From positions 62,001 to 126,000 of the forward strand of contig CALKXJ010000001.1 of NCBI GenBank assembly GCA_938003835.1: a stretch of DNA of 64,000 nucleotides, in the 5' to 3' direction. The number at the start of each line of letters is the position of its first letter. Within the stretch, counting starts at the first letter, position 1. The stretch is from an uncultured Bryobacteraceae bacterium. Lineage in GTDB: Bacteria > Acidobacteriota > Terriglobia > Bryobacterales > Bryobacteraceae. The notes under the pieces are model-generated. The model saw nothing but the letters and a program-made list of their open reading frames with translations, was not told the DNA's origin and ran no database searches. Positions 1 through 64,000 of this stretch are shown in pieces. A program made the position numbers and the translations under genes.

Positions 1-1354
<1,354 letters not shown>

Positions 1355-1386
1355 GTTACCTATTTTCCCATAGCGGCAACGGGCGG

Positions 1387-1394
1387 CTTATAAT
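1387..1394. promoter_or_regulatory. Near-symmetric -10 (CTTATAAT) between divergent genes
   Basis: The octamer reads TATAAT on the plus strand (1389-1394) and TATAAG on the minus strand (1392-1387), so it can serve as a -10 for both alaS and the amidohydrolase. Only 8 bases separate the plus-strand hexamer from the GTG at 1403, which would give a leaderless or nearly leaderless mRNA; the minus-strand copy would give a leader of about 25 bases. A weak -35 (TTCCCA at 1365, 18-bp spacer) fits the plus direction. Inference from sequence only. Confidence 0.45.
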
Positions 1395-1402
1395 GGCGGA
1401 TC

Positions 1403-2338
1403 GTGCGGCGGAGAGAGTTTCTTGGCGTCACCGGAGCGGCATTGTGGCATGCGGCCGGGGCCGGGCCGGGCGTGCCGATCATCGACACCCACGTCCACCT
1501 GTTCGACCCGGAACGGCCGCAAGGGGTGCCCTGGCCCGCCAAGGGCACGGTGATGTACCGCACGACGCTGCCTCCCCTGCTTCGCCAAGTGACCCAGGGT
1601 CTCGGCGTCGTAGGCGCCGTGGCGGTCGAGTGCAGCCCCTGGCTCGAGGACAATCAGTGGCTGCTGGAGGTCGCCGACTCGGACCCCATCATGGTGGGCG
1701 TTGTCGGCAATCTCGAACCCGGAGGGGCGGATTTCCGCAAGCATCTCGAGCGCTTTGGCCGCCACCGGCTGTTTCGCGGCCTTCGCAACGGCGCGATGTG
1801 GAAAGACCCGCTTCGCGCCGGGGTGGTGGAGGATCTCAAGGCGTTTGCCGAGGGCGGCTTCACGCTCGACATGGCCTCGCTCCGGCTGGATTCCTTCGAG
1901 GCGCTGGTGCGCCTAACCGAGCGGGTGCCGAGCCTGAGGGTGGTCATCGACCATCTGCCGGCCTTCCCCGTGCCACAGGAAGCGGTCGAGCGCGCCCGTT
2001 ACGAGGCCATCATGAAAGAGCTGGCCGCCCGACCGCAGGTCTTCGTGAAGGTCTCCGCGGTCCTGCGCCAGGTCGGTGACCGGGTGCCGTACGAGCCGGC
2101 CTTTTACCGCGACCGGCTGGATGAGATCTTCGACCGCTTCGGGGCCGACCGGCTGCTTTATGGCAGCGACTGGCCGAACAGCGAACCGCGAGGCAACTAC
2201 CGGCAGGTGCTCGCCGTCGTCCGCGACTATTTCACCCGCAAGGGAGGCGAGGTCGCCGAGCAATACTTCTGGCGCAATTCGGTCAAGGCCTACCGCTGGA
2301 TCCGGCGCGACGAATCCCAGCCGGTGGGCGCGGCCTGA
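1403..2338 (+). CDS. Exported amidohydrolase-2 family metal-dependent hydrolase
   Basis: A 311-residue TIM-barrel hydrolase of the amidohydrolase_2 (ACMSD-like) family. The N-terminus MRRREFLGVTGAA resembles a shortened Tat signal, followed directly by the metal-binding IDTHVH motif (H30, H32). Further putative ligands are H184 in VIDHLP and D256 in LLYGSDWP, all expected for this family. The substrate cannot be told; relatives act on lactones, decarboxylate aromatics or are uncharacterised. Start is GTG with no clear Shine-Dalgarno sequence, in keeping with the -10 just upstream. It converges on the topoisomerase-RecQ gene with a 3-bp gap. Confidence 0.85.
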   Translation: MRRREFLGVTGAALWHAAGAGPGVPIIDTHVHLFDPERPQGVPWPAKGTVMYRTTLPPLLRQVTQGLGVVGAVAVECSPWLEDNQWLLEVADSDPIMVGVVGNLEPGGADFRKHLERFGRHRLFRGLRNGAMWKDPLRAGVVEDLKAFAEGGFTLDMASLRLDSFEALVRLTERVPSLRVVIDHLPAFPVPQEAVERARYEAIMKELAARPQVFVKVSAVLRQVGDRVPYEPAFYRDRLDEIFDRFGADRLLYGSDWPNSEPRGNYRQVLAVVRDYFTRKGGEVAEQYFWRNSVKAYRWIRRDESQPVGAA

Positions 2339-2341
2339 AGC

Positions 2342-5300
2342 TCAGGCGCCGCGCTGGGCCCGATCGATCAGCTCCAGGAGCGCTCCGCCGTACCGTTCGA
2401 CGATCTTAAGACCGATGCCGGGCACCTCGAGCAGCTCGCCCGTGCTTTTCGGCTGAAGGGCCGCGAGCGCCTCCAGCGCCCGGTCGGAGAGGATGCGGAA
2501 GGCGGGGACGCGGCGGCGCCTGGCCTCCTCGAGCCGCCAGGCGCGCAGCGCTTGCTCGACGGCGGCCTGTGCAAGCGGCGGGGCGGCCGTCTTCGCCGGT
2601 GTCGGGGTCTCGCCGGCGGCCTTCGATGGTGTCCTCCGCCGCCTTGCCGGCCGCTCGGGGCCCTCGATCTCCGCCGGGAACCGCAGCTTGCTCAAAGTCT
2701 CCTCCGCGGCTCGGCCGGAGCGGCGCACCTTGCGGTACTCGATGCGGCGGCCGTCTTTCTCGAAGGCGGCCTCCTCGACCTCGATCAGCCCGGCGCGCGC
2801 CAAGGCGGCGAGGAGCTCCTCGAAGCCCCTCCGGTCGGAGAGGCCCGGGGGAGCCACCTGCGCATAGAGCCGTCCCGAAGCCAGCCAGCCGGAGCCGGGA
2901 AGCGCCGCCAGCGTGCGCCGGGCGAGTTCGATCTCCTCGCTCGTCGCTTCACGGAAGCGCTGCGCCACCGTGCCGGCCGGGTCGCAGAAGTCGCAGATGC
3001 CGCACGGCCGGCGCGCGTCCTCGAGGTCGCCGAAGTGCCGGATGAGCGCGAGCATGCGACAGCCCGGCATCTCCGCGTAGGCGATCATCCGCTCGAACTG
3101 CGCGGCCTTGTAGGCGCGCTGGGCTTCATAGGCGCTCCGCCAGTCGCCCGAGCCCCGCCGGACGTTGTCGCCGGCGTCCACTTCGGCGCCCCCGTGGATC
3201 CAGAGCTTCTCGAGCGCCGTGTCGAAGATGTCCGGCGGCAGGGGACCTTTCTGGCGCAGCTCGTCGCGCGGCTGGGGGGTCTCGCCAAGAAGCTCGAAGA
3301 CGCGCGCGACGGTGTCGGCTTCCGGATAGTCGCGCCGGAAGAAATGGTCGTGGGTGAAGCGATCCGCCCAGGCGTGCATCAGGATGGCGCGCGCCGGCCC
3401 CCCGTCGCGGCCCGCGCGTCCGATCTCCTGGTAGTAGCCCTCGAGGCTTGCCGGCAGCGCGGTGTGAATGACGGTGCGGATGTCCGGTTTGTCGATGCCC
3501 ATACCAAAGGCGATGGTGGCCACGATGACTTCGAGAGCGCCTTCCCGGAAAAGACTCTGCACTTCCTCGCGGCGAGCCGAAGTGAGGCCGGCATGGTAAG
3601 CCGCCGCCGGCAGGCTCCGACGCAGCACCTCGGCCAGGCGCGCGGCGTCGTTTCGGGTGGGCGCGTAGACGATGGCGGGGCGCCGCGCCGGATCGAGCAG
3701 GATTTCCTCGGCCAAAGCCAGCCGGGCGGCCTGCGGCGCCCGGACCACCTCGATGGCGATGTTGTCCCGGCGGAAGCCGTGAATGAAGCGGCGGGGCGAG
3801 CGCAGGCCGAGCTGCTCGGCGATGTCGCGCTGGACCAGCGGAGTCGCCGTGGCCGTCAGCGCGATCACCGGCGCCGGGCGCAATGCCGGCAGGTGGCGGC
3901 CGATCATGCGGTAGTCGGGCCGGAAGTCATGCCCCCACTGCGAGATGCAGTGGGCTTCGTCAATAGCGATAAGCGCCGGCTTGCGCCTGGCGAGCAGTTC
4001 GGGAAAGCCCGGTACGCGCAACCGCTCCGGGGCGATGAACAGGAAGTCGAGCCTGCCCTCGACATAGGAGGTCGCAGCGGCGCGCTGGGCCTCCCGGTCG
4101 CGGCCGGAATGAATCCGGTCGGCGGCGAAGCCCAGGGCGGAGAGCTTGGCCACCTGGTCCTCCATGAGCGCGATCAGGGGGCTGATGACGAGCGTCACGC
4201 CGCCCCGGGCCACGCCGGGAAGCTGATAGCAGAGCGACTTGCCCGAGCCGGTCGGCATCACCAGCAGCACATCCTCGCCCGCCACCAGCGCCTGGCAGAC
4301 CTCTTCCTGGTTCGGGCGAAACTGCTCGAAGCCGAATCGGGTGCGGAGGATCTCCTCGAGGCGCGTATCGTGCGTGGCGACGCGCTCGGGCGGGCGCAGC
4401 TCGACCCTGGCGGGTGGCGGAGCAGCCGGTTTGGCGGCCTCGATGCGGCCTACCTTGGCGACCACCTTGCGGACATACTCCGCGATCCCTGCGAGGAACG
4501 GTTCGAGCTGCGCCTCGGCCCGCTCGATGCGCTTCAGATACGCCTCCCACTGGCCGGTCATGGCCGGGCTTTTGACCTCGGGATGAACGACCTCGATGAG
4601 GCGTATGCCCTTGTCAGTGGCCTCCAGGCTCTTGCCGCGGCGCACGACGAAGCCTCGTTTGATGAGCGTCTCGATGATCTGCGCGCGTGTGGCCGGCGTG
4701 CCGAGACCGGAGTCTTTCATGGCCTCGGAGAGCTCCTTGTCTTCGAGGCTGCGCCCGGCGGTTTCCATGGCGGTGAGCAGCGTGGCTTCCGTGAAGCGCT
4801 TCGGCGGCTGCGTGCGGCGCTTGACGGCTTCGGCCTCGAGCACGGCGACGGGTGCGCCCTCAGCCAGACCGGGCGGCAACTCGGCAACGCCCTCCTCGCC
4901 CTGGGCGCCCTCCTGGCGGCGCGGCGCGGGCTCTAGCACCCTCCAGCCTTGGCGCTCGATGGTCGTCCCCGTGGAGCGGAACCGGTCCTCGCTCGCCTCG
5001 GCGGCGTTGCGCACCAGCGTGATTGCGGTTGTCACCGCGAAGACATGATCCTCATGCCAGGCCTGGAGCAGGCGCCGGCAGACGAGGTCGAAGATTTTGC
5101 CTTCGTCGGAGGCCGGATCCAGGTTCTTCGGCGACACGCCGGTGGGGATGATGGCGTGGTGGTCGGTGACCTTGGAGTCGTCGACGAACCGCTTGCCGAG
5201 CGGGCGCCCGCCGGTGCCCGGCGCCACGAGTCCGGCGTAGGCGGGCGCGATGGCGGCGGTGATGCGGGGAAGCGTCGCGGCCACCTCCGTGGACAGGTGA

Positions 5301-6286
5301 CGGCTGTCGGTGCGCGGGTAGCTGATCAGCTTGTGACGCTCGTAAAGGGACTGCGCCGCTTCGAGCGTCCGTTGCGCGCTGAAGCCGTAGAGCCGGTTGG
5401 CGTGGCGCTGAAGTTCCGTCAGGTCGTAGAGAAGCGGCGGGGCCAGACGCCGCGTCTCGCGCTCGACCGCCTCCAGGTGCGCTTCGCCGGTTTTGACGCG
5501 CTCGACGATGCGAGCGGCCTCCTCGCCGTCGGCCGCCAGACGCATCGCCGCTTCGAGCGGCTGGAGGCCGGGACGGAACCAAGTCCCCTCGAACGCGTGA
5601 CCTTCGCCGGGCGCGAAGCGGGCGACGACGTGCAGATACTCCTCGGGCACGAAGGCTCGAATCGCCAGTTCCCGCTCCACGAGCATGGCGAGCGTGGGCG
5701 TCTGCACGCGGCCGACGGAGAGCTCCTCGCCGCAAGCCAGCGTATAAGCGCGCGAGAGGTTCATCCCGACGAGCCAGTCGGCCCGGCTGCGGCCCCGCGC
5801 CGCCTCCGCGAGGCGGTCGTAATGGCTCCAGTCGCGCAGGTTGGCGAAGCCCTCGCGGATGGCTTCCGGAGTCAGCGAGGAGATCCAGAGACGGCTGACG
5901 GGCTTGGTGCAACCGGCCGCCTCGTAGATGTAGCGAAAGATCAGCTCGCCTTCGCGGCCGGCGTCGGTGGCGCAGACGACCCGTGCAACGCGCGGCGAGG
6001 TGAGAATCGAGCGCACCACCTCGAACTGTTTCCGGGTCTCCTCGAGCACCACCAGAGGCCAGCTCTCGGGAAGCATCGGGAGCAGGTCCCGCCGCCAGGC
6101 GCGCCACTGGGGCCGAATCTGGTGGGGCTGGGCCAGAGCCACCAGATGTCCAATCGCCCAGGTGACGACATAGCCGTTGCCGTGGAGATAGCCTTCGCCG
6201 CGCGCGGTGGCGCCGAGGACTTTGGCGATGTCGCGGGCTACAGAGGGTTTCTCGGCAACGACGGCCACACGGCTCGCCTCAGCCAT
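2342..6286 (-). CDS. topB-recQ: Topoisomerase III-RecQ helicase fusion protein
   Basis: One uninterrupted 1314-residue frame joins two enzymes that usually act as partners. Residues 5-140 are a TOPRIM domain with TDAGREGE (107-114), a variant seen in many TopB proteins; the type IA core follows, with SVGRVQTPTLA (190-200) and the strand-cleaving tyrosine Y323 in ISYPRTDS. An Ala/Pro-rich linker (about 612-640) leads to a complete RecQ: Walker A MPTGSGKS (677-684), DEAH (776-779), motif VI QEIGRAGRDG (953-962), a four-cysteine zinc site (C1076, C1095, C1098, C1101), a winged helix (about 1113-1190) and an HRDC domain (about 1240-1310). Expected role: unwinding plus decatenation of joint DNA molecules, like eukaryotic BLM-Top3. 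Helicase and type IA topoisomerase also occur fused in reverse gyrase, but in the opposite order and with a different helicase. Every key residue I checked is present, so both halves should be active. Confidence 0.95.
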   Translation of the reverse strand: MAEASRVAVVAEKPSVARDIAKVLGATARGEGYLHGNGYVVTWAIGHLVALAQPHQIRPQWRAWRRDLLPMLPESWPLVVLEETRKQFEVVRSILTSPRVARVVCATDAGREGELIFRYIYEAAGCTKPVSRLWISSLTPEAIREGFANLRDWSHYDRLAEAARGRSRADWLVGMNLSRAYTLACGEELSVGRVQTPTLAMLVERELAIRAFVPEEYLHVVARFAPGEGHAFEGTWFRPGLQPLEAAMRLAADGEEAARIVERVKTGEAHLEAVERETRRLAPPLLYDLTELQRHANRLYGFSAQRTLEAAQSLYERHKLISYPRTDSRHLSTEVAATLPRITAAIAPAYAGLVAPGTGGRPLGKRFVDDSKVTDHHAIIPTGVSPKNLDPASDEGKIFDLVCRRLLQAWHEDHVFAVTTAITLVRNAAEASEDRFRSTGTTIERQGWRVLEPAPRRQEGAQGEEGVAELPPGLAEGAPVAVLEAEAVKRRTQPPKRFTEATLLTAMETAGRSLEDKELSEAMKDSGLGTPATRAQIIETLIKRGFVVRRGKSLEATDKGIRLIEVVHPEVKSPAMTGQWEAYLKRIERAEAQLEPFLAGIAEYVRKVVAKVGRIEAAKPAAPPPARVELRPPERVATHDTRLEEILRTRFGFEQFRPNQEEVCQALVAGEDVLLVMPTGSGKSLCYQLPGVARGGVTLVISPLIALMEDQVAKLSALGFAADRIHSGRDREAQRAAATSYVEGRLDFLFIAPERLRVPGFPELLARRKPALIAIDEAHCISQWGHDFRPDYRMIGRHLPALRPAPVIALTATATPLVQRDIAEQLGLRSPRRFIHGFRRDNIAIEVVRAPQAARLALAEEILLDPARRPAIVYAPTRNDAARLAEVLRRSLPAAAYHAGLTSARREEVQSLFREGALEVIVATIAFGMGIDKPDIRTVIHTALPASLEGYYQEIGRAGRDGGPARAILMHAWADRFTHDHFFRRDYPEADTVARVFELLGETPQPRDELRQKGPLPPDIFDTALEKLWIHGGAEVDAGDNVRRGSGDWRSAYEAQRAYKAAQFERMIAYAEMPGCRMLALIRHFGDLEDARRPCGICDFCDPAGTVAQRFREATSEEIELARRTLAALPGSGWLASGRLYAQVAPPGLSDRRGFEELLAALARAGLIEVEEAAFEKDGRRIEYRKVRRSGRAAEETLSKLRFPAEIEGPERPARRRRTPSKAAGETPTPAKTAAPPLAQAAVEQALRAWRLEEARRRRVPAFRILSDRALEALAALQPKSTGELLEVPGIGLKIVERYGGALLELIDRAQRGA

Positions 6287-6337
6287 CTTTATCCGGCAGC
6301 ATAGCAGGAGAGGCGGCGGCCGCCGGCGGCCGCGGGC

Positions 6338-6973
6338 TTACTCCATGGTGACCGAGCGGGCCGCGACCACCATGACGTCTTTCGGCACGTCGCGCACCAC
6401 CACCGAGCCGGCGCCGAGCACCGAGCCGGCGCCGATCGTCAGATGATCCCGGACCACGGCGCCGATGCCGATGAAGGCGCCCTCGCCGATCTTGCAGCCG
6501 CCGGCGATGTTGGCCCCGGGGCCGAAGACGGCATAGTCGCCGACTTCGGTGTGATGCCCGATGAGGGTGCCGCGGTTGAGCAGGACATGGCGGCCGACGC
6601 GCGCATGGGCGCCGATCATGACGCCCGCGCTGACCAAGGTGCCCTCGCCGAGAGTGCTCTTGGCCGAAACGCGCGAGGCGGGGTGAATCACCGTGGCGAA
6701 GCGGATGCCAAAGGAGGCGGCCTGCTCGATGAAGGCGCGCCGGCGCGAACTGCCCACGGCGCAGATGGCCCAGTGCGTTTCGGCCAGCCGCGCCAGGTCC
6801 TCGATCCAGTACACCGGCAGGCCTTCGAGCTCCTTGTCGCGCTGCGTGGGGTCGACGCTCTGGACGAAGCCGGCCAGCTCGAAGGTGGGTATTTCCGAGA
6901 TCAGATCGGCCACCTCGACGGCGAAGGCGCCCGCGCCGAGGATGAGCAGGGGTCGCGGAATCAGGTCCATCAC
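6338..6973 (-). CDS. NeuD/PglD-like hexapeptide-repeat acetyltransferase
   Basis: A 211-residue sugar O- or N-acyltransferase of the NeuD/PglD/VioB family. It has an N-terminal Rossmann-like part with LILGAGAFA (10-18) and a C-terminal left-handed beta-helix built of hexapeptide turns (about 105-200), with an HH pair in TLIGHHTEVGDYA where the family has its catalytic histidine. It begins at GTG 6973 (an ATG follows at 6970), one base after the TAA stop of the aminotransferase, so the two are translationally coupled. The pairing suggests that the aminotransferase makes an amino sugar which this enzyme acetylates, as in PglE/PglD. Substrate not identifiable. Confidence 0.88.
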   Translation of the reverse strand: MMDLIPRPLLILGAGAFAVEVADLISEIPTFELAGFVQSVDPTQRDKELEGLPVYWIEDLARLAETHWAICAVGSSRRRAFIEQAASFGIRFATVIHPASRVSAKSTLGEGTLVSAGVMIGAHARVGRHVLLNRGTLIGHHTEVGDYAVFGPGANIAGGCKIGEGAFIGIGAVVRDHLTIGAGSVLGAGSVVVRDVPKDVMVVAARSVTME

Positions 6974-6974
6974 G

Positions 6975-8120
6975 TTAGCTCGCGCGCGAGGCGGCCACCG
7001 GCGACGCCAGGAACGCCTTCACTTCGCCGATGACCTCTTCGACGTCGGCGTCGGTCATTTCGACGTAGAGGGGCAGCGTCAGGATCTCTTCGTAGAGTTG
7101 CTCGGTCACGGGCAACGGTCTCGAGAAGGGGGCGAAGACGGGCTGGAGGTGGTTGGGGATGAACTGGATCGTCGTGCCGATGCCGCGCTCCTTGAGGTGT
7201 TGCATCAGGGCGTCGCGGCGGCCGTCGAGCACCCGCACGACATAGTTGAACGGAAAGACATCCTCGAGGTCATGGCGGATGACCGCGAGCCCGTCGACGG
7301 CGGAGAAGGCCTCGTCGTAGCGCCGCACGATGGCGCGCTTGCGGGCCCGGAACTCCTCCATGCGCTCGAGTTGCACCAGGCCGATGGCCGCGTTCAGGTT
7401 GCTCATGTAGTAGCGGTAGCCGGGCTCGATCACCCGATAGAACCAGGGGCGTTCCCCGGTGAGCCGGCTCCAAGAATCGGTCTCGAGCCCCACGTTGTGT
7501 CGGGCGCGAATGCGTTCGGCCAGCGCAGCGTCGTTGGTGGCCACGGCTCCGCCGCCTCCGCAGGTGATGTTCTTGATGGGATCGAAGCTGAAACAGCCGA
7601 TGTCGCCGAGGGTTCCCGCGCGAGCGCCCGGCGGACCAGAGCCGAAGGCGTGCGCAGCGTCCTCCACCAGATGGATCTCGCGGACTGCGGCCAGCCGGCG
7701 CAGTCCCTCCATATCGCAGATGCGGCCGCCGTAGTGGACGGTAAGGATGGCGCGCGTGCGTTCGCTCAGACAGGCGGCGGCATCGGCGGGTTCCAGGTTC
7801 AGCGTCGCGGGGTTGACCTCGCAGAAAACCGGCCGGCCGCCGGCTGCCAGGATCGCTTGCACGGAGGAGACGAAGGTCAGAGAAGGGACGACGACCTCAT
7901 CGTTCGGCTCGAGTTCGAGGGCATCGAGCGCCAGGTGCAGCGCCGCCGTGCCGCTGTTGACCGCAATGACGTGATCCGCGCCAAGGTAGGCTGCCAGCCG
8001 GTCTTCGAACTCTTTCGTAAGGCGGCCCCGTCCTAGCCAGCGGCTTTCGAGCACCTGTCGAACCGCTTCGAGCTCGGCCGGCCCCAGACAGGGGCGGTGG
8101 GATGGGATGCGGATATGCAT
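6975..8120 (-). CDS. DegT/DnrJ/EryC1-family sugar aminotransferase
   Basis: A PLP-dependent nucleotide-sugar aminotransferase of 381 residues, the usual family length. The PLP lysine is K183 in FSFDPIKNIT, preceded by EDAAHAFG (153-160) and followed by the Gly-rich CGGGGAVAT. Enzymes of this fold convert keto-sugars (usually 4-keto or 3-keto NDP-sugars) into amino sugars for glycans. It sits in a cluster with the downstream acetyltransferase (1-base gap) and the upstream glycosyltransferase (23-base gap). No sugar dehydratase or epimerase lies next to it, so the keto-sugar must come from a gene elsewhere. Confidence 0.92.
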   Translation of the reverse strand: MHIRIPSHRPCLGPAELEAVRQVLESRWLGRGRLTKEFEDRLAAYLGADHVIAVNSGTAALHLALDALELEPNDEVVVPSLTFVSSVQAILAAGGRPVFCEVNPATLNLEPADAAACLSERTRAILTVHYGGRICDMEGLRRLAAVREIHLVEDAAHAFGSGPPGARAGTLGDIGCFSFDPIKNITCGGGGAVATNDAALAERIRARHNVGLETDSWSRLTGERPWFYRVIEPGYRYYMSNLNAAIGLVQLERMEEFRARKRAIVRRYDEAFSAVDGLAVIRHDLEDVFPFNYVVRVLDGRRDALMQHLKERGIGTTIQFIPNHLQPVFAPFSRPLPVTEQLYEEILTLPLYVEMTDADVEEVIGEVKAFLASPVAASRAS

Positions 8121-8143
8121 GGATGCTCGGCGCTCCTCTCTCT

Positions 8144-9211
8144 TCAGCCCCGGTTCTCGCCGAGCGTCTCCTGAATCCAGCCGGCGAGTTTCCGGATCGA
8201 CTCGTCCAGGGAAAGCTGCTCGGTCACCAGGCGATGGCCTTCGGTGGCAATGCGTTCGCGCTCGGCGTCGTTCTCTAGATAATACTCGATCACACCCGGC
8301 ATCTCCTCGACGGTGGCGCTGACGAAGTGGACGCCGGGGACGAACGGGCCGGGCCGGTACATCGGCTCGGAGACGACCAGGGCCCGGTTGGCCATGCCGA
8401 TAATGAGACGCAAGCCGGAATACTCGCCTGGGAAGCGTTGCAGATTGAGGAAAATCTTGGAGCGGTTGATCAACTCGGTGCGGCGCTCGCCCCAGTAGGC
8501 CGGGTCGGCCCAGTCACCGGCCGCATGCACCTGGATGCCCCGGCGGCGCAGCAGAGCGATCAGCCACTTTCGGCGCAGGGGCCGCATGTCGCCCAAAAAC
8601 AGCACGTCGATGTCGCGCGTGCGCTTCATGTCGTAGCCGTGATCGGGCGAATAGCCGAGCGGCAGGTATCGGGCGACAATATTGCGTTCGCCCAGGAACT
8701 CGACACGTCCAGGGGTGGAGGCGGCCAGCAGATCGATGACGCCGCGCCGGGAGAGCTTGCGCAGGGTCCAGTAGTTGGTGTAGACGTCGTTGGCGCGCCA
8801 GTCGCGCAGGGCGATCTTACCCAGCTCGCGCAGCGTCAGCCAGGGCCAGGCCAGCCCGCTCGCGTCCGGCGGCGGCAGCGGCTCCCAGTGCCAGATGACC
8901 ACCAGCGGGAGGCGCTCTTTCGGTTCGCTCAAGAGCTGGCGCAACACGGCGGGGTACCAGGAGGCGTTGCCCAGAATCAGCAGGACGGGACCGTCGGCCG
9001 CACTCCAGCGTCGCGCGCCCAATGGCGTCACCCGGCAGCCCATCCGCTCGAGAGCGGCGGCGATCCGCGCGCCCTCGGTTTGTCCCCCGGGCACCGTACG
9101 GATGCAGGCGGCAATGGTTTGTTCCACCACAGGCCGATAGGCCAGGCTGGGCGTTTTTGTTTCGCCGAAACTCATCTCCTCCCCAGGCAGATGCCGAGTG
9201 CTCCGCTTCAC
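8144..9211 (-). CDS. Glycosyltransferase with GT1-like C-terminal domain (CgeB-like)
   Basis: Up to 355 residues; probable transferase with a two-Rossmann (GT-B) fold. The C-terminal half resembles the Glyco_trans_1_2 domain seen in CgeB-like proteins: DIDVLFLGDMRPLRRKWL, then NLQRFPGEYSGLRLIIGMAN and a conserved acidic region near YLENDAERERIA. Two starts are possible: GTG at 9211 or ATG at 9175, the latter preceded by GGGGAGGAG but with very short spacing. It is first in the minus-strand trio with the aminotransferase and acetyltransferase, so it may transfer the amino sugar they make. Donor and acceptor unknown. Confidence 0.75.
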   Translation of the reverse strand: MKRSTRHLPGEEMSFGETKTPSLAYRPVVEQTIAACIRTVPGGQTEGARIAAALERMGCRVTPLGARRWSAADGPVLLILGNASWYPAVLRQLLSEPKERLPLVVIWHWEPLPPPDASGLAWPWLTLRELGKIALRDWRANDVYTNYWTLRKLSRRGVIDLLAASTPGRVEFLGERNIVARYLPLGYSPDHGYDMKRTRDIDVLFLGDMRPLRRKWLIALLRRRGIQVHAAGDWADPAYWGERRTELINRSKIFLNLQRFPGEYSGLRLIIGMANRALVVSEPMYRPGPFVPGVHFVSATVEEMPGVIEYYLENDAERERIATEGHRLVTEQLSLDESIRKLAGWIQETLGENRG

Positions 9212-9332
9212 TGTCCAACCCGAAGCGTCGCCGACATGGGTCCCTTAGCTCTCACCGGTTCGCAATCTTAGTAGTATACACGGCGAAACAAGAAGCCGAC
9301 ACTTTAGTAGTCCGCCGGGTCAGGGTTCCTTC

Positions 9333-9599
9333 TCAGGCCTGCCGGACCGGCCGGCGCCGCCTCCCCAGGAAGAGGATTGCGCCGGCGCCCCAGAAAAATA
9401 GAAAAAGAAATACCGCGCCCACTACCAGATCCGCCGTCGGGCTGTGCCAGCCTTCAGGAAACGGAGTCAGTCCGATGGCCAACGCCGCCGCCACGCTGAG
9501 CAGGTGCCAGTACCAGGCTTTCGGGCGGAAGAAGTAGAGCAACGCGAGCGCAACAAGGAGCGAGAATCCGTAGATGCCGGCGACGAGAGCAAAGCGCAT
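9333..9599 (-). CDS. Small three-helix membrane protein, unknown function
   Basis: An 88-residue hydrophobic protein with three predicted membrane spans: about 5-25 (LVAGIYGFSLLVALALLYFF), 30-48 and 56-78 (DLVVGAVFLFLFFWGAGAIL). It ends in a basic tail RRRRPVRQA, suggesting a cytoplasmic C-terminus. The start at 9599 is chosen because GGGAGG lies 5 bases upstream; a longer reading from 9647 has no such site. I do not recognise the family. It stands alone, in the same direction as the sugar trio but beyond its promoter side. Confidence 0.6.
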   Translation of the reverse strand: MRFALVAGIYGFSLLVALALLYFFRPKAWYWHLLSVAAALAIGLTPFPEGWHSPTADLVVGAVFLFLFFWGAGAILFLGRRRRPVRQA

Positions 9600-9683
9600 C
9601 TCGACCTCCCTTCCTCTCCATCCTAGAGAAGCGTCGAGCTCGGGCACAATGGCCCGGCAGGATCGGCCGCCTCAGCCTGCCCG

Positions 9684-9692
9684 TGGCATACT
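9684..9692 (+). promoter_or_regulatory. Extended -10 (TGgCATACT) for the NHL gene
   Basis: TG-n-CATACT lies 21 bases before the GTG at 9714, with GGGAGG between. Four of six -10 positions match consensus. Inferred from position and motif only. Confidence 0.35.
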
Positions 9693-9713
9693 TTCCAGGG
9701 AGGTGCGCCGCCT

Positions 9714-10697
9714 GTGAGAAGCGTGTTAGTGTGCCTGATGATGGTGGTTGCGGCAAGCGGCTCCGAGCAGGGCTGGTATCCGCACGAGGGCGGGCTGCTC
9801 AAATACCGTGTCCAGATCCGATTCGGCCAGGAGCCGGAGACCATGCCGGAGGGCTGGAGCTTCGGCCGCGTCTCGGCGGTGACGGCCGACAGCCGGGGCG
9901 AAGTCTATGTCTTCCACCGCGGCAAGCGGGCGGACCCGATCGTCGTCTTCGACGCCCAGGGCCGTTATCTGCGCTCCTGGGGCCGGGGCCTGTTCGGCAA
10001 CGCGCATGGCATTCGCGCTGACGCGGAGGACAACATCTGGGTGACCGACAACGGCAATCACCAGGTGATGAAGTTCGACCGTCACGGCAAACTCCTCCTG
10101 GCGCTTGGCGTCAAAGGCCGCCCGGGCGCGGATCGGGAGCATTTCAACCGGCCCACGGACATCGCCTTCGCGCCTTCGGGCGACTTCTATGTCTCCGACG
10201 GCTACGGCAACGCCCGCGTGGTGAAGTTCTCACGCGAGGGACGCTACCTGCTCGAATGGGGGCGGCACGGCGGCGGGCCGGGCGAGTTCAACACGCCCCA
10301 TGCGATCGCGGTGGACAGCCGCGGCCGCGTCTATGTGAGCGACCGGGAAAACAACCGGATCCAGATCTTCGACGCCCAGGGAAAGTTCCTCAAGATGTGG
10401 ACCCATCTGGGCGCCACCCAGGGCCTCTTCCTCACGCCAAAGGACGAGCTCTGGGTGATCACGCACCGCAACAACATCGAAAATCTCACCTACGACACCC
10501 TGGCCGGGCGCATCATGAAGATCGATCTCGAGACCGGCCGCATCCTGGGTTCGATGGAAAGCCCCGGCCACTGGATCCATGTGACGCCCAGGGATGAAAT
10601 CTTCATTGGCAGTCTGACGGGCAACGTCTTCCGCTTCTACCCCGGCTGGCTCGACCGAGGCCTCGGACCGCAGGAGGGCCTCAAGCCGCACAACTGA
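9714..10697 (+). CDS. Exported NHL-repeat beta-propeller protein
   Basis: A 327-residue protein with a short signal peptide (about 1-17) and a propeller of NHL repeats. Successive blades show the pattern VTADSRGEVYVFHR, IRADAEDNIWVTDN, IAFAPSGDFYVSDG and IAVDSRGRVYVSDR, each followed by a V/I-x-x-F/I-D or S element. The fold resembles the lyase domain of peptidylglycine alpha-amidating enzymes, and related bacterial proteins are common in Solibacter-like genomes, but no enzymatic function can be assigned. GTG start with GGGAGG upstream. The epimerase gene follows after 4 bases, so the two are probably cotranscribed. Confidence 0.8.
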   Translation: MRSVLVCLMMVVAASGSEQGWYPHEGGLLKYRVQIRFGQEPETMPEGWSFGRVSAVTADSRGEVYVFHRGKRADPIVVFDAQGRYLRSWGRGLFGNAHGIRADAEDNIWVTDNGNHQVMKFDRHGKLLLALGVKGRPGADREHFNRPTDIAFAPSGDFYVSDGYGNARVVKFSREGRYLLEWGRHGGGPGEFNTPHAIAVDSRGRVYVSDRENNRIQIFDAQGKFLKMWTHLGATQGLFLTPKDELWVITHRNNIENLTYDTLAGRIMKIDLETGRILGSMESPGHWIHVTPRDEIFIGSLTGNVFRFYPGWLDRGLGPQEGLKPHN

Positions 10698-10701
10698 GCG
10701 C

Positions 10702-11694
10702 GTGATGCGAGCACTGGTCACCGGCGGCACCGGCTTCGTGGGCGGCGCCATCGTGCGCGAACTGGTGCGCCGTGGCGAGCAGGTGCGCGTTCTGGCGCGT
10801 GCTTCGAGTCGGACGGAGCACCTGGAGCGCCTCGGCGTCGAGATCGCCCGGGGGGACATCCTCGATGCGGCCTCCCTCCGCGCGGCAATCGACGGCTGCG
10901 AGCGCATCTTTCACGCGGCAGCGGTTTATGAATTCGGCCTGCGCGACGAAAGCGCGCTGATGCGCACGGAGATCGATGGAACGCGCAACGTGCTCGAGGC
11001 GGCGCTCGAGGCCGGCGTGGAGAAGGTGGTCTACACCAGCACGGGCCTGGTGGTCGGCGAGCGGCGGGGCGAGGTGGGCGATGAGCAGACCCGGCACCGG
11101 GGCTACTTCCTCACCCGCTACGAGCGGGCCAAATACGAGGCCGAGCAGGTGGCGCTCAGCTATCTGGCGCGCGGCCTGCCGGTCGTGTTCATCAAGCCGG
11201 CGGCCGTGCTGGGTCCGGGAGACCTCAAGCCCACGGGCCGGTCGATACTCGCCGCGGCGAGGAGCCGGCTGCCGGGGCTGTTTCCCGGCGTGCTCACCGT
11301 GGTGGATGTGGAGGAGGTGGCGGCGGCGCATCTGGCGGCGGCCGATCGAAGCGCCGGCGAGCACTACATCGTGGCCGGGCACATCGTTTCGGCGGCCGAG
11401 GTGCTGGGCGCGGCCTCGGAGCTCGCCGGCGTGCGCCCGCCGCCCGTCGTTCCGGTGGCGGCCGCGCGCGCCTACGCTGCTCTGGCCGAGCTCTGGGCGG
11501 GCCTCACGGGCAAACCGCCGCTTCTGGCGCGCGAGACGGTGCGCCTGCTGGCGCATGGGTTTCGCGTGAGCGGGGCCAAGGCCGCCCGCGAGCTCGGCAT
11601 TCGCTACCGGCCGTGGCGGGAGAGCCTCCACCGGGCGCTCGTCTGGTACTGGGAGCAGGGGCTGCTCGAGCGGCGGCCGATGGCGCCGGGATAG
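10702..11694 (+). CDS. NAD-dependent epimerase/dehydratase (HpnA-like extended SDR)
   Basis: An extended short-chain dehydrogenase of 330 residues. The nucleotide motif TGGTGFVG is at residues 7-14, an acidic residue follows the second strand region (GDILDAASL), and the active-site YERAK (YxxxK) follows the VYTSTG strand. It most resembles dihydroflavonol-4-reductase-like proteins and the hopanoid-associated sugar epimerase HpnA, but no hopanoid genes are nearby, so the name is a family label only. It starts GTG-ATG just after the NHL stop codon; either codon may initiate. Confidence 0.82.
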   Translation: MMRALVTGGTGFVGGAIVRELVRRGEQVRVLARASSRTEHLERLGVEIARGDILDAASLRAAIDGCERIFHAAAVYEFGLRDESALMRTEIDGTRNVLEAALEAGVEKVVYTSTGLVVGERRGEVGDEQTRHRGYFLTRYERAKYEAEQVALSYLARGLPVVFIKPAAVLGPGDLKPTGRSILAAARSRLPGLFPGVLTVVDVEEVAAAHLAAADRSAGEHYIVAGHIVSAAEVLGAASELAGVRPPPVVPVAAARAYAALAELWAGLTGKPPLLARETVRLLAHGFRVSGAKAARELGIRYRPWRESLHRALVWYWEQGLLERRPMAPG

Positions 11695-11735
11695 GCTTTC
11701 GCACGGCGGCGCGAAGGCGGTTTCGCCCGTCGCCC

Positions 11736-12965
11736 CTAAAAGCTCCTCCAGTAGCCCCGGTAGGAGTCGCGCTCCGGGATCGGCAGGCGCGCCTCCACGG
11801 GGAGCAGCACGGGGAACGTCGCGTGCGGCTCGGTCTGATACCAGTAGGCCACCGAGGAGTAGTCGCTTGCGTGCACGTTGGCGTGGCCGTGTTCAATGGT
11901 CACCTTGATCGACCGGGTGAACATCACCGGATCCTCGATGTGGAAGCGGAACATGGTCCACTTGCCGGAGTAAGGGGCGGGGCCTTCGGTGGGTCCGGCT
12001 AACGAGACGCCGTGATAGGGCATCGAGTTGTGCCCGCCGGGATAGCCCCAGGCGGCGCAGAAATAATCCTCCGTGCCCGTGCCGATGAGCGAAGGCATCT
12101 CCTCGCCGTCGATGAAGATCATATCGTCGCCCTCGCCGAACCAGCCGAAGTTGGGAATCGGGTTGATGTGATCCACAGAGAGGACGCAGCCGACATAGTG
12201 GCCGCGCCCGGCGGCTTCGAGAATGACATAATTTCCCTTGCCATCCAGGTTCACCAGTTCGTTCGTCTTGGCGAAATCCTGCTTGCCGGCGCCCAGGTCG
12301 ATGCTCGAAGGCGTGGGGTTGGACCGCCGCCACTGGGCGTGGAAGCGGAGCGCGTTGTCGGGCAGCGCGCGGTATTCCTCATAGTCGACGTAGTAATAAA
12401 GCGAGCGCACCGGCTGCTTGCCCTGATTCTCCACCGTGAGCCGGGCGCTCCTGGCGAACGGCATGGGGAAGAAGCAGTTCATGGCGGCGCGGTTACCGGC
12501 CTGCGCGCCCCCGCCGGTCACCATGTTAAGCGGCAGAGACCAGTAGTTGGACACGCGGGCATGGCCGACGCCGAAGAAGTCGCCGACGGGCGTTTCGATG
12601 CTCGGCGAGGTCTCGCCGTCCCAGAAGGCGCGCAGCACGAGCCGGCGCAGGTAGTCCGGCTCGTCGTCGGCAATGGTGATCCAGATATGGCGGATCACGC
12701 CAGCGCCGGAGATGTCGGCGATGACGGCGGTCTGGCCGGGCTCGACGCCGACGCGGTCGGCGTTGCGGCCGCTGCGGTCCCAACTCGAGGAACGCCGGCG
12801 GCGGCCGTCGCGCGCCAGGAAAAGCTGGCCGAGCCCGCTCGGCAGGCCGCCAAGTCCCGGATGGGCGCCGGCTTGCGCGGCCGCCTGCGCGGGCGCCAGC
12901 GCGAGGCCGGCCAGCGGTGTGCCGCTCAGAATGCGCTTGAGAAACTGTCTGCGGAAAGTCGGCAT
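11736..12965 (-). CDS. Exported DUF2961 / GH172-like glycosidase
   Basis: A 409-residue exported protein with a Tat-like leader (RRQFLKRILSG, then a hydrophobic stretch to about 30). The DUF2961 core includes GEGDDMIFIDG (277-287) and the hallmark GTGTEDYF (295-302). GH172 enzymes use two glutamates about 21 residues apart; here E278 and E299 have that spacing. Known members act on fructofuranose or arabinofuranose linkages. Substrate here unknown, as no dedicated transporter is adjacent. A GGAAGGAG Shine-Dalgarno sequence precedes the ATG, with an extended -10 further upstream at 12990. Confidence 0.82.
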   Translation of the reverse strand: MPTFRRQFLKRILSGTPLAGLALAPAQAAAQAGAHPGLGGLPSGLGQLFLARDGRRRRSSSWDRSGRNADRVGVEPGQTAVIADISGAGVIRHIWITIADDEPDYLRRLVLRAFWDGETSPSIETPVGDFFGVGHARVSNYWSLPLNMVTGGGAQAGNRAAMNCFFPMPFARSARLTVENQGKQPVRSLYYYVDYEEYRALPDNALRFHAQWRRSNPTPSSIDLGAGKQDFAKTNELVNLDGKGNYVILEAAGRGHYVGCVLSVDHINPIPNFGWFGEGDDMIFIDGEEMPSLIGTGTEDYFCAAWGYPGGHNSMPYHGVSLAGPTEGPAPYSGKWTMFRFHIEDPVMFTRSIKVTIEHGHANVHASDYSSVAYWYQTEPHATFPVLLPVEARLPIPERDSYRGYWRSF

Positions 12966-12989
12966 ACAATGGTCTCCTTCCTCGGATGA

Positions 12990-12998
12990 AGTCTATCA
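12990..12998 (-). promoter_or_regulatory. Extended -10 (TGaTAGACT) for the DUF2961 gene
   Basis: On the minus strand TG-A-TAGACT lies 24 bases before the ATG at 12965, with GGAAGGAG between. Four of six hexamer positions match consensus plus the TG extension. Motif-based inference. Confidence 0.4.
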
Positions 12999-13023
12999 TC
13001 GACGGGCGGTGAGCCAGGCGACT

Positions 13024-13389
13024 ATGAGCAAGGTGAACTTCAAGATCGGAGAGATTGTTGTCGAGTCGGAATGGCGCGATACGCCGACGGCGCGCGCCAT
13101 TCTGGAGGCGCTGCCAATCGAGTCCGCCGGCAGCTACTGGGGCGGCGAGTTTTACTTCGAAGTGCCGGTGGCGGCGGCGCTCGAGCCGGACGCGACGGAA
13201 GTGGTCGAACCGGGCACGGTGGCCTACTGGCCGGCGGGCAACTGCCTGTGCCTGTTCTGGGGACCGACGCCGGCCAGCAAGGGCAAGGAGTGCCGCGCCG
13301 CTAGCGCCGTCAACCTCGTCGGGCGCGTGCTCAATCCGGAGGTGTTGCCGAAGCTGCGCGGCCGCCGGGTGCGGGTGGAGGCGGGCTGA
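13024..13389 (+). CDS. Cyclophilin-like fold protein (TM1367/DUF369 type)
   Basis: A 121-residue cytoplasmic protein starting MSKVNFKIGEIVVESEW, with the pattern TPTARAILEALPIES, GGEFYFEVP and the sequence YWPAGNCLCLFWGPTPAS, characteristic of the small cyclophilin-like family that includes Thermotoga TM1367. Members have a cyclophilin-like barrel without proven isomerase activity. An in-frame GTG at 13009 is an alternative start. The 3' end overlaps the convergent lipocalin-like gene by 59 bp, so the terminal residues of both proteins are encoded by opposite strands of the same DNA. Confidence 0.75.
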   Translation: MSKVNFKIGEIVVESEWRDTPTARAILEALPIESAGSYWGGEFYFEVPVAAALEPDATEVVEPGTVAYWPAGNCLCLFWGPTPASKGKECRAASAVNLVGRVLNPEVLPKLRGRRVRVEAG

Positions 13390-14452
13390 GGCGCACCGGC
13401 CGGTCGTAGCCGGTCATCTCCAGGTATCCGCGGCCGGTGACCGGCCCGCCCCGGAGCCGGCCGCGATAGTCCATCGCGCCCTCCCAATAGGACGGCAGGA
13501 GAACCTTCGAGCCGGCCAGCTCCTGCGATGCCAGCGGCGTCGCTGCCTCGAGCTCGAGCTCGAGCGCGGGGACTTGGATACGCCAGCGGATCGGGTAGAG
13601 TGCGCCGGTGGCGGGGCTCTTCCATCTGGTGAGCGGCTCCAGGCGAAAGTCGCCCGCTTCGAGATGCCGGCTCCGGCCGGAGACCTCCACCAGGGTTCCG
13701 TGAGAGAAGGGATCGACGGCCCCGCCGGCGCGGCGAATCTGCACCAGCATGAGCTCGGTGTCGTTGTCGAGCTGGATGGAGAACCAGTCCCAGCCGAGCT
13801 GCTCGTCCGAGAGCTGGTTGGTGAAGAATTCATGGTCCATCCAGGCCGTGCCGGCGAGCGCGAAGCGCTCGCCCGCGTAGGAGAGGGTGCCCGTGGCGCT
13901 GAGGCGCGTGAAGGAGATGTAGTGCGAGGCGCGGCCCTCGCCCGCTCCCTTGCGGCTGGTGCCATCGCGGCCGTGAATGACGGGAGGTTTCTGAGGGACG
14001 ACTTCCAGGCGGAGCATGAACTCCTCGGTGACGGCCTCAAGCTGCATGCGCTCGCCCCGCCAGCACACCTGCCAGTTGCCGTTCCAGACGCACCCCGTGG
14101 CGGCATCGGCGCCGGCCAGGCCCGGCCCGGTGCGGTTGATCCGCTCGCGCCAAAGGAAGCGGCCCTTCTCGATATCGCTTAGGGCCGCATGCGCCATCCA
14201 CAGGTCCCTTACGCTCCAGGGGGATGCCGAGGCGGCCTCGGGCGCTACGGCGTGCCGGAAGAAGGTCAGTTCGAAACCGAAGCGCCGGCCGGAGGCGGCG
14301 CTCAGGTTTCCGGTGAAGTACCACCACTCGGTCTGAAATTCGGGATGGGCGAAGTGATCCTGCGGGAAGCGGTATTCATAGCCCGGCTTCGCCAGACGGA
14401 ATTCGGCAGCGGGCAGGCTGAGCGCGGCAACGAGCACGGCGAGTGCTTTCAT
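13331..14452 (-). CDS. AttH/CrtC-like lipocalin-domain protein of an ABC system
   Basis: A 373-residue exported protein (signal about 1-16, MKALAVLVAALSLPAAEF). It shows family features of the AttH/hydroxyneurosporene-synthase-like double lipocalin fold: FPQDHFAHPEFQTEWWYFTG (29-48), AWMDHEFF and GWDWFSIQLDN. Such proteins are typically encoded next to an ATPase and FtsX-type permease, as here; the exported lipophilic substrate is unknown. The ATG overlaps the permease stop by 4 bases. The tail after the GYLEMTGYDRPVRL region is Pro/Ala-rich and lies in the 59-bp overlap with the convergent cyclophilin-like gene, perhaps a stop-codon read-on extension. Confidence 0.82.
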   Translation of the reverse strand: MKALAVLVAALSLPAAEFRLAKPGYEYRFPQDHFAHPEFQTEWWYFTGNLSAASGRRFGFELTFFRHAVAPEAASASPWSVRDLWMAHAALSDIEKGRFLWRERINRTGPGLAGADAATGCVWNGNWQVCWRGERMQLEAVTEEFMLRLEVVPQKPPVIHGRDGTSRKGAGEGRASHYISFTRLSATGTLSYAGERFALAGTAWMDHEFFTNQLSDEQLGWDWFSIQLDNDTELMLVQIRRAGGAVDPFSHGTLVEVSGRSRHLEAGDFRLEPLTRWKSPATGALYPIRWRIQVPALELELEAATPLASQELAGSKVLLPSYWEGAMDYRGRLRGGPVTGRGYLEMTGYDRPVRLSPPPPAPGGRAASATPPD

Positions 14453-16953
14453 TCTTCGTGGATCACCTCGATGGGGTTGAGCCTCTGGGCCAAGCGCGCC
14501 GGGTAGAGCGCCGCCAGAAGCGTCGCCAGGTAGACGAGGCCAAGCGCCGCGGCGAGCAGGCCCGCGGGCCAGTGCAATTGAATCGTCCAGCCGAATGACT
14601 GCTTGTTGATGACGAAGATGAGGATCAGGGCGAGCAGCAGGCCGAGCGCGCTTCCGGCCACGAGAGCCAGTAGCCCGAGCGCCGCCGCTTCCCCAACCAG
14701 CAGCCGCCGGATCTGAGTGCCGGCCGCGCCGAGGAAGCGCAACAGAGCCAGTTCCCGCCGCCGGTCGATTACCAGAGCCAGCAGCGCACCGGCCATGCCG
14801 ATGACGGCCACCGAGAGCGCGATCGCCTCGAGCGCCCAGGTGATGGCGAAGGTACGATCGAAGATTCTCAAGGCCTCTTCGCGCAGCTCGGCGTTCGAAA
14901 TCAGGCGGACTTCGCGGCCGGCGCAGGCCCGCTCGATGGCAGCGCGGGCAGAGGTTCGGTCGGCGCCCGCTTGGAGATAGAGGGCAAGGCTGGTGGGCGC
15001 CGGATCGGGCAGATATCCGAGCAGGACGTCGCGGTCCACGACGATGTAGCCGCGTTCGTTGCTGTAGTCAGTGTAGATGCCGAGCAGCTCGAACTCCGCG
15101 GCGCGCCCGGCGAGCGGCAGGCGCAGGATGTCTCCGGGCCGGAGGCCGTGTTTGGACGCGAAGGGTTCGCTGGCGATGGCGTAATTCCCCGTTCCGAGAC
15201 GCTCGAGGATCGCCTCCCGGTCCTGCCCGCCGAGAAAACGCAGCTTGCCCCAGCGGCGCGCCAGATCGGTCTCGACGGCCGCCAGATACGCGGGCAGGCC
15301 ATTGAAGCTGATGTCGTAGGCGCGGAAGCGCTCCACTTCGGCGATCTCGTCGAGGCGGGCCAGCTCGGCGGCCAGGGCCGGATCGAGCGTGGCATCGCGC
15401 TCGGCGCCGGTGGCCGCCTCCGGTTGCAGATAGAAGTCGGCGGCGAGCTGCTGCTCGAGCCACAAGGATACCGTTTCGCGGAAGCTGCCGATCAGGATGC
15501 CGACAGCGATCACCATGGCGGCGGCGGTGGCGAGCGCGCCGGCGAGCACCGCGCTGCGGCCGAGCGAGGCGCGCAGGCCGCGCAAGGCGATGAGCGTCTC
15601 GACGCCGGCCAGGCGGGCAAGATTCAGCCGCGCTACGGCGTCGATCAGCGCGGGCATGGCAAGCGCCATGGCGGCAATCAGCAGCACGGCCGCGAGATAC
15701 CCGAGGACCGGCTTGCCGCCGAGAGGCGGCCCGAGGCTGGCCAGACCGGCCGCGGAAGCCAGCGCGAGCGTGCCGACGAGATTGCGCCGGACGGCCAGGC
15801 GGCGCTCCCAGTGGTAGCGGCCGCGCGCCAGGGCCTCGACCGGGGCGACGCGCGCCGCCTCGATCGCCGGCGCAAGGGCTGAGGCCACCGCGACCAGGAG
15901 GCCAACGGCGAAAGCCAGCCCGATGATGGCGGCATCGAAAGAAAGCGGCGCGGGGCTGCTGGTCGCGTAGAGAGTATCCACGGTGGACGCCATCAGGCGC
16001 AGGGCGCCCTCGGCCATCAGCCGCCCGGCGAGCAGGCCGAGGGCGGCGCCCAGAGCCCCGAACAGAGCGCTCTCGGCCAGGAAGGCTGCCCCCACTTGCC
16101 CTCGCGTGGCGCCGAGCGCCCGCAGAAGGCCGATCTCCGCGCGCCGGCGGAGCACCGAGATGGCGATCGTGTTATAAATCAGAAACGCCCCGACGATGAG
16201 CGCGATGTAGCTCAGCACCCGGAGGTTCCACCGGAACGCCGCCAGCATCTTGCGGTTTTCTTCCGTGCGGGCCCCGGCGGGCCGCAGCAGGACGCCTTCC
16301 GGGAGAGCCTCGCGAAGCCGGGCCTCCACCTTCGGGGAGGCGGACTCCGGCAGCCGCACTTCGATGCGGTCCAGGCGCCCCGGCTTGCGCAGCGCCTCCT
16401 GAGCCGCGCCGATGTCCAGAATCAGCGTGGAGTCGAGGCCGGCGCCCTCGATGAGCCCGCGCACGGTGTATTCGCGCGCCACATCGTGAATCACCAGCCG
16501 GATCGTCTGGCCCGGCTGCGTGGCCACGGCGCGGCCGCACCAGATCGAGTGCGGCTCGCGCAGGGCTTCGAACAGCTCCTGGCCGCGCACCGGGGCCCGC
16601 CCCCCCTCGGCAATCAGGTCCATACCCACCAGCCGGACTGGCGTTCCGGTGGCAGCCAGCCGGCCGGAGCCTTCCACCCGGGGCGCCAGGCTGATGGGAA
16701 CCGGCAGGCGGGCCAGCTTCGCCAGAAGCTCCTCGGGAAGGCCGCCGGCGGCGGTGATCTCGTAGTCGGCTTCGCCCGCCACCGTCTCGAGGGAGGAGCG
16801 AAACGAGCCGGCGGCGGCGCGTCCGGCGCTCTCGATGGCCACCACCACCCCCACGCCGAGCGCCACGGCGAGCAGCGTAAGGGCGGTGCGCAGGGGCTCG
16901 GCCAGCATCGGCCGCACCAGAAGCCGGTAGAAGAGGAGTGCGCGGGCCTTCAC
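14449..16953 (-). CDS. Long FtsX-type ABC transporter permease
   Basis: An 834-residue inner-membrane permease with two FtsX-like halves and about ten membrane spans, the first at residues 22-42 and the last near the C-terminus (LGLVYLATLLAALYPARL). The RRAEIGLLRALGATRGQV and RRELALLRFLGAAGTQIRRL segments after span pairs are the cytoplasmic coupling elements of this class. Large extracytoplasmic regions lie between. Start GTG overlaps the ATPase stop by 4 bases (GTGA), showing coupled translation. This is the YbbP/AttFG type of system, likely extruding or inserting a lipid-like substrate rather than importing nutrients. Confidence 0.88.
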   Translation of the reverse strand: MKARALLFYRLLVRPMLAEPLRTALTLLAVALGVGVVVAIESAGRAAAGSFRSSLETVAGEADYEITAAGGLPEELLAKLARLPVPISLAPRVEGSGRLAATGTPVRLVGMDLIAEGGRAPVRGQELFEALREPHSIWCGRAVATQPGQTIRLVIHDVAREYTVRGLIEGAGLDSTLILDIGAAQEALRKPGRLDRIEVRLPESASPKVEARLREALPEGVLLRPAGARTEENRKMLAAFRWNLRVLSYIALIVGAFLIYNTIAISVLRRRAEIGLLRALGATRGQVGAAFLAESALFGALGAALGLLAGRLMAEGALRLMASTVDTLYATSSPAPLSFDAAIIGLAFAVGLLVAVASALAPAIEAARVAPVEALARGRYHWERRLAVRRNLVGTLALASAAGLASLGPPLGGKPVLGYLAAVLLIAAMALAMPALIDAVARLNLARLAGVETLIALRGLRASLGRSAVLAGALATAAAMVIAVGILIGSFRETVSLWLEQQLAADFYLQPEAATGAERDATLDPALAAELARLDEIAEVERFRAYDISFNGLPAYLAAVETDLARRWGKLRFLGGQDREAILERLGTGNYAIASEPFASKHGLRPGDILRLPLAGRAAEFELLGIYTDYSNERGYIVVDRDVLLGYLPDPAPTSLALYLQAGADRTSARAAIERACAGREVRLISNAELREEALRIFDRTFAITWALEAIALSVAVIGMAGALLALVIDRRRELALLRFLGAAGTQIRRLLVGEAAALGLLALVAGSALGLLLALILIFVINKQSFGWTIQLHWPAGLLAAALGLVYLATLLAALYPARLAQRLNPIEVIHEE

Positions 16954-17636
16954 CGTCGCCCCGTCTCTTCGATCGCCTCGATCCGCCCGTCGCGCAAACG
17001 GATCAGCCGGTGGCAGGCGGCGGCCGCTTCCTGGCTGTGCGTGGCCATCAGGACGGCGGCGCCCTGCTCGGAGGCGATGCGGCCCAACAGGCCGACGATC
17101 GACTCCGCGGTGGCCGAGTCTAGGTTCCCGGTCGGCTCGTCGGCGAGAATCAGGCGCGGAGAGGCGGCGAGAGCGCGAGCGATGGCGACGCGCTGCATCT
17201 GCCCGCCGGAAAGCTGATGCGGGTAGCGGTTCGCCAGATCGGCAAGGCCGACCCAATCCAGCCGCTCGAGCGCGGCCCGGCGCGCGCCGGCCTGGCCGGC
17301 CACCAGCAGCGGCAGCTCGACATTTTCCACGGCCGTCAGGGTCCCGAGAAGCTGGAACGATTGGAAGACGAAGCCGACGCTGGTGCGCCGAAGCCGGGCC
17401 AGGGCGGCGTCATTCAGGCGCCGTGTCGAGACGCCGGCGATCCGGACCTCGCCGGCGGTGGGCTGGTCCATGGCGCCGGCCAGGTTGAGCAGGGTGGTCT
17501 TGCCGCAGCCGCTGCGGCCCACCAGCGCGACGAACTCGCCCGCGTCGACCTCGAGCGAGACGCCGCGCAGCGCCTCGACGGTGACGCCGTCGGTGCGATA
17601 GCTCTTGGAGACCTCTTCGAGTTCGAGCAGGGCCAT
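16950..17636 (-). CDS. LolD/MacB-family ABC transporter ATPase
   Basis: A 228-residue ATPase. Walker A GRSGCGKT (40-47), signature LSGGQMQRVAIARAL and Walker B LILADEPTGNLD are intact, and the GNLD extension is the mark of the LolD/MacB/YbbA group that works with FtsX-type permeases. It is the first gene of a three-gene minus-strand unit with the long permease (4-base overlap) and the AttH-like protein. The 122-bp gap to coaD on the other strand must hold its promoter; I see no convincing minus-strand -10 there. Confidence 0.93.
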   Translation of the reverse strand: MALLELEEVSKSYRTDGVTVEALRGVSLEVDAGEFVALVGRSGCGKTTLLNLAGAMDQPTAGEVRIAGVSTRRLNDAALARLRRTSVGFVFQSFQLLGTLTAVENVELPLLVAGQAGARRAALERLDWVGLADLANRYPHQLSGGQMQRVAIARALAASPRLILADEPTGNLDSATAESIVGLLGRIASEQGAAVLMATHSQEAAAACHRLIRLRDGRIEAIEETGRR

Positions 17637-17712
17637 CGTGCTTCTGAATTAACGGATGCCGCCCTCTGCGGCCCGGGTGCGCCGAGTTGCCTCACCCGAG
17701 GTGTTTCGGCTC

Positions 17713-17721
17713 TGATACAAT
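17713..17721 (+). promoter_or_regulatory. Extended -10 (TGaTACAAT) for coaD
   Basis: TG-A-TACAAT, a five-of-six -10 hexamer with the TG extension, lies 37 bases before the TTG start of coaD. No good -35 is visible, as often with extended -10 promoters. Likely drives coaD, the aminotransferase and the isomerase gene. Confidence 0.5.
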
Positions 17722-17758
17722 CTGACTTACCTCCCGCAAGGACGGTGCGAGAAGCAAG

Positions 17759-18259
17759 TTGGGCAGAGCGGCGGGCGAGGTCATCGCCATCTATCCTGGT
17801 TCCTTCGATCCGTTCACCAACGGTCATCTCGATCTCATTGAGCGCTCCACCCATCTGTTCGACAAGCTGATCGTTGCCGTCCTGCGGAACGAGGAGAAAC
17901 GGCCGCTGTTCAGTGTCGAAGAACGCCAGGCGATGCTCCGGGAGGTCCTCGCCGGCTACCCGAACGTCGAGGTGGACGCCTTCGACGGGCTTCTCGTCGA
18001 TTTCGCCGCACGCAAGGGGGCGTCGGTCATCCTGCGCGGCATCCGGGCGATCTCCGATTATGAGTACGAGCTGCAAATGGCGCTGATGAACCGGCGCCTG
18101 CACCCGGAGATCGAGACGGTGTTTCTGCTGGCGAGCGAGGCCTACTCGTTCATCAGCTCGCGTTTGGTGAAGGAGGTGGCGGCGCTGGGCGGGAACGTCT
18201 CCGGCCTGGTCCCGGCAGTCGTCGAGCAGCGGCTGAAACGGAAGTTTCAAGGAGCATAA
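17759..18259 (+). CDS. coaD: Phosphopantetheine adenylyltransferase
   Basis: Fourth step of coenzyme A synthesis: joins 4'-phosphopantetheine and ATP to give dephospho-CoA. 166 residues, usual length. YPGSFDPFTNGH carries the nucleotidyltransferase TxGH motif (T20-H23), and the C-terminal ISSRLVKE signature is present. The only in-frame initiator before the motif is a TTG; an in-frame stop at 17723 excludes anything farther upstream. The following gene starts 3 bases after the stop with an AAGGAG inside the coaD 3' end, so both are cotranscribed. Confidence 0.96.
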   Translation: MGRAAGEVIAIYPGSFDPFTNGHLDLIERSTHLFDKLIVAVLRNEEKRPLFSVEERQAMLREVLAGYPNVEVDAFDGLLVDFAARKGASVILRGIRAISDYEYELQMALMNRRLHPEIETVFLLASEAYSFISSRLVKEVAALGGNVSGLVPAVVEQRLKRKFQGA

Positions 18260-18261
18260 CT

Positions 18262-19461
18262 GTGGCTACCACGAAAGCAACACCCGGATTGGCGGACCGT
18301 GTCTCGTTGATCAGCATGTCCGCCACGATGAAAGTCTCCGCCGAGGCCGCCCGGCTGAAGCGGGAAGGCATCGACGTGGTCGGCTTCGGGGCGGGCGAGC
18401 CCGACTTCCCCACGCCGGAGCACATCAAGCGCGCCGGCATCGACGCCATCCATGCCAACTTCACCAAGTACACGCAGACCGGCGGGATTCCGGAGCTCAA
18501 GGAGGCCATCTGCGAGCGGCATGCCGCCGATTACGGCACCAGCTACAAGCCCTCGGAGTGCATGGTGAACGTGGGCGGCAAACACACGATCTTCAATTAC
18601 ACGCAGGTGGTGCTCAATCCCGGCGACGAGGTGATCATTCCGGTGCCCTACTGGGTGACCTACAAGGATGTGGTCAACTACGCCGGCGCGCGCTGCGTCT
18701 TCGTCGAAACCGACGAGGAGGCCGGCTTCACCTTCACCGCCGAGATGATCGAGCGGCACATCACGCCCAGAACCAAAATGGTCATCGTGAACTCGCCCTC
18801 GAACCCGAGCGGGGCGGTGATCGATGACGAGGAGTTTCGCCAGATCCTGCGGCTCACCGCCGAGCGCGGCATCTGGCTGATGACCGACGAGTGCTACGAC
18901 AAGTTCGTTTACGAGGGCAAGCCGTTCTCGATCGCGGCCGAACCCGGCGCGAAGGACAACGTGTTGGTGGTCGGCTCGCTGTCGAAGACCTACTCGATGA
19001 CCGGCTGGCGGATCGGCTTCGGCCTGGCGCCCAAGCCGGTGATCGATGCGGCGCAGGAGCTGCAAAGCCACAGCACCTCGAACCCGGTCTCGATCGCCCA
19101 GAAGGCGGCCATCGAAGCGCTGCGCGGGCCTCAAGACGAGGTCGGGCGCATGCTCGAGGAGTATCGCCGGCGGCGCGACTACGTCGTCCAGCGCATCCGG
19201 GCGATCCCGGGCCTGAAGATGGCCGAGCCTAAGGGCGCCTTCTACGCCTATCCGAACGTCAGCGCGGTCTTCGGGCGCAACGGCATCCACTCCTCGATGG
19301 ACTTCTGCGAGCAACTGCTAAAGAAGGCCCATGTGGCGGCGGTGCCCGGCGAGGCCTTCGGCACCGACAAGCACATCCGGATCTCCTACGCCACCTCCAT
19401 GAAGGAGCTCGAGCGCGGCCTGGACCGCATCGAGCAGTTTGTCAGAAGCCTGCTCGAATGA
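18262..19461 (+). CDS. Class I PLP aspartate aminotransferase
   Basis: A 399-residue fold-type I aminotransferase of the Thermus-like aspartate aminotransferase subgroup. The PLP lysine is K242 in SLSKTYSMTGWR; NSPSNPSG (177-184) binds the cofactor ring region, and R377-area sequence IRISYAT carries the substrate-carboxylate arginine. Expected reaction: aspartate plus 2-oxoglutarate to oxaloacetate plus glutamate, perhaps also prephenate. GTG start, with AAGGAG 7 bases upstream. It overlaps the isomerase gene by 4 bases (ATGA). Confidence 0.93.
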   Translation: MATTKATPGLADRVSLISMSATMKVSAEAARLKREGIDVVGFGAGEPDFPTPEHIKRAGIDAIHANFTKYTQTGGIPELKEAICERHAADYGTSYKPSECMVNVGGKHTIFNYTQVVLNPGDEVIIPVPYWVTYKDVVNYAGARCVFVETDEEAGFTFTAEMIERHITPRTKMVIVNSPSNPSGAVIDDEEFRQILRLTAERGIWLMTDECYDKFVYEGKPFSIAAEPGAKDNVLVVGSLSKTYSMTGWRIGFGLAPKPVIDAAQELQSHSTSNPVSIAQKAAIEALRGPQDEVGRMLEEYRRRRDYVVQRIRAIPGLKMAEPKGAFYAYPNVSAVFGRNGIHSSMDFCEQLLKKAHVAAVPGEAFGTDKHIRISYATSMKELERGLDRIEQFVRSLLE

Positions 19462-20231
19462 ACGATCGTCCCGTCCGCCTCGAACCCTCGTTCGTCGAAA
19501 AGGTCTGGGGCAGCACGCGCCTAGAGCCCTGGTTCCGCGACTCCGACCGGAAGATCGGCGAGGTCTGGTTTCCCGCCGAAGAGATCCTGGTGAAGTTCCT
19601 GTTCACGACCGAGAGGCTCTCCGTTCAGGTGCACCCGCCGGGCAAGACCGAGATGTGGTACATCCTGCGGGCCGAGCCGGGTGCGGCGATCGCCCTGGGC
19701 CTCAAGGAGCCGGTCTCGAAGGAGCGGCTGCGCGAGGCGGCTTTGAGCGGGGAGATCGAGCGGATGCTCGAGTGGTTCCCGGTGGCGCCCGGCGACGTGC
19801 TTCTCAACCGGCCGGGCACGGTGCACGCCCTCGGCGCCGGACTGGTGCTCTGCGAGATCCAGCAGAACTACCCCGTCACTTACCGCCTCTACGACTACGG
19901 CCGGCCGCGACGCCTGCACCTGGAGGAAGCCCTGGCGGTGGCGAAGGCCGAGCCGCACCCGGGCAAGTCAACTCCGGTGGAGCTTGGCGACGGCGTGACC
20001 CGTCTGGTGGAGTGCGAGTTCTTTGTCACTGATCGGCTCCGGCTCGGCGAGCCGCTTCTTTATGAGCCGGACCCGAACCGCTACCACCTGCTGATCGTCA
20101 CCGAAGGGGCGGGCACGCTCAGCGGCGAGCCGGTGGTGCCCGGCGAGCTCTGGCGGGTGCCGGCCGGCTCGCGGCCGTTCGAAATCCGGCCCGCGGGCGC
20201 GCTCGAACTCGTGAGGACGCGCCTGCCTTAG
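19458..20231 (+). CDS. manA: Class I mannose-6-phosphate isomerase
   Basis: A cupin-fold, zinc-dependent phosphomannose isomerase of 257 residues, the short bacterial form. SVQVHPPGKTEMWY (55-68) holds the zinc-binding Q/H/E set, and the second cluster is RPGTVHALGAGLVLCEIQQN, with the YRLYDYGR stretch after it. It interconverts fructose-6-P and mannose-6-P, feeding GDP-mannose synthesis. This connects to the AlgD-like dehydrogenase at 32.4 kb only by pathway logic, not by position. Coupled to the aminotransferase upstream through a 4-base overlap. Confidence 0.88.
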   Translation: MNDRPVRLEPSFVEKVWGSTRLEPWFRDSDRKIGEVWFPAEEILVKFLFTTERLSVQVHPPGKTEMWYILRAEPGAAIALGLKEPVSKERLREAALSGEIERMLEWFPVAPGDVLLNRPGTVHALGAGLVLCEIQQNYPVTYRLYDYGRPRRLHLEEALAVAKAEPHPGKSTPVELGDGVTRLVECEFFVTDRLRLGEPLLYEPDPNRYHLLIVTEGAGTLSGEPVVPGELWRVPAGSRPFEIRPAGALELVRTRLP

Positions 20232-20241
20232 GCGGGCCGGC

Positions 20242-20394
20242 TCAGCCGACGGCGAGTTCGTCGGAACTCTCAAGCGGCGTGCCGCAACGGCGGCAGATCA
20301 CAGCCAGGCAGTCGCCGCACACCAGCGGATCATCGACCGCCCGGCGGCACTGCGGGCAATAAAGATGCATCGCTTCTGAGACGCTCTCGGTCAT
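20242..20394 (-). CDS. 50-residue zinc-ribbon protein
   Basis: A tiny protein with three CxxC knuckles: CPQC (13-16), CGDC (26-29) and CRRC (34-37), plus C33-adjacent hydrophobics, so it should bind zinc. The ATG at 20394 has GGAGG 6 bases upstream, which is strong evidence that this short frame is translated. It begins MTESVSEAMHLY and ends in an acidic tail. No function can be assigned; such ribbons may act in protein or RNA contacts. It is divergent from the SH3-type lipoprotein and convergent with manA. Confidence 0.65.
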   Translation of the reverse strand: MTESVSEAMHLYCPQCRRAVDDPLVCGDCLAVICRRCGTPLESSDELAVG

Positions 20395-20406
20395 CGAGAC
20401 CTCCGC

Positions 20407-20415
20407 TGATAGACT
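20407..20415 (+). promoter_or_regulatory. Extended -10 (TGaTAGACT) for the lipoprotein gene
   Basis: Same nine-base motif as at 12990 on the other strand, here 21 bases before the ATG at 20437. Motif-based inference. Confidence 0.4.
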
Positions 20416-20436
20416 GGGGAATGAGTTGCCCTGTGG

Positions 20437-21534
20437 ATGGTCCGGACTCTCTCGCCGATCATCATAGCGGTTGCGGTGCTCGCGCTGCCTGGCTGCCGCA
20501 CGGGCGGTGACGGTGCCTCCGGCGGCGATCCGGTCTATGTGGGCTCGCATGAGCTGGCGTTGCTGGCCGAGCTGAGCCCGGAGGCCGACGTGGTCGCCAG
20601 GGTGCACCACGGCGACAAACTGCGCGTGGTGGAGCGCCGCCGCCGGTTCGTCAAAGTGCGGACGGAGGACGGCGCGGAAGGCTGGGCCGACGGTCATGCG
20701 CTGCTGAGCGGCGAGCAGATGAGCCGCCTGCGCCGGCTGGCGCGCCATGTCGAGGGCTTGAGCTCTCACGGCGCCGCCACCGCGTTCGATACATTGAACG
20801 TTCACACCGGGCCTCACCGCCAGGCTCCCAGTTTCTTCCAGCTCCGCGAGGGCGAGCGCGTGGAGGTGGTGGCCTACCGGCTGGAGGCCCGCGGGCCATA
20901 CCGTCCTGCGAGCGCCGATCGGGATCTGTTTCCGCGCCCGGCCTGGCTCCTGCCGGCCGACTGGGTTCCGCCGCCGGAGGGGGCCGACGAATGGGCCCTG
21001 GTGCGTATTCCCGACGGCCGCGCCGGCTGGGTGCTGGCGCGCATGCTGGTGATGGCGATCCCGGACGAGGTCGCCCAGTACGCCGAAGGGCACCGCATCA
21101 CCTCCTACTTCGCGCTCGGATCGGCGCGCGACGGCGGCCAGGAGCGCCACCACTGGCTGTGGACCACGCGGGCCGCGCCATTGAAGCCCTACGACTACGA
21201 CAGCTTCCGTGTCTTCGTCTGGAACCCGCGGCGCCGCCGCTACGAGACGGCGCACATCGAGCGCAATCTCACGGGTTTCTTCCCGGTCGAGGTACGCGCC
21301 CCTGACGGCGGACCTGTCCGCTTCACGCTCACCGTGCGCGATCGGGACGGCAGGTTTTGGCGCAGGACCTACACCTTTGCGGGTTACCGGGTGCGCCTCC
21401 TCGAAAGAATGCCCTGGGATCCTCCGGCCGACGAGCAGGCGCCGCTCATCGTCGAGCAGTCCCCCGAACATCCGCAGGATTCCGGGGACGGTCTGCCGGG
21501 ACTCCGGCGCCGGATCCGAAGCTGGTTCGAGTAG
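20437..21534 (+). CDS. Lipoprotein with two SH3-like domains
   Basis: A 365-residue protein with a lipobox LPGC (C20 would be lipidated after a hydrophobic leader). Two bacterial-SH3-like segments follow: about 33-90 (VARVHHGDKLRVVERRRRFV, then EGWADGHAL) and about 118-205 (LNVHTGPHRQAP to GRAGWVLARML). The C-terminal part from about 215 is beta-rich (HHWLWTTRAAPL, YDYDSFRVFVWN) and unlike anything I recognise. SH3b domains often bind cell-wall peptides, so an envelope-anchored scaffold is a fair inference. It ends on a hairpin shared with the convergent ATPase gene. Confidence 0.7.
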   Translation: MVRTLSPIIIAVAVLALPGCRTGGDGASGGDPVYVGSHELALLAELSPEADVVARVHHGDKLRVVERRRRFVKVRTEDGAEGWADGHALLSGEQMSRLRRLARHVEGLSSHGAATAFDTLNVHTGPHRQAPSFFQLREGERVEVVAYRLEARGPYRPASADRDLFPRPAWLLPADWVPPPEGADEWALVRIPDGRAGWVLARMLVMAIPDEVAQYAEGHRITSYFALGSARDGGQERHHWLWTTRAAPLKPYDYDSFRVFVWNPRRRRYETAHIERNLTGFFPVEVRAPDGGPVRFTLTVRDRDGRFWRRTYTFAGYRVRLLERMPWDPPADEQAPLIVEQSPEHPQDSGDGLPGLRRRIRSWFE

Positions 21535-21551
21535 GCCGGGCAGGCCGGCCT
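21533..21551. terminator. Hairpin between convergent genes
   Basis: AGGCCGG and CCGGCCT form a perfect 7-bp stem with a 5-base loop, spanning the 16-bp gap and touching both stop codons. No T-run follows on either side, so any termination would be weak or factor-assisted. Confidence 0.4.
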
Positions 21552-22306
21552 CAGAGGATCTCGACCCGGTCCATGGCCAGGAATTCGCGGATGTGCGGGT
21601 GATCGGAGGCCTCCAGCCCTTCGACCGTACCGAAGTAAATCACCTGACCCTGATGGAGAATCACCACACGGTCGGCCACCTTGCGCATCAGATCGAGATC
21701 GTGCGTGACCACCACGGAGGTCAGATGCAGCTGGCGCTTGAGCCGGAGCATGAGCTCGGCCAGGTGGTCCGACATGATCGGATCGACCATCGTGGTCGGC
21801 TCGTCGTAGAGGATGCACTCGGGTTGCGCGGCCAGGGCCCGGGCGATCGCCACGGCGCGTTTTTGTCCGGTGGAGAGGTCGCTCGGGTAGTAGTGCTTGA
21901 CGTCGCACAAATCGACCAGGTGGAGCAGCCCGTTGACGACCTCCTCCTTGTTCTGCGCGTTGTAGTCCTCGCGCAGCTCGAGCGAAAACAGAATGTTCTC
22001 CTCCACCGTCAGCGAGTCGAACAGGGCGCCGGACTGGAAGACCATGGTGACTTTCTTGCGGATGCGGCGAAGCTCCGACTCGCCGGCGTGGGTGATGTCG
22101 GTGTGCGCGACGATCACCTGGCCCTGGTCGGGCTTGAGGAAGCCCATGATGTGGGCCAGGCTGACGGACTTGCCCACGCCGCTGCGGCCGATGATGGCGA
22201 CGGTCTCTCCCGGGTCGACGTGGAAGCTCACGTCGACTAAGACGGGGTAGTCGAACGTCTTATAGACGTGGCGGAATTCGATGTAGTGCGGGTAAAGTTC
22301 ACGCAT
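21551..22306 (-). CDS. MlaF-like ABC ATPase without neighbouring permease
   Basis: A 251-residue ATPase of the MlaF/TTG2A group involved in phospholipid or toluene-tolerance transport. Walker A GRSGVGKS (40-47), signature LSTGQKRAVAIARAL and Walker B CILYDEPTTMVDP are seen; the TGQ and TTMVDP spellings differ from the usual SGGQ and TxGLDP. No MlaE permease or MlaD substrate-binding gene is adjacent. The ATG lies inside the end of mobA (8-base overlap), so translation is coupled to mobA, an unexpected partner. The permease must be encoded elsewhere. Confidence 0.85.
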   Translation of the reverse strand: MRELYPHYIEFRHVYKTFDYPVLVDVSFHVDPGETVAIIGRSGVGKSVSLAHIMGFLKPDQGQVIVAHTDITHAGESELRRIRKKVTMVFQSGALFDSLTVEENILFSLELREDYNAQNKEEVVNGLLHLVDLCDVKHYYPSDLSTGQKRAVAIARALAAQPECILYDEPTTMVDPIMSDHLAELMLRLKRQLHLTSVVVTHDLDLMRKVADRVVILHQGQVIYFGTVEGLEASDHPHIREFLAMDRVEIL

Positions 22307-22874
22307 CCGAGCTGCGGGCGACCTGATGCCGGTAATCTTCCGGGGTGTTGAGATTGACCGCCCAGGCGGCGCCGGCAACCGTCCAGCGGTTGAGGCGAAG
22401 CTGCTCGAGCAGCCGGGCGAGCTTGCGCTCCCCCTGGTCGAGGGCCTGGCGGACCTTGTCGCGGCAGCGGCGGCGCCAGACGGCGCACAGCGGCGGCTGG
22501 TCGATACCGGGGGCTTCCGGCAGCGTACAGTCGGCATCCTGGCGCATGGCGGCCTCGAGGAGGCCAGCGAGGAGGTCACGCGTGAGGTTGGGCAGGTCGC
22601 AGGCGACGATGAGGTTGAACTCGACCGTGGTGGCTTCCAGAGCAGTTTCAATGCCGGCCAGAGGCCCGCAGCCGGGCCGGAGATCGGCCAGGACCGGTCG
22701 GCCGAGGAAGCGGTAGCGCTCGGGGGGGCCGACGAGGGTGGCCGAGCCGGCAGCGGCCTCGACCTGCCGGGCGATCCAGTCCACCAGGACGGTATCGCGG
22801 TAGGGGAGCAGGGCCTTGTCGCGGCCCATGCGGGAGCTTTGCCCGCCGGCGAGGACGAAGCCGGCCGAGAGCAT
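22299..22874 (-). CDS. mobA: Molybdenum cofactor guanylyltransferase
   Basis: 191 residues, usual length. The N-terminal LAGGQSSRMGRDKALLPY (8-25) is the nucleotide-binding signature of MobA, followed by the VACDLPNLT metal-binding motif. It attaches GMP to molybdopterin to give the MGD cofactor of DMSO-reductase-type enzymes. No other molybdenum gene is in the window. The start codon ATG lies within a 6-bp inverted repeat (22870-22885). Confidence 0.9.
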   Translation of the reverse strand: MLSAGFVLAGGQSSRMGRDKALLPYRDTVLVDWIARQVEAAAGSATLVGPPERYRFLGRPVLADLRPGCGPLAGIETALEATTVEFNLIVACDLPNLTRDLLAGLLEAAMRQDADCTLPEAPGIDQPPLCAVWRRRCRDKVRQALDQGERKLARLLEQLRLNRWTVAGAAWAVNLNTPEDYRHQVARSSDA

Positions 22875-22885
22875 ACTAATATGCT
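22870..22885. repeat. Inverted repeat over the mobA start
   Basis: AGCATA-CTAA-TATGCT, a perfect 6-bp inverted repeat, contains the mobA ATG. It could be an operator or an mRNA hairpin hiding the start codon, or chance. Confidence 0.3.
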
Positions 22886-22962
22886 AGCAAGGGTGGGGGT
22901 GGGGGCCCAAACATGAGTTCCGACCTGAGGTTCCCCTATCTAACCGTTTGCGAAAAAAATAG

Positions 22963-22991
22963 TTGGCGAATCTTGCGGCGCATTGTATAAT
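22963..22991 (+). promoter_or_regulatory. Sigma-70-like promoter for the transglycosylase/amidase unit
   Basis: TTGGCG (22963-22968), a 17-bp spacer and a perfect TATAAT (22986-22991). The transcript should begin near 22998, which is after the ATG codons at 22990 and 22993, so these cannot be the start in the mRNA made from here. The GTG at 23008 is then the likely initiator. Confidence 0.6.
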
Positions 22992-23007
22992 GATGGGCAA
23001 GAACGGA

Positions 23008-23667
23008 GTGCGCGGTTTGTGTTTTTTGACGAGCCTGGCCGCGGTTTTCCTCGGCAACCCAACGGCGGCAAAGGCCGGCGGGCTTACGGCGCGCGCGGTG
23101 GTCCGGGCGGACGCCGCCAGCGGGCGCCTGGTACGGAAGATCGTCGCTCCAGCCGGAGAGGCTCGCCGGGATCCCGGCTTCTGGAGGAGGCAGGCCCGCG
23201 TCGATGAGCTCGTCGAGCAGGCAGCGGCGAAGTACGGTGTGGACCCGCTGCTGGTCCATGCGGTGATCGAAGTGGAGAGCAGCTACAACCCGTTTGCGGT
23301 TTCGCCCAAGGGGGCCACCGGGCTGATGCAGTTAATGGAAGCGACGGCGCGGCGCCTGGGCGTGGCCAATCGCTTCGCTCCGCAGGAGAACATCGATGCG
23401 GGTGTGCGGTACCTGAAGTACCTCCAGGGTCTGTTTTCCGACGAGCGGCTGGCGCTGGCGGCATACAATGCGGGTGAGGGGGCCGTCATCAAACACAACC
23501 GGATTCCCCCGTACGAGGAGACGCGGACTTATGTCGAGCGGGTGCGGCGGCGCTATGAGGAGCTCAAAGGCCACGCGCGGCGCCTCCAACCGCCCACCGG
23601 GCCGGCCTACCGTCCCCTGGAGGTTGCGCTCGGGCCCGACGGCAGACTGCATCTCAGAACGAGGTAG
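23008..23667 (+). CDS. Exported SLT-type lytic transglycosylase
   Basis: A peptidoglycan-cleaving enzyme of 219 residues from GTG 23008 (225 if ATG 22990 is used). The GTG start is preferred since the promoter lies over the earlier ATGs, and it gives a classical signal peptide (VRGLCFLTSLAAVFLGNPTA). The SLT domain follows: VDPLLVHAVIEVESSYNPFA with the catalytic glutamate in the IEVES stretch, then SPKGATGLMQLM and the AYNAGEGAV loop. A C-terminal tail of about 40 residues is basic. The amidase gene starts 3 bases after the stop, so two wall hydrolases are made together. Confidence 0.88.
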   Translation: MRGLCFLTSLAAVFLGNPTAAKAGGLTARAVVRADAASGRLVRKIVAPAGEARRDPGFWRRQARVDELVEQAAAKYGVDPLLVHAVIEVESSYNPFAVSPKGATGLMQLMEATARRLGVANRFAPQENIDAGVRYLKYLQGLFSDERLALAAYNAGEGAVIKHNRIPPYEETRTYVERVRRRYEELKGHARRLQPPTGPAYRPLEVALGPDGRLHLRTR

Positions 23668-23670
23668 CCC

Positions 23671-25026
23671 ATGAGGATGTCCGATGTGACCGCAGTGCGC
23701 CGGCTCGTTCTAGCCGGTTTGGGGGTGCTATTTTTGGGCTTGTCAGCGAGCGCCGTCTGGGCCGCGCCGAAACGCTTCGCGCCTCCTCCGGTCGTCGTGA
23801 CGGCGATCCGCCACTGGTCGCTCCAGGAGGTGACCCGCATCGCCATCGAGGCCTCCGGCGATTTCAAGTATGAGTGGGACCGGCTCGCCAACCCCGACCG
23901 GGTGTTTTTCGACATCCTGGAGGCGGGCCAGCGGGTGTCCAAGCAGAGGCTTCATGTGATTCCCGTTGGCGACGGCCGGGTTCGCCAGATCCGCGTGGCC
24001 CAGAACAAGCCCCGCGTGGTCCGCATTGTCATCGATCTCGAGGGCAAGTTGGACCTTACGGTCTTCCGGTTGTCGAATCCGAGCCGCCTGATGGTGGAAG
24101 TGCAGGCGCCCCGGTCCAGCGTGGAGATCTCGAGGGCACCCGCGCCTGCTCCCGCGGCGGCGCCCACCGTGCCGGAGACCGTAGCGCCATCCCCGACGCC
24201 ATTGCCGGAAAAGGCGCCCGAGGCGGCGGCGTCGAAGCCCGCCGCTGAGGAGCCGCCCCCGGCTAAACCCGCCAAGCGCAACCGTGGCGGGGGGACCTCG
24301 CTCACGCGCGCCCTGGGCTTGAAGATGGGCAAGATCGTCATCGATCCCGGTCATGGCGGGCGCGACACGGGGACAATCGGTCCGACCGGATTGATGGAGA
24401 AAGACGTGGCCCTCGACGTCGCCAAGCGGCTGGCCAAGCTGGTGGAGGAGCGCCTGGGCGCCGAGGTCGTCCTGACCCGGACCGAGGACGTCAGTGTGCC
24501 GCTCGAGGCCCGCACGGAGCTGGCAAACCAGGAGAAGGCGGACCTGTTCCTTTCCATTCACGTCAATTCGTCCCGCTACCCGGGTGTCAACGGCGTCGAG
24601 ACGTTCTACCTCAACCTGACGCGCTCGCAGGCGGATCTGGAGGTGGCGGCGCGCGAGAACGCGGGCTCGAGCAAGTCGCTGCATCAGCTTGTCGAGCTGG
24701 TGCAGAAGATCGCGCTCGACGACAAGATTCAGGAGTCGCGCGATTTTGCCGCGCACATGCAGAATGCGCTCTATCAGTTAGCGCGTGACCAGGATCCCAG
24801 GGCGCGCAACCGGGGCGTCAAGAAAGCTCCGTTCGTGGTCCTGATCGGGGCGCAGATGCCCTCGGTGCTGGTGGAGCTGGGCTTCATCAGCAACCCGGCG
24901 GAGGAGCGCCTGATGCGCGATGAAAATCACCGCCAGAAGATGGCCGAGGCGCTTTACAACGGGCTGGCCGCCTACGCCGCGACGCTGAGCCACTTCCAGG
25001 TGGCGCGCAGCGGGCTTCCGGATTGA
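23671..25026 (+). CDS. N-acetylmuramoyl-L-alanine amidase with AMIN domain
   Basis: A 451-residue periplasmic AmiC-type enzyme that cuts the amide bond between MurNAc and the stem peptide, typically at division. Signal peptide about 1-31; AMIN domain about 40-147 targets peptidoglycan; a Pro/Ala/Glu-rich linker spans about 150-210; the Amidase_3 domain covers about 219-440. Zinc and catalytic motifs: IDPGHGGRDTG (224-234, H228), LFLSIHVNSS and VLVELGFISN. MSD at 23677 is an alternative start. It follows the transglycosylase in one operon and converges with guaB across an 8-bp gap. Confidence 0.93.
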   Translation: MRMSDVTAVRRLVLAGLGVLFLGLSASAVWAAPKRFAPPPVVVTAIRHWSLQEVTRIAIEASGDFKYEWDRLANPDRVFFDILEAGQRVSKQRLHVIPVGDGRVRQIRVAQNKPRVVRIVIDLEGKLDLTVFRLSNPSRLMVEVQAPRSSVEISRAPAPAPAAAPTVPETVAPSPTPLPEKAPEAAASKPAAEEPPPAKPAKRNRGGGTSLTRALGLKMGKIVIDPGHGGRDTGTIGPTGLMEKDVALDVAKRLAKLVEERLGAEVVLTRTEDVSVPLEARTELANQEKADLFLSIHVNSSRYPGVNGVETFYLNLTRSQADLEVAARENAGSSKSLHQLVELVQKIALDDKIQESRDFAAHMQNALYQLARDQDPRARNRGVKKAPFVVLIGAQMPSVLVELGFISNPAEERLMRDENHRQKMAEALYNGLAAYAATLSHFQVARSGLPD

Positions 25027-25034
25027 CGCCTTGC

Positions 25035-26507
<1,473 letters not shown>

Positions 26508-26509
26508 TC

Positions 26510-26518
26510 ATGATAGCA
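26510..26518 (-). promoter_or_regulatory. Extended -10 (TGcTATCAT) and leader repeat of guaB
   Basis: On the minus strand TG-C-TATCAT (five of six) lies 14 bases before the guaB ATG. Between them, 26497-26508 forms AGGGA-TG-TCCCT, a 5-bp inverted repeat that overlaps the region where a Shine-Dalgarno sequence would sit. Confidence 0.45.
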
Positions 26519-26563
26519 CCCGGGGCCGGAAGGCCATCCCTGGCCGGGCGCGCACGGCGCCGG

Positions 26564-28374
26564 TCAGGCGAGCGCGGCGAGCGTCTCCACGTCCCACGCC
26601 GCCGCCTCGCGGAGGTCGACGTTGCCGGCGGGTCCCCAGATGCGCCGCACCGAGGCGATGTCCAGGGTCTTGCCCGCGGGCGGCCACCAGAAGCCGCCGG
26701 TTGCGGGTGGCCGGGAGGTTCTTGAGCGCCTGCGCAACGGCGAGGATGTCGGTGACGCGCTGGCCGAGCAGCGGCTTGCCGAGCATCGGCGACGCCCAGG
26801 CGAATGCCTCCTCCTGCTGGTGCGAGGGGGCATGCTGCGGCGAGTACCGCGGGAATTCCGGGCGAAGATCGCCCACACTCCGCAGGTCGGGCACCACGAG
26901 GAGCACGCCTTGAGAAGCGAGCGTCGGGGAGAGCTCCTCTTTCCGCCAGCCGGCGGTGCGCCCGGATGGCTCGAGCGCGAGCAGGACCGGGTGCGAGGGA
27001 TCGCTCGTGCGCGGGAGGAAGACCCAGGCGGGCAGCCAGACATGCTCGGCGGAGGCGACCTCGATGACCTCCACGTCGGCGCGCAGGGAGGCGACTCGTC
27101 CCAGCACTCTCGCCTGGAGCCCTCGAGCCGGCAGGTCGACGCCCAGCAGGGAGCCGAGGTCCGGCAGCTTCTCCGGAGTGCGGATACCCTCGGCGCGACG
27201 GCGACGGGCGATTCAGTCGGGATCGGCTCGGTGCGGCCCTGGAGCCATCGCGCCAGCCAGTAGTAAATCTCTTGCGCATGGCGGAGTCGGGCCCGTGAGG
27301 CAGAGGTGTGTCCCGCCAGGCGATCCGCTCGGGGTGGCCCAAGACACGGTAGACTTCAGCGAGCTTCTGGTACTCCTCCCAACCGCTCGAGATGTCGTTC
27401 GGCGAGTAGGTACCGGAAAAATCGCGGGCGCTCACCAGGATCAGCAACGGCTTGGGAGCGAAGGGATAGAGCAGGTCCCAACGGTCGAGGCCGAGCGGGG
27501 CCCCACCGAGCAGATTCTGCTCGGCATCGTCGGTCGAGCCCGGCGGGTTGAAATCGGCGCAAGCGAGATTCTCTGTGTTCGGACAGGAGGGGGCAGCCGC
27601 GGCGAGGCGGTAATCCACGGCCGCCAGGAACATGGTCAGCGTGCCTCCGCCCGAGTTGCCCGTCGAGGCCAGCCGTGCCGGATCGACCATGGGATGAGAG
27701 GCCAGGTAATCCAGGCTCCGGATAGCATCCCAGAGCTGGAACCGGGTTGAGGCGTTTCCGAGCAGGAGCATCTGCTTGCCCGGCAGGGTGTGCTCGTCAG
27801 CGGAGTCCAAGCGCGTGCGGTAACCGGACCTGTCGGGGTAGTCGATGCGTTCGCCCTGGCCCATGGGGTCGAAAGCCAGCACCAGAAAACCGAGGCGGGC
27901 CAGGCCCTGGCAGCATTTCTGGTAAACCGGAGCCGCTTTGCCTTCGAGCGCATGACCCATCTGAAACAGCACGCCCGGCCAGGGCGGTTTCCCTTGTGTA
28001 GGGATGTACAGGTTGGCGGAGACGAACCGGCCGGGCCGGCTCTCGTAGACCAGCTTTTCCAGGCGATAACCGGGGCGTTCCAGGACACCGAGGGTGCGCG
28101 GGTTGAGGGGAGTGCGCCCCGGCATGCCGCCGATGAGGCGCCAGAGGGTCTGGCGCACCCACCGGCGCCGGTCGTCGATGCGAGCCGGGTCGGTCAGCCG
28201 ATCGAGCTGGCGGTTACGAGACTCATAGGCGCGCTGGGCCAGCGCGCGGAGATAGTCTGGCAGGCAGCGCGAGTGGCGGCGAGAGGCAACCCCAGGGTAA
28301 GGCCGCGGCGCAGCCTCGAGCACAGGGCAGGAGGCAATGGCAAGGGGCAGGCGGAGAAGTTGCCCGCGGGTCAT
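26564..28374 (-). pseudogene. Disrupted two-domain alpha/beta hydrolase (acetylxylan-esterase-like)
   Basis: Intact from ATG 28374 for about 365 codons: a Tat- or Sec-like leader (MTRGQLLRLPLAIASC), then an alpha/beta hydrolase with nucleophile serine in STGNSGGGTL and the histidine in PLPHGPDSAMRK. Near 27270 one base is lost: the next frame continues EIYYWLARWLQG, as relatives do after this histidine. Near 27190-27215 the frame shifts again to RAEGIRTPEKLPDLGSLLG, and a second hydrolase-like half follows; a third shift near 26670-26700 leads to the stop at 26564. An internal segment also seems missing between the halves. Either a decaying gene or assembly indels; three separate hits favour decay. 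The 245 bp upstream to 28619 hold nothing I recognise. Confidence 0.75.
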
Positions 28375-28619
28375 CGCCCGCAGGCTGTCACAAGCGACTG
28401 CTTCGAGCACACTCGCACAGGGTGTGTCGTACAGTGATCTGAAGGGAGCTCTTGTGGAAACCCAGGATGACTCGCCGCGCCGGCCGCCTGCCCGACGCGG
28501 GGTGCTGAGCCGGCGCTCGGAGCCGTTCCTCGATCTCGATCCTTCCTGCGACGGAGGGCCCAGGGCGGAGATCCGCCACCAGCGCCGGCCGGGCGGACTT
28601 TCTTGAGGCATCGCAGCTC

Positions 28620-30095
28620 ATGGCCCGAGTGACGACGGTTCGCGCGGCGTACCTGTGGGCCGGCGCGGGCAACATCATCAAGGCCCTGCTGACCTTCGGG
28701 CTGTCTGTGTTGTTAGCGCGGCTGCTCGATCCGTCCCATTACGGCCTGATCGGAGTCGTGCTGGCGTTCGTCAGCATCCTTCTGGTCATCCAGGACGGGG
28801 GCTTCGGGCAGGCGGTCGTCTATTTCGAGGAGACCGAGGAGACCCTGCCCACATATCACACCGTGACCGCCCTCGGCGGCCTGCTCATGGCCCTGCTCAC
28901 TGCTTTGGCCGCTCCGGGCCTGGCATGGTTCTACGGGATGCCGGAGCTCGTCCGGGTGGCGCCCGCGCTCGGCTTGAGTCTGATCTTCGCCAGCCTGACT
29001 TCGGTGCCCCAGGGCTTGCTGATGAAGGAACTGCGGTTCAAGGTGTTGTCGGTCGTGGAGACGGCGGCCGGGGTGACGGCGGGCGTGGTGGCGGTCGCGC
29101 TGGCCTTCCAGGGCGCCGGTGTCTGGAGCCTGGTCGTGAACATCGTGCTCGGCGCGGCCATCCAGGCGGTCGCCGTGCGCTGGCTCAAGCCGGGCCGGTT
29201 CACGCGGCGCCTGCGGCCGGATGTGGTCCGCCGCGTCGTACGCTACGGCCTGCCGCTTACCGGCAGCCGCCTGCTCTGGCAGGTCTATCTAAACTCGGAC
29301 GCGCTGATCATCGGCAAGATGCTCGGCAGCGCCCCGCTCGGCTTTTACTCTTACGCTCTGCGCATGGCCCGGTTCTTGAGCGAGCGGGTCTTCGGAATCG
29401 TCAACCGCGTCAGCTTCCCGTCGTTCGCTTCGATGAAGGATGACCGCGAGCGCCTGGTGCGGCACTGGTTCCTGTTAACGGAGCTGCTCGGGCTGATCCA
29501 CTTTCCCGCCATGCTGGCCCTGGCCATGAACGCCGAGGACTTTGTGCTGGTGCTGCTGGGCGAGAAATGGCTGCCGGCGGTCTTGCCTCTGAAGTTGCTG
29601 TGCGCGGCCGAGGCGGTGCGAGCGGTGCAGGTGGTGATTCCGCAACTTGTGGCCGCGGTCGGAGAGACTCGGGCGGTGCTGCGCTATAACGTGGTGAACG
29701 CGATCGTGTTGCCGGCGGCCTTTGCCGTGGGTTGCCGCCTGGCGGGCCTGGCGGGCGTAGGCGTGGCGTGGATGACGGTCTATCCGCTGCTGGCAATCCG
29801 GTTGCTCAAGCAGGCGGCTCAGATGACAGGGGCGCCGCTCCGCGGTTACTGGAGGTGCCTCCGTGCCCCGGTGCTCGTCACGGTGGCATGCCTGGTAGCG
29901 ATGCTGCCTTTTGACTGGCTCTTGCCAGCAGGTTGGAGCCGGCTCCTGGGGCGTTCGGCCGCGGGCGGGGCCTGCTATCTGATCTGTCTCGCCGCGGTGC
30001 CCGGCCTGCGCCGGAGGCTGCTCGCAATAGCCCGGGGGCGCGGCCGGTTGCGGGAATTCGTGCCTGAGGAGCAGCCCCAGGGGACGGATGCGTAA
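28620..30095 (+). CDS. Wzx-like polysaccharide flippase (MOP superfamily)
   Basis: A 491-residue inner-membrane protein with about 12-14 hydrophobic spans, starting MARVTTVRAAYLWAGAGNIIKALLTF style with the first span at about 12-35. RLLDPSHYGLIGVVLAF and IQDGGFGQAVVYFE are typical of the PST/Wzx lipopolysaccharide exporters, which flip lipid-linked sugar repeats to the periplasmic face. The C-terminus ends in a basic and acidic tail (REFVPEEQPQGTDA). The downstream glycosyltransferase overlaps by 8 bases. It opens the exopolysaccharide locus. Confidence 0.9.
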   Translation: MARVTTVRAAYLWAGAGNIIKALLTFGLSVLLARLLDPSHYGLIGVVLAFVSILLVIQDGGFGQAVVYFEETEETLPTYHTVTALGGLLMALLTALAAPGLAWFYGMPELVRVAPALGLSLIFASLTSVPQGLLMKELRFKVLSVVETAAGVTAGVVAVALAFQGAGVWSLVVNIVLGAAIQAVAVRWLKPGRFTRRLRPDVVRRVVRYGLPLTGSRLLWQVYLNSDALIIGKMLGSAPLGFYSYALRMARFLSERVFGIVNRVSFPSFASMKDDRERLVRHWFLLTELLGLIHFPAMLALAMNAEDFVLVLLGEKWLPAVLPLKLLCAAEAVRAVQVVIPQLVAAVGETRAVLRYNVVNAIVLPAAFAVGCRLAGLAGVGVAWMTVYPLLAIRLLKQAAQMTGAPLRGYWRCLRAPVLVTVACLVAMLPFDWLLPAGWSRLLGRSAAGGACYLICLAAVPGLRRRLLAIARGRGRLREFVPEEQPQGTDA

Positions 30096-31200
30096 GCCGG
30101 CGCGAATCCTGCTGGTGGTGCGGGCGCTCGGGCTGGGCGGCAGCGAGCGCCAGGCGGCGCTCATGGCGCGGCGACTCGACCGGCGGCGATTCGACGTGCG
30201 GGTGGCGTGCTTTCATGGCCAGGGCATTCGAGCCGAGGAGCTTCGAGCGGAGAGCATTCCGATCCTCGAGGTTCCGTTGAGGTCCTACCGGAACGCCTCC
30301 CTGGTGGCGGCCGCCTGGCGCCTCGGCCGTTACATTCGCGAGCAGGAGATCGAGCTTGTGCACGCCTTCGACTCGCCTTCGACTCGCTTCGGGGTCCCCG
30401 TCGCGCGGGCCGCCCAGACCCCTGTAGTGCTCGCCAGCCAGCGGGCCCACCGGGAGCTCTCCCCATCCTGGCTCCGCCACTTGCTGCGGCTCACCGACCA
30501 GATGACTGATGCCATTGTGGTGAATTGCGAGTTTCTCCGGCGGCATCTCGTCGAGGACGAAAAAGTTCCTTGCGAGCGCATCCGCGTCTGCTACAACGGC
30601 CTCGAGCTCGACCGGTTTTCGCCGGCGGGACGAGGCAAGCCGGCCGAATTCGCGCGCGCCCGGCTGGTGGTCGGCACCGTCTGCGTGCTCCGCCCGGAGA
30701 AAGGTTTGGACGTGCTTGTCGAGGCCTTTGCCCGGCTACGCCATGCCTTCCCGGATATGGTGCTGCTGGTCGTCGGGGACGGGCCTGTTCGCGAGAGTCT
30801 CCTCCGGCAGGCCGCCCAGCTCGGCCTGGGCGAAAGTTTCCGACTGCTGCCCGCCCAGAGCGAGGTGGCGGGACTGCTTCGCGCAATCGATATATTCGTG
30901 TTGCCCTCGCGCTCGGAAGCGCTCTCGAACGCTTTGATGGAGGCGATGGCATGCGGCTGCGCGGCGGTGGCCACCCGCGTCGGCGGCAACCCGGAACTCG
31001 TCGCGGACGGCAAGACCGGCCTCCTGGTGGCGCCCGGCGATGCCGGAGAGCTCGTCTCCGCGCTTCGCTTTCTCGTCGAAAACGAGCCGGCGCGTGCACG
31101 GCTGGCCGAATCGGCCGCAACCTTCGTCCGCTCCCGCTTCTCGGCGGAGGCATCCGCCCAGCGCCTGGGCGAGATTTACGAGGAGTTCCTCTCGCGCTAG
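30088..31200 (+). CDS. GT4-family glycosyltransferase
   Basis: A 370-residue GT-B enzyme. The N-terminal ALGLGGSERQAALMARRL is the acceptor-side loop typical of GT4, and the C-terminal EAMACGCAAVATRVGGNPEL holds the conserved donor-binding glutamate region. Sugar and linkage unknown. Start ATG is inside the flippase 3' end (8-base overlap). It converges with the next glycosyltransferase; both genes end in the same CTAG palindrome at 31197-31200. Confidence 0.92.
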   Translation: MRKPARILLVVRALGLGGSERQAALMARRLDRRRFDVRVACFHGQGIRAEELRAESIPILEVPLRSYRNASLVAAAWRLGRYIREQEIELVHAFDSPSTRFGVPVARAAQTPVVLASQRAHRELSPSWLRHLLRLTDQMTDAIVVNCEFLRRHLVEDEKVPCERIRVCYNGLELDRFSPAGRGKPAEFARARLVVGTVCVLRPEKGLDVLVEAFARLRHAFPDMVLLVVGDGPVRESLLRQAAQLGLGESFRLLPAQSEVAGLLRAIDIFVLPSRSEALSNALMEAMACGCAAVATRVGGNPELVADGKTGLLVAPGDAGELVSALRFLVENEPARARLAESAATFVRSRFSAEASAQRLGEIYEEFLSR

Positions 31201-32402
31201 CCTGATCCCAGGCGCCGGCGGAAGATTCCGGCGAGCGCGGCGGTATTCCGGCCGAGCTCGTAGCATTCCAGGATCCGCTGCCGGGCAGCCTCGCCCATCT
31301 GCCGGCGGAGCTCAGGCGCGCGGGCCAGCTTGAGAATGGCCTCCGCCAGGCCTTCGACGTCGGAGGGCGCCACCAGTAGGCCGTCCACGCCCTCGCGGAT
31401 CAGCTCCGGGATCCCGGCGACGCGCGTCGCAACGCAAGGCACCTGCATCGCCATCGCTTCGATGAGCACCACCGGCACGCCTTCGTCGAAGCTCGAAAGG
31501 ACGAAAAGGTCGGCGCGGCGGTAGAGCTCGAGCACGCGATCGAAAGCCAGAGCGCCCTCGAAGCGGACTCGATCTGCCAGACCGAGTGAGATGGCCAACT
31601 CCTCCAGATGCTTGCGCTCCGGCCCGTCGCCGGCCAGGCGCAGTCGCACGCAAGGCAGCTCGCGGGCGACGTGCGCGACGGCTTCGAGCAGGATGCGGTG
31701 AGCCTTGATGGGCACGAGCTGGCCCACCGAGAGGATCTCGAAAGGGTCGGGCGCGGCGCGGAACTCACCCGGCGTCAGGCTGCCAGGATCGACCCCAAGG
31801 CGCGCCAGCTCGATCTTCTCCCAGAGAGCCGGCTCGCAGGCCATCATCACGCGGCTGCGGGCGTAGTGGCTGATGGCGCAGACGAAGACGGAGGCGGCCA
31901 CCTTCTCGCGCAGGCGGAAACGTACCGGATCGACAAACTCGCCGCGGCCATGGAGCGTGATCGACATGGTCAGGGGAAAGACGCGGCTCATCAGCAGGCC
32001 GACGGTCGAAGCATAGTGAACATGGAAATGCCGGACCTGTGCGCGTTCGAACCAGCAGCCGGCGACAACCGCTTCGGCAAAGTAGAACAGGTTGTAGACG
32101 AGTCGGCGAAGATCGCCGCCGAGACCGATCGCGGCGGCAAGGCCGCGAAGGTATCCCACCGGATGCCGGCCGAGCGTCAGCAGGTGTGCGCCGAGGATGG
32201 CTCCAAGCGGCGCCGTCTTCACGGTGCGAACAAGTGCGGCCTCTTCGCGCTCGGTACCGGTAAGCTCGTCCGGCGGCCGGTCCGGCGGCGCGATCGAGAC
32301 CACAAAGACCTCGAAGCCCAAACTCCGCAGCGATCGGACCTCCCGGAGCAAGTACGTGTGGTTGATGGCGGGATAACGGCTGACCAGATAACCGATCTTC
32401 AT
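31197..32402 (-). CDS. GT4-family glycosyltransferase
   Basis: A 401-residue GT-B glycosyltransferase. N-terminal MKIGYLVSRYPAINHTYLLR and C-terminal GVPVVLIEAMAMQVPCVATR are characteristic of GT4 exopolysaccharide transferases with the LPTDP-like fold. ILSVGQLVPIKAH marks the start of the donor domain. The start ATG overlaps the stop of the AlgD-like dehydrogenase gene by 4 bases (ATGA), so the two are made together. The same CTAG supplies the stop for this gene and for the convergent one. Confidence 0.92.
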   Translation of the reverse strand: MKIGYLVSRYPAINHTYLLREVRSLRSLGFEVFVVSIAPPDRPPDELTGTEREEAALVRTVKTAPLGAILGAHLLTLGRHPVGYLRGLAAAIGLGGDLRRLVYNLFYFAEAVVAGCWFERAQVRHFHVHYASTVGLLMSRVFPLTMSITLHGRGEFVDPVRFRLREKVAASVFVCAISHYARSRVMMACEPALWEKIELARLGVDPGSLTPGEFRAAPDPFEILSVGQLVPIKAHRILLEAVAHVARELPCVRLRLAGDGPERKHLEELAISLGLADRVRFEGALAFDRVLELYRRADLFVLSSFDEGVPVVLIEAMAMQVPCVATRVAGIPELIREGVDGLLVAPSDVEGLAEAILKLARAPELRRQMGEAARQRILECYELGRNTAALAGIFRRRLGSG

Positions 32403-33706
32403 GAAGCGGGGCGCCCGGCGAGGACAGCGAGAGGCTCGGAGGCCGGAAAAGCGCCCACCAGATCGAGCACAGGGAGGGCCGTGGCGCGGAGACGTTCGGC
32501 GTGCTCGGCATCCGGCTTTTGCGCCACGATCAGGTGATCCGCCCAGCCGGCAAGCTCCTCCCAGCGGCGCACCATCAGGCGTTCGATATGCGGGATGGCT
32601 TCGAAAATGAAGCGGCGGTTGCTGCCGTAGATCTGATCGAGCTGGATGCGGGGGTCGTAGATGCGCAGCGTGCGTCCCTTTCCGATGAGGAACTCGATCA
32701 GGCTCACCACCGGGCTCTCGCGCAAATCGTCGGTGTTCTCCTTGAAGGCCAGTCCGAAGATGCCCAGGCGCTGCGCCGGCAGCTCGAGAGCTGCCTGCAT
32801 GGCCCGGCGGAGGTGCTCCTGGTTGGCCGGCAGCACGGACTCGATCAACGGCAGGCGCAGGTCGAGCCGCGAGGCCCGGTAAACCAGAGCCCGCAGGTCT
32901 TTAGGCAGGCAGGAGCCGCCGAAGGCGAAGCCGGGCTTTAAATACGCAGGTGAGATGTTCAGCTTGCGGTCGCGGCAGAGGATCTCCATCACCTGATCGC
33001 CGGGGACGCCCAGGCGCTCACAGAGGGTGCCGATCTCGTTGGCGAAAGCGATCTTCAGGGCATGAAAGCTGTTGCAGGCGTACTTGATGGCTTCGGCGGT
33101 GCGAAGCGAAACCAGGCAGACCTCGGCCGGCAGCTTTTCGTAAAGGCGGGCGACCGTGCGGACCGATTCGGGCTCGTCGCCGCCGACCACCACGAGCGAC
33201 GGCTCGAAAAAGTCTTGTACGGCCGAGCCCTCGCGGAGAAACTCGGGGTTGGAAACCACGCGCACGAACGGATACCGGGCGAAAGCCGGCAGCACCACCT
33301 GTTCGCAACTGCCCGGAAAGACCGTGCTGCGCACGGCGACGGCGAGCGGGCGCTCGCGCCCATCCAGGTGGGAGGCAACTTCGCGGCAGGCCCGTTCGAG
33401 CTGTTCGAGGTTGAGGTCGCCGTTCGCCAGCGAGGGCGTTCCCACGCAGATCAGCACCACGTCGGCCTCGGGCAACCAGTCGCTGACGTCCGAGGAGGCG
33501 GTGAGCCGGCCCTGGGCCACGTTGCGGCGGAGCAGTTCATCCAGCCCGGGCTCGAAAAAGGGGGAAACGCCGCGGCGAACGCTTTCCACCTTGTGGGCGT
33601 CGCGATCGACTCCGGCCACCTGGTGACCCAGCTCGGCCAGGCAGGCGGCCGTGACGCAGCCCACATAGCCCAGTCCGAGCACGGCCACGCGCGCCTGTTC
33701 CGCCAT
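32399..33706 (-). CDS. AlgD-like nucleotide-sugar dehydrogenase (GDP-mannose or UDP-glucose type)
   Basis: A 435-residue NAD-dependent four-electron dehydrogenase that makes a uronic acid nucleotide. Rossmann motif GLGYVG (11-16), AIKYACNSFHA (K208, N212) and the catalytic cysteine C266 in GFAFGGSCLPKD. The spellings RDRKLNISPAYLKPGFAF and NTDDLRESPVVSLIE look closer to GDP-mannose 6-dehydrogenase (AlgD) than to WecC, which has a GHCIAVDP motif instead, so GDP-mannuronate is the favoured product, though UDP-glucose cannot be excluded. Longer readings upstream of 33706 start outside the Rossmann fold and are not supported. Confidence 0.85.
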   Translation of the reverse strand: MAEQARVAVLGLGYVGCVTAACLAELGHQVAGVDRDAHKVESVRRGVSPFFEPGLDELLRRNVAQGRLTASSDVSDWLPEADVVLICVGTPSLANGDLNLEQLERACREVASHLDGRERPLAVAVRSTVFPGSCEQVVLPAFARYPFVRVVSNPEFLREGSAVQDFFEPSLVVVGGDEPESVRTVARLYEKLPAEVCLVSLRTAEAIKYACNSFHALKIAFANEIGTLCERLGVPGDQVMEILCRDRKLNISPAYLKPGFAFGGSCLPKDLRALVYRASRLDLRLPLIESVLPANQEHLRRAMQAALELPAQRLGIFGLAFKENTDDLRESPVVSLIEFLIGKGRTLRIYDPRIQLDQIYGSNRRFIFEAIPHIERLMVRRWEELAGWADHLIVAQKPDAEHAERLRATALPVLDLVGAFPASEPLAVLAGRPAS

Positions 33707-33739
33707 ACCGGTCCAGTATGCCATACCCCCATCGATCGA

Positions 33740-33768
33740 TCGACCCGCCGAAAGCCGCTGTCTACAAT
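33740..33768 (+). promoter_or_regulatory. Promoter placing the glycosyltransferase start at +1
   Basis: TCGACC (33740-33745), 17-bp spacer, TACAAT (33763-33768). The ATG at 33776 is 7 bases after the hexamer, where transcription should begin, so the mRNA would be leaderless. The ATG at 33767 is inside the hexamer and so unlikely to be used. Confidence 0.5.
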
Positions 33769-33775
33769 GGGAAGA

Positions 33776-35062
33776 ATGGGTTCCGAGCCGGCGCAAGGCG
33801 GATTGCGCCTCCTGGCGGTCTCCTGGGCCATGCCTCCGCTGCTTGCGCCGCGGGCGTTGCAGGTGCCCCGGCTGCTGACCGCGCTTTCGGAGGCGGGCTG
33901 GAACGTCACCGTGTTGCACGCCGACGTGCGGTTCGCCGGGCCTGGCTACCCGCTCGATGCGGAACTGGCCCGCCTGGTCGGCGAGCGCTACGACGCGGTG
34001 CGCGTCGGCCTGCCAGGGCCGCTCGACAGCTCCGGGACCTACCGGCTACTACGCAAGGCCCGGATGGCCGAAGCCGTCTGGGAGCGGCTTGCCGTGCGTG
34101 AGGCGGAGCAGCGCCTGCGCGGGATGACTTGCGACGTCCTGCTGACCTTTGCCTACCCTTGGAGCGATCACCGCATCGGCCTCGAAATCCGCCGCCGCCG
34201 GGAGATTCCCTGGGTGGCGCATTTCAGCGATCCCTGGGTGGACAATCCCCTGCTCGCGGAACACGAAAGACGCCGCCTGCCCCAATGGCGGAAGCAGGAG
34301 GAGGCGGTGATGCGGCTGGCCGACGCCGTGGTCTTCACCACCGAATACACGCGCGAGCTGGTGATGCGCAAGTACCCGGAAGCCTGGCGCGCCAAAGCCT
34401 TTGTCGTGCCGCACGGCTACGATCCGAAGCTGGCGGCGCAGCTGCCTCCGCCGGAATCTCGCGCCCGGCTTCGCATGGTCTACACGGGTAATTTCTACCA
34501 GCACCGCACGCCGTTACCCTTGCTCGAGGCGCTGGCGGAGCTCAATCGCAGCCGGCCGCTTGGCGAGGAGCTCGAGGTGCTGCTGGTGGGGGCAGGCAAC
34601 GAGCATTATGCCCGGATAGCTGCCGAGCGGGGCCTCGGAGGGATCGTCGAGTTTCGCCGCTCGGTGCCTTTCTTCGAAAGCCTGGTGCTCGCCCGCGAGG
34701 CCGACGTGCTGCTGGTCATCGATGCGCCGAGCCAACAGGCGAGCGCGTTTCTGCCGAGCAAGCTGATCGACTACCTGATGTTCGAGAAGCCGATCCTCGG
34801 CATTACGCCGCTGCGTGGGGCCTCCGCGGAGCTGCTCGCCGAGCTCGGCTGTCCCGTCGTGGCGCCGCAGGACGTCGCCGGGATTCGGGCGGCGGTCGCG
34901 GAACTCCTCGAGCGGTGGAAGGCCGGCAGGCTGGAGGTCGGCCCGGCGTTTCGCGCCGCGGCGGCGCGCTTCGAGATCCGGCGCGTCAGCCGCGAGCTCG
35001 AGGAAATTCTGGGCCGCGCCGCGCGGCAACGCGGAGGTGCGAGTGCAAAGCGTCTATCATAG
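33776..35062 (+). CDS. GT4-like glycosyltransferase, probably leaderless mRNA
   Basis: About 428 residues, GT-B fold. Features: SWAMPPLLAPRALQVPRLL at the N-terminus (acceptor domain), FAYPWSDHRIGLEIRR and HFSDPWVDNPL in the middle, MVYTGNFYQHRTPLPLLEAL starting the donor domain, and LPSKLIDYLMFEKPILGITP in place of the usual EAMA motif. This spelling is common in the FemAB-associated and capsule GT4 enzymes. Start at 33776 or 33767; the former matches the promoter. It lies between the dehydrogenase (divergent) and wecB (same strand, 36-bp gap). Confidence 0.8.
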   Translation: MGSEPAQGGLRLLAVSWAMPPLLAPRALQVPRLLTALSEAGWNVTVLHADVRFAGPGYPLDAELARLVGERYDAVRVGLPGPLDSSGTYRLLRKARMAEAVWERLAVREAEQRLRGMTCDVLLTFAYPWSDHRIGLEIRRRREIPWVAHFSDPWVDNPLLAEHERRRLPQWRKQEEAVMRLADAVVFTTEYTRELVMRKYPEAWRAKAFVVPHGYDPKLAAQLPPPESRARLRMVYTGNFYQHRTPLPLLEALAELNRSRPLGEELEVLLVGAGNEHYARIAAERGLGGIVEFRRSVPFFESLVLAREADVLLVIDAPSQQASAFLPSKLIDYLMFEKPILGITPLRGASAELLAELGCPVVAPQDVAGIRAAVAELLERWKAGRLEVGPAFRAAAARFEIRRVSRELEEILGRAARQRGGASAKRLS

Positions 35063-35098
35063 GAGACTCCGGCCCTCGGTGCCCGAACCAAAGCACTC

Positions 35099-36187
35099 AT
35101 GCGCATCGCCAACGTAGTCGGCGCCCGGCCCAACTTCATGAAGATGGCGCCGGTGATCGCCGAGATGCGCCGCCGCGGTCTGGTGCAGGAGCTGATCCAC
35201 ACCGGCCAGCACTACGACGCCAACGTCTCCGAAGTTTTCTTTCGCGAGCTCGGGCTGCCGGAGCCGGACGTTTACCTGGGCGTCGGCTCCGACAGCCAGG
35301 CGCGCCAGACCGCGCGCATCATGATGGCCCTGGAAGAGGTCTGGCTGGCGCGGCGGCCGGACCTGGTGGTGGTGGCCGGCGACGTCAATTCGACGATGGC
35401 CGCAGCGCTCGTGGCGGCCAAGCTCACCATCCCGGTGGCACACGTCGAAGCGGGGCTCCGTTCCTTCGACCGGACCATGCCCGAGGAGATCAACCGCATC
35501 GTCACGGACCGGCTCTCGGATCTCCTGTTCACAACGGAGGAGAGCGCCAACGCGAATCTGCGAGCGGAAGGCACGCCGGCCGAACAGATCCATTTCACCG
35601 GCAATTGCATGATCGACACCCTGGATCGGCATCTCGAGGCCGCCGTGGCGCGGCGGCCGTGGCAGCAGTTCGGCCTCGAGCCCGGCGGCTACGGCCTGGT
35701 GACGCTGCACCGGCCCTCGAATGTGGACGAGCCGGCGACGCTGGCGGCGCTTCTCGCCGTCCTCAACGAACTCTCGGCGCGGCTGCCCTTGCTTTTCCCC
35801 GTGCATCCGCGGACGAGCAGGCGGCTGGCCGAGCATGCCATCTCCGCCGCGCCCTCGCTGCGGCTTTGTGAGCCGCTTCCCTACCTGGCCTTTTTGGGGC
35901 TGATGGCAAAGTCGCGCTGCGTGCTCACCGATTCGGGCGGCATCCAGGAAGAGACCACGGCGCTCGGCGTCCCCTGCCTGACGCTGCGCCGCAACACTGA
36001 GCGCCCGGTGACCGTGACGCACGGCACCAACCGGCTGGTGGGTACGGATGCTGCCGCGATCCGGGCGGCGTTCGAGGCAGCCGTCGACGAGGTTCCGCGC
36101 CCTGTGCGCCGGCCGCCGCTCTGGGACGGCCAGGCCGGCCGCCGGATCGTCGACATCATCGAAGCCTGGGCCGCTTCACGGCGTTAG
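35099..36187 (+). CDS. wecB: UDP-N-acetylglucosamine 2-epimerase (non-hydrolysing)
   Basis: Interconverts UDP-GlcNAc and UDP-ManNAc for surface polysaccharides. 362 residues, standard length. Signatures: GARPNFMKMAPVI (8-20), TGQHYDANVS, VVVAGDVNSTMAAALVAA, HVEAGLRSFDR, TEENINR-like PEEINRIVTDRLSD, and DSGGIQEETTALGVP. In relatives the next enzyme is often WecC, but the dehydrogenase here is of AlgD type, so UDP-ManNAc may be used as such. It converges with the lyase gene and overlaps it by 12 bp. Confidence 0.96.
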   Translation: MRIANVVGARPNFMKMAPVIAEMRRRGLVQELIHTGQHYDANVSEVFFRELGLPEPDVYLGVGSDSQARQTARIMMALEEVWLARRPDLVVVAGDVNSTMAAALVAAKLTIPVAHVEAGLRSFDRTMPEEINRIVTDRLSDLLFTTEESANANLRAEGTPAEQIHFTGNCMIDTLDRHLEAAVARRPWQQFGLEPGGYGLVTLHRPSNVDEPATLAALLAVLNELSARLPLLFPVHPRTSRRLAEHAISAAPSLRLCEPLPYLAFLGLMAKSRCVLTDSGGIQEETTALGVPCLTLRRNTERPVTVTHGTNRLVGTDAAAIRAAFEAAVDEVPRPVRRPPLWDGQAGRRIVDIIEAWAASRR

Positions 36188-38140
36188 CCGGCGCCAGCCG
36201 CCGCCGCGGGGCAGCTCGATCCTCACGGGCGGCTCCGCCAGGATCCTGACGCTCCAGCCGGTGTCGCTCGATTCCAGCGTCAATCCGGGGGGCTCGGTCT
36301 CGAACACAAACACGGCAGCCAAGGCGACCGGGGCTTTCCGCCGTGCGATGACCCTCACGCAAGGGGCGGGGGTTTTGACCCCGAAGGCGGGCGAGCGCCA
36401 GCCGTAGTCGCCGCCCTCGGAGAACTCGACCGAATCCCCGCCCGAGAGGGCTATCGCGGCGCGGTCCCCCAACCGGATTCGGCCGGCGTCCAGGGGCAAG
36501 ACGGGCAGCCCCGTGTGCCAGAACTGTTCGACCAGGACCGTCCGGGAATCCGTCCCGGCGGCGTCGATGTCATCCAGGACGACCAGCAGGAGCGGCTCCT
36601 TGAGCAGCACGAGCCTGCGCCGGTGGGAAAAGCCGCGGCAGTGACAGACCGCTTCGACGAAGTCGTGCTCGGCCGTGGAGGTGAAGGCTCTCCGCTCGAC
36701 GGCGGGCGGGTTTCGCCAGCGAAACGCTCCGGCGGGCTCAGCCTGATCGTGGCCGTCGATCCGGACCGTGTTGTGAGCGGCTGAGCCGCGGAAGCGTTCG
36801 CGCCAGGCGGCGTCGGCGACATAGGTGTACGTTCCGGCATCGATCAGGACCGGGGCGCCATCGTACGCCAGCACCAGGCTGAGCGTGTCCGAGTGACTGT
36901 GTCCGGCCGAACCCGCCCCGAACGGCCCGGCGTCAAAGACGGCGTGCAGCGGGCTGTGAGAGAGGATCGCGAGACCGGAGTCCGGAAACAGCTCGGAGCG
37001 TTGCTCGGCGGACCTGGGGCGAGCTTCGAGCGCCTGCGGCCCGATCCACCAGAGGGCCTGCTCGAACAGATCCTCCGCCTCGAAGGGAACCTCGCCGCCC
37101 GAGACTATGGCGGCCGTGGCCAGGGTGGCGCGAGCGAACCGGCTCCGCGGGCCGTACGGATGAAAGAAACGCCCGCCGTCATCATCGCCCAAAAAGGGCA
37201 GTTCGCGCTCGGGGCCGATGACTGCGGCCAGCCACCGGGCCATCTTCGCCAGACGCTCCCGAAAGGCCCCGTCAGCGCCTTCCACCACGGCGTGAAACAG
37301 GAAGGCGTCGAGCGCATAGAGGTGGTAGTAGCTCGACTGTTCGAAGTGGCTGCCATCGTCGCGCACCTGTGCCCAAAGCTGCGCGCGAACCAGCTCAGCG
37401 CCCCTCTGGCGCCAGCGCCCGGCTCGCGGAAAGGCCGGAAACAGCCGGCCCAGCGCGTGGAGCGCCACGGCCTCGATCAGCAGGTGCGTATTGGGAGAGA
37501 AGTAGATCGAGAGATTCGTTTCGATGTGACGGCCATGACGGTAGAGCGCGACGAGGAATCGCCGGCGGAATTCCTCTTCCATCTCGGCGCCCGCCAGGTG
37601 GTAGACCCAGATCCAGGAGAGCGCGCGGAGGGCCACTTCGAGCGCGCTCGCCCAGTTGATGCCCCGTTGAAACGGATTCGCCGCCAGCCAGGAGTCGATC
37701 TGGCTGCGGATCTCCTCGAGATACCGCCGCTTGCCTGTGCCCAGCCACGCCTGGGCCAGCACGACCAGGTGCTGGTGCCGGTTGAGCTCCCAGATGAGCT
37801 TGTGATCGCCGGCGCGCCGGTAGTCGAGATAGGGGATGCGGCGGAAGTACGCGGGCGGGGTTTCGATGCCGCTCAGATAGTCGCGGCGCCAGGCGATCTC
37901 CCCTCCGGTGTCGATTTCCAGGCCGAGCAGAGAAAACCGATGGGCGACGACGCGCTCGGCCAGCCCCTCGAGCTCGGCGAGGAACGGCGAGGCTTGCAGG
38001 GCGCCGGCCAGCCTGTGCGGCTCAGGCAGGCCCTCAAGCGGGGCATAAGGCGGCACAGGCGGCGCCGGGGGCCTCAGCCACAACCAAAGATTTTCGAGTT
38101 CCTGGCGAAGGCGCCAGGCGATCTCGGCGGGACTTCGCAT
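36176..38140 (-). CDS. Heparinase II/III-like polysaccharide lyase
   Basis: A 654-residue protein with an alpha/alpha toroid followed by a beta-sandwich, the heparinase II/III and alginate-lyase-like architecture (PL12-like). Toroid landmarks: NINWASALEVALRALSW-type helix (about 160-178), FSPNTHLLIEAVAL (214-227) and FEQSSYYHLYALDAF (266-280) with tyrosine and histidine candidates; sandwich landmark AGHSHSDTLSLVLAYDG (412-428), holding the metal/active-site histidines. No obvious signal peptide. Placed at the end of an exopolysaccharide locus with a uronic-acid dehydrogenase, it may trim or degrade the polymer made there. Confidence 0.85.
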   Translation of the reverse strand: MRSPAEIAWRLRQELENLWLWLRPPAPPVPPYAPLEGLPEPHRLAGALQASPFLAELEGLAERVVAHRFSLLGLEIDTGGEIAWRRDYLSGIETPPAYFRRIPYLDYRRAGDHKLIWELNRHQHLVVLAQAWLGTGKRRYLEEIRSQIDSWLAANPFQRGINWASALEVALRALSWIWVYHLAGAEMEEEFRRRFLVALYRHGRHIETNLSIYFSPNTHLLIEAVALHALGRLFPAFPRAGRWRQRGAELVRAQLWAQVRDDGSHFEQSSYYHLYALDAFLFHAVVEGADGAFRERLAKMARWLAAVIGPERELPFLGDDDGGRFFHPYGPRSRFARATLATAAIVSGGEVPFEAEDLFEQALWWIGPQALEARPRSAEQRSELFPDSGLAILSHSPLHAVFDAGPFGAGSAGHSHSDTLSLVLAYDGAPVLIDAGTYTYVADAAWRERFRGSAAHNTVRIDGHDQAEPAGAFRWRNPPAVERRAFTSTAEHDFVEAVCHCRGFSHRRRLVLLKEPLLLVVLDDIDAAGTDSRTVLVEQFWHTGLPVLPLDAGRIRLGDRAAIALSGGDSVEFSEGGDYGWRSPAFGVKTPAPCVRVIARRKAPVALAAVFVFETEPPGLTLESSDTGWSVRILAEPPVRIELPRGGGWRRLTP

Positions 38141-38161
38141 GAGCGGAGACCGAACTCCACC

Positions 38162-38170
38162 CTTATACCA
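38162..38170 (-). promoter_or_regulatory. Extended -10 (TGgTATAAG) for the lyase gene
   Basis: Minus-strand TG-G-TATAAG, five of six plus TG, 21 bases before the ATG at 38140. Motif-based inference. Confidence 0.45.
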
Positions 38171-38195
38171 CCCAGGCTGCGGGCCCGGCCGGCGC

Positions 38196-41100
38196 TCACT
38201 GCTCGCAAGGCGGCGTCTCTACCGGTACGTAGTTGACCTGGTTGCGTTTGACGTCGAACTTGCCAGTACGGCGGCCGCTATCACGGCACATGGTCGTGTA
38301 GGTGTAATCGACGACGTAGGAATAGCCGTCGGCGACTGGAAGCCTCGTGTCGTAGGCGCCGTTGCGGGCGATCGATTCGCCGGTCTCGATCACCTGATTC
38401 TTCGCGTTGAGGATCGAGATCTTGTAGGAATTGCATTTCTGGTTGCTCCAGGAGCCGCCGAGCGCCGCGACGCGGACGCGGCGGTAGACGTCAAAGAGGA
38501 CCTCGGCTTTCTCCGGGGGCGCCGTGTCCGGAGCGATCTTGACCATCGCCCGGTCGGTGACGCGATGCTTGCCCGAGACGACGGTCAGCTCGACCAGGTG
38601 ATCGCCGGCGGTGGTGAAAGCGTGCTGGACGCTGCGACCGGTTTTCGTTGTTCCGGCGAAGCTCCAGATGTACTCGGCGTCTTTTTCGATGTTGCGGTTC
38701 CTTGTCGAGAAGTCATAGGTCGCCCCGATGACGCCGGTGATGCCGATCGGACCGCGAATTTTGGCTTCCGGCGGCGCCAGCTCCACCAGAACATTCAGGG
38801 CATGGGAGTCGCGGCTCATGGAGGCGCCGCGCCGTACGACAACGAGCAGAACGCCCCGGCGCTCCCTGGCGAGCACGCCGGCCTCGGGAAACAGCAGGGG
38901 CTGGCCGCGCTGAGCCACGCCCAGCGACTCCCAGGAGTCCCTGTCGAAGGCGAATGCGTGCAGGTCGACTTCATCGGTGGGGGCGTCGAGCGTCGCCGCC
39001 AGATACACACCGTCGGTGAGCTCGGGCAGTTCCTTGACGGTGCGGAAGCTCACATAGAAGGTCTCGAGCGAGAGGTCCTCGTTGGCCCAGTAAAAGCGCC
39101 TCCAGGAGTCACTGGAAGAGCGCGAAAACGCCAGCCACTTGAATTCGCCCTTGTCAGGCAGCAGGTCGAACAGTTTCGGGAAGTGCACGCCCGGGTAGAT
39201 GTTGCCGTGCAGGTAGTTGCCCGCGAATCGCGACCATTCCTCGGCAAGCCGGGCGGGGCCGCCCAGGACGGCGGCGAGCGTCTCGACGGGGTCGTTGGCA
39301 GGCTCGCGCTTGGCGAGCAGATCCCGGATCAGGTTCGGGTGGCGGCGGCGCAGGTCGGTGAGGAAGAGCGCGGCGCCGTAGCCGTGCTCCTGTTGATCCT
39401 TGGCGTACGGCGGGACTTGGAGCAGCCCGCGCGCCGGGAAGGTTCGATAGTTATCTGACTGATTCGTCTGCTGCCCGAAGTTCGGCCGCACGGTCGACGG
39501 AATGTAGTCGGGCTGTCCGATGCCGATCGGCTCGAACCAGGTGCTGATCGCCTCGTCCATCCACAGCCAGGGGTAGCCGAAGGTTTTCGTGGCGGTCCAG
39601 GGAGAGACACCGCCGTGCGCGGACTGCACCAGGTGCATGAACTCATGAGCCGGCGTCGGCCGGAAGGCCTCGATCGCCTCGGCGCTGCCCAGTTTGGCGA
39701 TGTTGAAGGTCAGCGTCGAGCGGTCCGCGACGCCGTGGAGCGTATCGTCCAGCCTCTTGAGCGTGACCTGGATCGGATAGCCGCCCCAGCCGATGTCCAC
39801 CCCCGGAAGCGACCAGCGCAGATAGGCGGCCAGATCCTGCTCGAGGTTCTTCAGGCCAACTTCGGCGATCAGGAGGTTGAAGGCTTCTTCGAGCCACTCG
39901 CCGATGCGGCGCGCGGCCTCCGAGTAGCCGATCGGATAAAAGATCCGGAAGTGCCCCTGCGGGGTGTCGCCCACATAGTAACCCTTCAGCGTCCACGCAC
40001 TGATGCGCCGGACCAGCTTGAATTCGACCGGCCGGAGGACGACCGTATTGCCGGCGGCAGGCAGCAGGCGCGTGGCCGACTGCGTTTTGCCGTCGGTGCC
40101 GACCTGCTGAAGCGTGACGGCGGCCACCGGCGCCGCATCGGCCTCAGCCGCCCGCAGCACCGCCTTCTGGGACTGGCGGAAGGAGAGACGGATCTCCCCG
40201 TGGACCTCATCGGGCAGTCCCTCCAGCCGGTAGACCGGTCCCTCCATCTGTCCTTCGAACCCCGTCTGCGGGCGGCCGGCCAGTAATCGCAGCAACGTCG
40301 CATCCTGGAGGGCGCCCGGCGCCAGCGTGACCTCCATGCCGCCGCCGGCGATGGAGCCGCCGCCCGGGCCGATCGGCGCCTCGGCGACGAGGCGCCAGCG
40401 AAAGACCGGGATCGAGATGCGCGCGGGGCGCACGCCCGTCTCGCCGCTCGTTGCAGTCACCACGACATGGAACAGGTCTTCTTCGAGTTGCTCGAGGCGC
40501 GAGAGCTTGAGCTCGACCGAGCCGCCGGCTTTCACCTTCTCCTCGGAGAGCTCGACCTGGACGGGAACGCCTTTCGGATCGGTGGCGGCGGTGAGCTGGA
40601 CTTCGCCCTCGAAGTCGCCAGTGGGCGCCACCAGCAGCTCCACCTTCGCTTCGGTGCTGTCGCCCTCGCTCAGATCGACCTCCGGCGGGTCTGCCTCAAG
40701 TCGGAAGCTCGGGGGCTCGCCGTCGTCCTCGGCGGGGCTGTAGCTGACGACGGCCCGGAGCATCAGGTTGGCCGGTCCGGTGCGGCCCTGGAAGGTGACT
40801 TCGATCGGACCGGAGAAGGACTTGCCGCCGTCGGTCGAACGGAAGCTGCGCAGGCCCGGCGTGCCGTCCAGGTCCACGGCGAAGCCGACGCCATCGTGCG
40901 GGTTGGGCGCCTGGTAGCCGACATAGACGTCGCCGGATTCGATCACCGGCCCATCGAGGTCGAGCTCGAGGAAGCGGCCGTAGTCCGGGATCCGATATTC
41001 GCGGTCCACGTCGAAGGCGACGCTTTCCGGCGGGCGCTCGCCGCCCGCCGGATCGCGGAACACCACCAGCCGGATCGTCTTTCCGACCGGCTCGGGGCGG

Positions 41101-41993
41101 CCTTCGAAGGCCGGCATGTAGAAGCGCAGGCGGGTCAGTTTGGCGGGGTAGCGCCGCGGGGTGAGACGGTTGACGTAGATGGCGCCGTCGCGCAGCAAAC
41201 CGGCCTCGATCGTGCCGTCGTCAACGCGGAGCTCCTCGACGGCGTCACCGGCATCGGGCGCCTCGCGCTCGACGACGGCGCGCATGAGCAGGTTGAAGCG
41301 CTGGCCGTCAGCGAACTCCACCGGGCCGCCGAAGGTGGCGCCGTCGTCCTCGGAGAAGAAACCGCGCTGCTGGGGCGGGCTGCTGGTGTCGGTGGCGAAG
41401 CCGACGCCGTTGTGCGGGCGCGCCGCCTGGTAGCCGACATAGAGGTCCCCGCGCTCGAGTCGAACAGCAGAGACATTGAAATCGACGAAGCCGCCGATGC
41501 TCGGAATTCGCACGCGCTCATCGACGAGAAACTGCGGGCGCGCGGGCGGTCTGCCTTTGCCCTCCGGATCGGCGAAGACGACCAGACGGACCTCCTGGCC
41601 GACCGGACTGGGTTGATCGCGGAAGCCGACAAAATAGAGCCGGACGCGAAGGAGCCGGACGGGATAGGCCTTCGGCGTGAGCCGGTTCACCAGCATCAGC
41701 CCGTCGGCGAGAATGCCTATGCCATCGGGCGAGCCGTCGTCAGTCGAGAGCTCCTCCTCGGGCTCGCCGGCGAACTGCACGCCGCCCACCGCGGCGCGGC
41801 GCGGAGACTTGGACGGACCGGTGACCATGAGATCGAGTGCCTCGCCGAGGCGCGGCGAACCGGCGGCGCGGTCAATTTCCGCGCCGGTCAAGTGGGCCGT
41901 TCGGGAAGCGCCGCCTGCCTGGAGGAACGCGCTGGCTAGCAGCACCGTCGCTAGCAGGAGGGGAAACAGGGAGGGGGATGGTTTTTGGGGCAT
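38196..41993 (-). CDS. Large secreted HExxH protein with duplicated module and PKD domain
   Basis: A 1265-residue exported protein (signal about 1-27, start at 41993 fits it and the promoter). Residues about 84-243 and 257-419 are tandem copies of one module (each with NRLTPK/R, GDxYVGYQA and GVGFA). A beta domain follows (about 430-535), then a ZU5-like domain (about 536-666, IGPGGGSIAGGGMEV). The core has HEFMH (783-787) and, 31 residues on, WLWMDEAISTWFE, a gluzincin zinc-metallopeptidase pattern; a PKD-like domain covers about 1081-1154 and the last 85 residues contain four cysteines (KCNSYK, TMCRDS). The nearest relative in the window is the 998-residue protein at 53.3 kb, not this one's neighbour. 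Substrate unknown; peptidase activity is inferred. Confidence 0.85.
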   Translation of the reverse strand: MPQKPSPSLFPLLLATVLLASAFLQAGGASRTAHLTGAEIDRAAGSPRLGEALDLMVTGPSKSPRRAAVGGVQFAGEPEEELSTDDGSPDGIGILADGLMLVNRLTPKAYPVRLLRVRLYFVGFRDQPSPVGQEVRLVVFADPEGKGRPPARPQFLVDERVRIPSIGGFVDFNVSAVRLERGDLYVGYQAARPHNGVGFATDTSSPPQQRGFFSEDDGATFGGPVEFADGQRFNLLMRAVVEREAPDAGDAVEELRVDDGTIEAGLLRDGAIYVNRLTPRRYPAKLTRLRFYMPAFEGRPEPVGKTIRLVVFRDPAGGERPPESVAFDVDREYRIPDYGRFLELDLDGPVIESGDVYVGYQAPNPHDGVGFAVDLDGTPGLRSFRSTDGGKSFSGPIEVTFQGRTGPANLMLRAVVSYSPAEDDGEPPSFRLEADPPEVDLSEGDSTEAKVELLVAPTGDFEGEVQLTAATDPKGVPVQVELSEEKVKAGGSVELKLSRLEQLEEDLFHVVVTATSGETGVRPARISIPVFRWRLVAEAPIGPGGGSIAGGGMEVTLAPGALQDATLLRLLAGRPQTGFEGQMEGPVYRLEGLPDEVHGEIRLSFRQSQKAVLRAAEADAAPVAAVTLQQVGTDGKTQSATRLLPAAGNTVVLRPVEFKLVRRISAWTLKGYYVGDTPQGHFRIFYPIGYSEAARRIGEWLEEAFNLLIAEVGLKNLEQDLAAYLRWSLPGVDIGWGGYPIQVTLKRLDDTLHGVADRSTLTFNIAKLGSAEAIEAFRPTPAHEFMHLVQSAHGGVSPWTATKTFGYPWLWMDEAISTWFEPIGIGQPDYIPSTVRPNFGQQTNQSDNYRTFPARGLLQVPPYAKDQQEHGYGAALFLTDLRRRHPNLIRDLLAKREPANDPVETLAAVLGGPARLAEEWSRFAGNYLHGNIYPGVHFPKLFDLLPDKGEFKWLAFSRSSSDSWRRFYWANEDLSLETFYVSFRTVKELPELTDGVYLAATLDAPTDEVDLHAFAFDRDSWESLGVAQRGQPLLFPEAGVLARERRGVLLVVVRRGASMSRDSHALNVLVELAPPEAKIRGPIGITGVIGATYDFSTRNRNIEKDAEYIWSFAGTTKTGRSVQHAFTTAGDHLVELTVVSGKHRVTDRAMVKIAPDTAPPEKAEVLFDVYRRVRVAALGGSWSNQKCNSYKISILNAKNQVIETGESIARNGAYDTRLPVADGYSYVVDYTYTTMCRDSGRRTGKFDVKRNQVNYVPVETPPCEQ

Positions 41994-42012
41994 GTGAACC
42001 GTAGTGCCTGCG

Positions 42013-42042
42013 ATCTTACCCCATTTCAGAGCTGTTTGTCTA
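42013..42042 (-). promoter_or_regulatory. Promoter for the 1265-residue secreted protein
   Basis: On the minus strand TAGACA (42042-42037), 18-bp spacer, TAAGAT (42018-42013), then 19 bases to the ATG at 41993. Supports the start at 41993, since an upstream start at 42065 would lie before the promoter. Confidence 0.45.
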
Positions 42043-42108
42043 GATTGCGGAAGTACTAGCACCACAGCTTGGGCGCCGCTGAAAGGCTGCGGCCCCGGAG
42101 ACGGCGGC

Positions 42109-42117
42109 TGTTAGAAT
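42109..42117 (+). promoter_or_regulatory. Extended -10 (TGtTAGAAT) for ispG
   Basis: TG-T-TAGAAT (five of six). The ATG at 42116 lies inside it, so translation probably begins at ATG 42146. Confidence 0.5.
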
Positions 42118-42145
42118 GGAGCTTTCCGGAGATTTTCCCAGGCCT

Positions 42146-43393
42146 ATGGCGCAAATCGTGCGGCGGCGTGCTGTCGTTGTCGATGTTGGCGGCGTCAAGA
42201 TCGGCGGTACGCACCCGATCGTGGTGCAGTCGATGACGAATACGGACACCGCCGATGTCACCGCGACGGTGAATCAGGTGATGGCGCTCGCCCGCGCGGG
42301 CTCGGAGCTGGTGCGCGTCACCGTGAACACGGAGGCGGCGGCTGCGGCCGTGCCCCGCATCGTCGAGACACTCGAGAAATTCGGCGTGCGCGTGCCGATC
42401 ATCGGGGACTTCCACTACAACGGCCACATCCTGCTGACGAAATACCCGGAGTGCGCCCGGGCGCTCGCCAAGTACCGCATCAACCCTGGCAACGTCAACA
42501 TCGGCAAGAAGCACGACGACAACTTCCGCACGATGATCGAGGTCGCCATCGAGTACGGCAAGCCGGTGCGCATCGGCGTGAACTGGGGCTCGCTCGATCC
42601 GGCGCTGCTGACCCGGATGATGGACGAGAATGCGCGGCGGCCGGAGCCGCTCGATGCCCGCACGGTGACGCTCGAGGCGATGGTGGCGAGCGCCCTGGAG
42701 TCGGCGGCGGCAGCCGAGCGCTACGGCCTGGCGCACGATCGGATCATCCTGAGCGCCAAGGTGAGCGGGGTCCAGGATCTCATTGATGTCAACCGGAAGC
42801 TCGCCGCGCAGTGCGATTATCCCTTGCACCTTGGGCTGACCGAGGCCGGCCTGGGCTCGAAGGGCATCGTGGCGACGACGGCGGCGCTGGCCGTGCTGCT
42901 CCGGGAGGGAATCGGCGACACCATCCGCGCCTCGTTAACCCCGCTGCCCGACGGGGACCGGACCGAAGAGGTGATCGTCTGCCAGCAGATCCTCCAGGCG
43001 CTCGAGCTGCGTTCCTTCACGCCTCAAGTCACCGCCTGCCCCGGCTGCGGGCGCACCACGAGCACGTTCTTCCAGGAGATGGCCGCCCGCATCGAGACCT
43101 ACCTCCGCGAGCAGATGCCGGTCTGGAAGCAGACTCGCCCCGGCGTCGAGGAGATGAAGGTGGCGGTGATGGGCTGCGTTGTCAACGGTCCGGGCGAGTC
43201 CAAGCACGCCAACATCGGCATCTCCCTGCCCGGGACGTTCGAGGAGCCGAAAGCGCCGGTCTACGTGGACGGCCGCCTGCTCAAGACGCTCAAAGGCGAG
43301 GGGATCGTCGAGGAGTTCATCGAGATCCTCAACGAGTACGTAAACACGCATTACGCGACGGGCGTCGAGGCCGGCGCGCCCCAGTCCGCCTAG
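42146..43393 (+). CDS. ispG: 4-hydroxy-3-methylbut-2-enyl diphosphate synthase
   Basis: Iron-sulfur enzyme of the non-mevalonate isoprenoid pathway (MEcPP to HMBPP). 415 residues from ATG 42146; ten extra residues from ATG 42116 are unlikely given the promoter. [4Fe-4S] ligands C298 and C301 ([10 protein letters not shown]) and C344 ([16 protein letters not shown]), with E351 as the usual fourth ligand. The N-terminal [20 protein letters not shown] and TNTDTADV are typical. The stop TAG is the second half of a CTAG shared with the convergent lipoprotein gene. Confidence 0.97.
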
Positions 43394-43398
43394 CGGAC
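43384..43398. terminator. Hairpin over the double stop of convergent genes
   Basis: GTCCGC-CTA-GCGGAC, a 6-bp stem with a 3-base loop, contains both TAG stops (the loop and its neighbour form CTAG). It could help end transcription in both directions. No T-run. Confidence 0.35.
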
Positions 43399-44004
43399 CC
43401 GCACCGTCACCTGCCGGGACTGCTTGCGCTGGTGGGCGTCCGTGGCCGTCACGGTGAACGTGGTCGTCTCCGACAGCGTGACGGAGAGGCAACTGCTCAC
43501 CGGTCGCAGCCTCGCTACCGGCGGATCGAGTTCCACGGCCACGGCGTCGGTGACGATGTAGCAGAGCGTCACCGGCTGGCCGGGCTGAACCTCCTGATGG
43601 CTGGCGAGGAGCTGCTCGAGGAGCCGGCCCTCGCCGGGCGCAGCGCGCGGGGCGGCCGCCCGCTGTACAACGACGGAGACCTCGGCCGCCGCCGTGCCGC
43701 CGGGGCCGGTCGCCGTCAGCCGGTAGGTGGTCGATTTCTGCGCCGTGACGGAAAAGCAGCGGTTGTAGGACGGGCGGAGCTCGCGCACCCGGGGTTCGAT
43801 GGTGACCTCGGTGGCGTCCTCGACGCCATAACAAAGCAGCACGGGCTCGCCGGGTGCGCTGAGACCGGGGTGGGCGTAGAAGTGCAGAATCTTGGGCGCG
43901 GGCGTGGCGGCTACGGGTTTGGCCGGGGCGGGCGGGGGCCGGCGTTCCTCAGGTGCGCAGGCGAGAAACGCCGCCAGCCCGCTCGCCGCCAAGGCCCGTT
44001 TCAT
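43390..44004 (-). CDS. Lipoprotein with two Ig-like repeats
   Basis: A 204-residue lipoprotein: lipobox LAAFLAC (C16), a Pro-rich spacer, then two tandem domains of about 75 residues each. The copies share the spelling [11 protein letters not shown], xELxPxVxxLRPxxxxCxSVT and TTTYRLTAT / TTTFTVTAT, with one Cys pair each, as in small Ig-like sandwiches. No catalytic motif; an envelope binding role is inferred. It is last in the minus-strand order after GH42 (12-bp gap), so it may be the surface or periplasmic binding partner of that locus. Confidence 0.7.
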
Positions 44005-44016
44005 GGGATGCCGGCT

Positions 44017-46188
44017 TCATTGTACTCCTCGAGCCGGCTGTTCCCGCGCGGGACGTGCGCCCGCACTCACTTGAGCCGCCTCCTCTTCGAGAATCGCCAG
44101 ATCCCAGGGGGCCAGCTTGAGCACCTGATTCGGGCGCACCGGCGCGCCCGTGAGAAGGTCCCTGGCCGGCGCGTAGGGGTATTCGAAGCTCTGCGGCCGT
44201 CCGGAGTAATTGAGGTAATACCGCATCGGGCGGCCCTCCCGGCTGAAGCCATGGCGGACCAGCACCGGCTCCGGCAGCTTTTGGTCCGGGCCGTTGAGGC
44301 CGGCCAGGGCGAGAACGCTCAAAACCACTCTTTCCTGAAGTAGGTCCGAAAGGTAAGTCCCCTCATAGGTGAGCGTGCCGCGTCCATAGCGATTCCGCGT
44401 AAGTGCAGGGTAGCGAGAGAAAAAGGAATGCTCATAGACGGCCAGGCTTTCGCAGCCTTCGGGCAGGATCATCTCTGCCCAGACGCTCACCCGGTTCTCC
44501 GGGCCGGCGCCAAACGGATCGCCCCGTAATGCCACCGGCTCGGCCAGAGTCGAAAACTCCTGGTAGCTGAATCCGGCGGCCGTGCGGAGCGGTCCCGGAG
44601 CGCGCTGCCAGCGTATGGTCGAGTGTTCGTTCGCGAAGCCGCTCTTGAAAGCCACCAGCGCATGCCCGCCGCGGTGGATCCAGGCGGCGAGGCGCTCGAG
44701 CAGCGCATCGTCCGCGATATAGAGCGGGGGCACCAGGATCATGCGGTAGCGGTCCCAGTCCGGCTGCTGCGGGAAGAGGAAATCGACGCCGACTTTGAGC
44801 CGGTATAAAGACCGATACATCTGATGGAGGATGGTGAGGTAGTTGACCCTGTCGTCAAACGGCATGAACTGAATGCCGTGATGGGAATCGAGACTGACCA
44901 GAATGGCGACCTGGTTTCGAGGTACGAAATCGGCAAGCCGCGGCCCAAGTCGCTTGAGCTCGGCGCCGATGCGGGCGGCCTCCTCATAGACACGATTGGG
45001 CTCCAGGTCGTGAGAGAGCAGACCCTTCCAGTAGGTCTCCTGGCCGTAATGGAGCGAATGCCAGTGCCAGTAAGCGACCATGCTCGCTCCGGCGGACAAG
45101 TGACTGTAAGCGTTCAGGCGAAGCTGGCCGTCGTAGGGAGGAAACTGCGTGCGCGAATCCCAGCCGATGGTCTGGGCGTTGGTCTCCATCACCAGATAGT
45201 TGGCGCGTTTGAGCGAACGCGCCAGATCTCCCGAGAAATGGATCTGCCAGCCGTCGAGCCGGTCCTGGACGGGATGGTACGGGTTCACCGCGGCCACATC
45301 GAGAAGCTGCGCGATCTCATACTGATCGACTTCGGTGCGCAGGCCGCCCGGAAAGTTGTGAGTGACGAAGTGATGCGGCCGGGCGTACTGGCGCACGATC
45401 GATGCCTGCCAGCGCAAGAAGTCGGTCACCGTCTTGCGCTGATAGCGTTCCCACTCGAGCTTGTAGCCGGGATTGAGAATTCCCTCACGCCCGGGGAAGT
45501 CATCCCAGCCGCTCACTAACTGGCCCCAATAAGCGAAGCCCCAAAGCCGGTTGAGGCGCTCCACCGTGCCGAACTTTTCTTTTAAGTAATCCAGAAAGCC
45601 GGCGTGCATGCTGCGGGAGTTCGAGCTATTCGGGTGCGTCTCATTATCGATTTGAAATCCGATGATGGCGGGGTGATCCTTGTAATGCTCCAGCAGGCGG
45701 CGGATCAGGCGCTCGGCGTACCAGCGGTAGGTCGGATGGGTGAGGTCGACGTTCTGCCGCGGTCCATAGGCGCCCGCGGGTTCGGAGGCGAAATAGGCCG
45801 GCTCGTAGCGGTCCGGCCCGAGCGGCAGTCGTGCGCCGAGGCGGCGCACCGCAATCTCCGGGTGCTTATGATACAGCCACGGCGGGATCGAGTATGTGGG
45901 CGTGCCGAAGATCACCCGGATGCCGGCCTGATGCAGCCGGTCGAGAATCCGATCCATCCAGGCGAATTGGAACTCCCCGTCGCGGGGTTCGAAGCTGCTC
46001 CACGTGGATTCACCGACTCGAACCACATTGATGCCGGCCTTCTGCATCAGCTCGACGTCTTGTTCGAGGCGCTCGTACGGCATGTATTCGTGATAGTAAG
46101 AGGCGCCGAAGAGGATCGTTTCCAACTGCGGCGGGGCGGCGGGGGCAAGGGCGGCAGCCGCCAGCATCAGAGGCAGGAGGCATTTCAC
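44017..46188 (-). CDS. Exported GH42-family beta-galactosidase
   Basis: A 723-residue clan GH-A glycosidase with a signal peptide (about 1-18). Acid/base E183 in IIGFQIDNETH, nucleophile E335 in YLVMETNAQ, three domains as expected for GH42: TIM barrel, a Rossmann-like trimerisation domain starting about residue 425 (NQVAILVSLDSHHG) and a C-terminal sandwich. Beta-galactosidase or alpha-L-arabinopyranosidase action is likely. GTG start; its GGGAGG lies in the end of the beta-helix gene, 4 bases away, so the two are coupled. Confidence 0.93.
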   Translation of the reverse strand: MKCLLPLMLAAAALAPAAPPQLETILFGASYYHEYMPYERLEQDVELMQKAGINVVRVGESTWSSFEPRDGEFQFAWMDRILDRLHQAGIRVIFGTPTYSIPPWLYHKHPEIAVRRLGARLPLGPDRYEPAYFASEPAGAYGPRQNVDLTHPTYRWYAERLIRRLLEHYKDHPAIIGFQIDNETHPNSSNSRSMHAGFLDYLKEKFGTVERLNRLWGFAYWGQLVSGWDDFPGREGILNPGYKLEWERYQRKTVTDFLRWQASIVRQYARPHHFVTHNFPGGLRTEVDQYEIAQLLDVAAVNPYHPVQDRLDGWQIHFSGDLARSLKRANYLVMETNAQTIGWDSRTQFPPYDGQLRLNAYSHLSAGASMVAYWHWHSLHYGQETYWKGLLSHDLEPNRVYEEAARIGAELKRLGPRLADFVPRNQVAILVSLDSHHGIQFMPFDDRVNYLTILHQMYRSLYRLKVGVDFLFPQQPDWDRYRMILVPPLYIADDALLERLAAWIHRGGHALVAFKSGFANEHSTIRWQRAPGPLRTAAGFSYQEFSTLAEPVALRGDPFGAGPENRVSVWAEMILPEGCESLAVYEHSFFSRYPALTRNRYGRGTLTYEGTYLSDLLQERVVLSVLALAGLNGPDQKLPEPVLVRHGFSREGRPMRYYLNYSGRPQSFEYPYAPARDLLTGAPVRPNQVLKLAPWDLAILEEEAAQVSAGARPAREQPARGVQ

Positions 46189-46192
46189 CGGT

Positions 46193-47758
46193 TCACCTCC
46201 CGGAGCGAACCTCGTGGGCGCCGATGCTGAGCGGTCCCTGGCGGGGCAGCGGATTCCCGAAGAAGTCCACCGGGCCGGGATCGATCTTGAACCGGGCGCG
46301 CAGGTCCAGACCGGCAGCCGCAGCGGGTGAGTCGGGCAGGAGGCGGAAATCGACGAGCGTGTCGAGCTTTCGCGGATCGGTGAGTAGCGCCGGTCCGGTC
46401 CGCACCAGGCGCGGCTCCGCGAAGAGGCCGACCAGGCGTCCGTCGAGCCACTCCTGCCCCGAGGCTCTCGCCCAGGCCTCGAGCTCTTTGTGCGGTCCGC
46501 AGCGGAAGCCGCGTTCTCCGAGCGCCCAGTACAGATTGGCTAAAAACTCCCCGACCCAGCCCACCTCTTCGGTGCGGTTGTAGATGAGCGGACCCTGACT
46601 GACGAACAGATTGTTGTAAAAAGTAATGCGCGGCAGGTGGGCGGCGTATTTCTTGCTGATGCCCAGGCCCACCGCGGAGCCTTTCGAGTTCCAGACAGTG
46701 TTGTTGTGCACCAGCGTGCTTTCCATGCCCACGCCGCCGACCCAAACGAAGATGCCGGCGTTGTGATCGAACAGGCCGTCATCCTGGCTGATGTTGTAAC
46801 GGACGACGTTATTGGCGAAGCGCGGCGCACCTTCGTACTGGCAGATCAGATAGCCGGAACCGAAGTTATTGTGTGAGTAGTTGTACTGGAGAATGGAATT
46901 GGTGACGCCGCCGTCGAAGTCGAAGCCGCCGCCGTCGAGCGCCGTGCTGCGGTTGTGGTGGGAGATGCAGTATTGGATGAGCACGCGGTCGGCGTCGTGC
47001 GTCCAGATGCCCACCGGCCCGTTACCCGTCCAGGGCATGTCCCAGCCGTTATAGCGAGCCTCGCAGCGTTCGATCACGGCGCCATCGACGTAACCGAGCA
47101 CAATGCCGTTTCCGGAGTGGTTCTTGCGGACGGTGGGGTCGCCGGGGTTGTTTTCTGCCAGCGAGTCGCCGATGTAGAGATTGCGCGAGCGCGCGCCGCC
47201 GCGCTCGCCGCCGGAGTGGATCCCGGCAAAGCCGTTGTCGTGCGCGTGGACGTGCGTGATGCGGACGTCCTCGCTGGCCGTCACGTAAATGCCCGCGTGG
47301 CGGAAGCCGCTCACTTCGACGCGCGTGATGGTGGAGCCTTTCGAGCGGGCCAGATACAGGCCGTGCGCCGTGTTGCCGCTGTTGCGCCCGGCGCCGACGA
47401 GCCGGAGGTTTTCCACCAGCACGTGATCGCAGCCGTCGATTGAAATCGCGCGGCCCGTTCCCCCGTCGATGGTGGCACGGCCCGCTCCCCAGGAGCCGAT
47501 AACGAGGTTCTGCGTCGGAGTCGCTTTGTCATCGGAAGCGAGCTCGAGCGGGCCGGCGAAGCTCTGACCGCCTTCGAGCAGGATGCGGTCACCGGGGGCG
47601 AAGCGGGTGGAGTTGACCTTGCCCAGGGTCTTCCATGGCCTCTCCAGGGTGCCCGGGTTGCCGTCGTCGCCGCGCGGGCTGAGATAGTAGTCGGTGGCCG
47701 AAGCCGGAGCCAGCGCCAAAAGCGGCGCCAGCAGGGCGAGCAATCGAATTGGCAGCAC
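46193..47758 (-). CDS. Exported right-handed parallel beta-helix protein
   Basis: A 521-residue secreted protein, signal about 1-21. The N-terminus DYYLSPRGDDGNPGTLERPW is the standard opening of pectate-lyase-like beta-helix proteins, and the body is a string of short turns with NNTVWNS, HNNFGSG and NNLFVSQ ladders. Possible activities are polysaccharide lyase or glycosidase; no catalytic set can be named by eye. In a minus-strand series between the receptor and GH42, so a polymer-cleaving role fits. It follows the receptor after 90 bp holding a strong hairpin. Confidence 0.82.
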   Translation of the reverse strand: MLPIRLLALLAPLLALAPASATDYYLSPRGDDGNPGTLERPWKTLGKVNSTRFAPGDRILLEGGQSFAGPLELASDDKATPTQNLVIGSWGAGRATIDGGTGRAISIDGCDHVLVENLRLVGAGRNSGNTAHGLYLARSKGSTITRVEVSGFRHAGIYVTASEDVRITHVHAHDNGFAGIHSGGERGGARSRNLYIGDSLAENNPGDPTVRKNHSGNGIVLGYVDGAVIERCEARYNGWDMPWTGNGPVGIWTHDADRVLIQYCISHHNRSTALDGGGFDFDGGVTNSILQYNYSHNNFGSGYLICQYEGAPRFANNVVRYNISQDDGLFDHNAGIFVWVGGVGMESTLVHNNTVWNSKGSAVGLGISKKYAAHLPRITFYNNLFVSQGPLIYNRTEEVGWVGEFLANLYWALGERGFRCGPHKELEAWARASGQEWLDGRLVGLFAEPRLVRTGPALLTDPRKLDTLVDFRLLPDSPAAAAGLDLRARFKIDPGPVDFFGNPLPRQGPLSIGAHEVRSGR

Positions 47759-47796
47759 GAATCACCTCCGGCCTACTCAAAAGTGACGTGAAGGTG

Positions 47797-47830
47797 CGGC
47801 CGGCCGGCGCCACAGCAGCGGCCGGCCGCA
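47797..47830 (-). terminator. Strong GC hairpin after the receptor gene
   Basis: Two perfect 11-bp arms (47797-47807 and 47820-47830) with a 12-base loop, starting 18 bases after the receptor stop. No T-run follows. It could be a partial terminator, or a 3' stabiliser that lets receptor mRNA exceed that of the downstream enzymes. Confidence 0.5.
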
Positions 47831-47848
47831 AACATCCCTCTGGGGAGG

Positions 47849-50800
47849 TCAGAACTCGAACCGCGCTCCCATTTGCATGGTGCGGTAATAGCCGCCATCG
47901 ACGCCGGTCACCTGCCCGAACAACGGCCGGGCCGGGTTGGTTTCGATCGTCGAGAAGCGGTGCCGATTGAAAGCATTCAGCAGCTCCCAGCGGAACTGGA
48001 AGCGCAGACGCTCCTTGACGATCCAGTTCTTGTGCAGGCCGAAATCGTCATCGTAGAACGGGAAGCCGCGGGCGCCGCTCATGCGGAACGAGGCGTTCCC
48101 GAACATGTAGCGGTCGACGTCGGCCGGGTCGCGAATGATCGCGGTGTTGATGATCTTATGGTTCGGATTGACCCGGGTGATCGAGGCCATATCGAACTTC
48201 GCCGGGTCGAAGTCCACCATCAGGGGCTGATTCTGTGGGTTGTGGATGAGCGCGCGGTTGGTGGCCGCATTGAAATTGGGAATCGAGGTGCCAGCGAAGC
48301 CGAGCGGCATGCCGCTGCGGTAGTTGCCGATGTATTGCAAGGTCCAGCCGCCTGCCAGAAACTCCAGCACCGGGTGCAAGGCGGTGGCGAACCTACGCCC
48401 CCGGCCCACCGGAATCTCCCAGGAGACTGCCGCTTTGACGACATGTGTCTGGTCGTAGGGCGAGATCGTCTTCTCGAGCCGCAGGTTGTAATAGTCCATC
48501 GGGCGGCCCGAGTTCACCCAACTGTGGAAGGCGTTCTCCATATTGTCCAAAGACTTCGAGAAGGTGTAGTTGGCCAGCCAACTGATGCCGTGCGAGTAGC
48601 GCTTGTTGAACTGAATCTGCAAGGCATTGTAAGTGGAATAGCCGAGCGGGGAATAGTAGGCCTGGAGCACGTTCCAGGAAAGCACCTGCGGGAACGGGGC
48701 CAGCGTCTGCCACACCGGAACCCAACCGCCGCCGGGCCTCTGTGCCGCCGGAATTCTCTCGTAGGGATAGACGGCGCCCAGGGCGCGGGCCGACTCGGGC
48801 AGGGCGGCCTGACTGTTCACCCACTTGCCGAGATCGTCGCGCAGGCTCAGGAAGCGGGGATGAACCTGGTTGATCTGGCGAGCCTGGTTGAAGGTCAAGC
48901 CGACGCTGGTGGTGCCGATGTAGCCAATGTCGAGCACCATCTGGCCGGGCAGCTCAAACTGGAAGTTTGCGTTCCATTGCTGCGTGTAGCCGACCTTGCC
49001 GCCCTCCGGGTCCCAATAGGTGAGATTCCACTGCGAGCCGGTGGAGTTGGACGGATCCAGCTTGGCCGCCTCGACCTTACCGGGATAGCCGTTGTCCCAG
49101 TTGAAAGCCGGATAGATGCCGCGGCTGGGCACGACATTGGTCTGCGTGAAGCCGTACTTGTTGCCGTAGGGCACCCCCGACCACTCGTTGGGAACGCGCG
49201 CCAGGTAGAAGATCCCGTAGGCAGCCCGGAAGACGATCTTCTCGGTCACCTGATAGGCGAGGCCGGCACGGGGACCGAAATCGTTCCACTGATCCTCGAT
49301 GAACTTCTTTTTACCGCTGCGGCCCGGCCCGGAGCCCGCGAACTCGACGGCACCGGGCAGCCCGGTGAGAGGATCGGTCAGCCGGGGGTTGAAGTGATGC
49401 AGCCGGTCATGCCACTCCGTCTGCACCGGCTGGCCGTCCCAGCGCAGGCCGAGGTTGAGCGTGAGCCGTGGCGTCAGCTTGATGTCGTCCTGGACGAAGA
49501 GCCCGATCGAGTACATCTGAGAGGTGGTCGGCGTCAGGATCGGCACGCTGGCGCTGGCCACTTCGCCCAGGAAGAAGCTGGCGAACGGGTGGCCGGTGCG
49601 CGCAAAGCCGGGCAGGCCTGTATGGTCGGCCGAGAAGTTGAAGGTGCCGGGCCCGGGATTGCCGGTGTCGGCGAGTGTCAGCTTCTTGACGTCGCCGCCG
49701 AACTTGATCGTGTGGCGCCCCTTCATCCAGGAGACCGTGTCGAGGATCTGGTAGGTGGTGCCGATCAGCTTGTCGTTGGCCAGGTAGCCGATCGTCGCCA
49801 GGTTGACGCGGTCGCCACCGCCCCAGTTGATCTGCGGCCAGTTGCTCTTGCCGTTGATGCCTTTGAGGCCGAGGATCTCGCCGCCCGGCTCGTTGACGTG
49901 CCAGGAGGTGGAAGGGTTGAGCTGGCGGTTGAAGGCCGCACCGAAGTGATTGAGCAGCGTCGGCGAGAGGGTCCAGTCGTAGGCCAGCCGCGCCATGAAG
50001 GTCTCCACCTTCTGAAGGCGGGCGCGCGACAACGGACCGCCTTTCTCCGGATCGTTAAAGTCCCAGACGCCGCCCTGGTCGAGCAGCGTCCGCGGCCGGT
50101 CGATCCAGGCGTAGGAGCCGCTCAGCTTGTGCTGCGCCGAAAAGTAATGGTCGCCCTTGATGGAGAACTGCTTCTGCTCGAACTTGGCGGTGTTGAAGGC
50201 GGGGAAGAAGGCATTGTTGATCAGCGCGTCGGGGATGGCCGGAGCGTAGTGCTTCTTCATGATCTCGGCCACCTTCTGCGAGACCGCCGACATGCGGCTC
50301 TTGGGCAGGATGTTGCCGGGGAACGGATCCCGCACCACGGTCCCGTCAGGCAGCGTGCGCACGGTGGCCGGGTCGTAGATCTGCCCCCGATAGACCGTGC
50401 GGCCGAGCGCGTCCCGGCCGAGCACCTCGCCGGTGAGGTAGTTGCTCATGTCGCCCTCGTACCAGGGGAGCGTCGGCACGGTGACGCTCGGGGTGCCCAC
50501 GCCGCGGTTGGCGTCCTGGTACTTCTCCCAGGCGACGTAGAAGAAGCTCTTGTCTTTGCCGTGATAGAGCCCGGGGAAGATGATCGGGCCGCCGCCGGAG
50601 ATGGCCCAGTTGTTGCGCCGGTCGCGCGGCCGGGGACGGCCGTAGAAGTTATTGGCAAACGAGTTGGCGTTCATCCACTCGTTGCGGAACTGGTACATGC
50701 CGGTGCCGTGCCAGTCGTTGGTGCCGGATTTCATGACGAAGTTGAAGATGCCGCCGGCGGTGCGGCCGTACTCGGCGCTCATGCCCGAGGTTTGCACCTT

Positions 50801-51448
50801 GAACTCCTCGAGCGCCTCCATCGAGACCGAGCTCTCACCGAAGTGGCCGGTGATGTAAATGGTGGCGGAGGCGCCGTCGAGCAGCACCTCTTTGGTAAAG
50901 GCGGGGCTGCCGTTGATCCGGCTGGTCCAGTTGTTGCCCTCGACGCCCGGCGTGAGCTTGTAAGCGAAGTTCTCCGGGTAACGACCGCCGCTGAAGCTTA
51001 GCGGGAGATCGATCACACGGGTGTTGTCGAGCGACAGCCCGACGTCCGGCGTGTCGGTCTGTAAGAGCGGGGTTTCGGCGGTCACGGTGACCGATTCGGT
51101 GGTCGCACCGAGCTCCATGGTGACATCGATGCGAGCTACCTGCCCGATCTGGAGGCGAAGCCCTTCGCGCACGATGGTTTTGAAGCCGTCGGCTTCGAAA
51201 GTGAGGCTGTAGGTGCCGATCGGCAGGGCGGGCACGGTGTACTGGCCGAGCTCGTTCGTGCGGGTGTTGTAGAGCGCATTGGTGGCGAGATTCCGCACCG
51301 TGATCCGCACGTTGGGCACGGCCGCGCCCGTCGGGTCGGTCACGATGCCGGTAAAGGCGCCGCGATCCTGCTGAGCAAGGATTGCCGGGACGGCGACGAG
51401 CAGGGCGGCGCAGAGCAATGTGGCCGGAAGGCTGCGATCGCGGTTCAC
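47849..51448 (-). CDS. TonB-dependent Oar-like outer-membrane receptor
   Basis: A 1199-residue receptor. Signal about 1-25 (ending AILAQQ), a carboxypeptidase-regulatory-like domain (about 30-115, FTGIVTDPTGAAVPNVRITV), a plug region after about 120 (SVTVTAETPLLQTD), then a long beta-barrel ending in aromatic F as expected. These CarboxypepD_reg receptors without SusD are typical of Acidobacteria and are thought to bring in large polymers or peptides. GTG start with GGAGG 6 bases upstream. First gene of the minus-strand series; regulator diverges from it. Confidence 0.92.
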   Translation of the reverse strand: MNRDRSLPATLLCAALLVAVPAILAQQDRGAFTGIVTDPTGAAVPNVRITVRNLATNALYNTRTNELGQYTVPALPIGTYSLTFEADGFKTIVREGLRLQIGQVARIDVTMELGATTESVTVTAETPLLQTDTPDVGLSLDNTRVIDLPLSFSGGRYPENFAYKLTPGVEGNNWTSRINGSPAFTKEVLLDGASATIYITGHFGESSVSMEALEEFKVQTSGMSAEYGRTAGGIFNFVMKSGTNDWHGTGMYQFRNEWMNANSFANNFYGRPRPRDRRNNWAISGGGPIIFPGLYHGKDKSFFYVAWEKYQDANRGVGTPSVTVPTLPWYEGDMSNYLTGEVLGRDALGRTVYRGQIYDPATVRTLPDGTVVRDPFPGNILPKSRMSAVSQKVAEIMKKHYAPAIPDALINNAFFPAFNTAKFEQKQFSIKGDHYFSAQHKLSGSYAWIDRPRTLLDQGGVWDFNDPEKGGPLSRARLQKVETFMARLAYDWTLSPTLLNHFGAAFNRQLNPSTSWHVNEPGGEILGLKGINGKSNWPQINWGGGDRVNLATIGYLANDKLIGTTYQILDTVSWMKGRHTIKFGGDVKKLTLADTGNPGPGTFNFSADHTGLPGFARTGHPFASFFLGEVASASVPILTPTTSQMYSIGLFVQDDIKLTPRLTLNLGLRWDGQPVQTEWHDRLHHFNPRLTDPLTGLPGAVEFAGSGPGRSGKKKFIEDQWNDFGPRAGLAYQVTEKIVFRAAYGIFYLARVPNEWSGVPYGNKYGFTQTNVVPSRGIYPAFNWDNGYPGKVEAAKLDPSNSTGSQWNLTYWDPEGGKVGYTQQWNANFQFELPGQMVLDIGYIGTTSVGLTFNQARQINQVHPRFLSLRDDLGKWVNSQAALPESARALGAVYPYERIPAAQRPGGGWVPVWQTLAPFPQVLSWNVLQAYYSPLGYSTYNALQIQFNKRYSHGISWLANYTFSKSLDNMENAFHSWVNSGRPMDYYNLRLEKTISPYDQTHVVKAAVSWEIPVGRGRRFATALHPVLEFLAGGWTLQYIGNYRSGMPLGFAGTSIPNFNAATNRALIHNPQNQPLMVDFDPAKFDMASITRVNPNHKIINTAIIRDPADVDRYMFGNASFRMSGARGFPFYDDDFGLHKNWIVKERLRFQFRWELLNAFNRHRFSTIETNPARPLFGQVTGVDGGYYRTMQMGARFEF

Positions 51449-51547
51449 ATCAGACCTCCGTTGGAAACTTCCCTGAATGAGGGCTCCCGAACTGAGCCGG
51501 GAGAGCGAACATCCGCTCCAATGATAGGTCCCCGGAGCCGGCCGGGC

Positions 51548-51580
51548 AAGGTTATTGCCGCTACCGGAAGGCTAATGCCG
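51548..51580. repeat. Two 13-bp direct repeats, 20 bp apart, in a divergent promoter region
   Basis: AAGGTTATTGCCG (51548-51560) and AAGGCTAATGCCG (51568-51580) agree at 11 of 13 positions and are spaced two helical turns apart, the layout of head-to-tail winged-helix operators. They lie about 100 bp before the receptor start and 186 bp before the regulator start, in a 317-bp gap. The rest of that gap holds a 6-bp inverted repeat (51484-51503) and a TACAAT (51738-51743) with GGGAGGG before the regulator GTG. Confidence 0.5.
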
Positions 51581-51765
51581 GGGGTAAGTCGTTGAAAGGG
51601 AAGAAAGTTGCGGCGGATGAGGCGCTAGAGCGGCGAGCGTCGGCCCGCGCCGCCTGTCCGGGGAAGGCGCCCGCAACCGCCCCGCTTCGCTCATAAGGCG
51701 CACGCTGTTGGTGGCCACAGTCGTTCGCCGGTAACGATACAATAACGGTTAGCGGGAGGGTTACC

Positions 51766-53097
51766 GTGTCGGGTCGGCCGGCGATGGGTTCAATCTCCCA
51801 TCACGAAATCCGCCAGGAGCTCGAACGGATCCTGCAAAGCCGCCACTTCGCCAAGGCCCCCAAGAAGCGCCGCTTCCTCGAGTTCGTTTGCCAGGAGACG
51901 ATCAGCGGCCGCGGAGGGCAGCTCAACGAGCACCTCATCGGGATGGAGGTGTACGAGCGGGGCCCGGATTTTGATCCCCACGAAGACTCGATCGTGCGGG
52001 TGCAGGCGCACGAGTTGCGCAAGTCCCTGGCGCGCTACTACGAGCAAGAGGGCAAGCGCGACCCGATCCGGATCGATCTGCCGCCGGGAAACTACATGCC
52101 GGTCTTCACCCGTGCTCCGGAGGAGGCGCTAGCCCCGGCCGCAGAAGCGACACGCGCGGGCCGTCCCGGGCGGCGGTGGGAGCGCCTGGCTCTCCTCCTG
52201 TTGTTGGGGGCGACGGCGACGCTCAGCATCGCGCTCGTTCAATTCTACCGCTATCGACCTGCGGAGCCGGCCTGGGCAGTTTCCTACACCCCGGCGATGG
52301 AATGGTTTTGGGGCCGCTTTTTGCCGCCGGCGGCGCCGCCGCTGATCGTGCTACCCGTGCACCCCATTTTGCGGGCGGCGCACGAGGGTGACAGCGATCG
52401 CACGCGCGCCTCCGGTTACGTCATCCCCAAAGACGAGCTCACCGAGTTCCGCGACACCGTCCACTATCGCGAACTCAAACAGTTCGCCTTCGTGCCGTCG
52501 ACCACGGACTTTACGGCCATCGGGGAGACGCTCGGCCTGGTGCGGCTGTTTCAGCTCTTCGCCAGCGCCGGCCAAAGCGTCCGCGTCAAAGCGGCGCGCC
52601 TGGTCGACTTCGAAGAGGTCAAAGCCTCGAACGCGATCCTGCTTGGGGGCAACCAGGCCTGGAGCGGCCGAATCTTCCTTTACAAAGAGGGATTCTGGTT
52701 TCACGAGGGGCTGATCAAGAACATGCGGCCGCAGCCGGGCGAGCTGAGCGTCTATCGACCTGTGTTCGACCCCGTGACCAACCAGCTCCGCCGCGACTAC
52801 GCCCTCGTGCTGATGCTGCCGAATGAGAACCGCGAGCGGCGGATCCTGCTGAGTTATGGCATCTACACGCAGGGATCCCAGGCGGCCATCGAGTTCATGA
52901 CGAACCCGGATCGCCTGGAGGAGCTGCGGCGCGCGCTCTTGGCCGCTTCGCCGGATGGAAAGACCCTGCCGGATTACTTCCAGGCGCTGATCGAGACTAC
53001 AGTGGAGAACGCCGTGCCCGGTCCATCGTCGCTCGTGGCGGTGCGCTTGGTGCCGGAGGAGGGGCCGGCCGTGGCGGGATTAGTGCGCGAGGAGTGA
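51766..53097 (+). CDS. Membrane-anchored winged-helix-like regulator
   Basis: A 443-residue protein. Residues 12-115 match the winged-helix-like module found at the N-terminus of many acidobacterial and rhizobial regulators and adenylate cyclases: RFLEFVCQETISGRG, LIGMEVYERGPDFDPHEDSI, VRVQAHELRKSLARYY and IDLPPGNYMPVF. One membrane span follows (about 140-162), then a 280-residue extracytoplasmic domain I do not recognise. That topology is like ToxR/CadC: DNA-binding inside, sensing outside. Placed back-to-back with the receptor genes, it is a candidate to control them through the repeats at 51548. Regulation is inferred. Confidence 0.75.
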   Translation: MSGRPAMGSISHHEIRQELERILQSRHFAKAPKKRRFLEFVCQETISGRGGQLNEHLIGMEVYERGPDFDPHEDSIVRVQAHELRKSLARYYEQEGKRDPIRIDLPPGNYMPVFTRAPEEALAPAAEATRAGRPGRRWERLALLLLLGATATLSIALVQFYRYRPAEPAWAVSYTPAMEWFWGRFLPPAAPPLIVLPVHPILRAAHEGDSDRTRASGYVIPKDELTEFRDTVHYRELKQFAFVPSTTDFTAIGETLGLVRLFQLFASAGQSVRVKAARLVDFEEVKASNAILLGGNQAWSGRIFLYKEGFWFHEGLIKNMRPQPGELSVYRPVFDPVTNQLRRDYALVLMLPNENRERRILLSYGIYTQGSQAAIEFMTNPDRLEELRRALLAASPDGKTLPDYFQALIETTVENAVPGPSSLVAVRLVPEEGPAVAGLVREE

Positions 53098-53108
53098 GGC
53101 GCTCGGAA

Positions 53109-53156
53109 GAGCAGCGCCTGTGTCTCGTATCCCTTCACGATGGGCCGGCGCTGCTC
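53109..53156. terminator. Hairpin between convergent genes
   Basis: GAGCAGCGCC (53109-53118) and GGCGCTGCTC (53147-53156) form a perfect 10-bp stem with a 28-base loop, 11 bases after the regulator stop. No T-run; may end transcription from either side. Confidence 0.4.
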
Positions 53157-53264
53157 CGGACCGATGAGACTGAGCGCCCGGGCGCGCCGTGAGCTCCGCC
53201 GACTCCGGCTTTGCCCGTGCGGCGCGCCAGGCGTTGGGGCTCGAGCCACTAGGCGCAGGGCGCC

Positions 53265-56261
53265 TCAACGCAGGGTATGGAATTCCACCTCGAGCGCGAA
53301 GGTGTCGTTCGCCTCGCTGCTGGCCGGCTGCCAGCCTGTGAGATGCTGGCGGATCAGATCCGCGTTGCCGATGATGCCGAACCGCAGCGTGGGTACCGTT
53401 CCGCCGGAGCTCGGCAGGCTCGGCAGATCGCGGACGCTGATCTGGCCGGAATGGGTCGCGCGCGCCATATAGGTCGTGTAGGTCCACGAGATCTCGAGGG
53501 AAACGAGCCGGCTGCCGTCGGCCGTCAGTGCCCCCTTGGTCTGCACCGAGGTGGTCTCCTGATTGCCGAAATCGGCGCGGCAGCTCGCCTGAAAGGCGGG
53601 TCCGCTCCACTGGAGATCGCACGCGTTGCCCGGCACCGCCTGAAGCGCCCTTCCCTTGGTGTTGTCCGCGGCGGCATCGTAACGGGAGACCCGCGTGCGA
53701 TTCTTCACGCTGATGGTGACGCACCGAAACGGTTGGATGGAAGAGAGAACCTCGGCCTCCAGTTCGATCCGCGTCTGGCCGGTATACGGCCGCTGCGCGC
53801 GCGGGTTCACCAGCAGGATGTAGAGATACGGGTTCGAACGGGCAACCGACTCGGCGCTGTCGATCCGATACTCGTCCGTGAACCGCTGCATCAGCGCATG
53901 CGTGGCGCCGGAGCGGCGGTAGACGAACGCCACCGCCTTGCGGTTCGGGTCTCGCAGCCGGAGCACGATCGTGGTGCCGGCAGCCCAGTTCAGCTTGGCG
54001 GCGTCGAACCGGATTTCATACTGGGCGGCCGAAAGATCGGGCGCGTCCCAGCTGAAGGTGAACTTCGTAGGAGAGCCGGCCGTGAAGGTGGAACCAGCGA
54101 CGGCGCTCTGTCCGGCCCGGTCGCTTGTGCGAAACAGCTTGAAGTCGATCGCAGGATGCACGCGGCCTTCGACATACTCCCGGCAAAAGTCGACCCAGCG
54201 GTCCTCGAGAAAGACGTCCTTGCGGTGGAGCGCCTCCACCGGAGTGTTCCGGAAATCCTTGAAGATCAGCCCGGTGGACTCCTCGCTCAGCTTGATGAGA
54301 TCGCCGATGACGCTATCGTTGCCGCGAGTGAAGTACCTAAGGAAGGTCGCCGCGCCGTAGCCGTGGCGGCGCACCGCAGCCGTGCCGGTCAGCGCGCTCG
54401 ACGAGCTCGGCAGTTGCTCGAGGCCCCCCTGGAAGAGGAACTTCGCATTCGCCCGCGTGTTGTCGGAAAGGTAGTTCCGGCCGGCCGAGGACATCTTCTG
54501 CTCGAACCAGGTCGAGGCGGCCTCCCACATCCAGAGCCAGGACGCGCCGGAGAAGGTGCGCTGACCCCAGCGGCGAGGGTCGGAGTAGCTCTGGAAGATG
54601 TGAAACAGCTCGTGCCCGACGGTGGTGCGAAATTCCTCCTTGCTCCGGTGATAGGTGTTCAGGTTCAGTTGCAGGCCCATGTCATCCCGGCCCCAGATCT
54701 CGCTCTCGGTCATGCCGTGCGCTTCGTCGTCGAGGACCATCATCTGGCCGGGCAGATCCGAAAACCGGAACAGATAAACGTCGATCGGCGTCCGGCGCTT
54801 GCCGTCGGTGTCGATGCCGATCGCCTTCAGCTTCCCAAGCGCCTCCTCGAGAATCTTGCCGGTGTCAATGGCCGCTTGATAGTCCGCGTCCTCGCCGAGC
54901 GGATACCAGACGATGAACTTGCGGTTCGGCGAAGGCTCGGTCCGGAATCCCGCCATGCCCCAGAGGGTGGCCGTCACGAACTTCGGGATGATAAATGCCT
55001 GGCGGCGCCTCTCGCCATCGTCCGCGGCGGCTGCCTCCGGCGCCGCCATCGCCGAGGAAAGCTGGTTCTCCAGAGGCGCCGTAGCCGGCAGCGTGGCCTC
55101 GAGCCGGCCGTCGGCGATCCTCGCCCGTAACCGGACCAGCCCGGCGTCCCGCTCCGAGCCGATCTTCAGCAGAACGATCCCTTCTCCGGCGGGCGCCGGG
55201 GAAGCCAGCGGAAAGCTGATCGTAAGCGGCGCCGAGAATTCCGTTGGCAGCCCGGAGACTCTCCAGATGGAGGTGACCAGGTTGCCGCGAGGCTGGACGC
55301 TTTGAGTCGAAGCGGCCACGGCGAGCCTTTGCTCTTCACGAAAAGCGCCGGCCGGCACCCCGATCCGGACACCGCCGGCCGACAGCGCGCCCCCACCGGG
55401 GCCAATTGTGGCCGATGCCGCCTCGCGCCAGGAGTTGGTTCCGCCCGCCACCCAGACGTCGCCCTGAGAGCCCGCCCCCTCCAGTTGGACAAGCAGCTCA
55501 TGACGCCCATCGGGAAGGAATTGGGGCATGCGCAGGTTGACCTGGTAGAGGCCGACCCACCCTGGCGCTAGGCCGCCCCATAACACCTCCGCCCGGTTTC
55601 CGCCCACCCAGATCTCCGGCGTCTGGTCGCAAAGGTTCAGCGGGCCCAGATTCGCGTTGTTGCCGGCCGGAGCCCCGAGGGCGGGCAGGGGCGTGACGGG
55701 TCCAAGACCAGTCAGATAGAGGACGAGGATCTCGCCGGGCGCTGCCGGATCCTCCTCGGAAACCAGCACATAACGGTCACCCCGGACGTGGAGAAGCAGC
55801 GGCTCCCCCTTGCCATCCATGGCCTTGGTGAACAGGCGCGGAAGATACAACCGCACCGGCACGCTGACCGGGCTGCTCGAGCCCGCCGCGGTGCGGACGC
55901 GGACCTGAACCTGCGCCCCCGAGACCTCGTAAGGCAGAAGGGCATTGATCTGTCCGGGAGCGACAAACCACAGCGGCGCGCGGACGGTCCGTGAGCCGTC
56001 AGTCACCTCGACGCTGACGCCCTCCAGCACGTCCGGCAGCGGGACGCGGTCGGCCAGGATCTGGCGCGGCGCCAGATTCGAGCCAAAAATCGACATCCAC
56101 ATACCCGGCGCGAGCTCCGGCGTATAGTCGGCCGCATTGACGACTCCGGACGGGTTGATCACCGGCGGAGCGGTCTGAGCCGCGGCCTGCCAGGGAGCGG
56201 CAACGGCGACCAGGGAGAGAAGAGAAAGGCGGGATAAGAAAATAGATAAACAGATCTGCAT
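53265..56261 (-). CDS. Secreted HExxH protein with N-terminal Solibacter Ig-like domain
   Basis: A 998-residue exported protein (signal about 1-29). Residues about 33-272 match the Solibacter-type TIGR03437 domain, normally found at C-termini: NPSGVVNAADYTPELAPG, WMSIFGSNLAP, WFVAPGQINALLPYEV and VLYLTGLGPVTP. A ZU5-like domain follows (about 283-400, IGPGGGALSAGGVRIGVPAG), then HELFH (550-554) and WLWMWEAASTWFE with E580 as likely third zinc ligand. The order ZU5-like then HExxH is the same as in the 1265-residue protein at 38.2 kb. C-terminal 290 residues are beta-rich. Proteolysis is inferred. Confidence 0.85.
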   Translation of the reverse strand: MQICLSIFLSRLSLLSLVAVAAPWQAAAQTAPPVINPSGVVNAADYTPELAPGMWMSIFGSNLAPRQILADRVPLPDVLEGVSVEVTDGSRTVRAPLWFVAPGQINALLPYEVSGAQVQVRVRTAAGSSSPVSVPVRLYLPRLFTKAMDGKGEPLLLHVRGDRYVLVSEEDPAAPGEILVLYLTGLGPVTPLPALGAPAGNNANLGPLNLCDQTPEIWVGGNRAEVLWGGLAPGWVGLYQVNLRMPQFLPDGRHELLVQLEGAGSQGDVWVAGGTNSWREAASATIGPGGGALSAGGVRIGVPAGAFREEQRLAVAASTQSVQPRGNLVTSIWRVSGLPTEFSAPLTISFPLASPAPAGEGIVLLKIGSERDAGLVRLRARIADGRLEATLPATAPLENQLSSAMAAPEAAAADDGERRRQAFIIPKFVTATLWGMAGFRTEPSPNRKFIVWYPLGEDADYQAAIDTGKILEEALGKLKAIGIDTDGKRRTPIDVYLFRFSDLPGQMMVLDDEAHGMTESEIWGRDDMGLQLNLNTYHRSKEEFRTTVGHELFHIFQSYSDPRRWGQRTFSGASWLWMWEAASTWFEQKMSSAGRNYLSDNTRANAKFLFQGGLEQLPSSSSALTGTAAVRRHGYGAATFLRYFTRGNDSVIGDLIKLSEESTGLIFKDFRNTPVEALHRKDVFLEDRWVDFCREYVEGRVHPAIDFKLFRTSDRAGQSAVAGSTFTAGSPTKFTFSWDAPDLSAAQYEIRFDAAKLNWAAGTTIVLRLRDPNRKAVAFVYRRSGATHALMQRFTDEYRIDSAESVARSNPYLYILLVNPRAQRPYTGQTRIELEAEVLSSIQPFRCVTISVKNRTRVSRYDAAADNTKGRALQAVPGNACDLQWSGPAFQASCRADFGNQETTSVQTKGALTADGSRLVSLEISWTYTTYMARATHSGQISVRDLPSLPSSGGTVPTLRFGIIGNADLIRQHLTGWQPASSEANDTFALEVEFHTLR

Positions 56262-56558
56262 TTTCTATTTGCCTCCAAGGCAAGTATCGGCAGTCGAGCG
56301 CCGGTATGTCAATCCGGCGTTCGAATCCGTCCTATCAACTCGGGACAGCTTTGACCGGCTGTGGCGGAGGGAGGCGTGGCGGGAAGAGCCCGGCCTCACG
56401 CTGGAAGCTTCGGGTACCACGCGAAACGCCCGGCGCCCCGTTGCCCGGTTGTCCTGGCTGCCCATCGGGAGGGCGGAAAAGGCAACGCCTCCCGCTGCCT
56501 CCCTTGCCTGGGAGCGCGACAGCCTGCTCCCAATGAAGCGGAAGGAGGCCCACATCCA

Positions 56559-57075
56559 ATGCGGTATTCGGCAGGACGGCGGAACTTCTTGACCTCGGCG
56601 GGGGCCGGGCTCCTGCCCGGTGGCCGCCTATGGCACCGGGGGAAGGCTGGTGCGCACCGACGTGGGTGATGGCTGGGATCACTTCGTCGTCATCTACTGG
56701 TTCCCCGGCGAGGTCAAAGTGGATTTCAGCTCCACGCAGTGCATCAAGGGCTACAACGACATCTGCTCGCGCATTTACGGCGCGGACGGCACCGCCGAGA
56801 TGCACGATTACGCTTCGACGGCGATCACGGGCGCCAAACCCTGGCAGGGCCCCGAGAAGCTGGACACGCACCGGCAAGGCACCTTGAACAATATCCGGGC
56901 ATTCGTCGAAAGCATCCGGAGCGGGAAGTTCCTCAACAACGGCGAGGAGACCGCCCGCAGCAATCCCACCGCCATTCTCGGCCGCATGGCCGCTTACCGC
57001 AACGCGCGCGTCAGTTGGGATGAGATGATGCGCTCGGAGGAGAAGCTCGACCTGCGCCTGTCGCGGCTCGGCTGA
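56559..57075 (+). pseudogene. Eroded Gfo/Idh/MocA oxidoreductase
   Basis: The start at 56559 gives MRYSAGRRNFLTSAGAGLL, a Tat signal typical of secreted Gfo/Idh/MocA enzymes, but the frame breaks near 56610-56625 and the whole Rossmann domain is gone. From there another frame reads the C-terminal half (VVIYWFPGEVKVDFSSTQ, RAFVESIRSGKFLNNGE, SNPTAILGRMAAYRN) to a stop at 57075. About 200-250 residues of a roughly 430-residue protein are missing. The 297 bp before it (56262-56558) show no gene. Confidence 0.7.
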
Positions 57076-57097
57076 TTGGAGCGCGCCGCCGCGCGGA

Positions 57098-58327
57098 CTA
57101 TTCCAGGCGGAACAGCGTCCCGGCCCCCGGGGCGAGCCAGTCCATCTCGCGGCCAAAGGGCTCCTCCTTGCCCGAGTAGGGCGAGATGTGGATCAGCCTG
57201 CGTCCGGGCAGCTTCAGGTGGATCGTGAAACGGAAGCTGTGTTGGAGGTCCTTGTTCACCAGCATCAAATACGGGCGGCCCTGCGCGTCTTCGAACTCGC
57301 CCACCAGGAAGCGCGCGGCGATGGGCGGACGGACATAGCGCTGCACCATCTCGACGCGCTCCACCAGGCGGCTCTCGGCGAGCGGGCGGCCCTGGGGCGG
57401 CGCCTCCGGATAGTGGTAGACGCCTTTGGAACGCAGCCGCAGCATCGTCGGCGCGAGCGCGTGGAGCTGCTTGTTGATCCGCCGCAGATAGTCCCAGGTC
57501 GGCGTCCTGTCACCGAACTGATCGATGGCGCCAAGACGGTAATTGCCGATCGCCGGCGAATAGTAAGTGAAGTACTGGATGCCGCGCCCGCCGTAAGCGA
57601 GCGTCGCGTAAACCTGTATGTTGAAGGTGGCGTCGGAAGGTTCCATGTAATTGAAGTGCGCGTTGGCGAGGATGCAGTTCCAGAAGGGCAGCTTCGCCTC
57701 GATCGCCAGGCGCCGGATGATCTCGAGGTTTTCGTAAAAGGAATCGAGCATCTCGCCGCCCACCAGCGAGTAGTTGTCGTAGCTGATGTAAGGCTGCTTG
57801 ATCGTATCGATCAGTAGCTTTACGTAGGCTTCGTAGGTCGGCACACCGACGCGGTCGGTGGTGACCCGCGAGGGAAACAGGTTGACGTACGGCCACTTGT
57901 CCGGCATCACCTCGCGCAGGATCTGGGCGACCTTGCCGAGGCCAGGCATCAGGGAAGCATGCGGCTCATCCCGGAGGTAGAAGCCGAGCACGGCCGGGTT
58001 GTCGCCGATCTCGCGGGCGAGCTCCTGCAAGTTCGCGCGGATCTTCTCTTCGGGCGGCAGCTTCTCCCAGTCGTAGCCGTTGACGCGCTTGTCACCGACG
58101 AAGCAGGCCAGTCCTGCCTGCCGGACACGCTCGATCGCGCTCACCGGGACGAAGCCTGCGATGTTCAACCCGGCCTCCTTCATCAGGCGGAGCTGCTCGG
58201 GCTCGGTCGGCGCCGTGCCCCAGGCCATGATCGGAAAGTCGCGCGGAGCGGGCGGCTCCGGGGTGAAGATGATCTGCCCGCTGGCGGCGCCGGCGCACAT
58301 CAGGAGAAGGAATGCTACAAGAATCAT
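57098..58327 (-). CDS. Exported TIM-barrel glycoside-hydrolase-like protein
   Basis: A 409-residue exported protein (signal about 1-17). FPIMAWGTAP opens the barrel, LGFYLRDEPH holds a DE pair (E121) in the position of a clan GH-A acid/base, and ISYDNYSLVGGEMLDSFYEN and YFTYYSPAIGNY are later strands. I cannot name the GH family. The ATG at 58327 lies 18 bp from the divergent SIS gene start; the shared -10 between them suggests a leaderless mRNA. Longer readings upstream overlap the SIS gene and are not supported. Confidence 0.75.
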   Translation of the reverse strand: MILVAFLLLMCAGAASGQIIFTPEPPAPRDFPIMAWGTAPTEPEQLRLMKEAGLNIAGFVPVSAIERVRQAGLACFVGDKRVNGYDWEKLPPEEKIRANLQELAREIGDNPAVLGFYLRDEPHASLMPGLGKVAQILREVMPDKWPYVNLFPSRVTTDRVGVPTYEAYVKLLIDTIKQPYISYDNYSLVGGEMLDSFYENLEIIRRLAIEAKLPFWNCILANAHFNYMEPSDATFNIQVYATLAYGGRGIQYFTYYSPAIGNYRLGAIDQFGDRTPTWDYLRRINKQLHALAPTMLRLRSKGVYHYPEAPPQGRPLAESRLVERVEMVQRYVRPPIAARFLVGEFEDAQGRPYLMLVNKDLQHSFRFTIHLKLPGRRLIHISPYSGKEEPFGREMDWLAPGAGTLFRLE

Positions 58328-58332
58328 GCGCT

Positions 58333-58339
58333 TACAATA
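58333..58339. promoter_or_regulatory. Shared -10 in an 18-bp divergent gap
   Basis: TACAAT (58333-58338) on plus and TG-C-TATTGT (from 58342 down; hexamer 58339-58334) on minus overlap by five bases. The two start codons lie 7 and 6 bases from their hexamers, where transcription would begin. Both mRNAs would be leaderless. Confidence 0.5.
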
Positions 58340-58345
58340 GCACTG

Positions 58346-59389
58346 ATGCCACGTGGAGAAACGACCTGGCGGGAGATCCGGCAACAACCCGAGACATGGC
58401 TGGACACGGTGGAGCGGGCCCGCCATGCGGGTTTCGGCGATTTGGGCCCGGCGGTGCTGACCGGCGCGGGCACATCGGCCTATGCCGCTATGGCGATCGA
58501 GGCGGCCTGGCCCGGCTCGCGCGCGGTGCCCTCGACGGAGCTCTTTCTGGACTTCGCCGAACCGCTCGCCGGGCGGAACCTCGTGGTTTCGCTGGCGCGC
58601 TCGGGGAACAGTCCGGAAAGCATTGCGGTGGTGGAGAAGATCCGCCGGGCGCGTCCCGCGGTGCGCCATCTGGCGATCACGGCGAACGCCGAAGGACGGC
58701 TGGCGAACTTACCCGGCATCGAAGCGCTTGTGCTTTCCGAGCGCGTCAACGACAAGAGCCTGGCCATGACCAGCTCCTTCACCAATCTCGTGGTGGCGGG
58801 CCTGGCATTGGCGCGCCCCGAGGAAGTGGCGCAGGCGGTGCAGATTCTTGCCCGGAGTGGGGAGACCGTGCTTTCCGAGCAGGAGGCCACGGCCCGGAAG
58901 CTGGCGGAGCGCCCCCCGGAGCGCCTGGTGACTCTGGCCTCGGCGCCTCTGCTCGGCGCCGCCCGCGAGGCGTGCCTGAAGGTGCTCGAGATGACCGCGG
59001 GCAGGATCGCCACGCTGGCGGAGACCTATCTCGGCCTGCGCCATGGCCCGATGAGCTTTCTCCGGGCCGACACCTTGGTCCTCTGCTTTGTCTCCTCCGA
59101 AGCGCGGCGGCGCCGGTATGAACTCGACCTGATCAACGAGCTGCACTCGAAGAAGCTGGGCCGCCTGGTGGGCCTGACGCCGCCCGATGTCGACGGCGCG
59201 CTCTTCGATGTCCACATTGCGACAGAGGCGTCGTCGCTCGCGGACTACCTGCGCACGCCCTCCGAGATCATCTTTGCCCAGATGCTGGCCTATCATGCAA
59301 GCCTGGGCTTCGGCCTGGATCCGGACAATCCGAGCCCGTCGGGCGTCATCCACCGTGTGGTCCAAGGGGTCAGGATCTATGAGGACTGA
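58346..59389 (+). CDS. SIS-domain sugar-phosphate isomerase/deaminase (AgaS-like)
   Basis: A 347-residue protein with two sugar-isomerase domains, like AgaS and the isomerase half of GlmS. TGAGTSAYA (39-47) and SLARSGNSPES (about 81-91) form the first phosphate site; LETYLGLRHGPMSF-type AETYLGLRHGPMSFL forms the second. Expected: ketose/aldose isomerisation or deamination of an amino-sugar phosphate. The start at 58346 matches the promoter and MPRGETTWREI, as in relatives. It overlaps the PfkB gene by 11 bases, so the pair forms a catabolic unit. Confidence 0.85.
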   Translation: MPRGETTWREIRQQPETWLDTVERARHAGFGDLGPAVLTGAGTSAYAAMAIEAAWPGSRAVPSTELFLDFAEPLAGRNLVVSLARSGNSPESIAVVEKIRRARPAVRHLAITANAEGRLANLPGIEALVLSERVNDKSLAMTSSFTNLVVAGLALARPEEVAQAVQILARSGETVLSEQEATARKLAERPPERLVTLASAPLLGAAREACLKVLEMTAGRIATLAETYLGLRHGPMSFLRADTLVLCFVSSEARRRRYELDLINELHSKKLGRLVGLTPPDVDGALFDVHIATEASSLADYLRTPSEIIFAQMLAYHASLGFGLDPDNPSPSGVIHRVVQGVRIYED

Positions 59390-60275
59390 GCCAAAGCTCG
59401 ACGTTGTCATCGCCGGCGAGATCAACGTCGATCTGATCCTGCGGGAGGCGCCGCCGCTCGAGCTCGACAAGGAGCTGCTCGCTGAGGACATGGACCTGAT
59501 CCTCGGCGGGTCAAGTTCGATCACCGCCTTCAACCTGGCGCGATTGGGCACCCGCGTGGGCTTCGTCGGCGTCGTCGGCGATGACACCTTCGGCCGCTAC
59601 TGCGCCGAGCGGCTCCGCTGGGCCGGCGTCGATCTGGAGCGCCTGCGCTGGACGCGGAAGGCCAAGACGGGCATCACCGTGTGGCTGACTCGCGGGGCGC
59701 GCCGTGCAGGCGTCACCTACCCGGGCACGATCGCCATGCTGCGCGCCGCTGACGTGCCTTCGGACTACCTGGCCCGGGCGCGCCACCTCCATGTCGGTGC
59801 TTACTTCTTTCAGAAGCGGCTCCACGCCGGGGCGCCCGCGCTCTTCCGGCGGGCGCGGCGCCTGGGCCTGACCACCTCGATCGACACCAACTACGACCCG
59901 ACCGAGCGGTGGGACTCCGGCCTGCGCCGGGTGCTCGAGCACACCGACATCTTCTTTCCCAACGAGGACGAGGCGCTGCGCCTCACCGGGGCGCGCGATG
60001 TGCGGCAGGCGGCGCGCGAGCTGGCGGCGCTGGCGCGAATCGTCGCGGTGAAGCGCGGGGCCCAGGGCGCGCTGGTCGCGACCGGGGGGCGCATCTTCAA
60101 GGTGCCTGCGGTGCGCGTGAAGGCCGTCGAAATGACGGGTGCGGGCGACAGCTTCAACGCGGGTTTTTTAAGCCGGTTCGTTCGCGGCGCGTCGCTCGAG
60201 GAATGCGCCCGGGCCGGCGTCGAAGCCGGTGCGCGCGCCGTGACGCGGGTGGGCGGCACGGCGGCGTTCGAGTAG
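59379..60275 (+). CDS. PfkB-family carbohydrate kinase
   Basis: A 298-residue kinase. Motif 1 GGSSSITAFNLARLG (substrate side) and motif 2 TGAGDSFNAGFL (ATP side, with the catalytic aspartate) are complete; FFPNEDEALRLTG sits between. Sugar specificity cannot be told; with the SIS gene, a hexosamine- or tagatose-type phosphate is plausible. ATG at 59379 lies inside the SIS 3' end (11-base overlap). Confidence 0.9.
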   Translation: MRTEPKLDVVIAGEINVDLILREAPPLELDKELLAEDMDLILGGSSSITAFNLARLGTRVGFVGVVGDDTFGRYCAERLRWAGVDLERLRWTRKAKTGITVWLTRGARRAGVTYPGTIAMLRAADVPSDYLARARHLHVGAYFFQKRLHAGAPALFRRARRLGLTTSIDTNYDPTERWDSGLRRVLEHTDIFFPNEDEALRLTGARDVRQAARELAALARIVAVKRGAQGALVATGGRIFKVPAVRVKAVEMTGAGDSFNAGFLSRFVRGASLEECARAGVEAGARAVTRVGGTAAFE

Positions 60276-60288
60276 GGCGGGCGCCGGG

Positions 60289-62259
60289 TTACGGAAGCGG
60301 CTCGGTCGAGGCCGAGCCGGTCTCGAGATCCCGCACCATGCGCCAGCGCTTGCCGGCGACGGCGGCTTCGACGGAAAGCCGCGAATCACCCGGCGCGAAG
60401 GAGCCTGCCAAGCGGGCGGTCGCCTCCGGGGGAGAGCCGCCGACGTACGGCACCAGCACAGTCATGAGAACCGCGGGCGCCTGGCGGCGAAGACGCCAAG
60501 TAGCGACCTGGCGGGGCTCCTTGCGGTTCAACTCGTAGCTGATCTGGCCCTCGGCGAGCCGCAGCTCCGCCTCCGTTTCCGCCGCGGCAACCACCAACAG
60601 GTTGCCGCCCCCGGCAAAGTCGGTGCGCACGGCCGCTCCGCCGGGGTCGGCTTTCACCTCGCCGGGTGCAAAGGGGAAGTGCACCTCGAGCACGCCCGGT
60701 GCGTCTCCGAGTGCTTCGTCGACCAGAACGACCCAGCGCCGTTCGGGAAAGAAGACGCTGCGCCGGTGCACCAGGCGCGGGTAGGATTCATTCTCGAAGA
60801 CGACCGCATCGCCGTGAGGGCCGGTCTGAAATAGCAGATGCCGTGGCGCGTTGGTCGAGTTGGCGCCGTCTAGGGTGAGCGTGGCGTGGGCGGCAGTGCG
60901 GCGGAACCAGTCCCGTTCGGCGGCGAAAGGCGTGTTTGGATAGGCGAAGGCACCGCTGTCGGCGATCAGCCACCTCCCGCCGAAATAGAGCTCAAAGGTG
61001 CCGTTATCGGGCTGGTCGTGGCCGGAGATGGCCGGCGGGCTCGCATGCAGCGCCACGAAGACCGCCTCGGGATCCCAGCCGGAGCGGAGAAAATACATGC
61101 CCGACGCGGCAAAGGCGCGGGACAGCCAGGCGGGGCGCGGACCAGGACGCCGCTCGGCCATGGCGGCGAGTTCGGGCTTGCCGAACAATCGCGCCGCGAT
61201 CCGCATCGGCTCGGGATCGGGCCGGGCGCCGGGCCTGCGCTGGGTGTCGCCGAACATGGGCGTGCTGCCGTCCGGGGCGGTCATGGCAAGCCAGAAGTCG
61301 AACATCTTCTCTGTCAATTCGTGGAGCGATGGCGGGGCTTCGTGGCCATTGTCGCGGGCCACAGCGAGCGCCTGGACTAACAGGGAGGCCACCAGCATGT
61401 GATAAGAAGGCGACCATTCCCGCTGCACGCCTTCGGGGGTGACTTGGCGGGGCACGTTCTCGGCGAGGAGCTCCCAGGCGCGCTCGATCCACTGCCTGGC
61501 CTCGCGCAGCTCGGGGAACATAATTCCCAGCCGCAGCAGGCCCACGGCTTCGATTACGGCCTTGTTGTGAGGCGATCGGCGCGGATAAAGCGACATTTTG
61601 CGCCCATGGTCGACGACGGCAGCGAGCAGGGCGGCCAGGAATGGGCCGTCGATCGCCCCTGAGCCGCGCAGGCGGTCGAAAGCCGCCGCCCACGCGGCGG
61701 CCCGCAAGCCCACCTGAATGTCGAGCCAGGCGAAATGCTCGGGATCTACGGGGTGGTTCCGAATCCAATCCGAGGTCAGCCGGACCCAGCCCTGCGCGTA
61801 CTTGGTGTCTCGGGTCGCTTCCCAGGCTTCGAGCAACGGCGCCTGCCAGTAGAAGCGCTGCACGGCCGCTACCCATTCGATATCTCTGACCGGATCGGCC
61901 ATCCAGTCAATCTCCCGGCCGTAACGCTGCGGAGGATAACCGAAGCCGAGATCGAAGACGTGATCGAGGACGGCGTCGGCTCGGGCAATCTGGCCGGCGG
62001 CAGCCGCGATCGGCCGGCTGTCGTAGCGCACGGTCGTACGTTTGGCGTAATAGGCGGCCAGAAGAGTCATGGCACGCTCAAAGTCGCCGGCCGCGGCCGC
62101 GGTGCGAACGGGTTCCAGCTCCGGGCGCTCGAGGTCAAGCGCCTCGAAAAGCCGCTGGGTCGGGAAGGGCTCGAGGCCGCGCTGGCTTGCGGCAGCCGGC
62201 GCGAGCACGAACAGGAGAAGGACGCAAGCGGGCCCGTGTCGGCCTCGAGCGGACGCCAT
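60289..62259 (-). CDS. Exported heparinase II/III-like polysaccharide lyase
   Basis: A 656-residue protein with a signal peptide (about 1-25). The toroid has SPHNKAVIEAVGLLRLG and EWSPSYHMLVASLLVQAL; the beta-sandwich holds SGHDQPDNGTFELYFGG near residue 417, the counterpart of GHSHSD in the lyase at 36.2 kb. The two lyases are distant paralogues. The receptor gene upstream ends 3 bases before its start, so receptor and lyase are one unit: import or surface binding plus uronic-polymer cleavage. PL family number not assigned. Confidence 0.83.
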   Translation of the reverse strand: MASARGRHGPACVLLLFVLAPAAASQRGLEPFPTQRLFEALDLERPELEPVRTAAAAGDFERAMTLLAAYYAKRTTVRYDSRPIAAAAGQIARADAVLDHVFDLGFGYPPQRYGREIDWMADPVRDIEWVAAVQRFYWQAPLLEAWEATRDTKYAQGWVRLTSDWIRNHPVDPEHFAWLDIQVGLRAAAWAAAFDRLRGSGAIDGPFLAALLAAVVDHGRKMSLYPRRSPHNKAVIEAVGLLRLGIMFPELREARQWIERAWELLAENVPRQVTPEGVQREWSPSYHMLVASLLVQALAVARDNGHEAPPSLHELTEKMFDFWLAMTAPDGSTPMFGDTQRRPGARPDPEPMRIAARLFGKPELAAMAERRPGPRPAWLSRAFAASGMYFLRSGWDPEAVFVALHASPPAISGHDQPDNGTFELYFGGRWLIADSGAFAYPNTPFAAERDWFRRTAAHATLTLDGANSTNAPRHLLFQTGPHGDAVVFENESYPRLVHRRSVFFPERRWVVLVDEALGDAPGVLEVHFPFAPGEVKADPGGAAVRTDFAGGGNLLVVAAAETEAELRLAEGQISYELNRKEPRQVATWRLRRQAPAVLMTVLVPYVGGSPPEATARLAGSFAPGDSRLSVEAAVAGKRWRMVRDLETGSASTEPLP

Positions 62260-62262
62260 CGT

Positions 62263-64000
62263 TTAAAAAGAATACTTCAGCGCGAGCTGGATGACTCGCT
62301 GGCCGCTCTCGTGTCCCGGACCCTGGTTGGCCGTGGTGATCCTGCCGAAGGTGCTTGGCGCTTGCAGGTTCAGACCAGGCGTTCCCAGGTTGACGTGATT
62401 GAAGAAGTTGAAGAACTCGGCGCGGAACTGGAGGTTGTGCCGTTCGGCGAAGCGGAAGTTTTTCGAGGCCAAAAAGTCGACGTTGTTCAGCCCCGGCAGA
62501 TGGATGGGATGGCGGGGCGCCGTGCCGAAGCGCCCGAGCGGCGTGGGGGCGAATGCGGCGGTATTGAACCACCTCTCGCGCGAGCGCTGGCCGCGGGGCA
62601 GATTGGGGTTCCCAATCAGGTCCGGCCGCGAGCTGATGCCGGTGCCGGTGGTGTCGCCTACGCCGGAGAGCGTGGAGGCAAAGCCGGTCTGTTCGGTGAC
62701 GATGGCGCCAATCTGCCAACCGCCCAAAGCCGTCCGCAAGGCCGGGCGGGCCGCCGCGCGGAAGAAGGGCAAATCGTAGATGAGCGCCAGCGAGAACCGG
62801 TGGCGGAGGTCATAGGCGGCATGAGACTTTTCGCCGCGCAGGTTGAAGATGTCCTGCACGGAAGCGCTGTAGAAGCCGCCACCCACCGTGCTCTGGTCCA
62901 TGCCGCTCAGGGCCTTCGACCAAGTGTAGGAGGCGATGAAGCTCAACCCGCTTGAGGTGCGGCGTTCGGCGCGCATCTGCAAGCTGTGATAGGAAGAGTT
63001 GCCCACGCTCTTGGCGACGCTCATGCCGCCGAAGCCCGCAAAGGGGCGCCGGCTGGCTACCGATGGCACGCCGGGCCCCGGTGTGACCACTTGAATCGGG
63101 CGATTCCCGTCGAATCCGATCACCAGGTTCGTGCCTTTCGTGCCCACGTAGCCGATGTCGAAATGAATCGAGGCGGGCAGCTTCTTCTGAATCGTCAGGT
63201 TCCATTGCTGTGCATAGGCGTCGCGCAGCCGGGGATCGACCGACTGCGTGCCGAACAGACCCGCGACGGCTTTGCCCTCTCCAAGAAAGACGGTGTCCAC
63301 CGGAAGCGGCTTGTCGAAGGTGCTCTCGAAGGTGAAGTTGCGCACGATGGGCGGGTTCAGCGTGAGCACGGTAAAGGAGTTGGTGATCTCCTGCGTGTAG
63401 TAGAGGCCGTAGCCGCCGCGCACCACCATGTCCGCGATCCGCGGCGCCTTCCAGGCAAAGCCGAAACGCGGTCCGAGGTTGTTCTTGTCGTCAAAGACCA
63501 GTGCCCGTCTCGGATAGCCCGGCGTATCGGGCAGATTGTCGCTCGGCGGAAAACCGCCGTAGAGCTGGCGAGAGACGGTGAAGCCCGGCACGGCGCCCAA
63601 CAGCTCGAAGTTCGTGATCTTGCCCCGCTCCACCGGCGGCTGGTAGTAGTCATAGCGCAGGCCGATGTTCAAGGTCAGATTTGGGGTGACCCGCCAGTCG
63701 TCCTGAAGGAAATAGGACTGCCACCAGTGATTCATCCGGTTGGCGAAGGGGTCCGGGCTGAGGCTGGCGTTGACCGCCAGGCCCAGCAGATAGGCGGCGA
63801 AGGCGTGCTCGCGCACCGGCGAGACGCCGCCGGAGGTGGTGCGGCCGTCGAAGCCGAAGACGCCGCGCGGATTGAAGGCCTCGTCGAAGCTGAAGTTCCG
63901 CCGGAAGATCATCAGGCCGGTCTTGACCGAGTGGCTCCCTTTGTACCAGGAGAGGGTGTCGCCCACCTGCCAGATCTGGTTGTGCTGGTCGGCCGGACCA
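62263..64000 (-). CDS. TonB-dependent Oar-like receptor, C-terminal part (runs off right edge)
   Basis: About 578 residues of an outer-membrane barrel; the N-terminal plug and carboxypeptidase-regulatory-like domain lie outside the window. VGDTLSWYKGSHSVKTGLM, NLTLNIGLRYDYYQPP, GPRFGFAWKAPRIAD and FRAEFFNFFNHVNLGTPG are spellings shared with the receptor at 47.8 kb. It ends in aromatic F (KYSF). The frame is open to base 64000 with no sign of a start, so the gene is cut by the edge. Confidence 0.92.
   Translation of the reverse strand, partial: GPADQHNQIWQVGDTLSWYKGSHSVKTGLMIFRRNFSFDEAFNPRGVFGFDGRTTSGGVSPVREHAFAAYLLGLAVNASLSPDPFANRMNHWWQSYFLQDDWRVTPNLTLNIGLRYDYYQPPVERGKITNFELLGAVPGFTVSRQLYGGFPPSDNLPDTPGYPRRALVFDDKNNLGPRFGFAWKAPRIADMVVRGGYGLYYTQEITNSFTVLTLNPPIVRNFTFESTFDKPLPVDTVFLGEGKAVAGLFGTQSVDPRLRDAYAQQWNLTIQKKLPASIHFDIGYVGTKGTNLVIGFDGNRPIQVVTPGPGVPSVASRRPFAGFGGMSVAKSVGNSSYHSLQMRAERRTSSGLSFIASYTWSKALSGMDQSTVGGGFYSASVQDIFNLRGEKSHAAYDLRHRFSLALIYDLPFFRAAARPALRTALGGWQIGAIVTEQTGFASTLSGVGDTTGTGISSRPDLIGNPNLPRGQRSRERWFNTAAFAPTPLGRFGTAPRHPIHLPGLNNVDFLASKNFRFAERHNLQFRAEFFNFFNHVNLGTPGLNLQAPSTFGRITTANQGPGHESGQRVIQLALKYSF

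Follow-up and report, generated by a model that had tools for sequence, protein, structure and literature searches.

A conserved three-box, operator-like element between a TonB-dependent receptor gene and a divergent membrane-anchored winged-helix regulator in Acidobacteriota

The tandem boxes of PhoB adjoin the -35 element. Bacteroidota PUL regulators (hybrid two-component systems, SusR) adjoin a receptor and glycan-degrading enzymes. The ToxR site at ompU is given as a direct repeat, TNAAA-N5-TNAAT, at positions -51 to -37 (PMC7496328). A survey that, by its own description, relied on Pfam DNA-binding-domain models places Acidobacteriae among the lineages with more transmembrane regulators (PMC10269533), and the paralog groups described for Solibacter include TonB receptors (PMC3174227). 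A literature search found no work on Acidobacteriota regulating such receptors via a neighbouring membrane regulator.

The locus presented here is part of a 64,000-nucleotide stretch of DNA from an uncultured Bryobacteraceae bacterium (termed the window). The genes and protein segments that concern the analysis are:

44017..47758, minus strand: genes behind the receptor, a beta-helix protein (46193–47758) and a GH42 beta-galactosidase (44017–46188), with putative co-transcription
47849..51448, minus strand: CarboxypepD_reg/OMP_b-brl_4 TonB-dependent receptor of 1199 aa, the presumed first target
51766..53097, plus strand: membrane-anchored winged-helix regulator of 443 aa
51787..52131, plus strand: DNA-binding domain of the regulator, residues 8–122 (predicted alone: pLDDT 93.9, pTM 0.86)
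52186..52242, plus strand: transmembrane segment, residues ~141–159 (hydropathy 2.12 vs 1.14 for the next stretch)
52273..53067, plus strand: predicted outer (periplasmic) domain, residues ~170–434, from the structure model

The regulator resembles ToxR and CadC in its predicted layout, with a winged helix of OmpR type (by fold) in the cytoplasm, followed by a single membrane span and an outer domain. Unlike these, it lacks any match in Pfam or NCBIfam, it has an outer domain similar to BcsB and GH67, and its family is paired with a TonB receptor, whose N-terminus is encoded divergently upstream of the regulator in 58/97 loci (the 97 being the best-scoring matches and not a random draw, some of them cut by contig ends). 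The fold of the DNA-binding domain is shared with the PhoB/OmpR response regulators, but the window regulator has a membrane span following its N-terminal DNA-binding domain, and no receiver (Response_reg) domain or kinase was found in it. Its place beside a receptor and glycan-degrading enzymes is that of Bacteroidota PUL regulators; it differs from these in being a single-span winged-helix protein with neither kinase nor receiver detected. Among 24 aligned proteins (the window protein and 23 orthologs) no Pfam family is shared between members, even with a cut-off as loose as E ≤ 10. Because the family lacks a Pfam match, a survey by Pfam models, as PMC10269533 describes its approach, would be expected to miss it.

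The DNA-binding domain was compared with known structures. VIA-align places SaeR (three entries), PhoB, CadC, PhoP, RRA and ArlR in its top eight rows, with Z values from 7.2 to 6.1, and the next row is at 5.2. SaeR gives Z = 7.2, and PhoB on pho box DNA (1gxp_E) gives Z = 6.7 with 87 aligned residues at 4.0 A. This resemblance to OmpR/PhoB/CadC winged helices agrees with the winged-helix regulator named in an earlier reading made from the sequence alone (termed the sequence-only reading), and the N-terminal domain is predicted to be of the OmpR type by fold arrangement only, with Z below 8. A Foldseek search with this domain yielded 39 matches at E ≤ 10, none of them at E ≤ 0.001 and none of the OmpR type, and a PDB sequence search yielded three matches (E = 1.5–2.4) with no regulator among them. 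The whole regulator model also had no Foldseek match at E ≤ 0.001.

A single membrane span, likewise proposed in that reading, is indicated both by hydropathy and by the structure model, which has a helix at residues 136–163 (parts of residues 200–260 are at pLDDT 56–77). A hydrophobic maximum follows the DNA-binding domain in 24/24 proteins (window and 23 orthologs) and is weak in one of them, L128 (1.69 vs 1.43). The outer domain aligns by VIA-align with BcsB (Z = 10.9, 171 aligned, 3.7 A) and with the N-domain of GH67 glucuronidase (Z = 9.6, 128 aligned, 3.0 A); the best Z values for the GH115 and GH84 N-domains are 8.8 and 8.1. The likeness of the modelled domain to BcsB and to glycoside hydrolase N-domains hints at glycan sensing.

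The receptor matches PF25183 with 576.8 bits (cut-off 30) and PF13620 with 75.7 bits (cut-off 32.3). Its neighbours in the window include carbohydrate enzymes (GH42, beta-helix, heparinase-like), with the heparinase II/III-like gene at 36176–38140, ~10 kb further behind the receptor. On the other side, at 53265–56261 and convergent to the regulator, is an open reading frame for a 998-aa protein with a TIGR03437 stretch (Solibacter domain) and a weak match to the MXAN_6640 HExxH metalloprotease. The presence of the Solibacter domain suggests Acidobacteriota.

A gap of 317 bp separates the receptor start (GTG, 51448, minus strand) from the divergent regulator start (GTG, 51766, plus strand). The elements discussed below are in this gap:

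51521..51526, minus strand: -10-like TATCAT, 17 bp from the -35-like hexamer
51544..51549, minus strand: receptor promoter, -35-like TTGCCC, directly next to box 3
51547..51576, minus strand: receptor-side operator candidate, three direct TARC boxes then CTTG, containing most of the 13-mer repeats
51548..51560, plus strand: first 13-mer, spanning box 3 plus one base (the first) of box 2
51568..51580, plus strand: second 13-mer, covering box 1
51730..51765, no strand assigned: regulator-side half-site cluster at the regulator's own start, less regular

The two direct 13-mers, AAGGTTATTGCCG (51548–51560) and AAGGCTAATGCCG (51568–51580), are situated between the two gene starts exactly as the sequence-only reading had placed them, with 11 of 13 positions identical and 20 bp from start to start. 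A repeat finder with a 6-base seed did not list the pair, whose longest exact run is 5. Pairs matching at 11 or more of 13 positions at a spacing of 19–23 arise in 30/1000 dinucleotide shuffles of the 317-bp gap and in 12/201 window tiles, and because of this frequency the pair by itself is barely notable. At any spacing from 13 to 45 the counts are 120/1000 gap shuffles and 58/201 window tiles. The two 13-mers were also considered as a wider unit and this was rejected: an EM search seeded with them drifted to the family motif CCGTTAAtTAACc, and the 33-bp pattern of both 13-mers, with 3 mismatches allowed, has a single occurrence in the genome.

The site is better described as three direct TARC boxes than as a pair of 13-mers, and in this form it is rarer. 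On the receptor-sense strand these are TAGC (51574–51571), TAGC (51563–51560) and TAAC (51554–51551), with spacings of 11 and 9. Any TARC triple with spacings of 9–12, on either strand, is found in 2/3000 gap shuffles and in 1/127 window tiles of 500 bp, where it should be noted that the three-box description of the window site was drawn up post hoc, after looking. The pattern TAGC-TARC-TAAC with the window gaps has one occurrence in the 5.0-Mb genome, the window site itself; the reversed pattern has 17.

Twenty-four ortholog loci, 50–70% identical and from genomes titled Acidobacteriota or Terriglobia, were obtained by scanning genome contigs with an alignment as query; a scan with the single regulator protein confirmed no ortholog. 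Two of the loci are from the same assembly, and 23/24 are non-redundant upstream. In a whole-genome search, regulator matches at E ≤ 1e-70 are present in 4/257 genomes of the order, its own included.

The receptor-side three-box element is found at 23/24 ortholog loci, always on the strand that runs divergently to the regulator. The ortholog boxes read T-A-A/G-C, are mostly 12 and 9 bp apart, and are usually followed by CTTG at the -35-like place. A triple within 900 bp, with a spacing of 11–12 then 9–10 and at least 11 of 12 box letters, is present in 22/24 orthologs. L113 (absent from the training set of the model described below) has its site at -1014, recovered by the model with 43.8 bits, and L126, without a site in the usual register, has an 11/12-letter triple at 9 and 9 bp instead. 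At the same threshold and register the far flanks show 7 triples in 489,212 strand-bases, in a stretch that includes the L113 site, and 0 exact triples. Exact triples at all spacings of 9–12 number 0 in 195,158 far bases vs 21 in 21,600 upstream bases. Pairwise identity over 23 rows including the window is 0.63 for the site, 0.28 and 0.29 for the flanks, and 0.90 for the boxes, the last partly built in by selection, as the TARC letters served to pick the sites. Recurrence of the repeats near orthologous receptor–regulator pairs, named in the sequence-only reading as its check, is thus what the loci display, in otherwise unconserved flanks.

In the divergent direction, 6 of the 24 orthologs have the receptor as the first gene and 17 have an intervening gene of ~354–476 aa; in L127 no receptor is visible on the contig. 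Where there is an intervening gene, the site precedes it in 15/17 loci. In the two other loci, L111 and L120, the gene in its longest reading extends over the site, which would require a later start. The L111 intervening gene (3419–4645), the sole such gene tested, is GH43-like with 25.6 bits, below the 32.2 cut-off, and a glucoamylase is encoded on the regulator's strand in L111.

A three-box model was trained on 22 ortholog sites, window excluded, and used to scan both strands of the 64 kb. The receptor-side site at 51547–51576 takes rank 1 (19.3 bits) and the regulator-side site at 51730–51765 rank 2 (16.2 bits); the next separate place has 9.3 bits. In 5000 gap shuffles a score of 19.3 is reached by 1 and a score of 16.2 by 3. 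Ortholog flanks outside the sites go up to 15.1 bits, and of all receptor-side copies that of the window scores lowest (19.3 bits vs 22.4–45.0 in the other 23). With a stricter model of 16 distant orthologs, six window-like or atypical ones having been dropped, the lead is narrow: 9.7 for the regulator side (rank 1), 9.2 for the receptor-side site (rank 2) and 7.2 for the best unrelated place. The shuffle and tile counts for the 13-mer pair could be taken to mean that the repeat is a chance match, but with counterparts in 23/24 orthologs and rank 1 in 64 kb this is hardly credible. The sequences support a genuine, conserved, operator-like element, whose use had been guessed correctly in kind. 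The claim of a putative binding site is supported, and is amended as to the unit, which is three boxes ~9–12 bp apart and not two 13-mers.

The CTTG after box 3, which was not used in site picking, is conserved in an alignment of 23 sites (22 orthologs and the window), with C in 21, T in 23, T in 22 and G in 20. Downstream there are T/A-rich -10-like columns in which the commonest letter accounts for 12 to 17 of 23. The array abuts the -35 and is therefore placed as an activator's site would be. In having direct repeats immediately ahead of a -35-like element, the window site is reminiscent of the ompU box of ToxR as given in PMC7496328, but it has three boxes vs two in the ompU box.

The regulator is probably an activator of the ToxR/CadC-like kind that acts via the three-box operator on the glycan-uptake operon next to it and in addition controls its own gene. 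It would be a one-component transcription factor in which an OmpR/PhoB-type winged helix on the cytoplasmic side is joined by a single membrane span to an outer domain, the probable sensor of a glycan fragment. Protomers would bind head-to-tail to the three T-A-R-C boxes, which directly precede the -35 element of the divergent promoter, and the bound regulator would contact RNA polymerase and turn on the receptor gene, probably also the glycan-degradation genes behind it. The sequences themselves establish the sites with their conservation, strand, spacing and promoter geometry, and the domain layout is predicted; we infer the regulator as binder, activation over repression, the ligand and the operon. 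The regulator's own promoter and start carry a second site, which would provide autoregulation.

The sequence-only reading had claimed a single site. That site is conserved, and a second, less regular one is found at the regulator's start. Read on the plus strand, it has the half-sites TAAC at 51732–51735 and 51743–51746 and GTTA at 51748–51751 and 51760–51763; it overlaps a -10-like TACAAT (51738–51743, plus strand) and abuts the regulator start. The 16.2-bit match is read on the minus strand, where two boxes are exact and the third is poor, and departs from the ortholog register, only 10/12 box letters being present there. A regulator-side triple with at least 11/12 box letters is present in 22/24 orthologs, as are both arrays together. 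In the 23 non-redundant orthologs, regulator-side TAAC spacings of 10, 12 and 22 bp are observed 17, 19 and 16 times vs 0.1 expected each. That the regulator-side TAACGGTTA alone is the operator, the receptor-side site being incidental, was ruled out, as the orthologs carry both sites. The regulator-side array of L118, upstream of 4959, apparently has more than three TAAC-type boxes.

In many orthologs the regulator-side site is, by eye, upstream of a TTGAC/TATCGT-like promoter. Autoregulation may thus differ in sign: the window site overlaps a -10-like element, so that in the window it is probably repression. This overlap, with the abutment on the start and the presence of both arrays in 22/24 orthologs, would also fit a regulator that binds both arrays as a ligand-released repressor of the receptor operon, perhaps bridging the two sites, and ToxR itself is called an activator, repressor or coactivator in PMC8517210. 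The receptor-side array, however, is upstream of the -35-like element and abuts it, the usual activator position, and does not cover the -10 or +1, and CadC is described as activating its target (PMC5430869). Repression of the receptor operon is thus considered unlikely, and activation is the preferred reading.

The core motif was sought more widely in a set of 47 non-redundant gaps, more or less distant, two of them from close orthologs and the window left out. TAACGG/CCGTTA is present in 21/47 gaps and CGGTTA/TAACCG in 17/47, vs 4.5 expected for each; TAAC repeats in 45 gaps peak at 11 bp (6 vs 0.2 expected). From the TAACGG/CCGTTA enrichment and the 11-bp peak, the core motif is judged to follow the regulator family. 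The family PWMs, trained on these gaps, locate the best site of the window's gap at 51741–51753 (51739–51754 for one), beside the regulator start, and 51741–51753 ranks 4, 2 and 11 in the window with three motif versions. In a subgroup of nine loci (L031, L048, L049, L058, L071, L083, L088, L090 and L097), the gaps measure ~80–91 bp and TTAACGGTTAA-like palindromes immediately precede the start of the regulator.

Other receptor loci of the genome were also scored. In 30 of them (from 66 barrel matches), the sense strand has at most 7.4 bits vs 19.3 at the window site, and the 7.4-bit maximum adjoins a paralogous regulator. This bears on the possibility that a different factor binds the arrays, or that they form a special promoter element, the regulator's presence being incidental. 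Box 3 does abut and merge with the -35-like element. However, the core motif tracks the regulator family over 47 gaps, the arrays are also at the regulator's own promoter, and the 30 receptor loci, two of them beside paralogous regulators, lack a comparable sense-strand site, which a general promoter element would be expected to share. Such a role for another factor or promoter element is therefore very improbable, and binding by the regulator is retained as the probable reading. Upstream of receptor L159 (own genome, C4) there is an antisense match of 11.8 bits, the highest among the 30 loci.

The whole receptor series had been proposed as the target. The scores confine this to the adjacent receptor, perhaps with the genes behind it, and leave out the 30 other loci. 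A genome scan for TAAC-TARC-TARC gave 4 places vs 25 for the reversed pattern, and since no receptor N-terminus was seen by eye among the nearby open reading frame starts, no wider regulon was found in the genome by this pattern. A TAAC triple in L133 of this genome (~1501–1526; C2:225964–225989) lies between two open reading frames; by eye, one start resembles a response regulator and the other a membrane histidine kinase.

Receptor regulation matters in this genome, which has 66 PF25183 receptor-barrel matches vs 4 members of the regulator family (by a DNA-binding-domain profile). All 4 have a divergent receptor of the OMP_b-brl_4/CarboxypepD type. The analysis supplies a concrete candidate operator together with its promoter geometry; the regulator itself has relatives (E ≤ 1e-20) in 189/200 genomes searched of the bacterial family. 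As a tentative suggestion, which we hold somewhat less probable than its opposite, the family, as yet undescribed and missed by surveys based on Pfam, may be a general glycan-sensing switch of Acidobacteriota, in which a BcsB/glucuronidase-like sensor detects a glycan fragment in the periplasm and the membrane-bound regulator acts via a three-box operator to activate a divergent TonB receptor operon, and the box spacing and sequence of paralogs diverge to insulate the circuits.

A second receptor is encoded at 60289–63966 of the window and runs past the window end (L038 spans G000:C1:126001–129169); a heparinase II/III-like gene follows the receptor, whose partner is a paralogous regulator at C1:127913–129169. 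There are two adjacent glycan loci, each with its own regulator.
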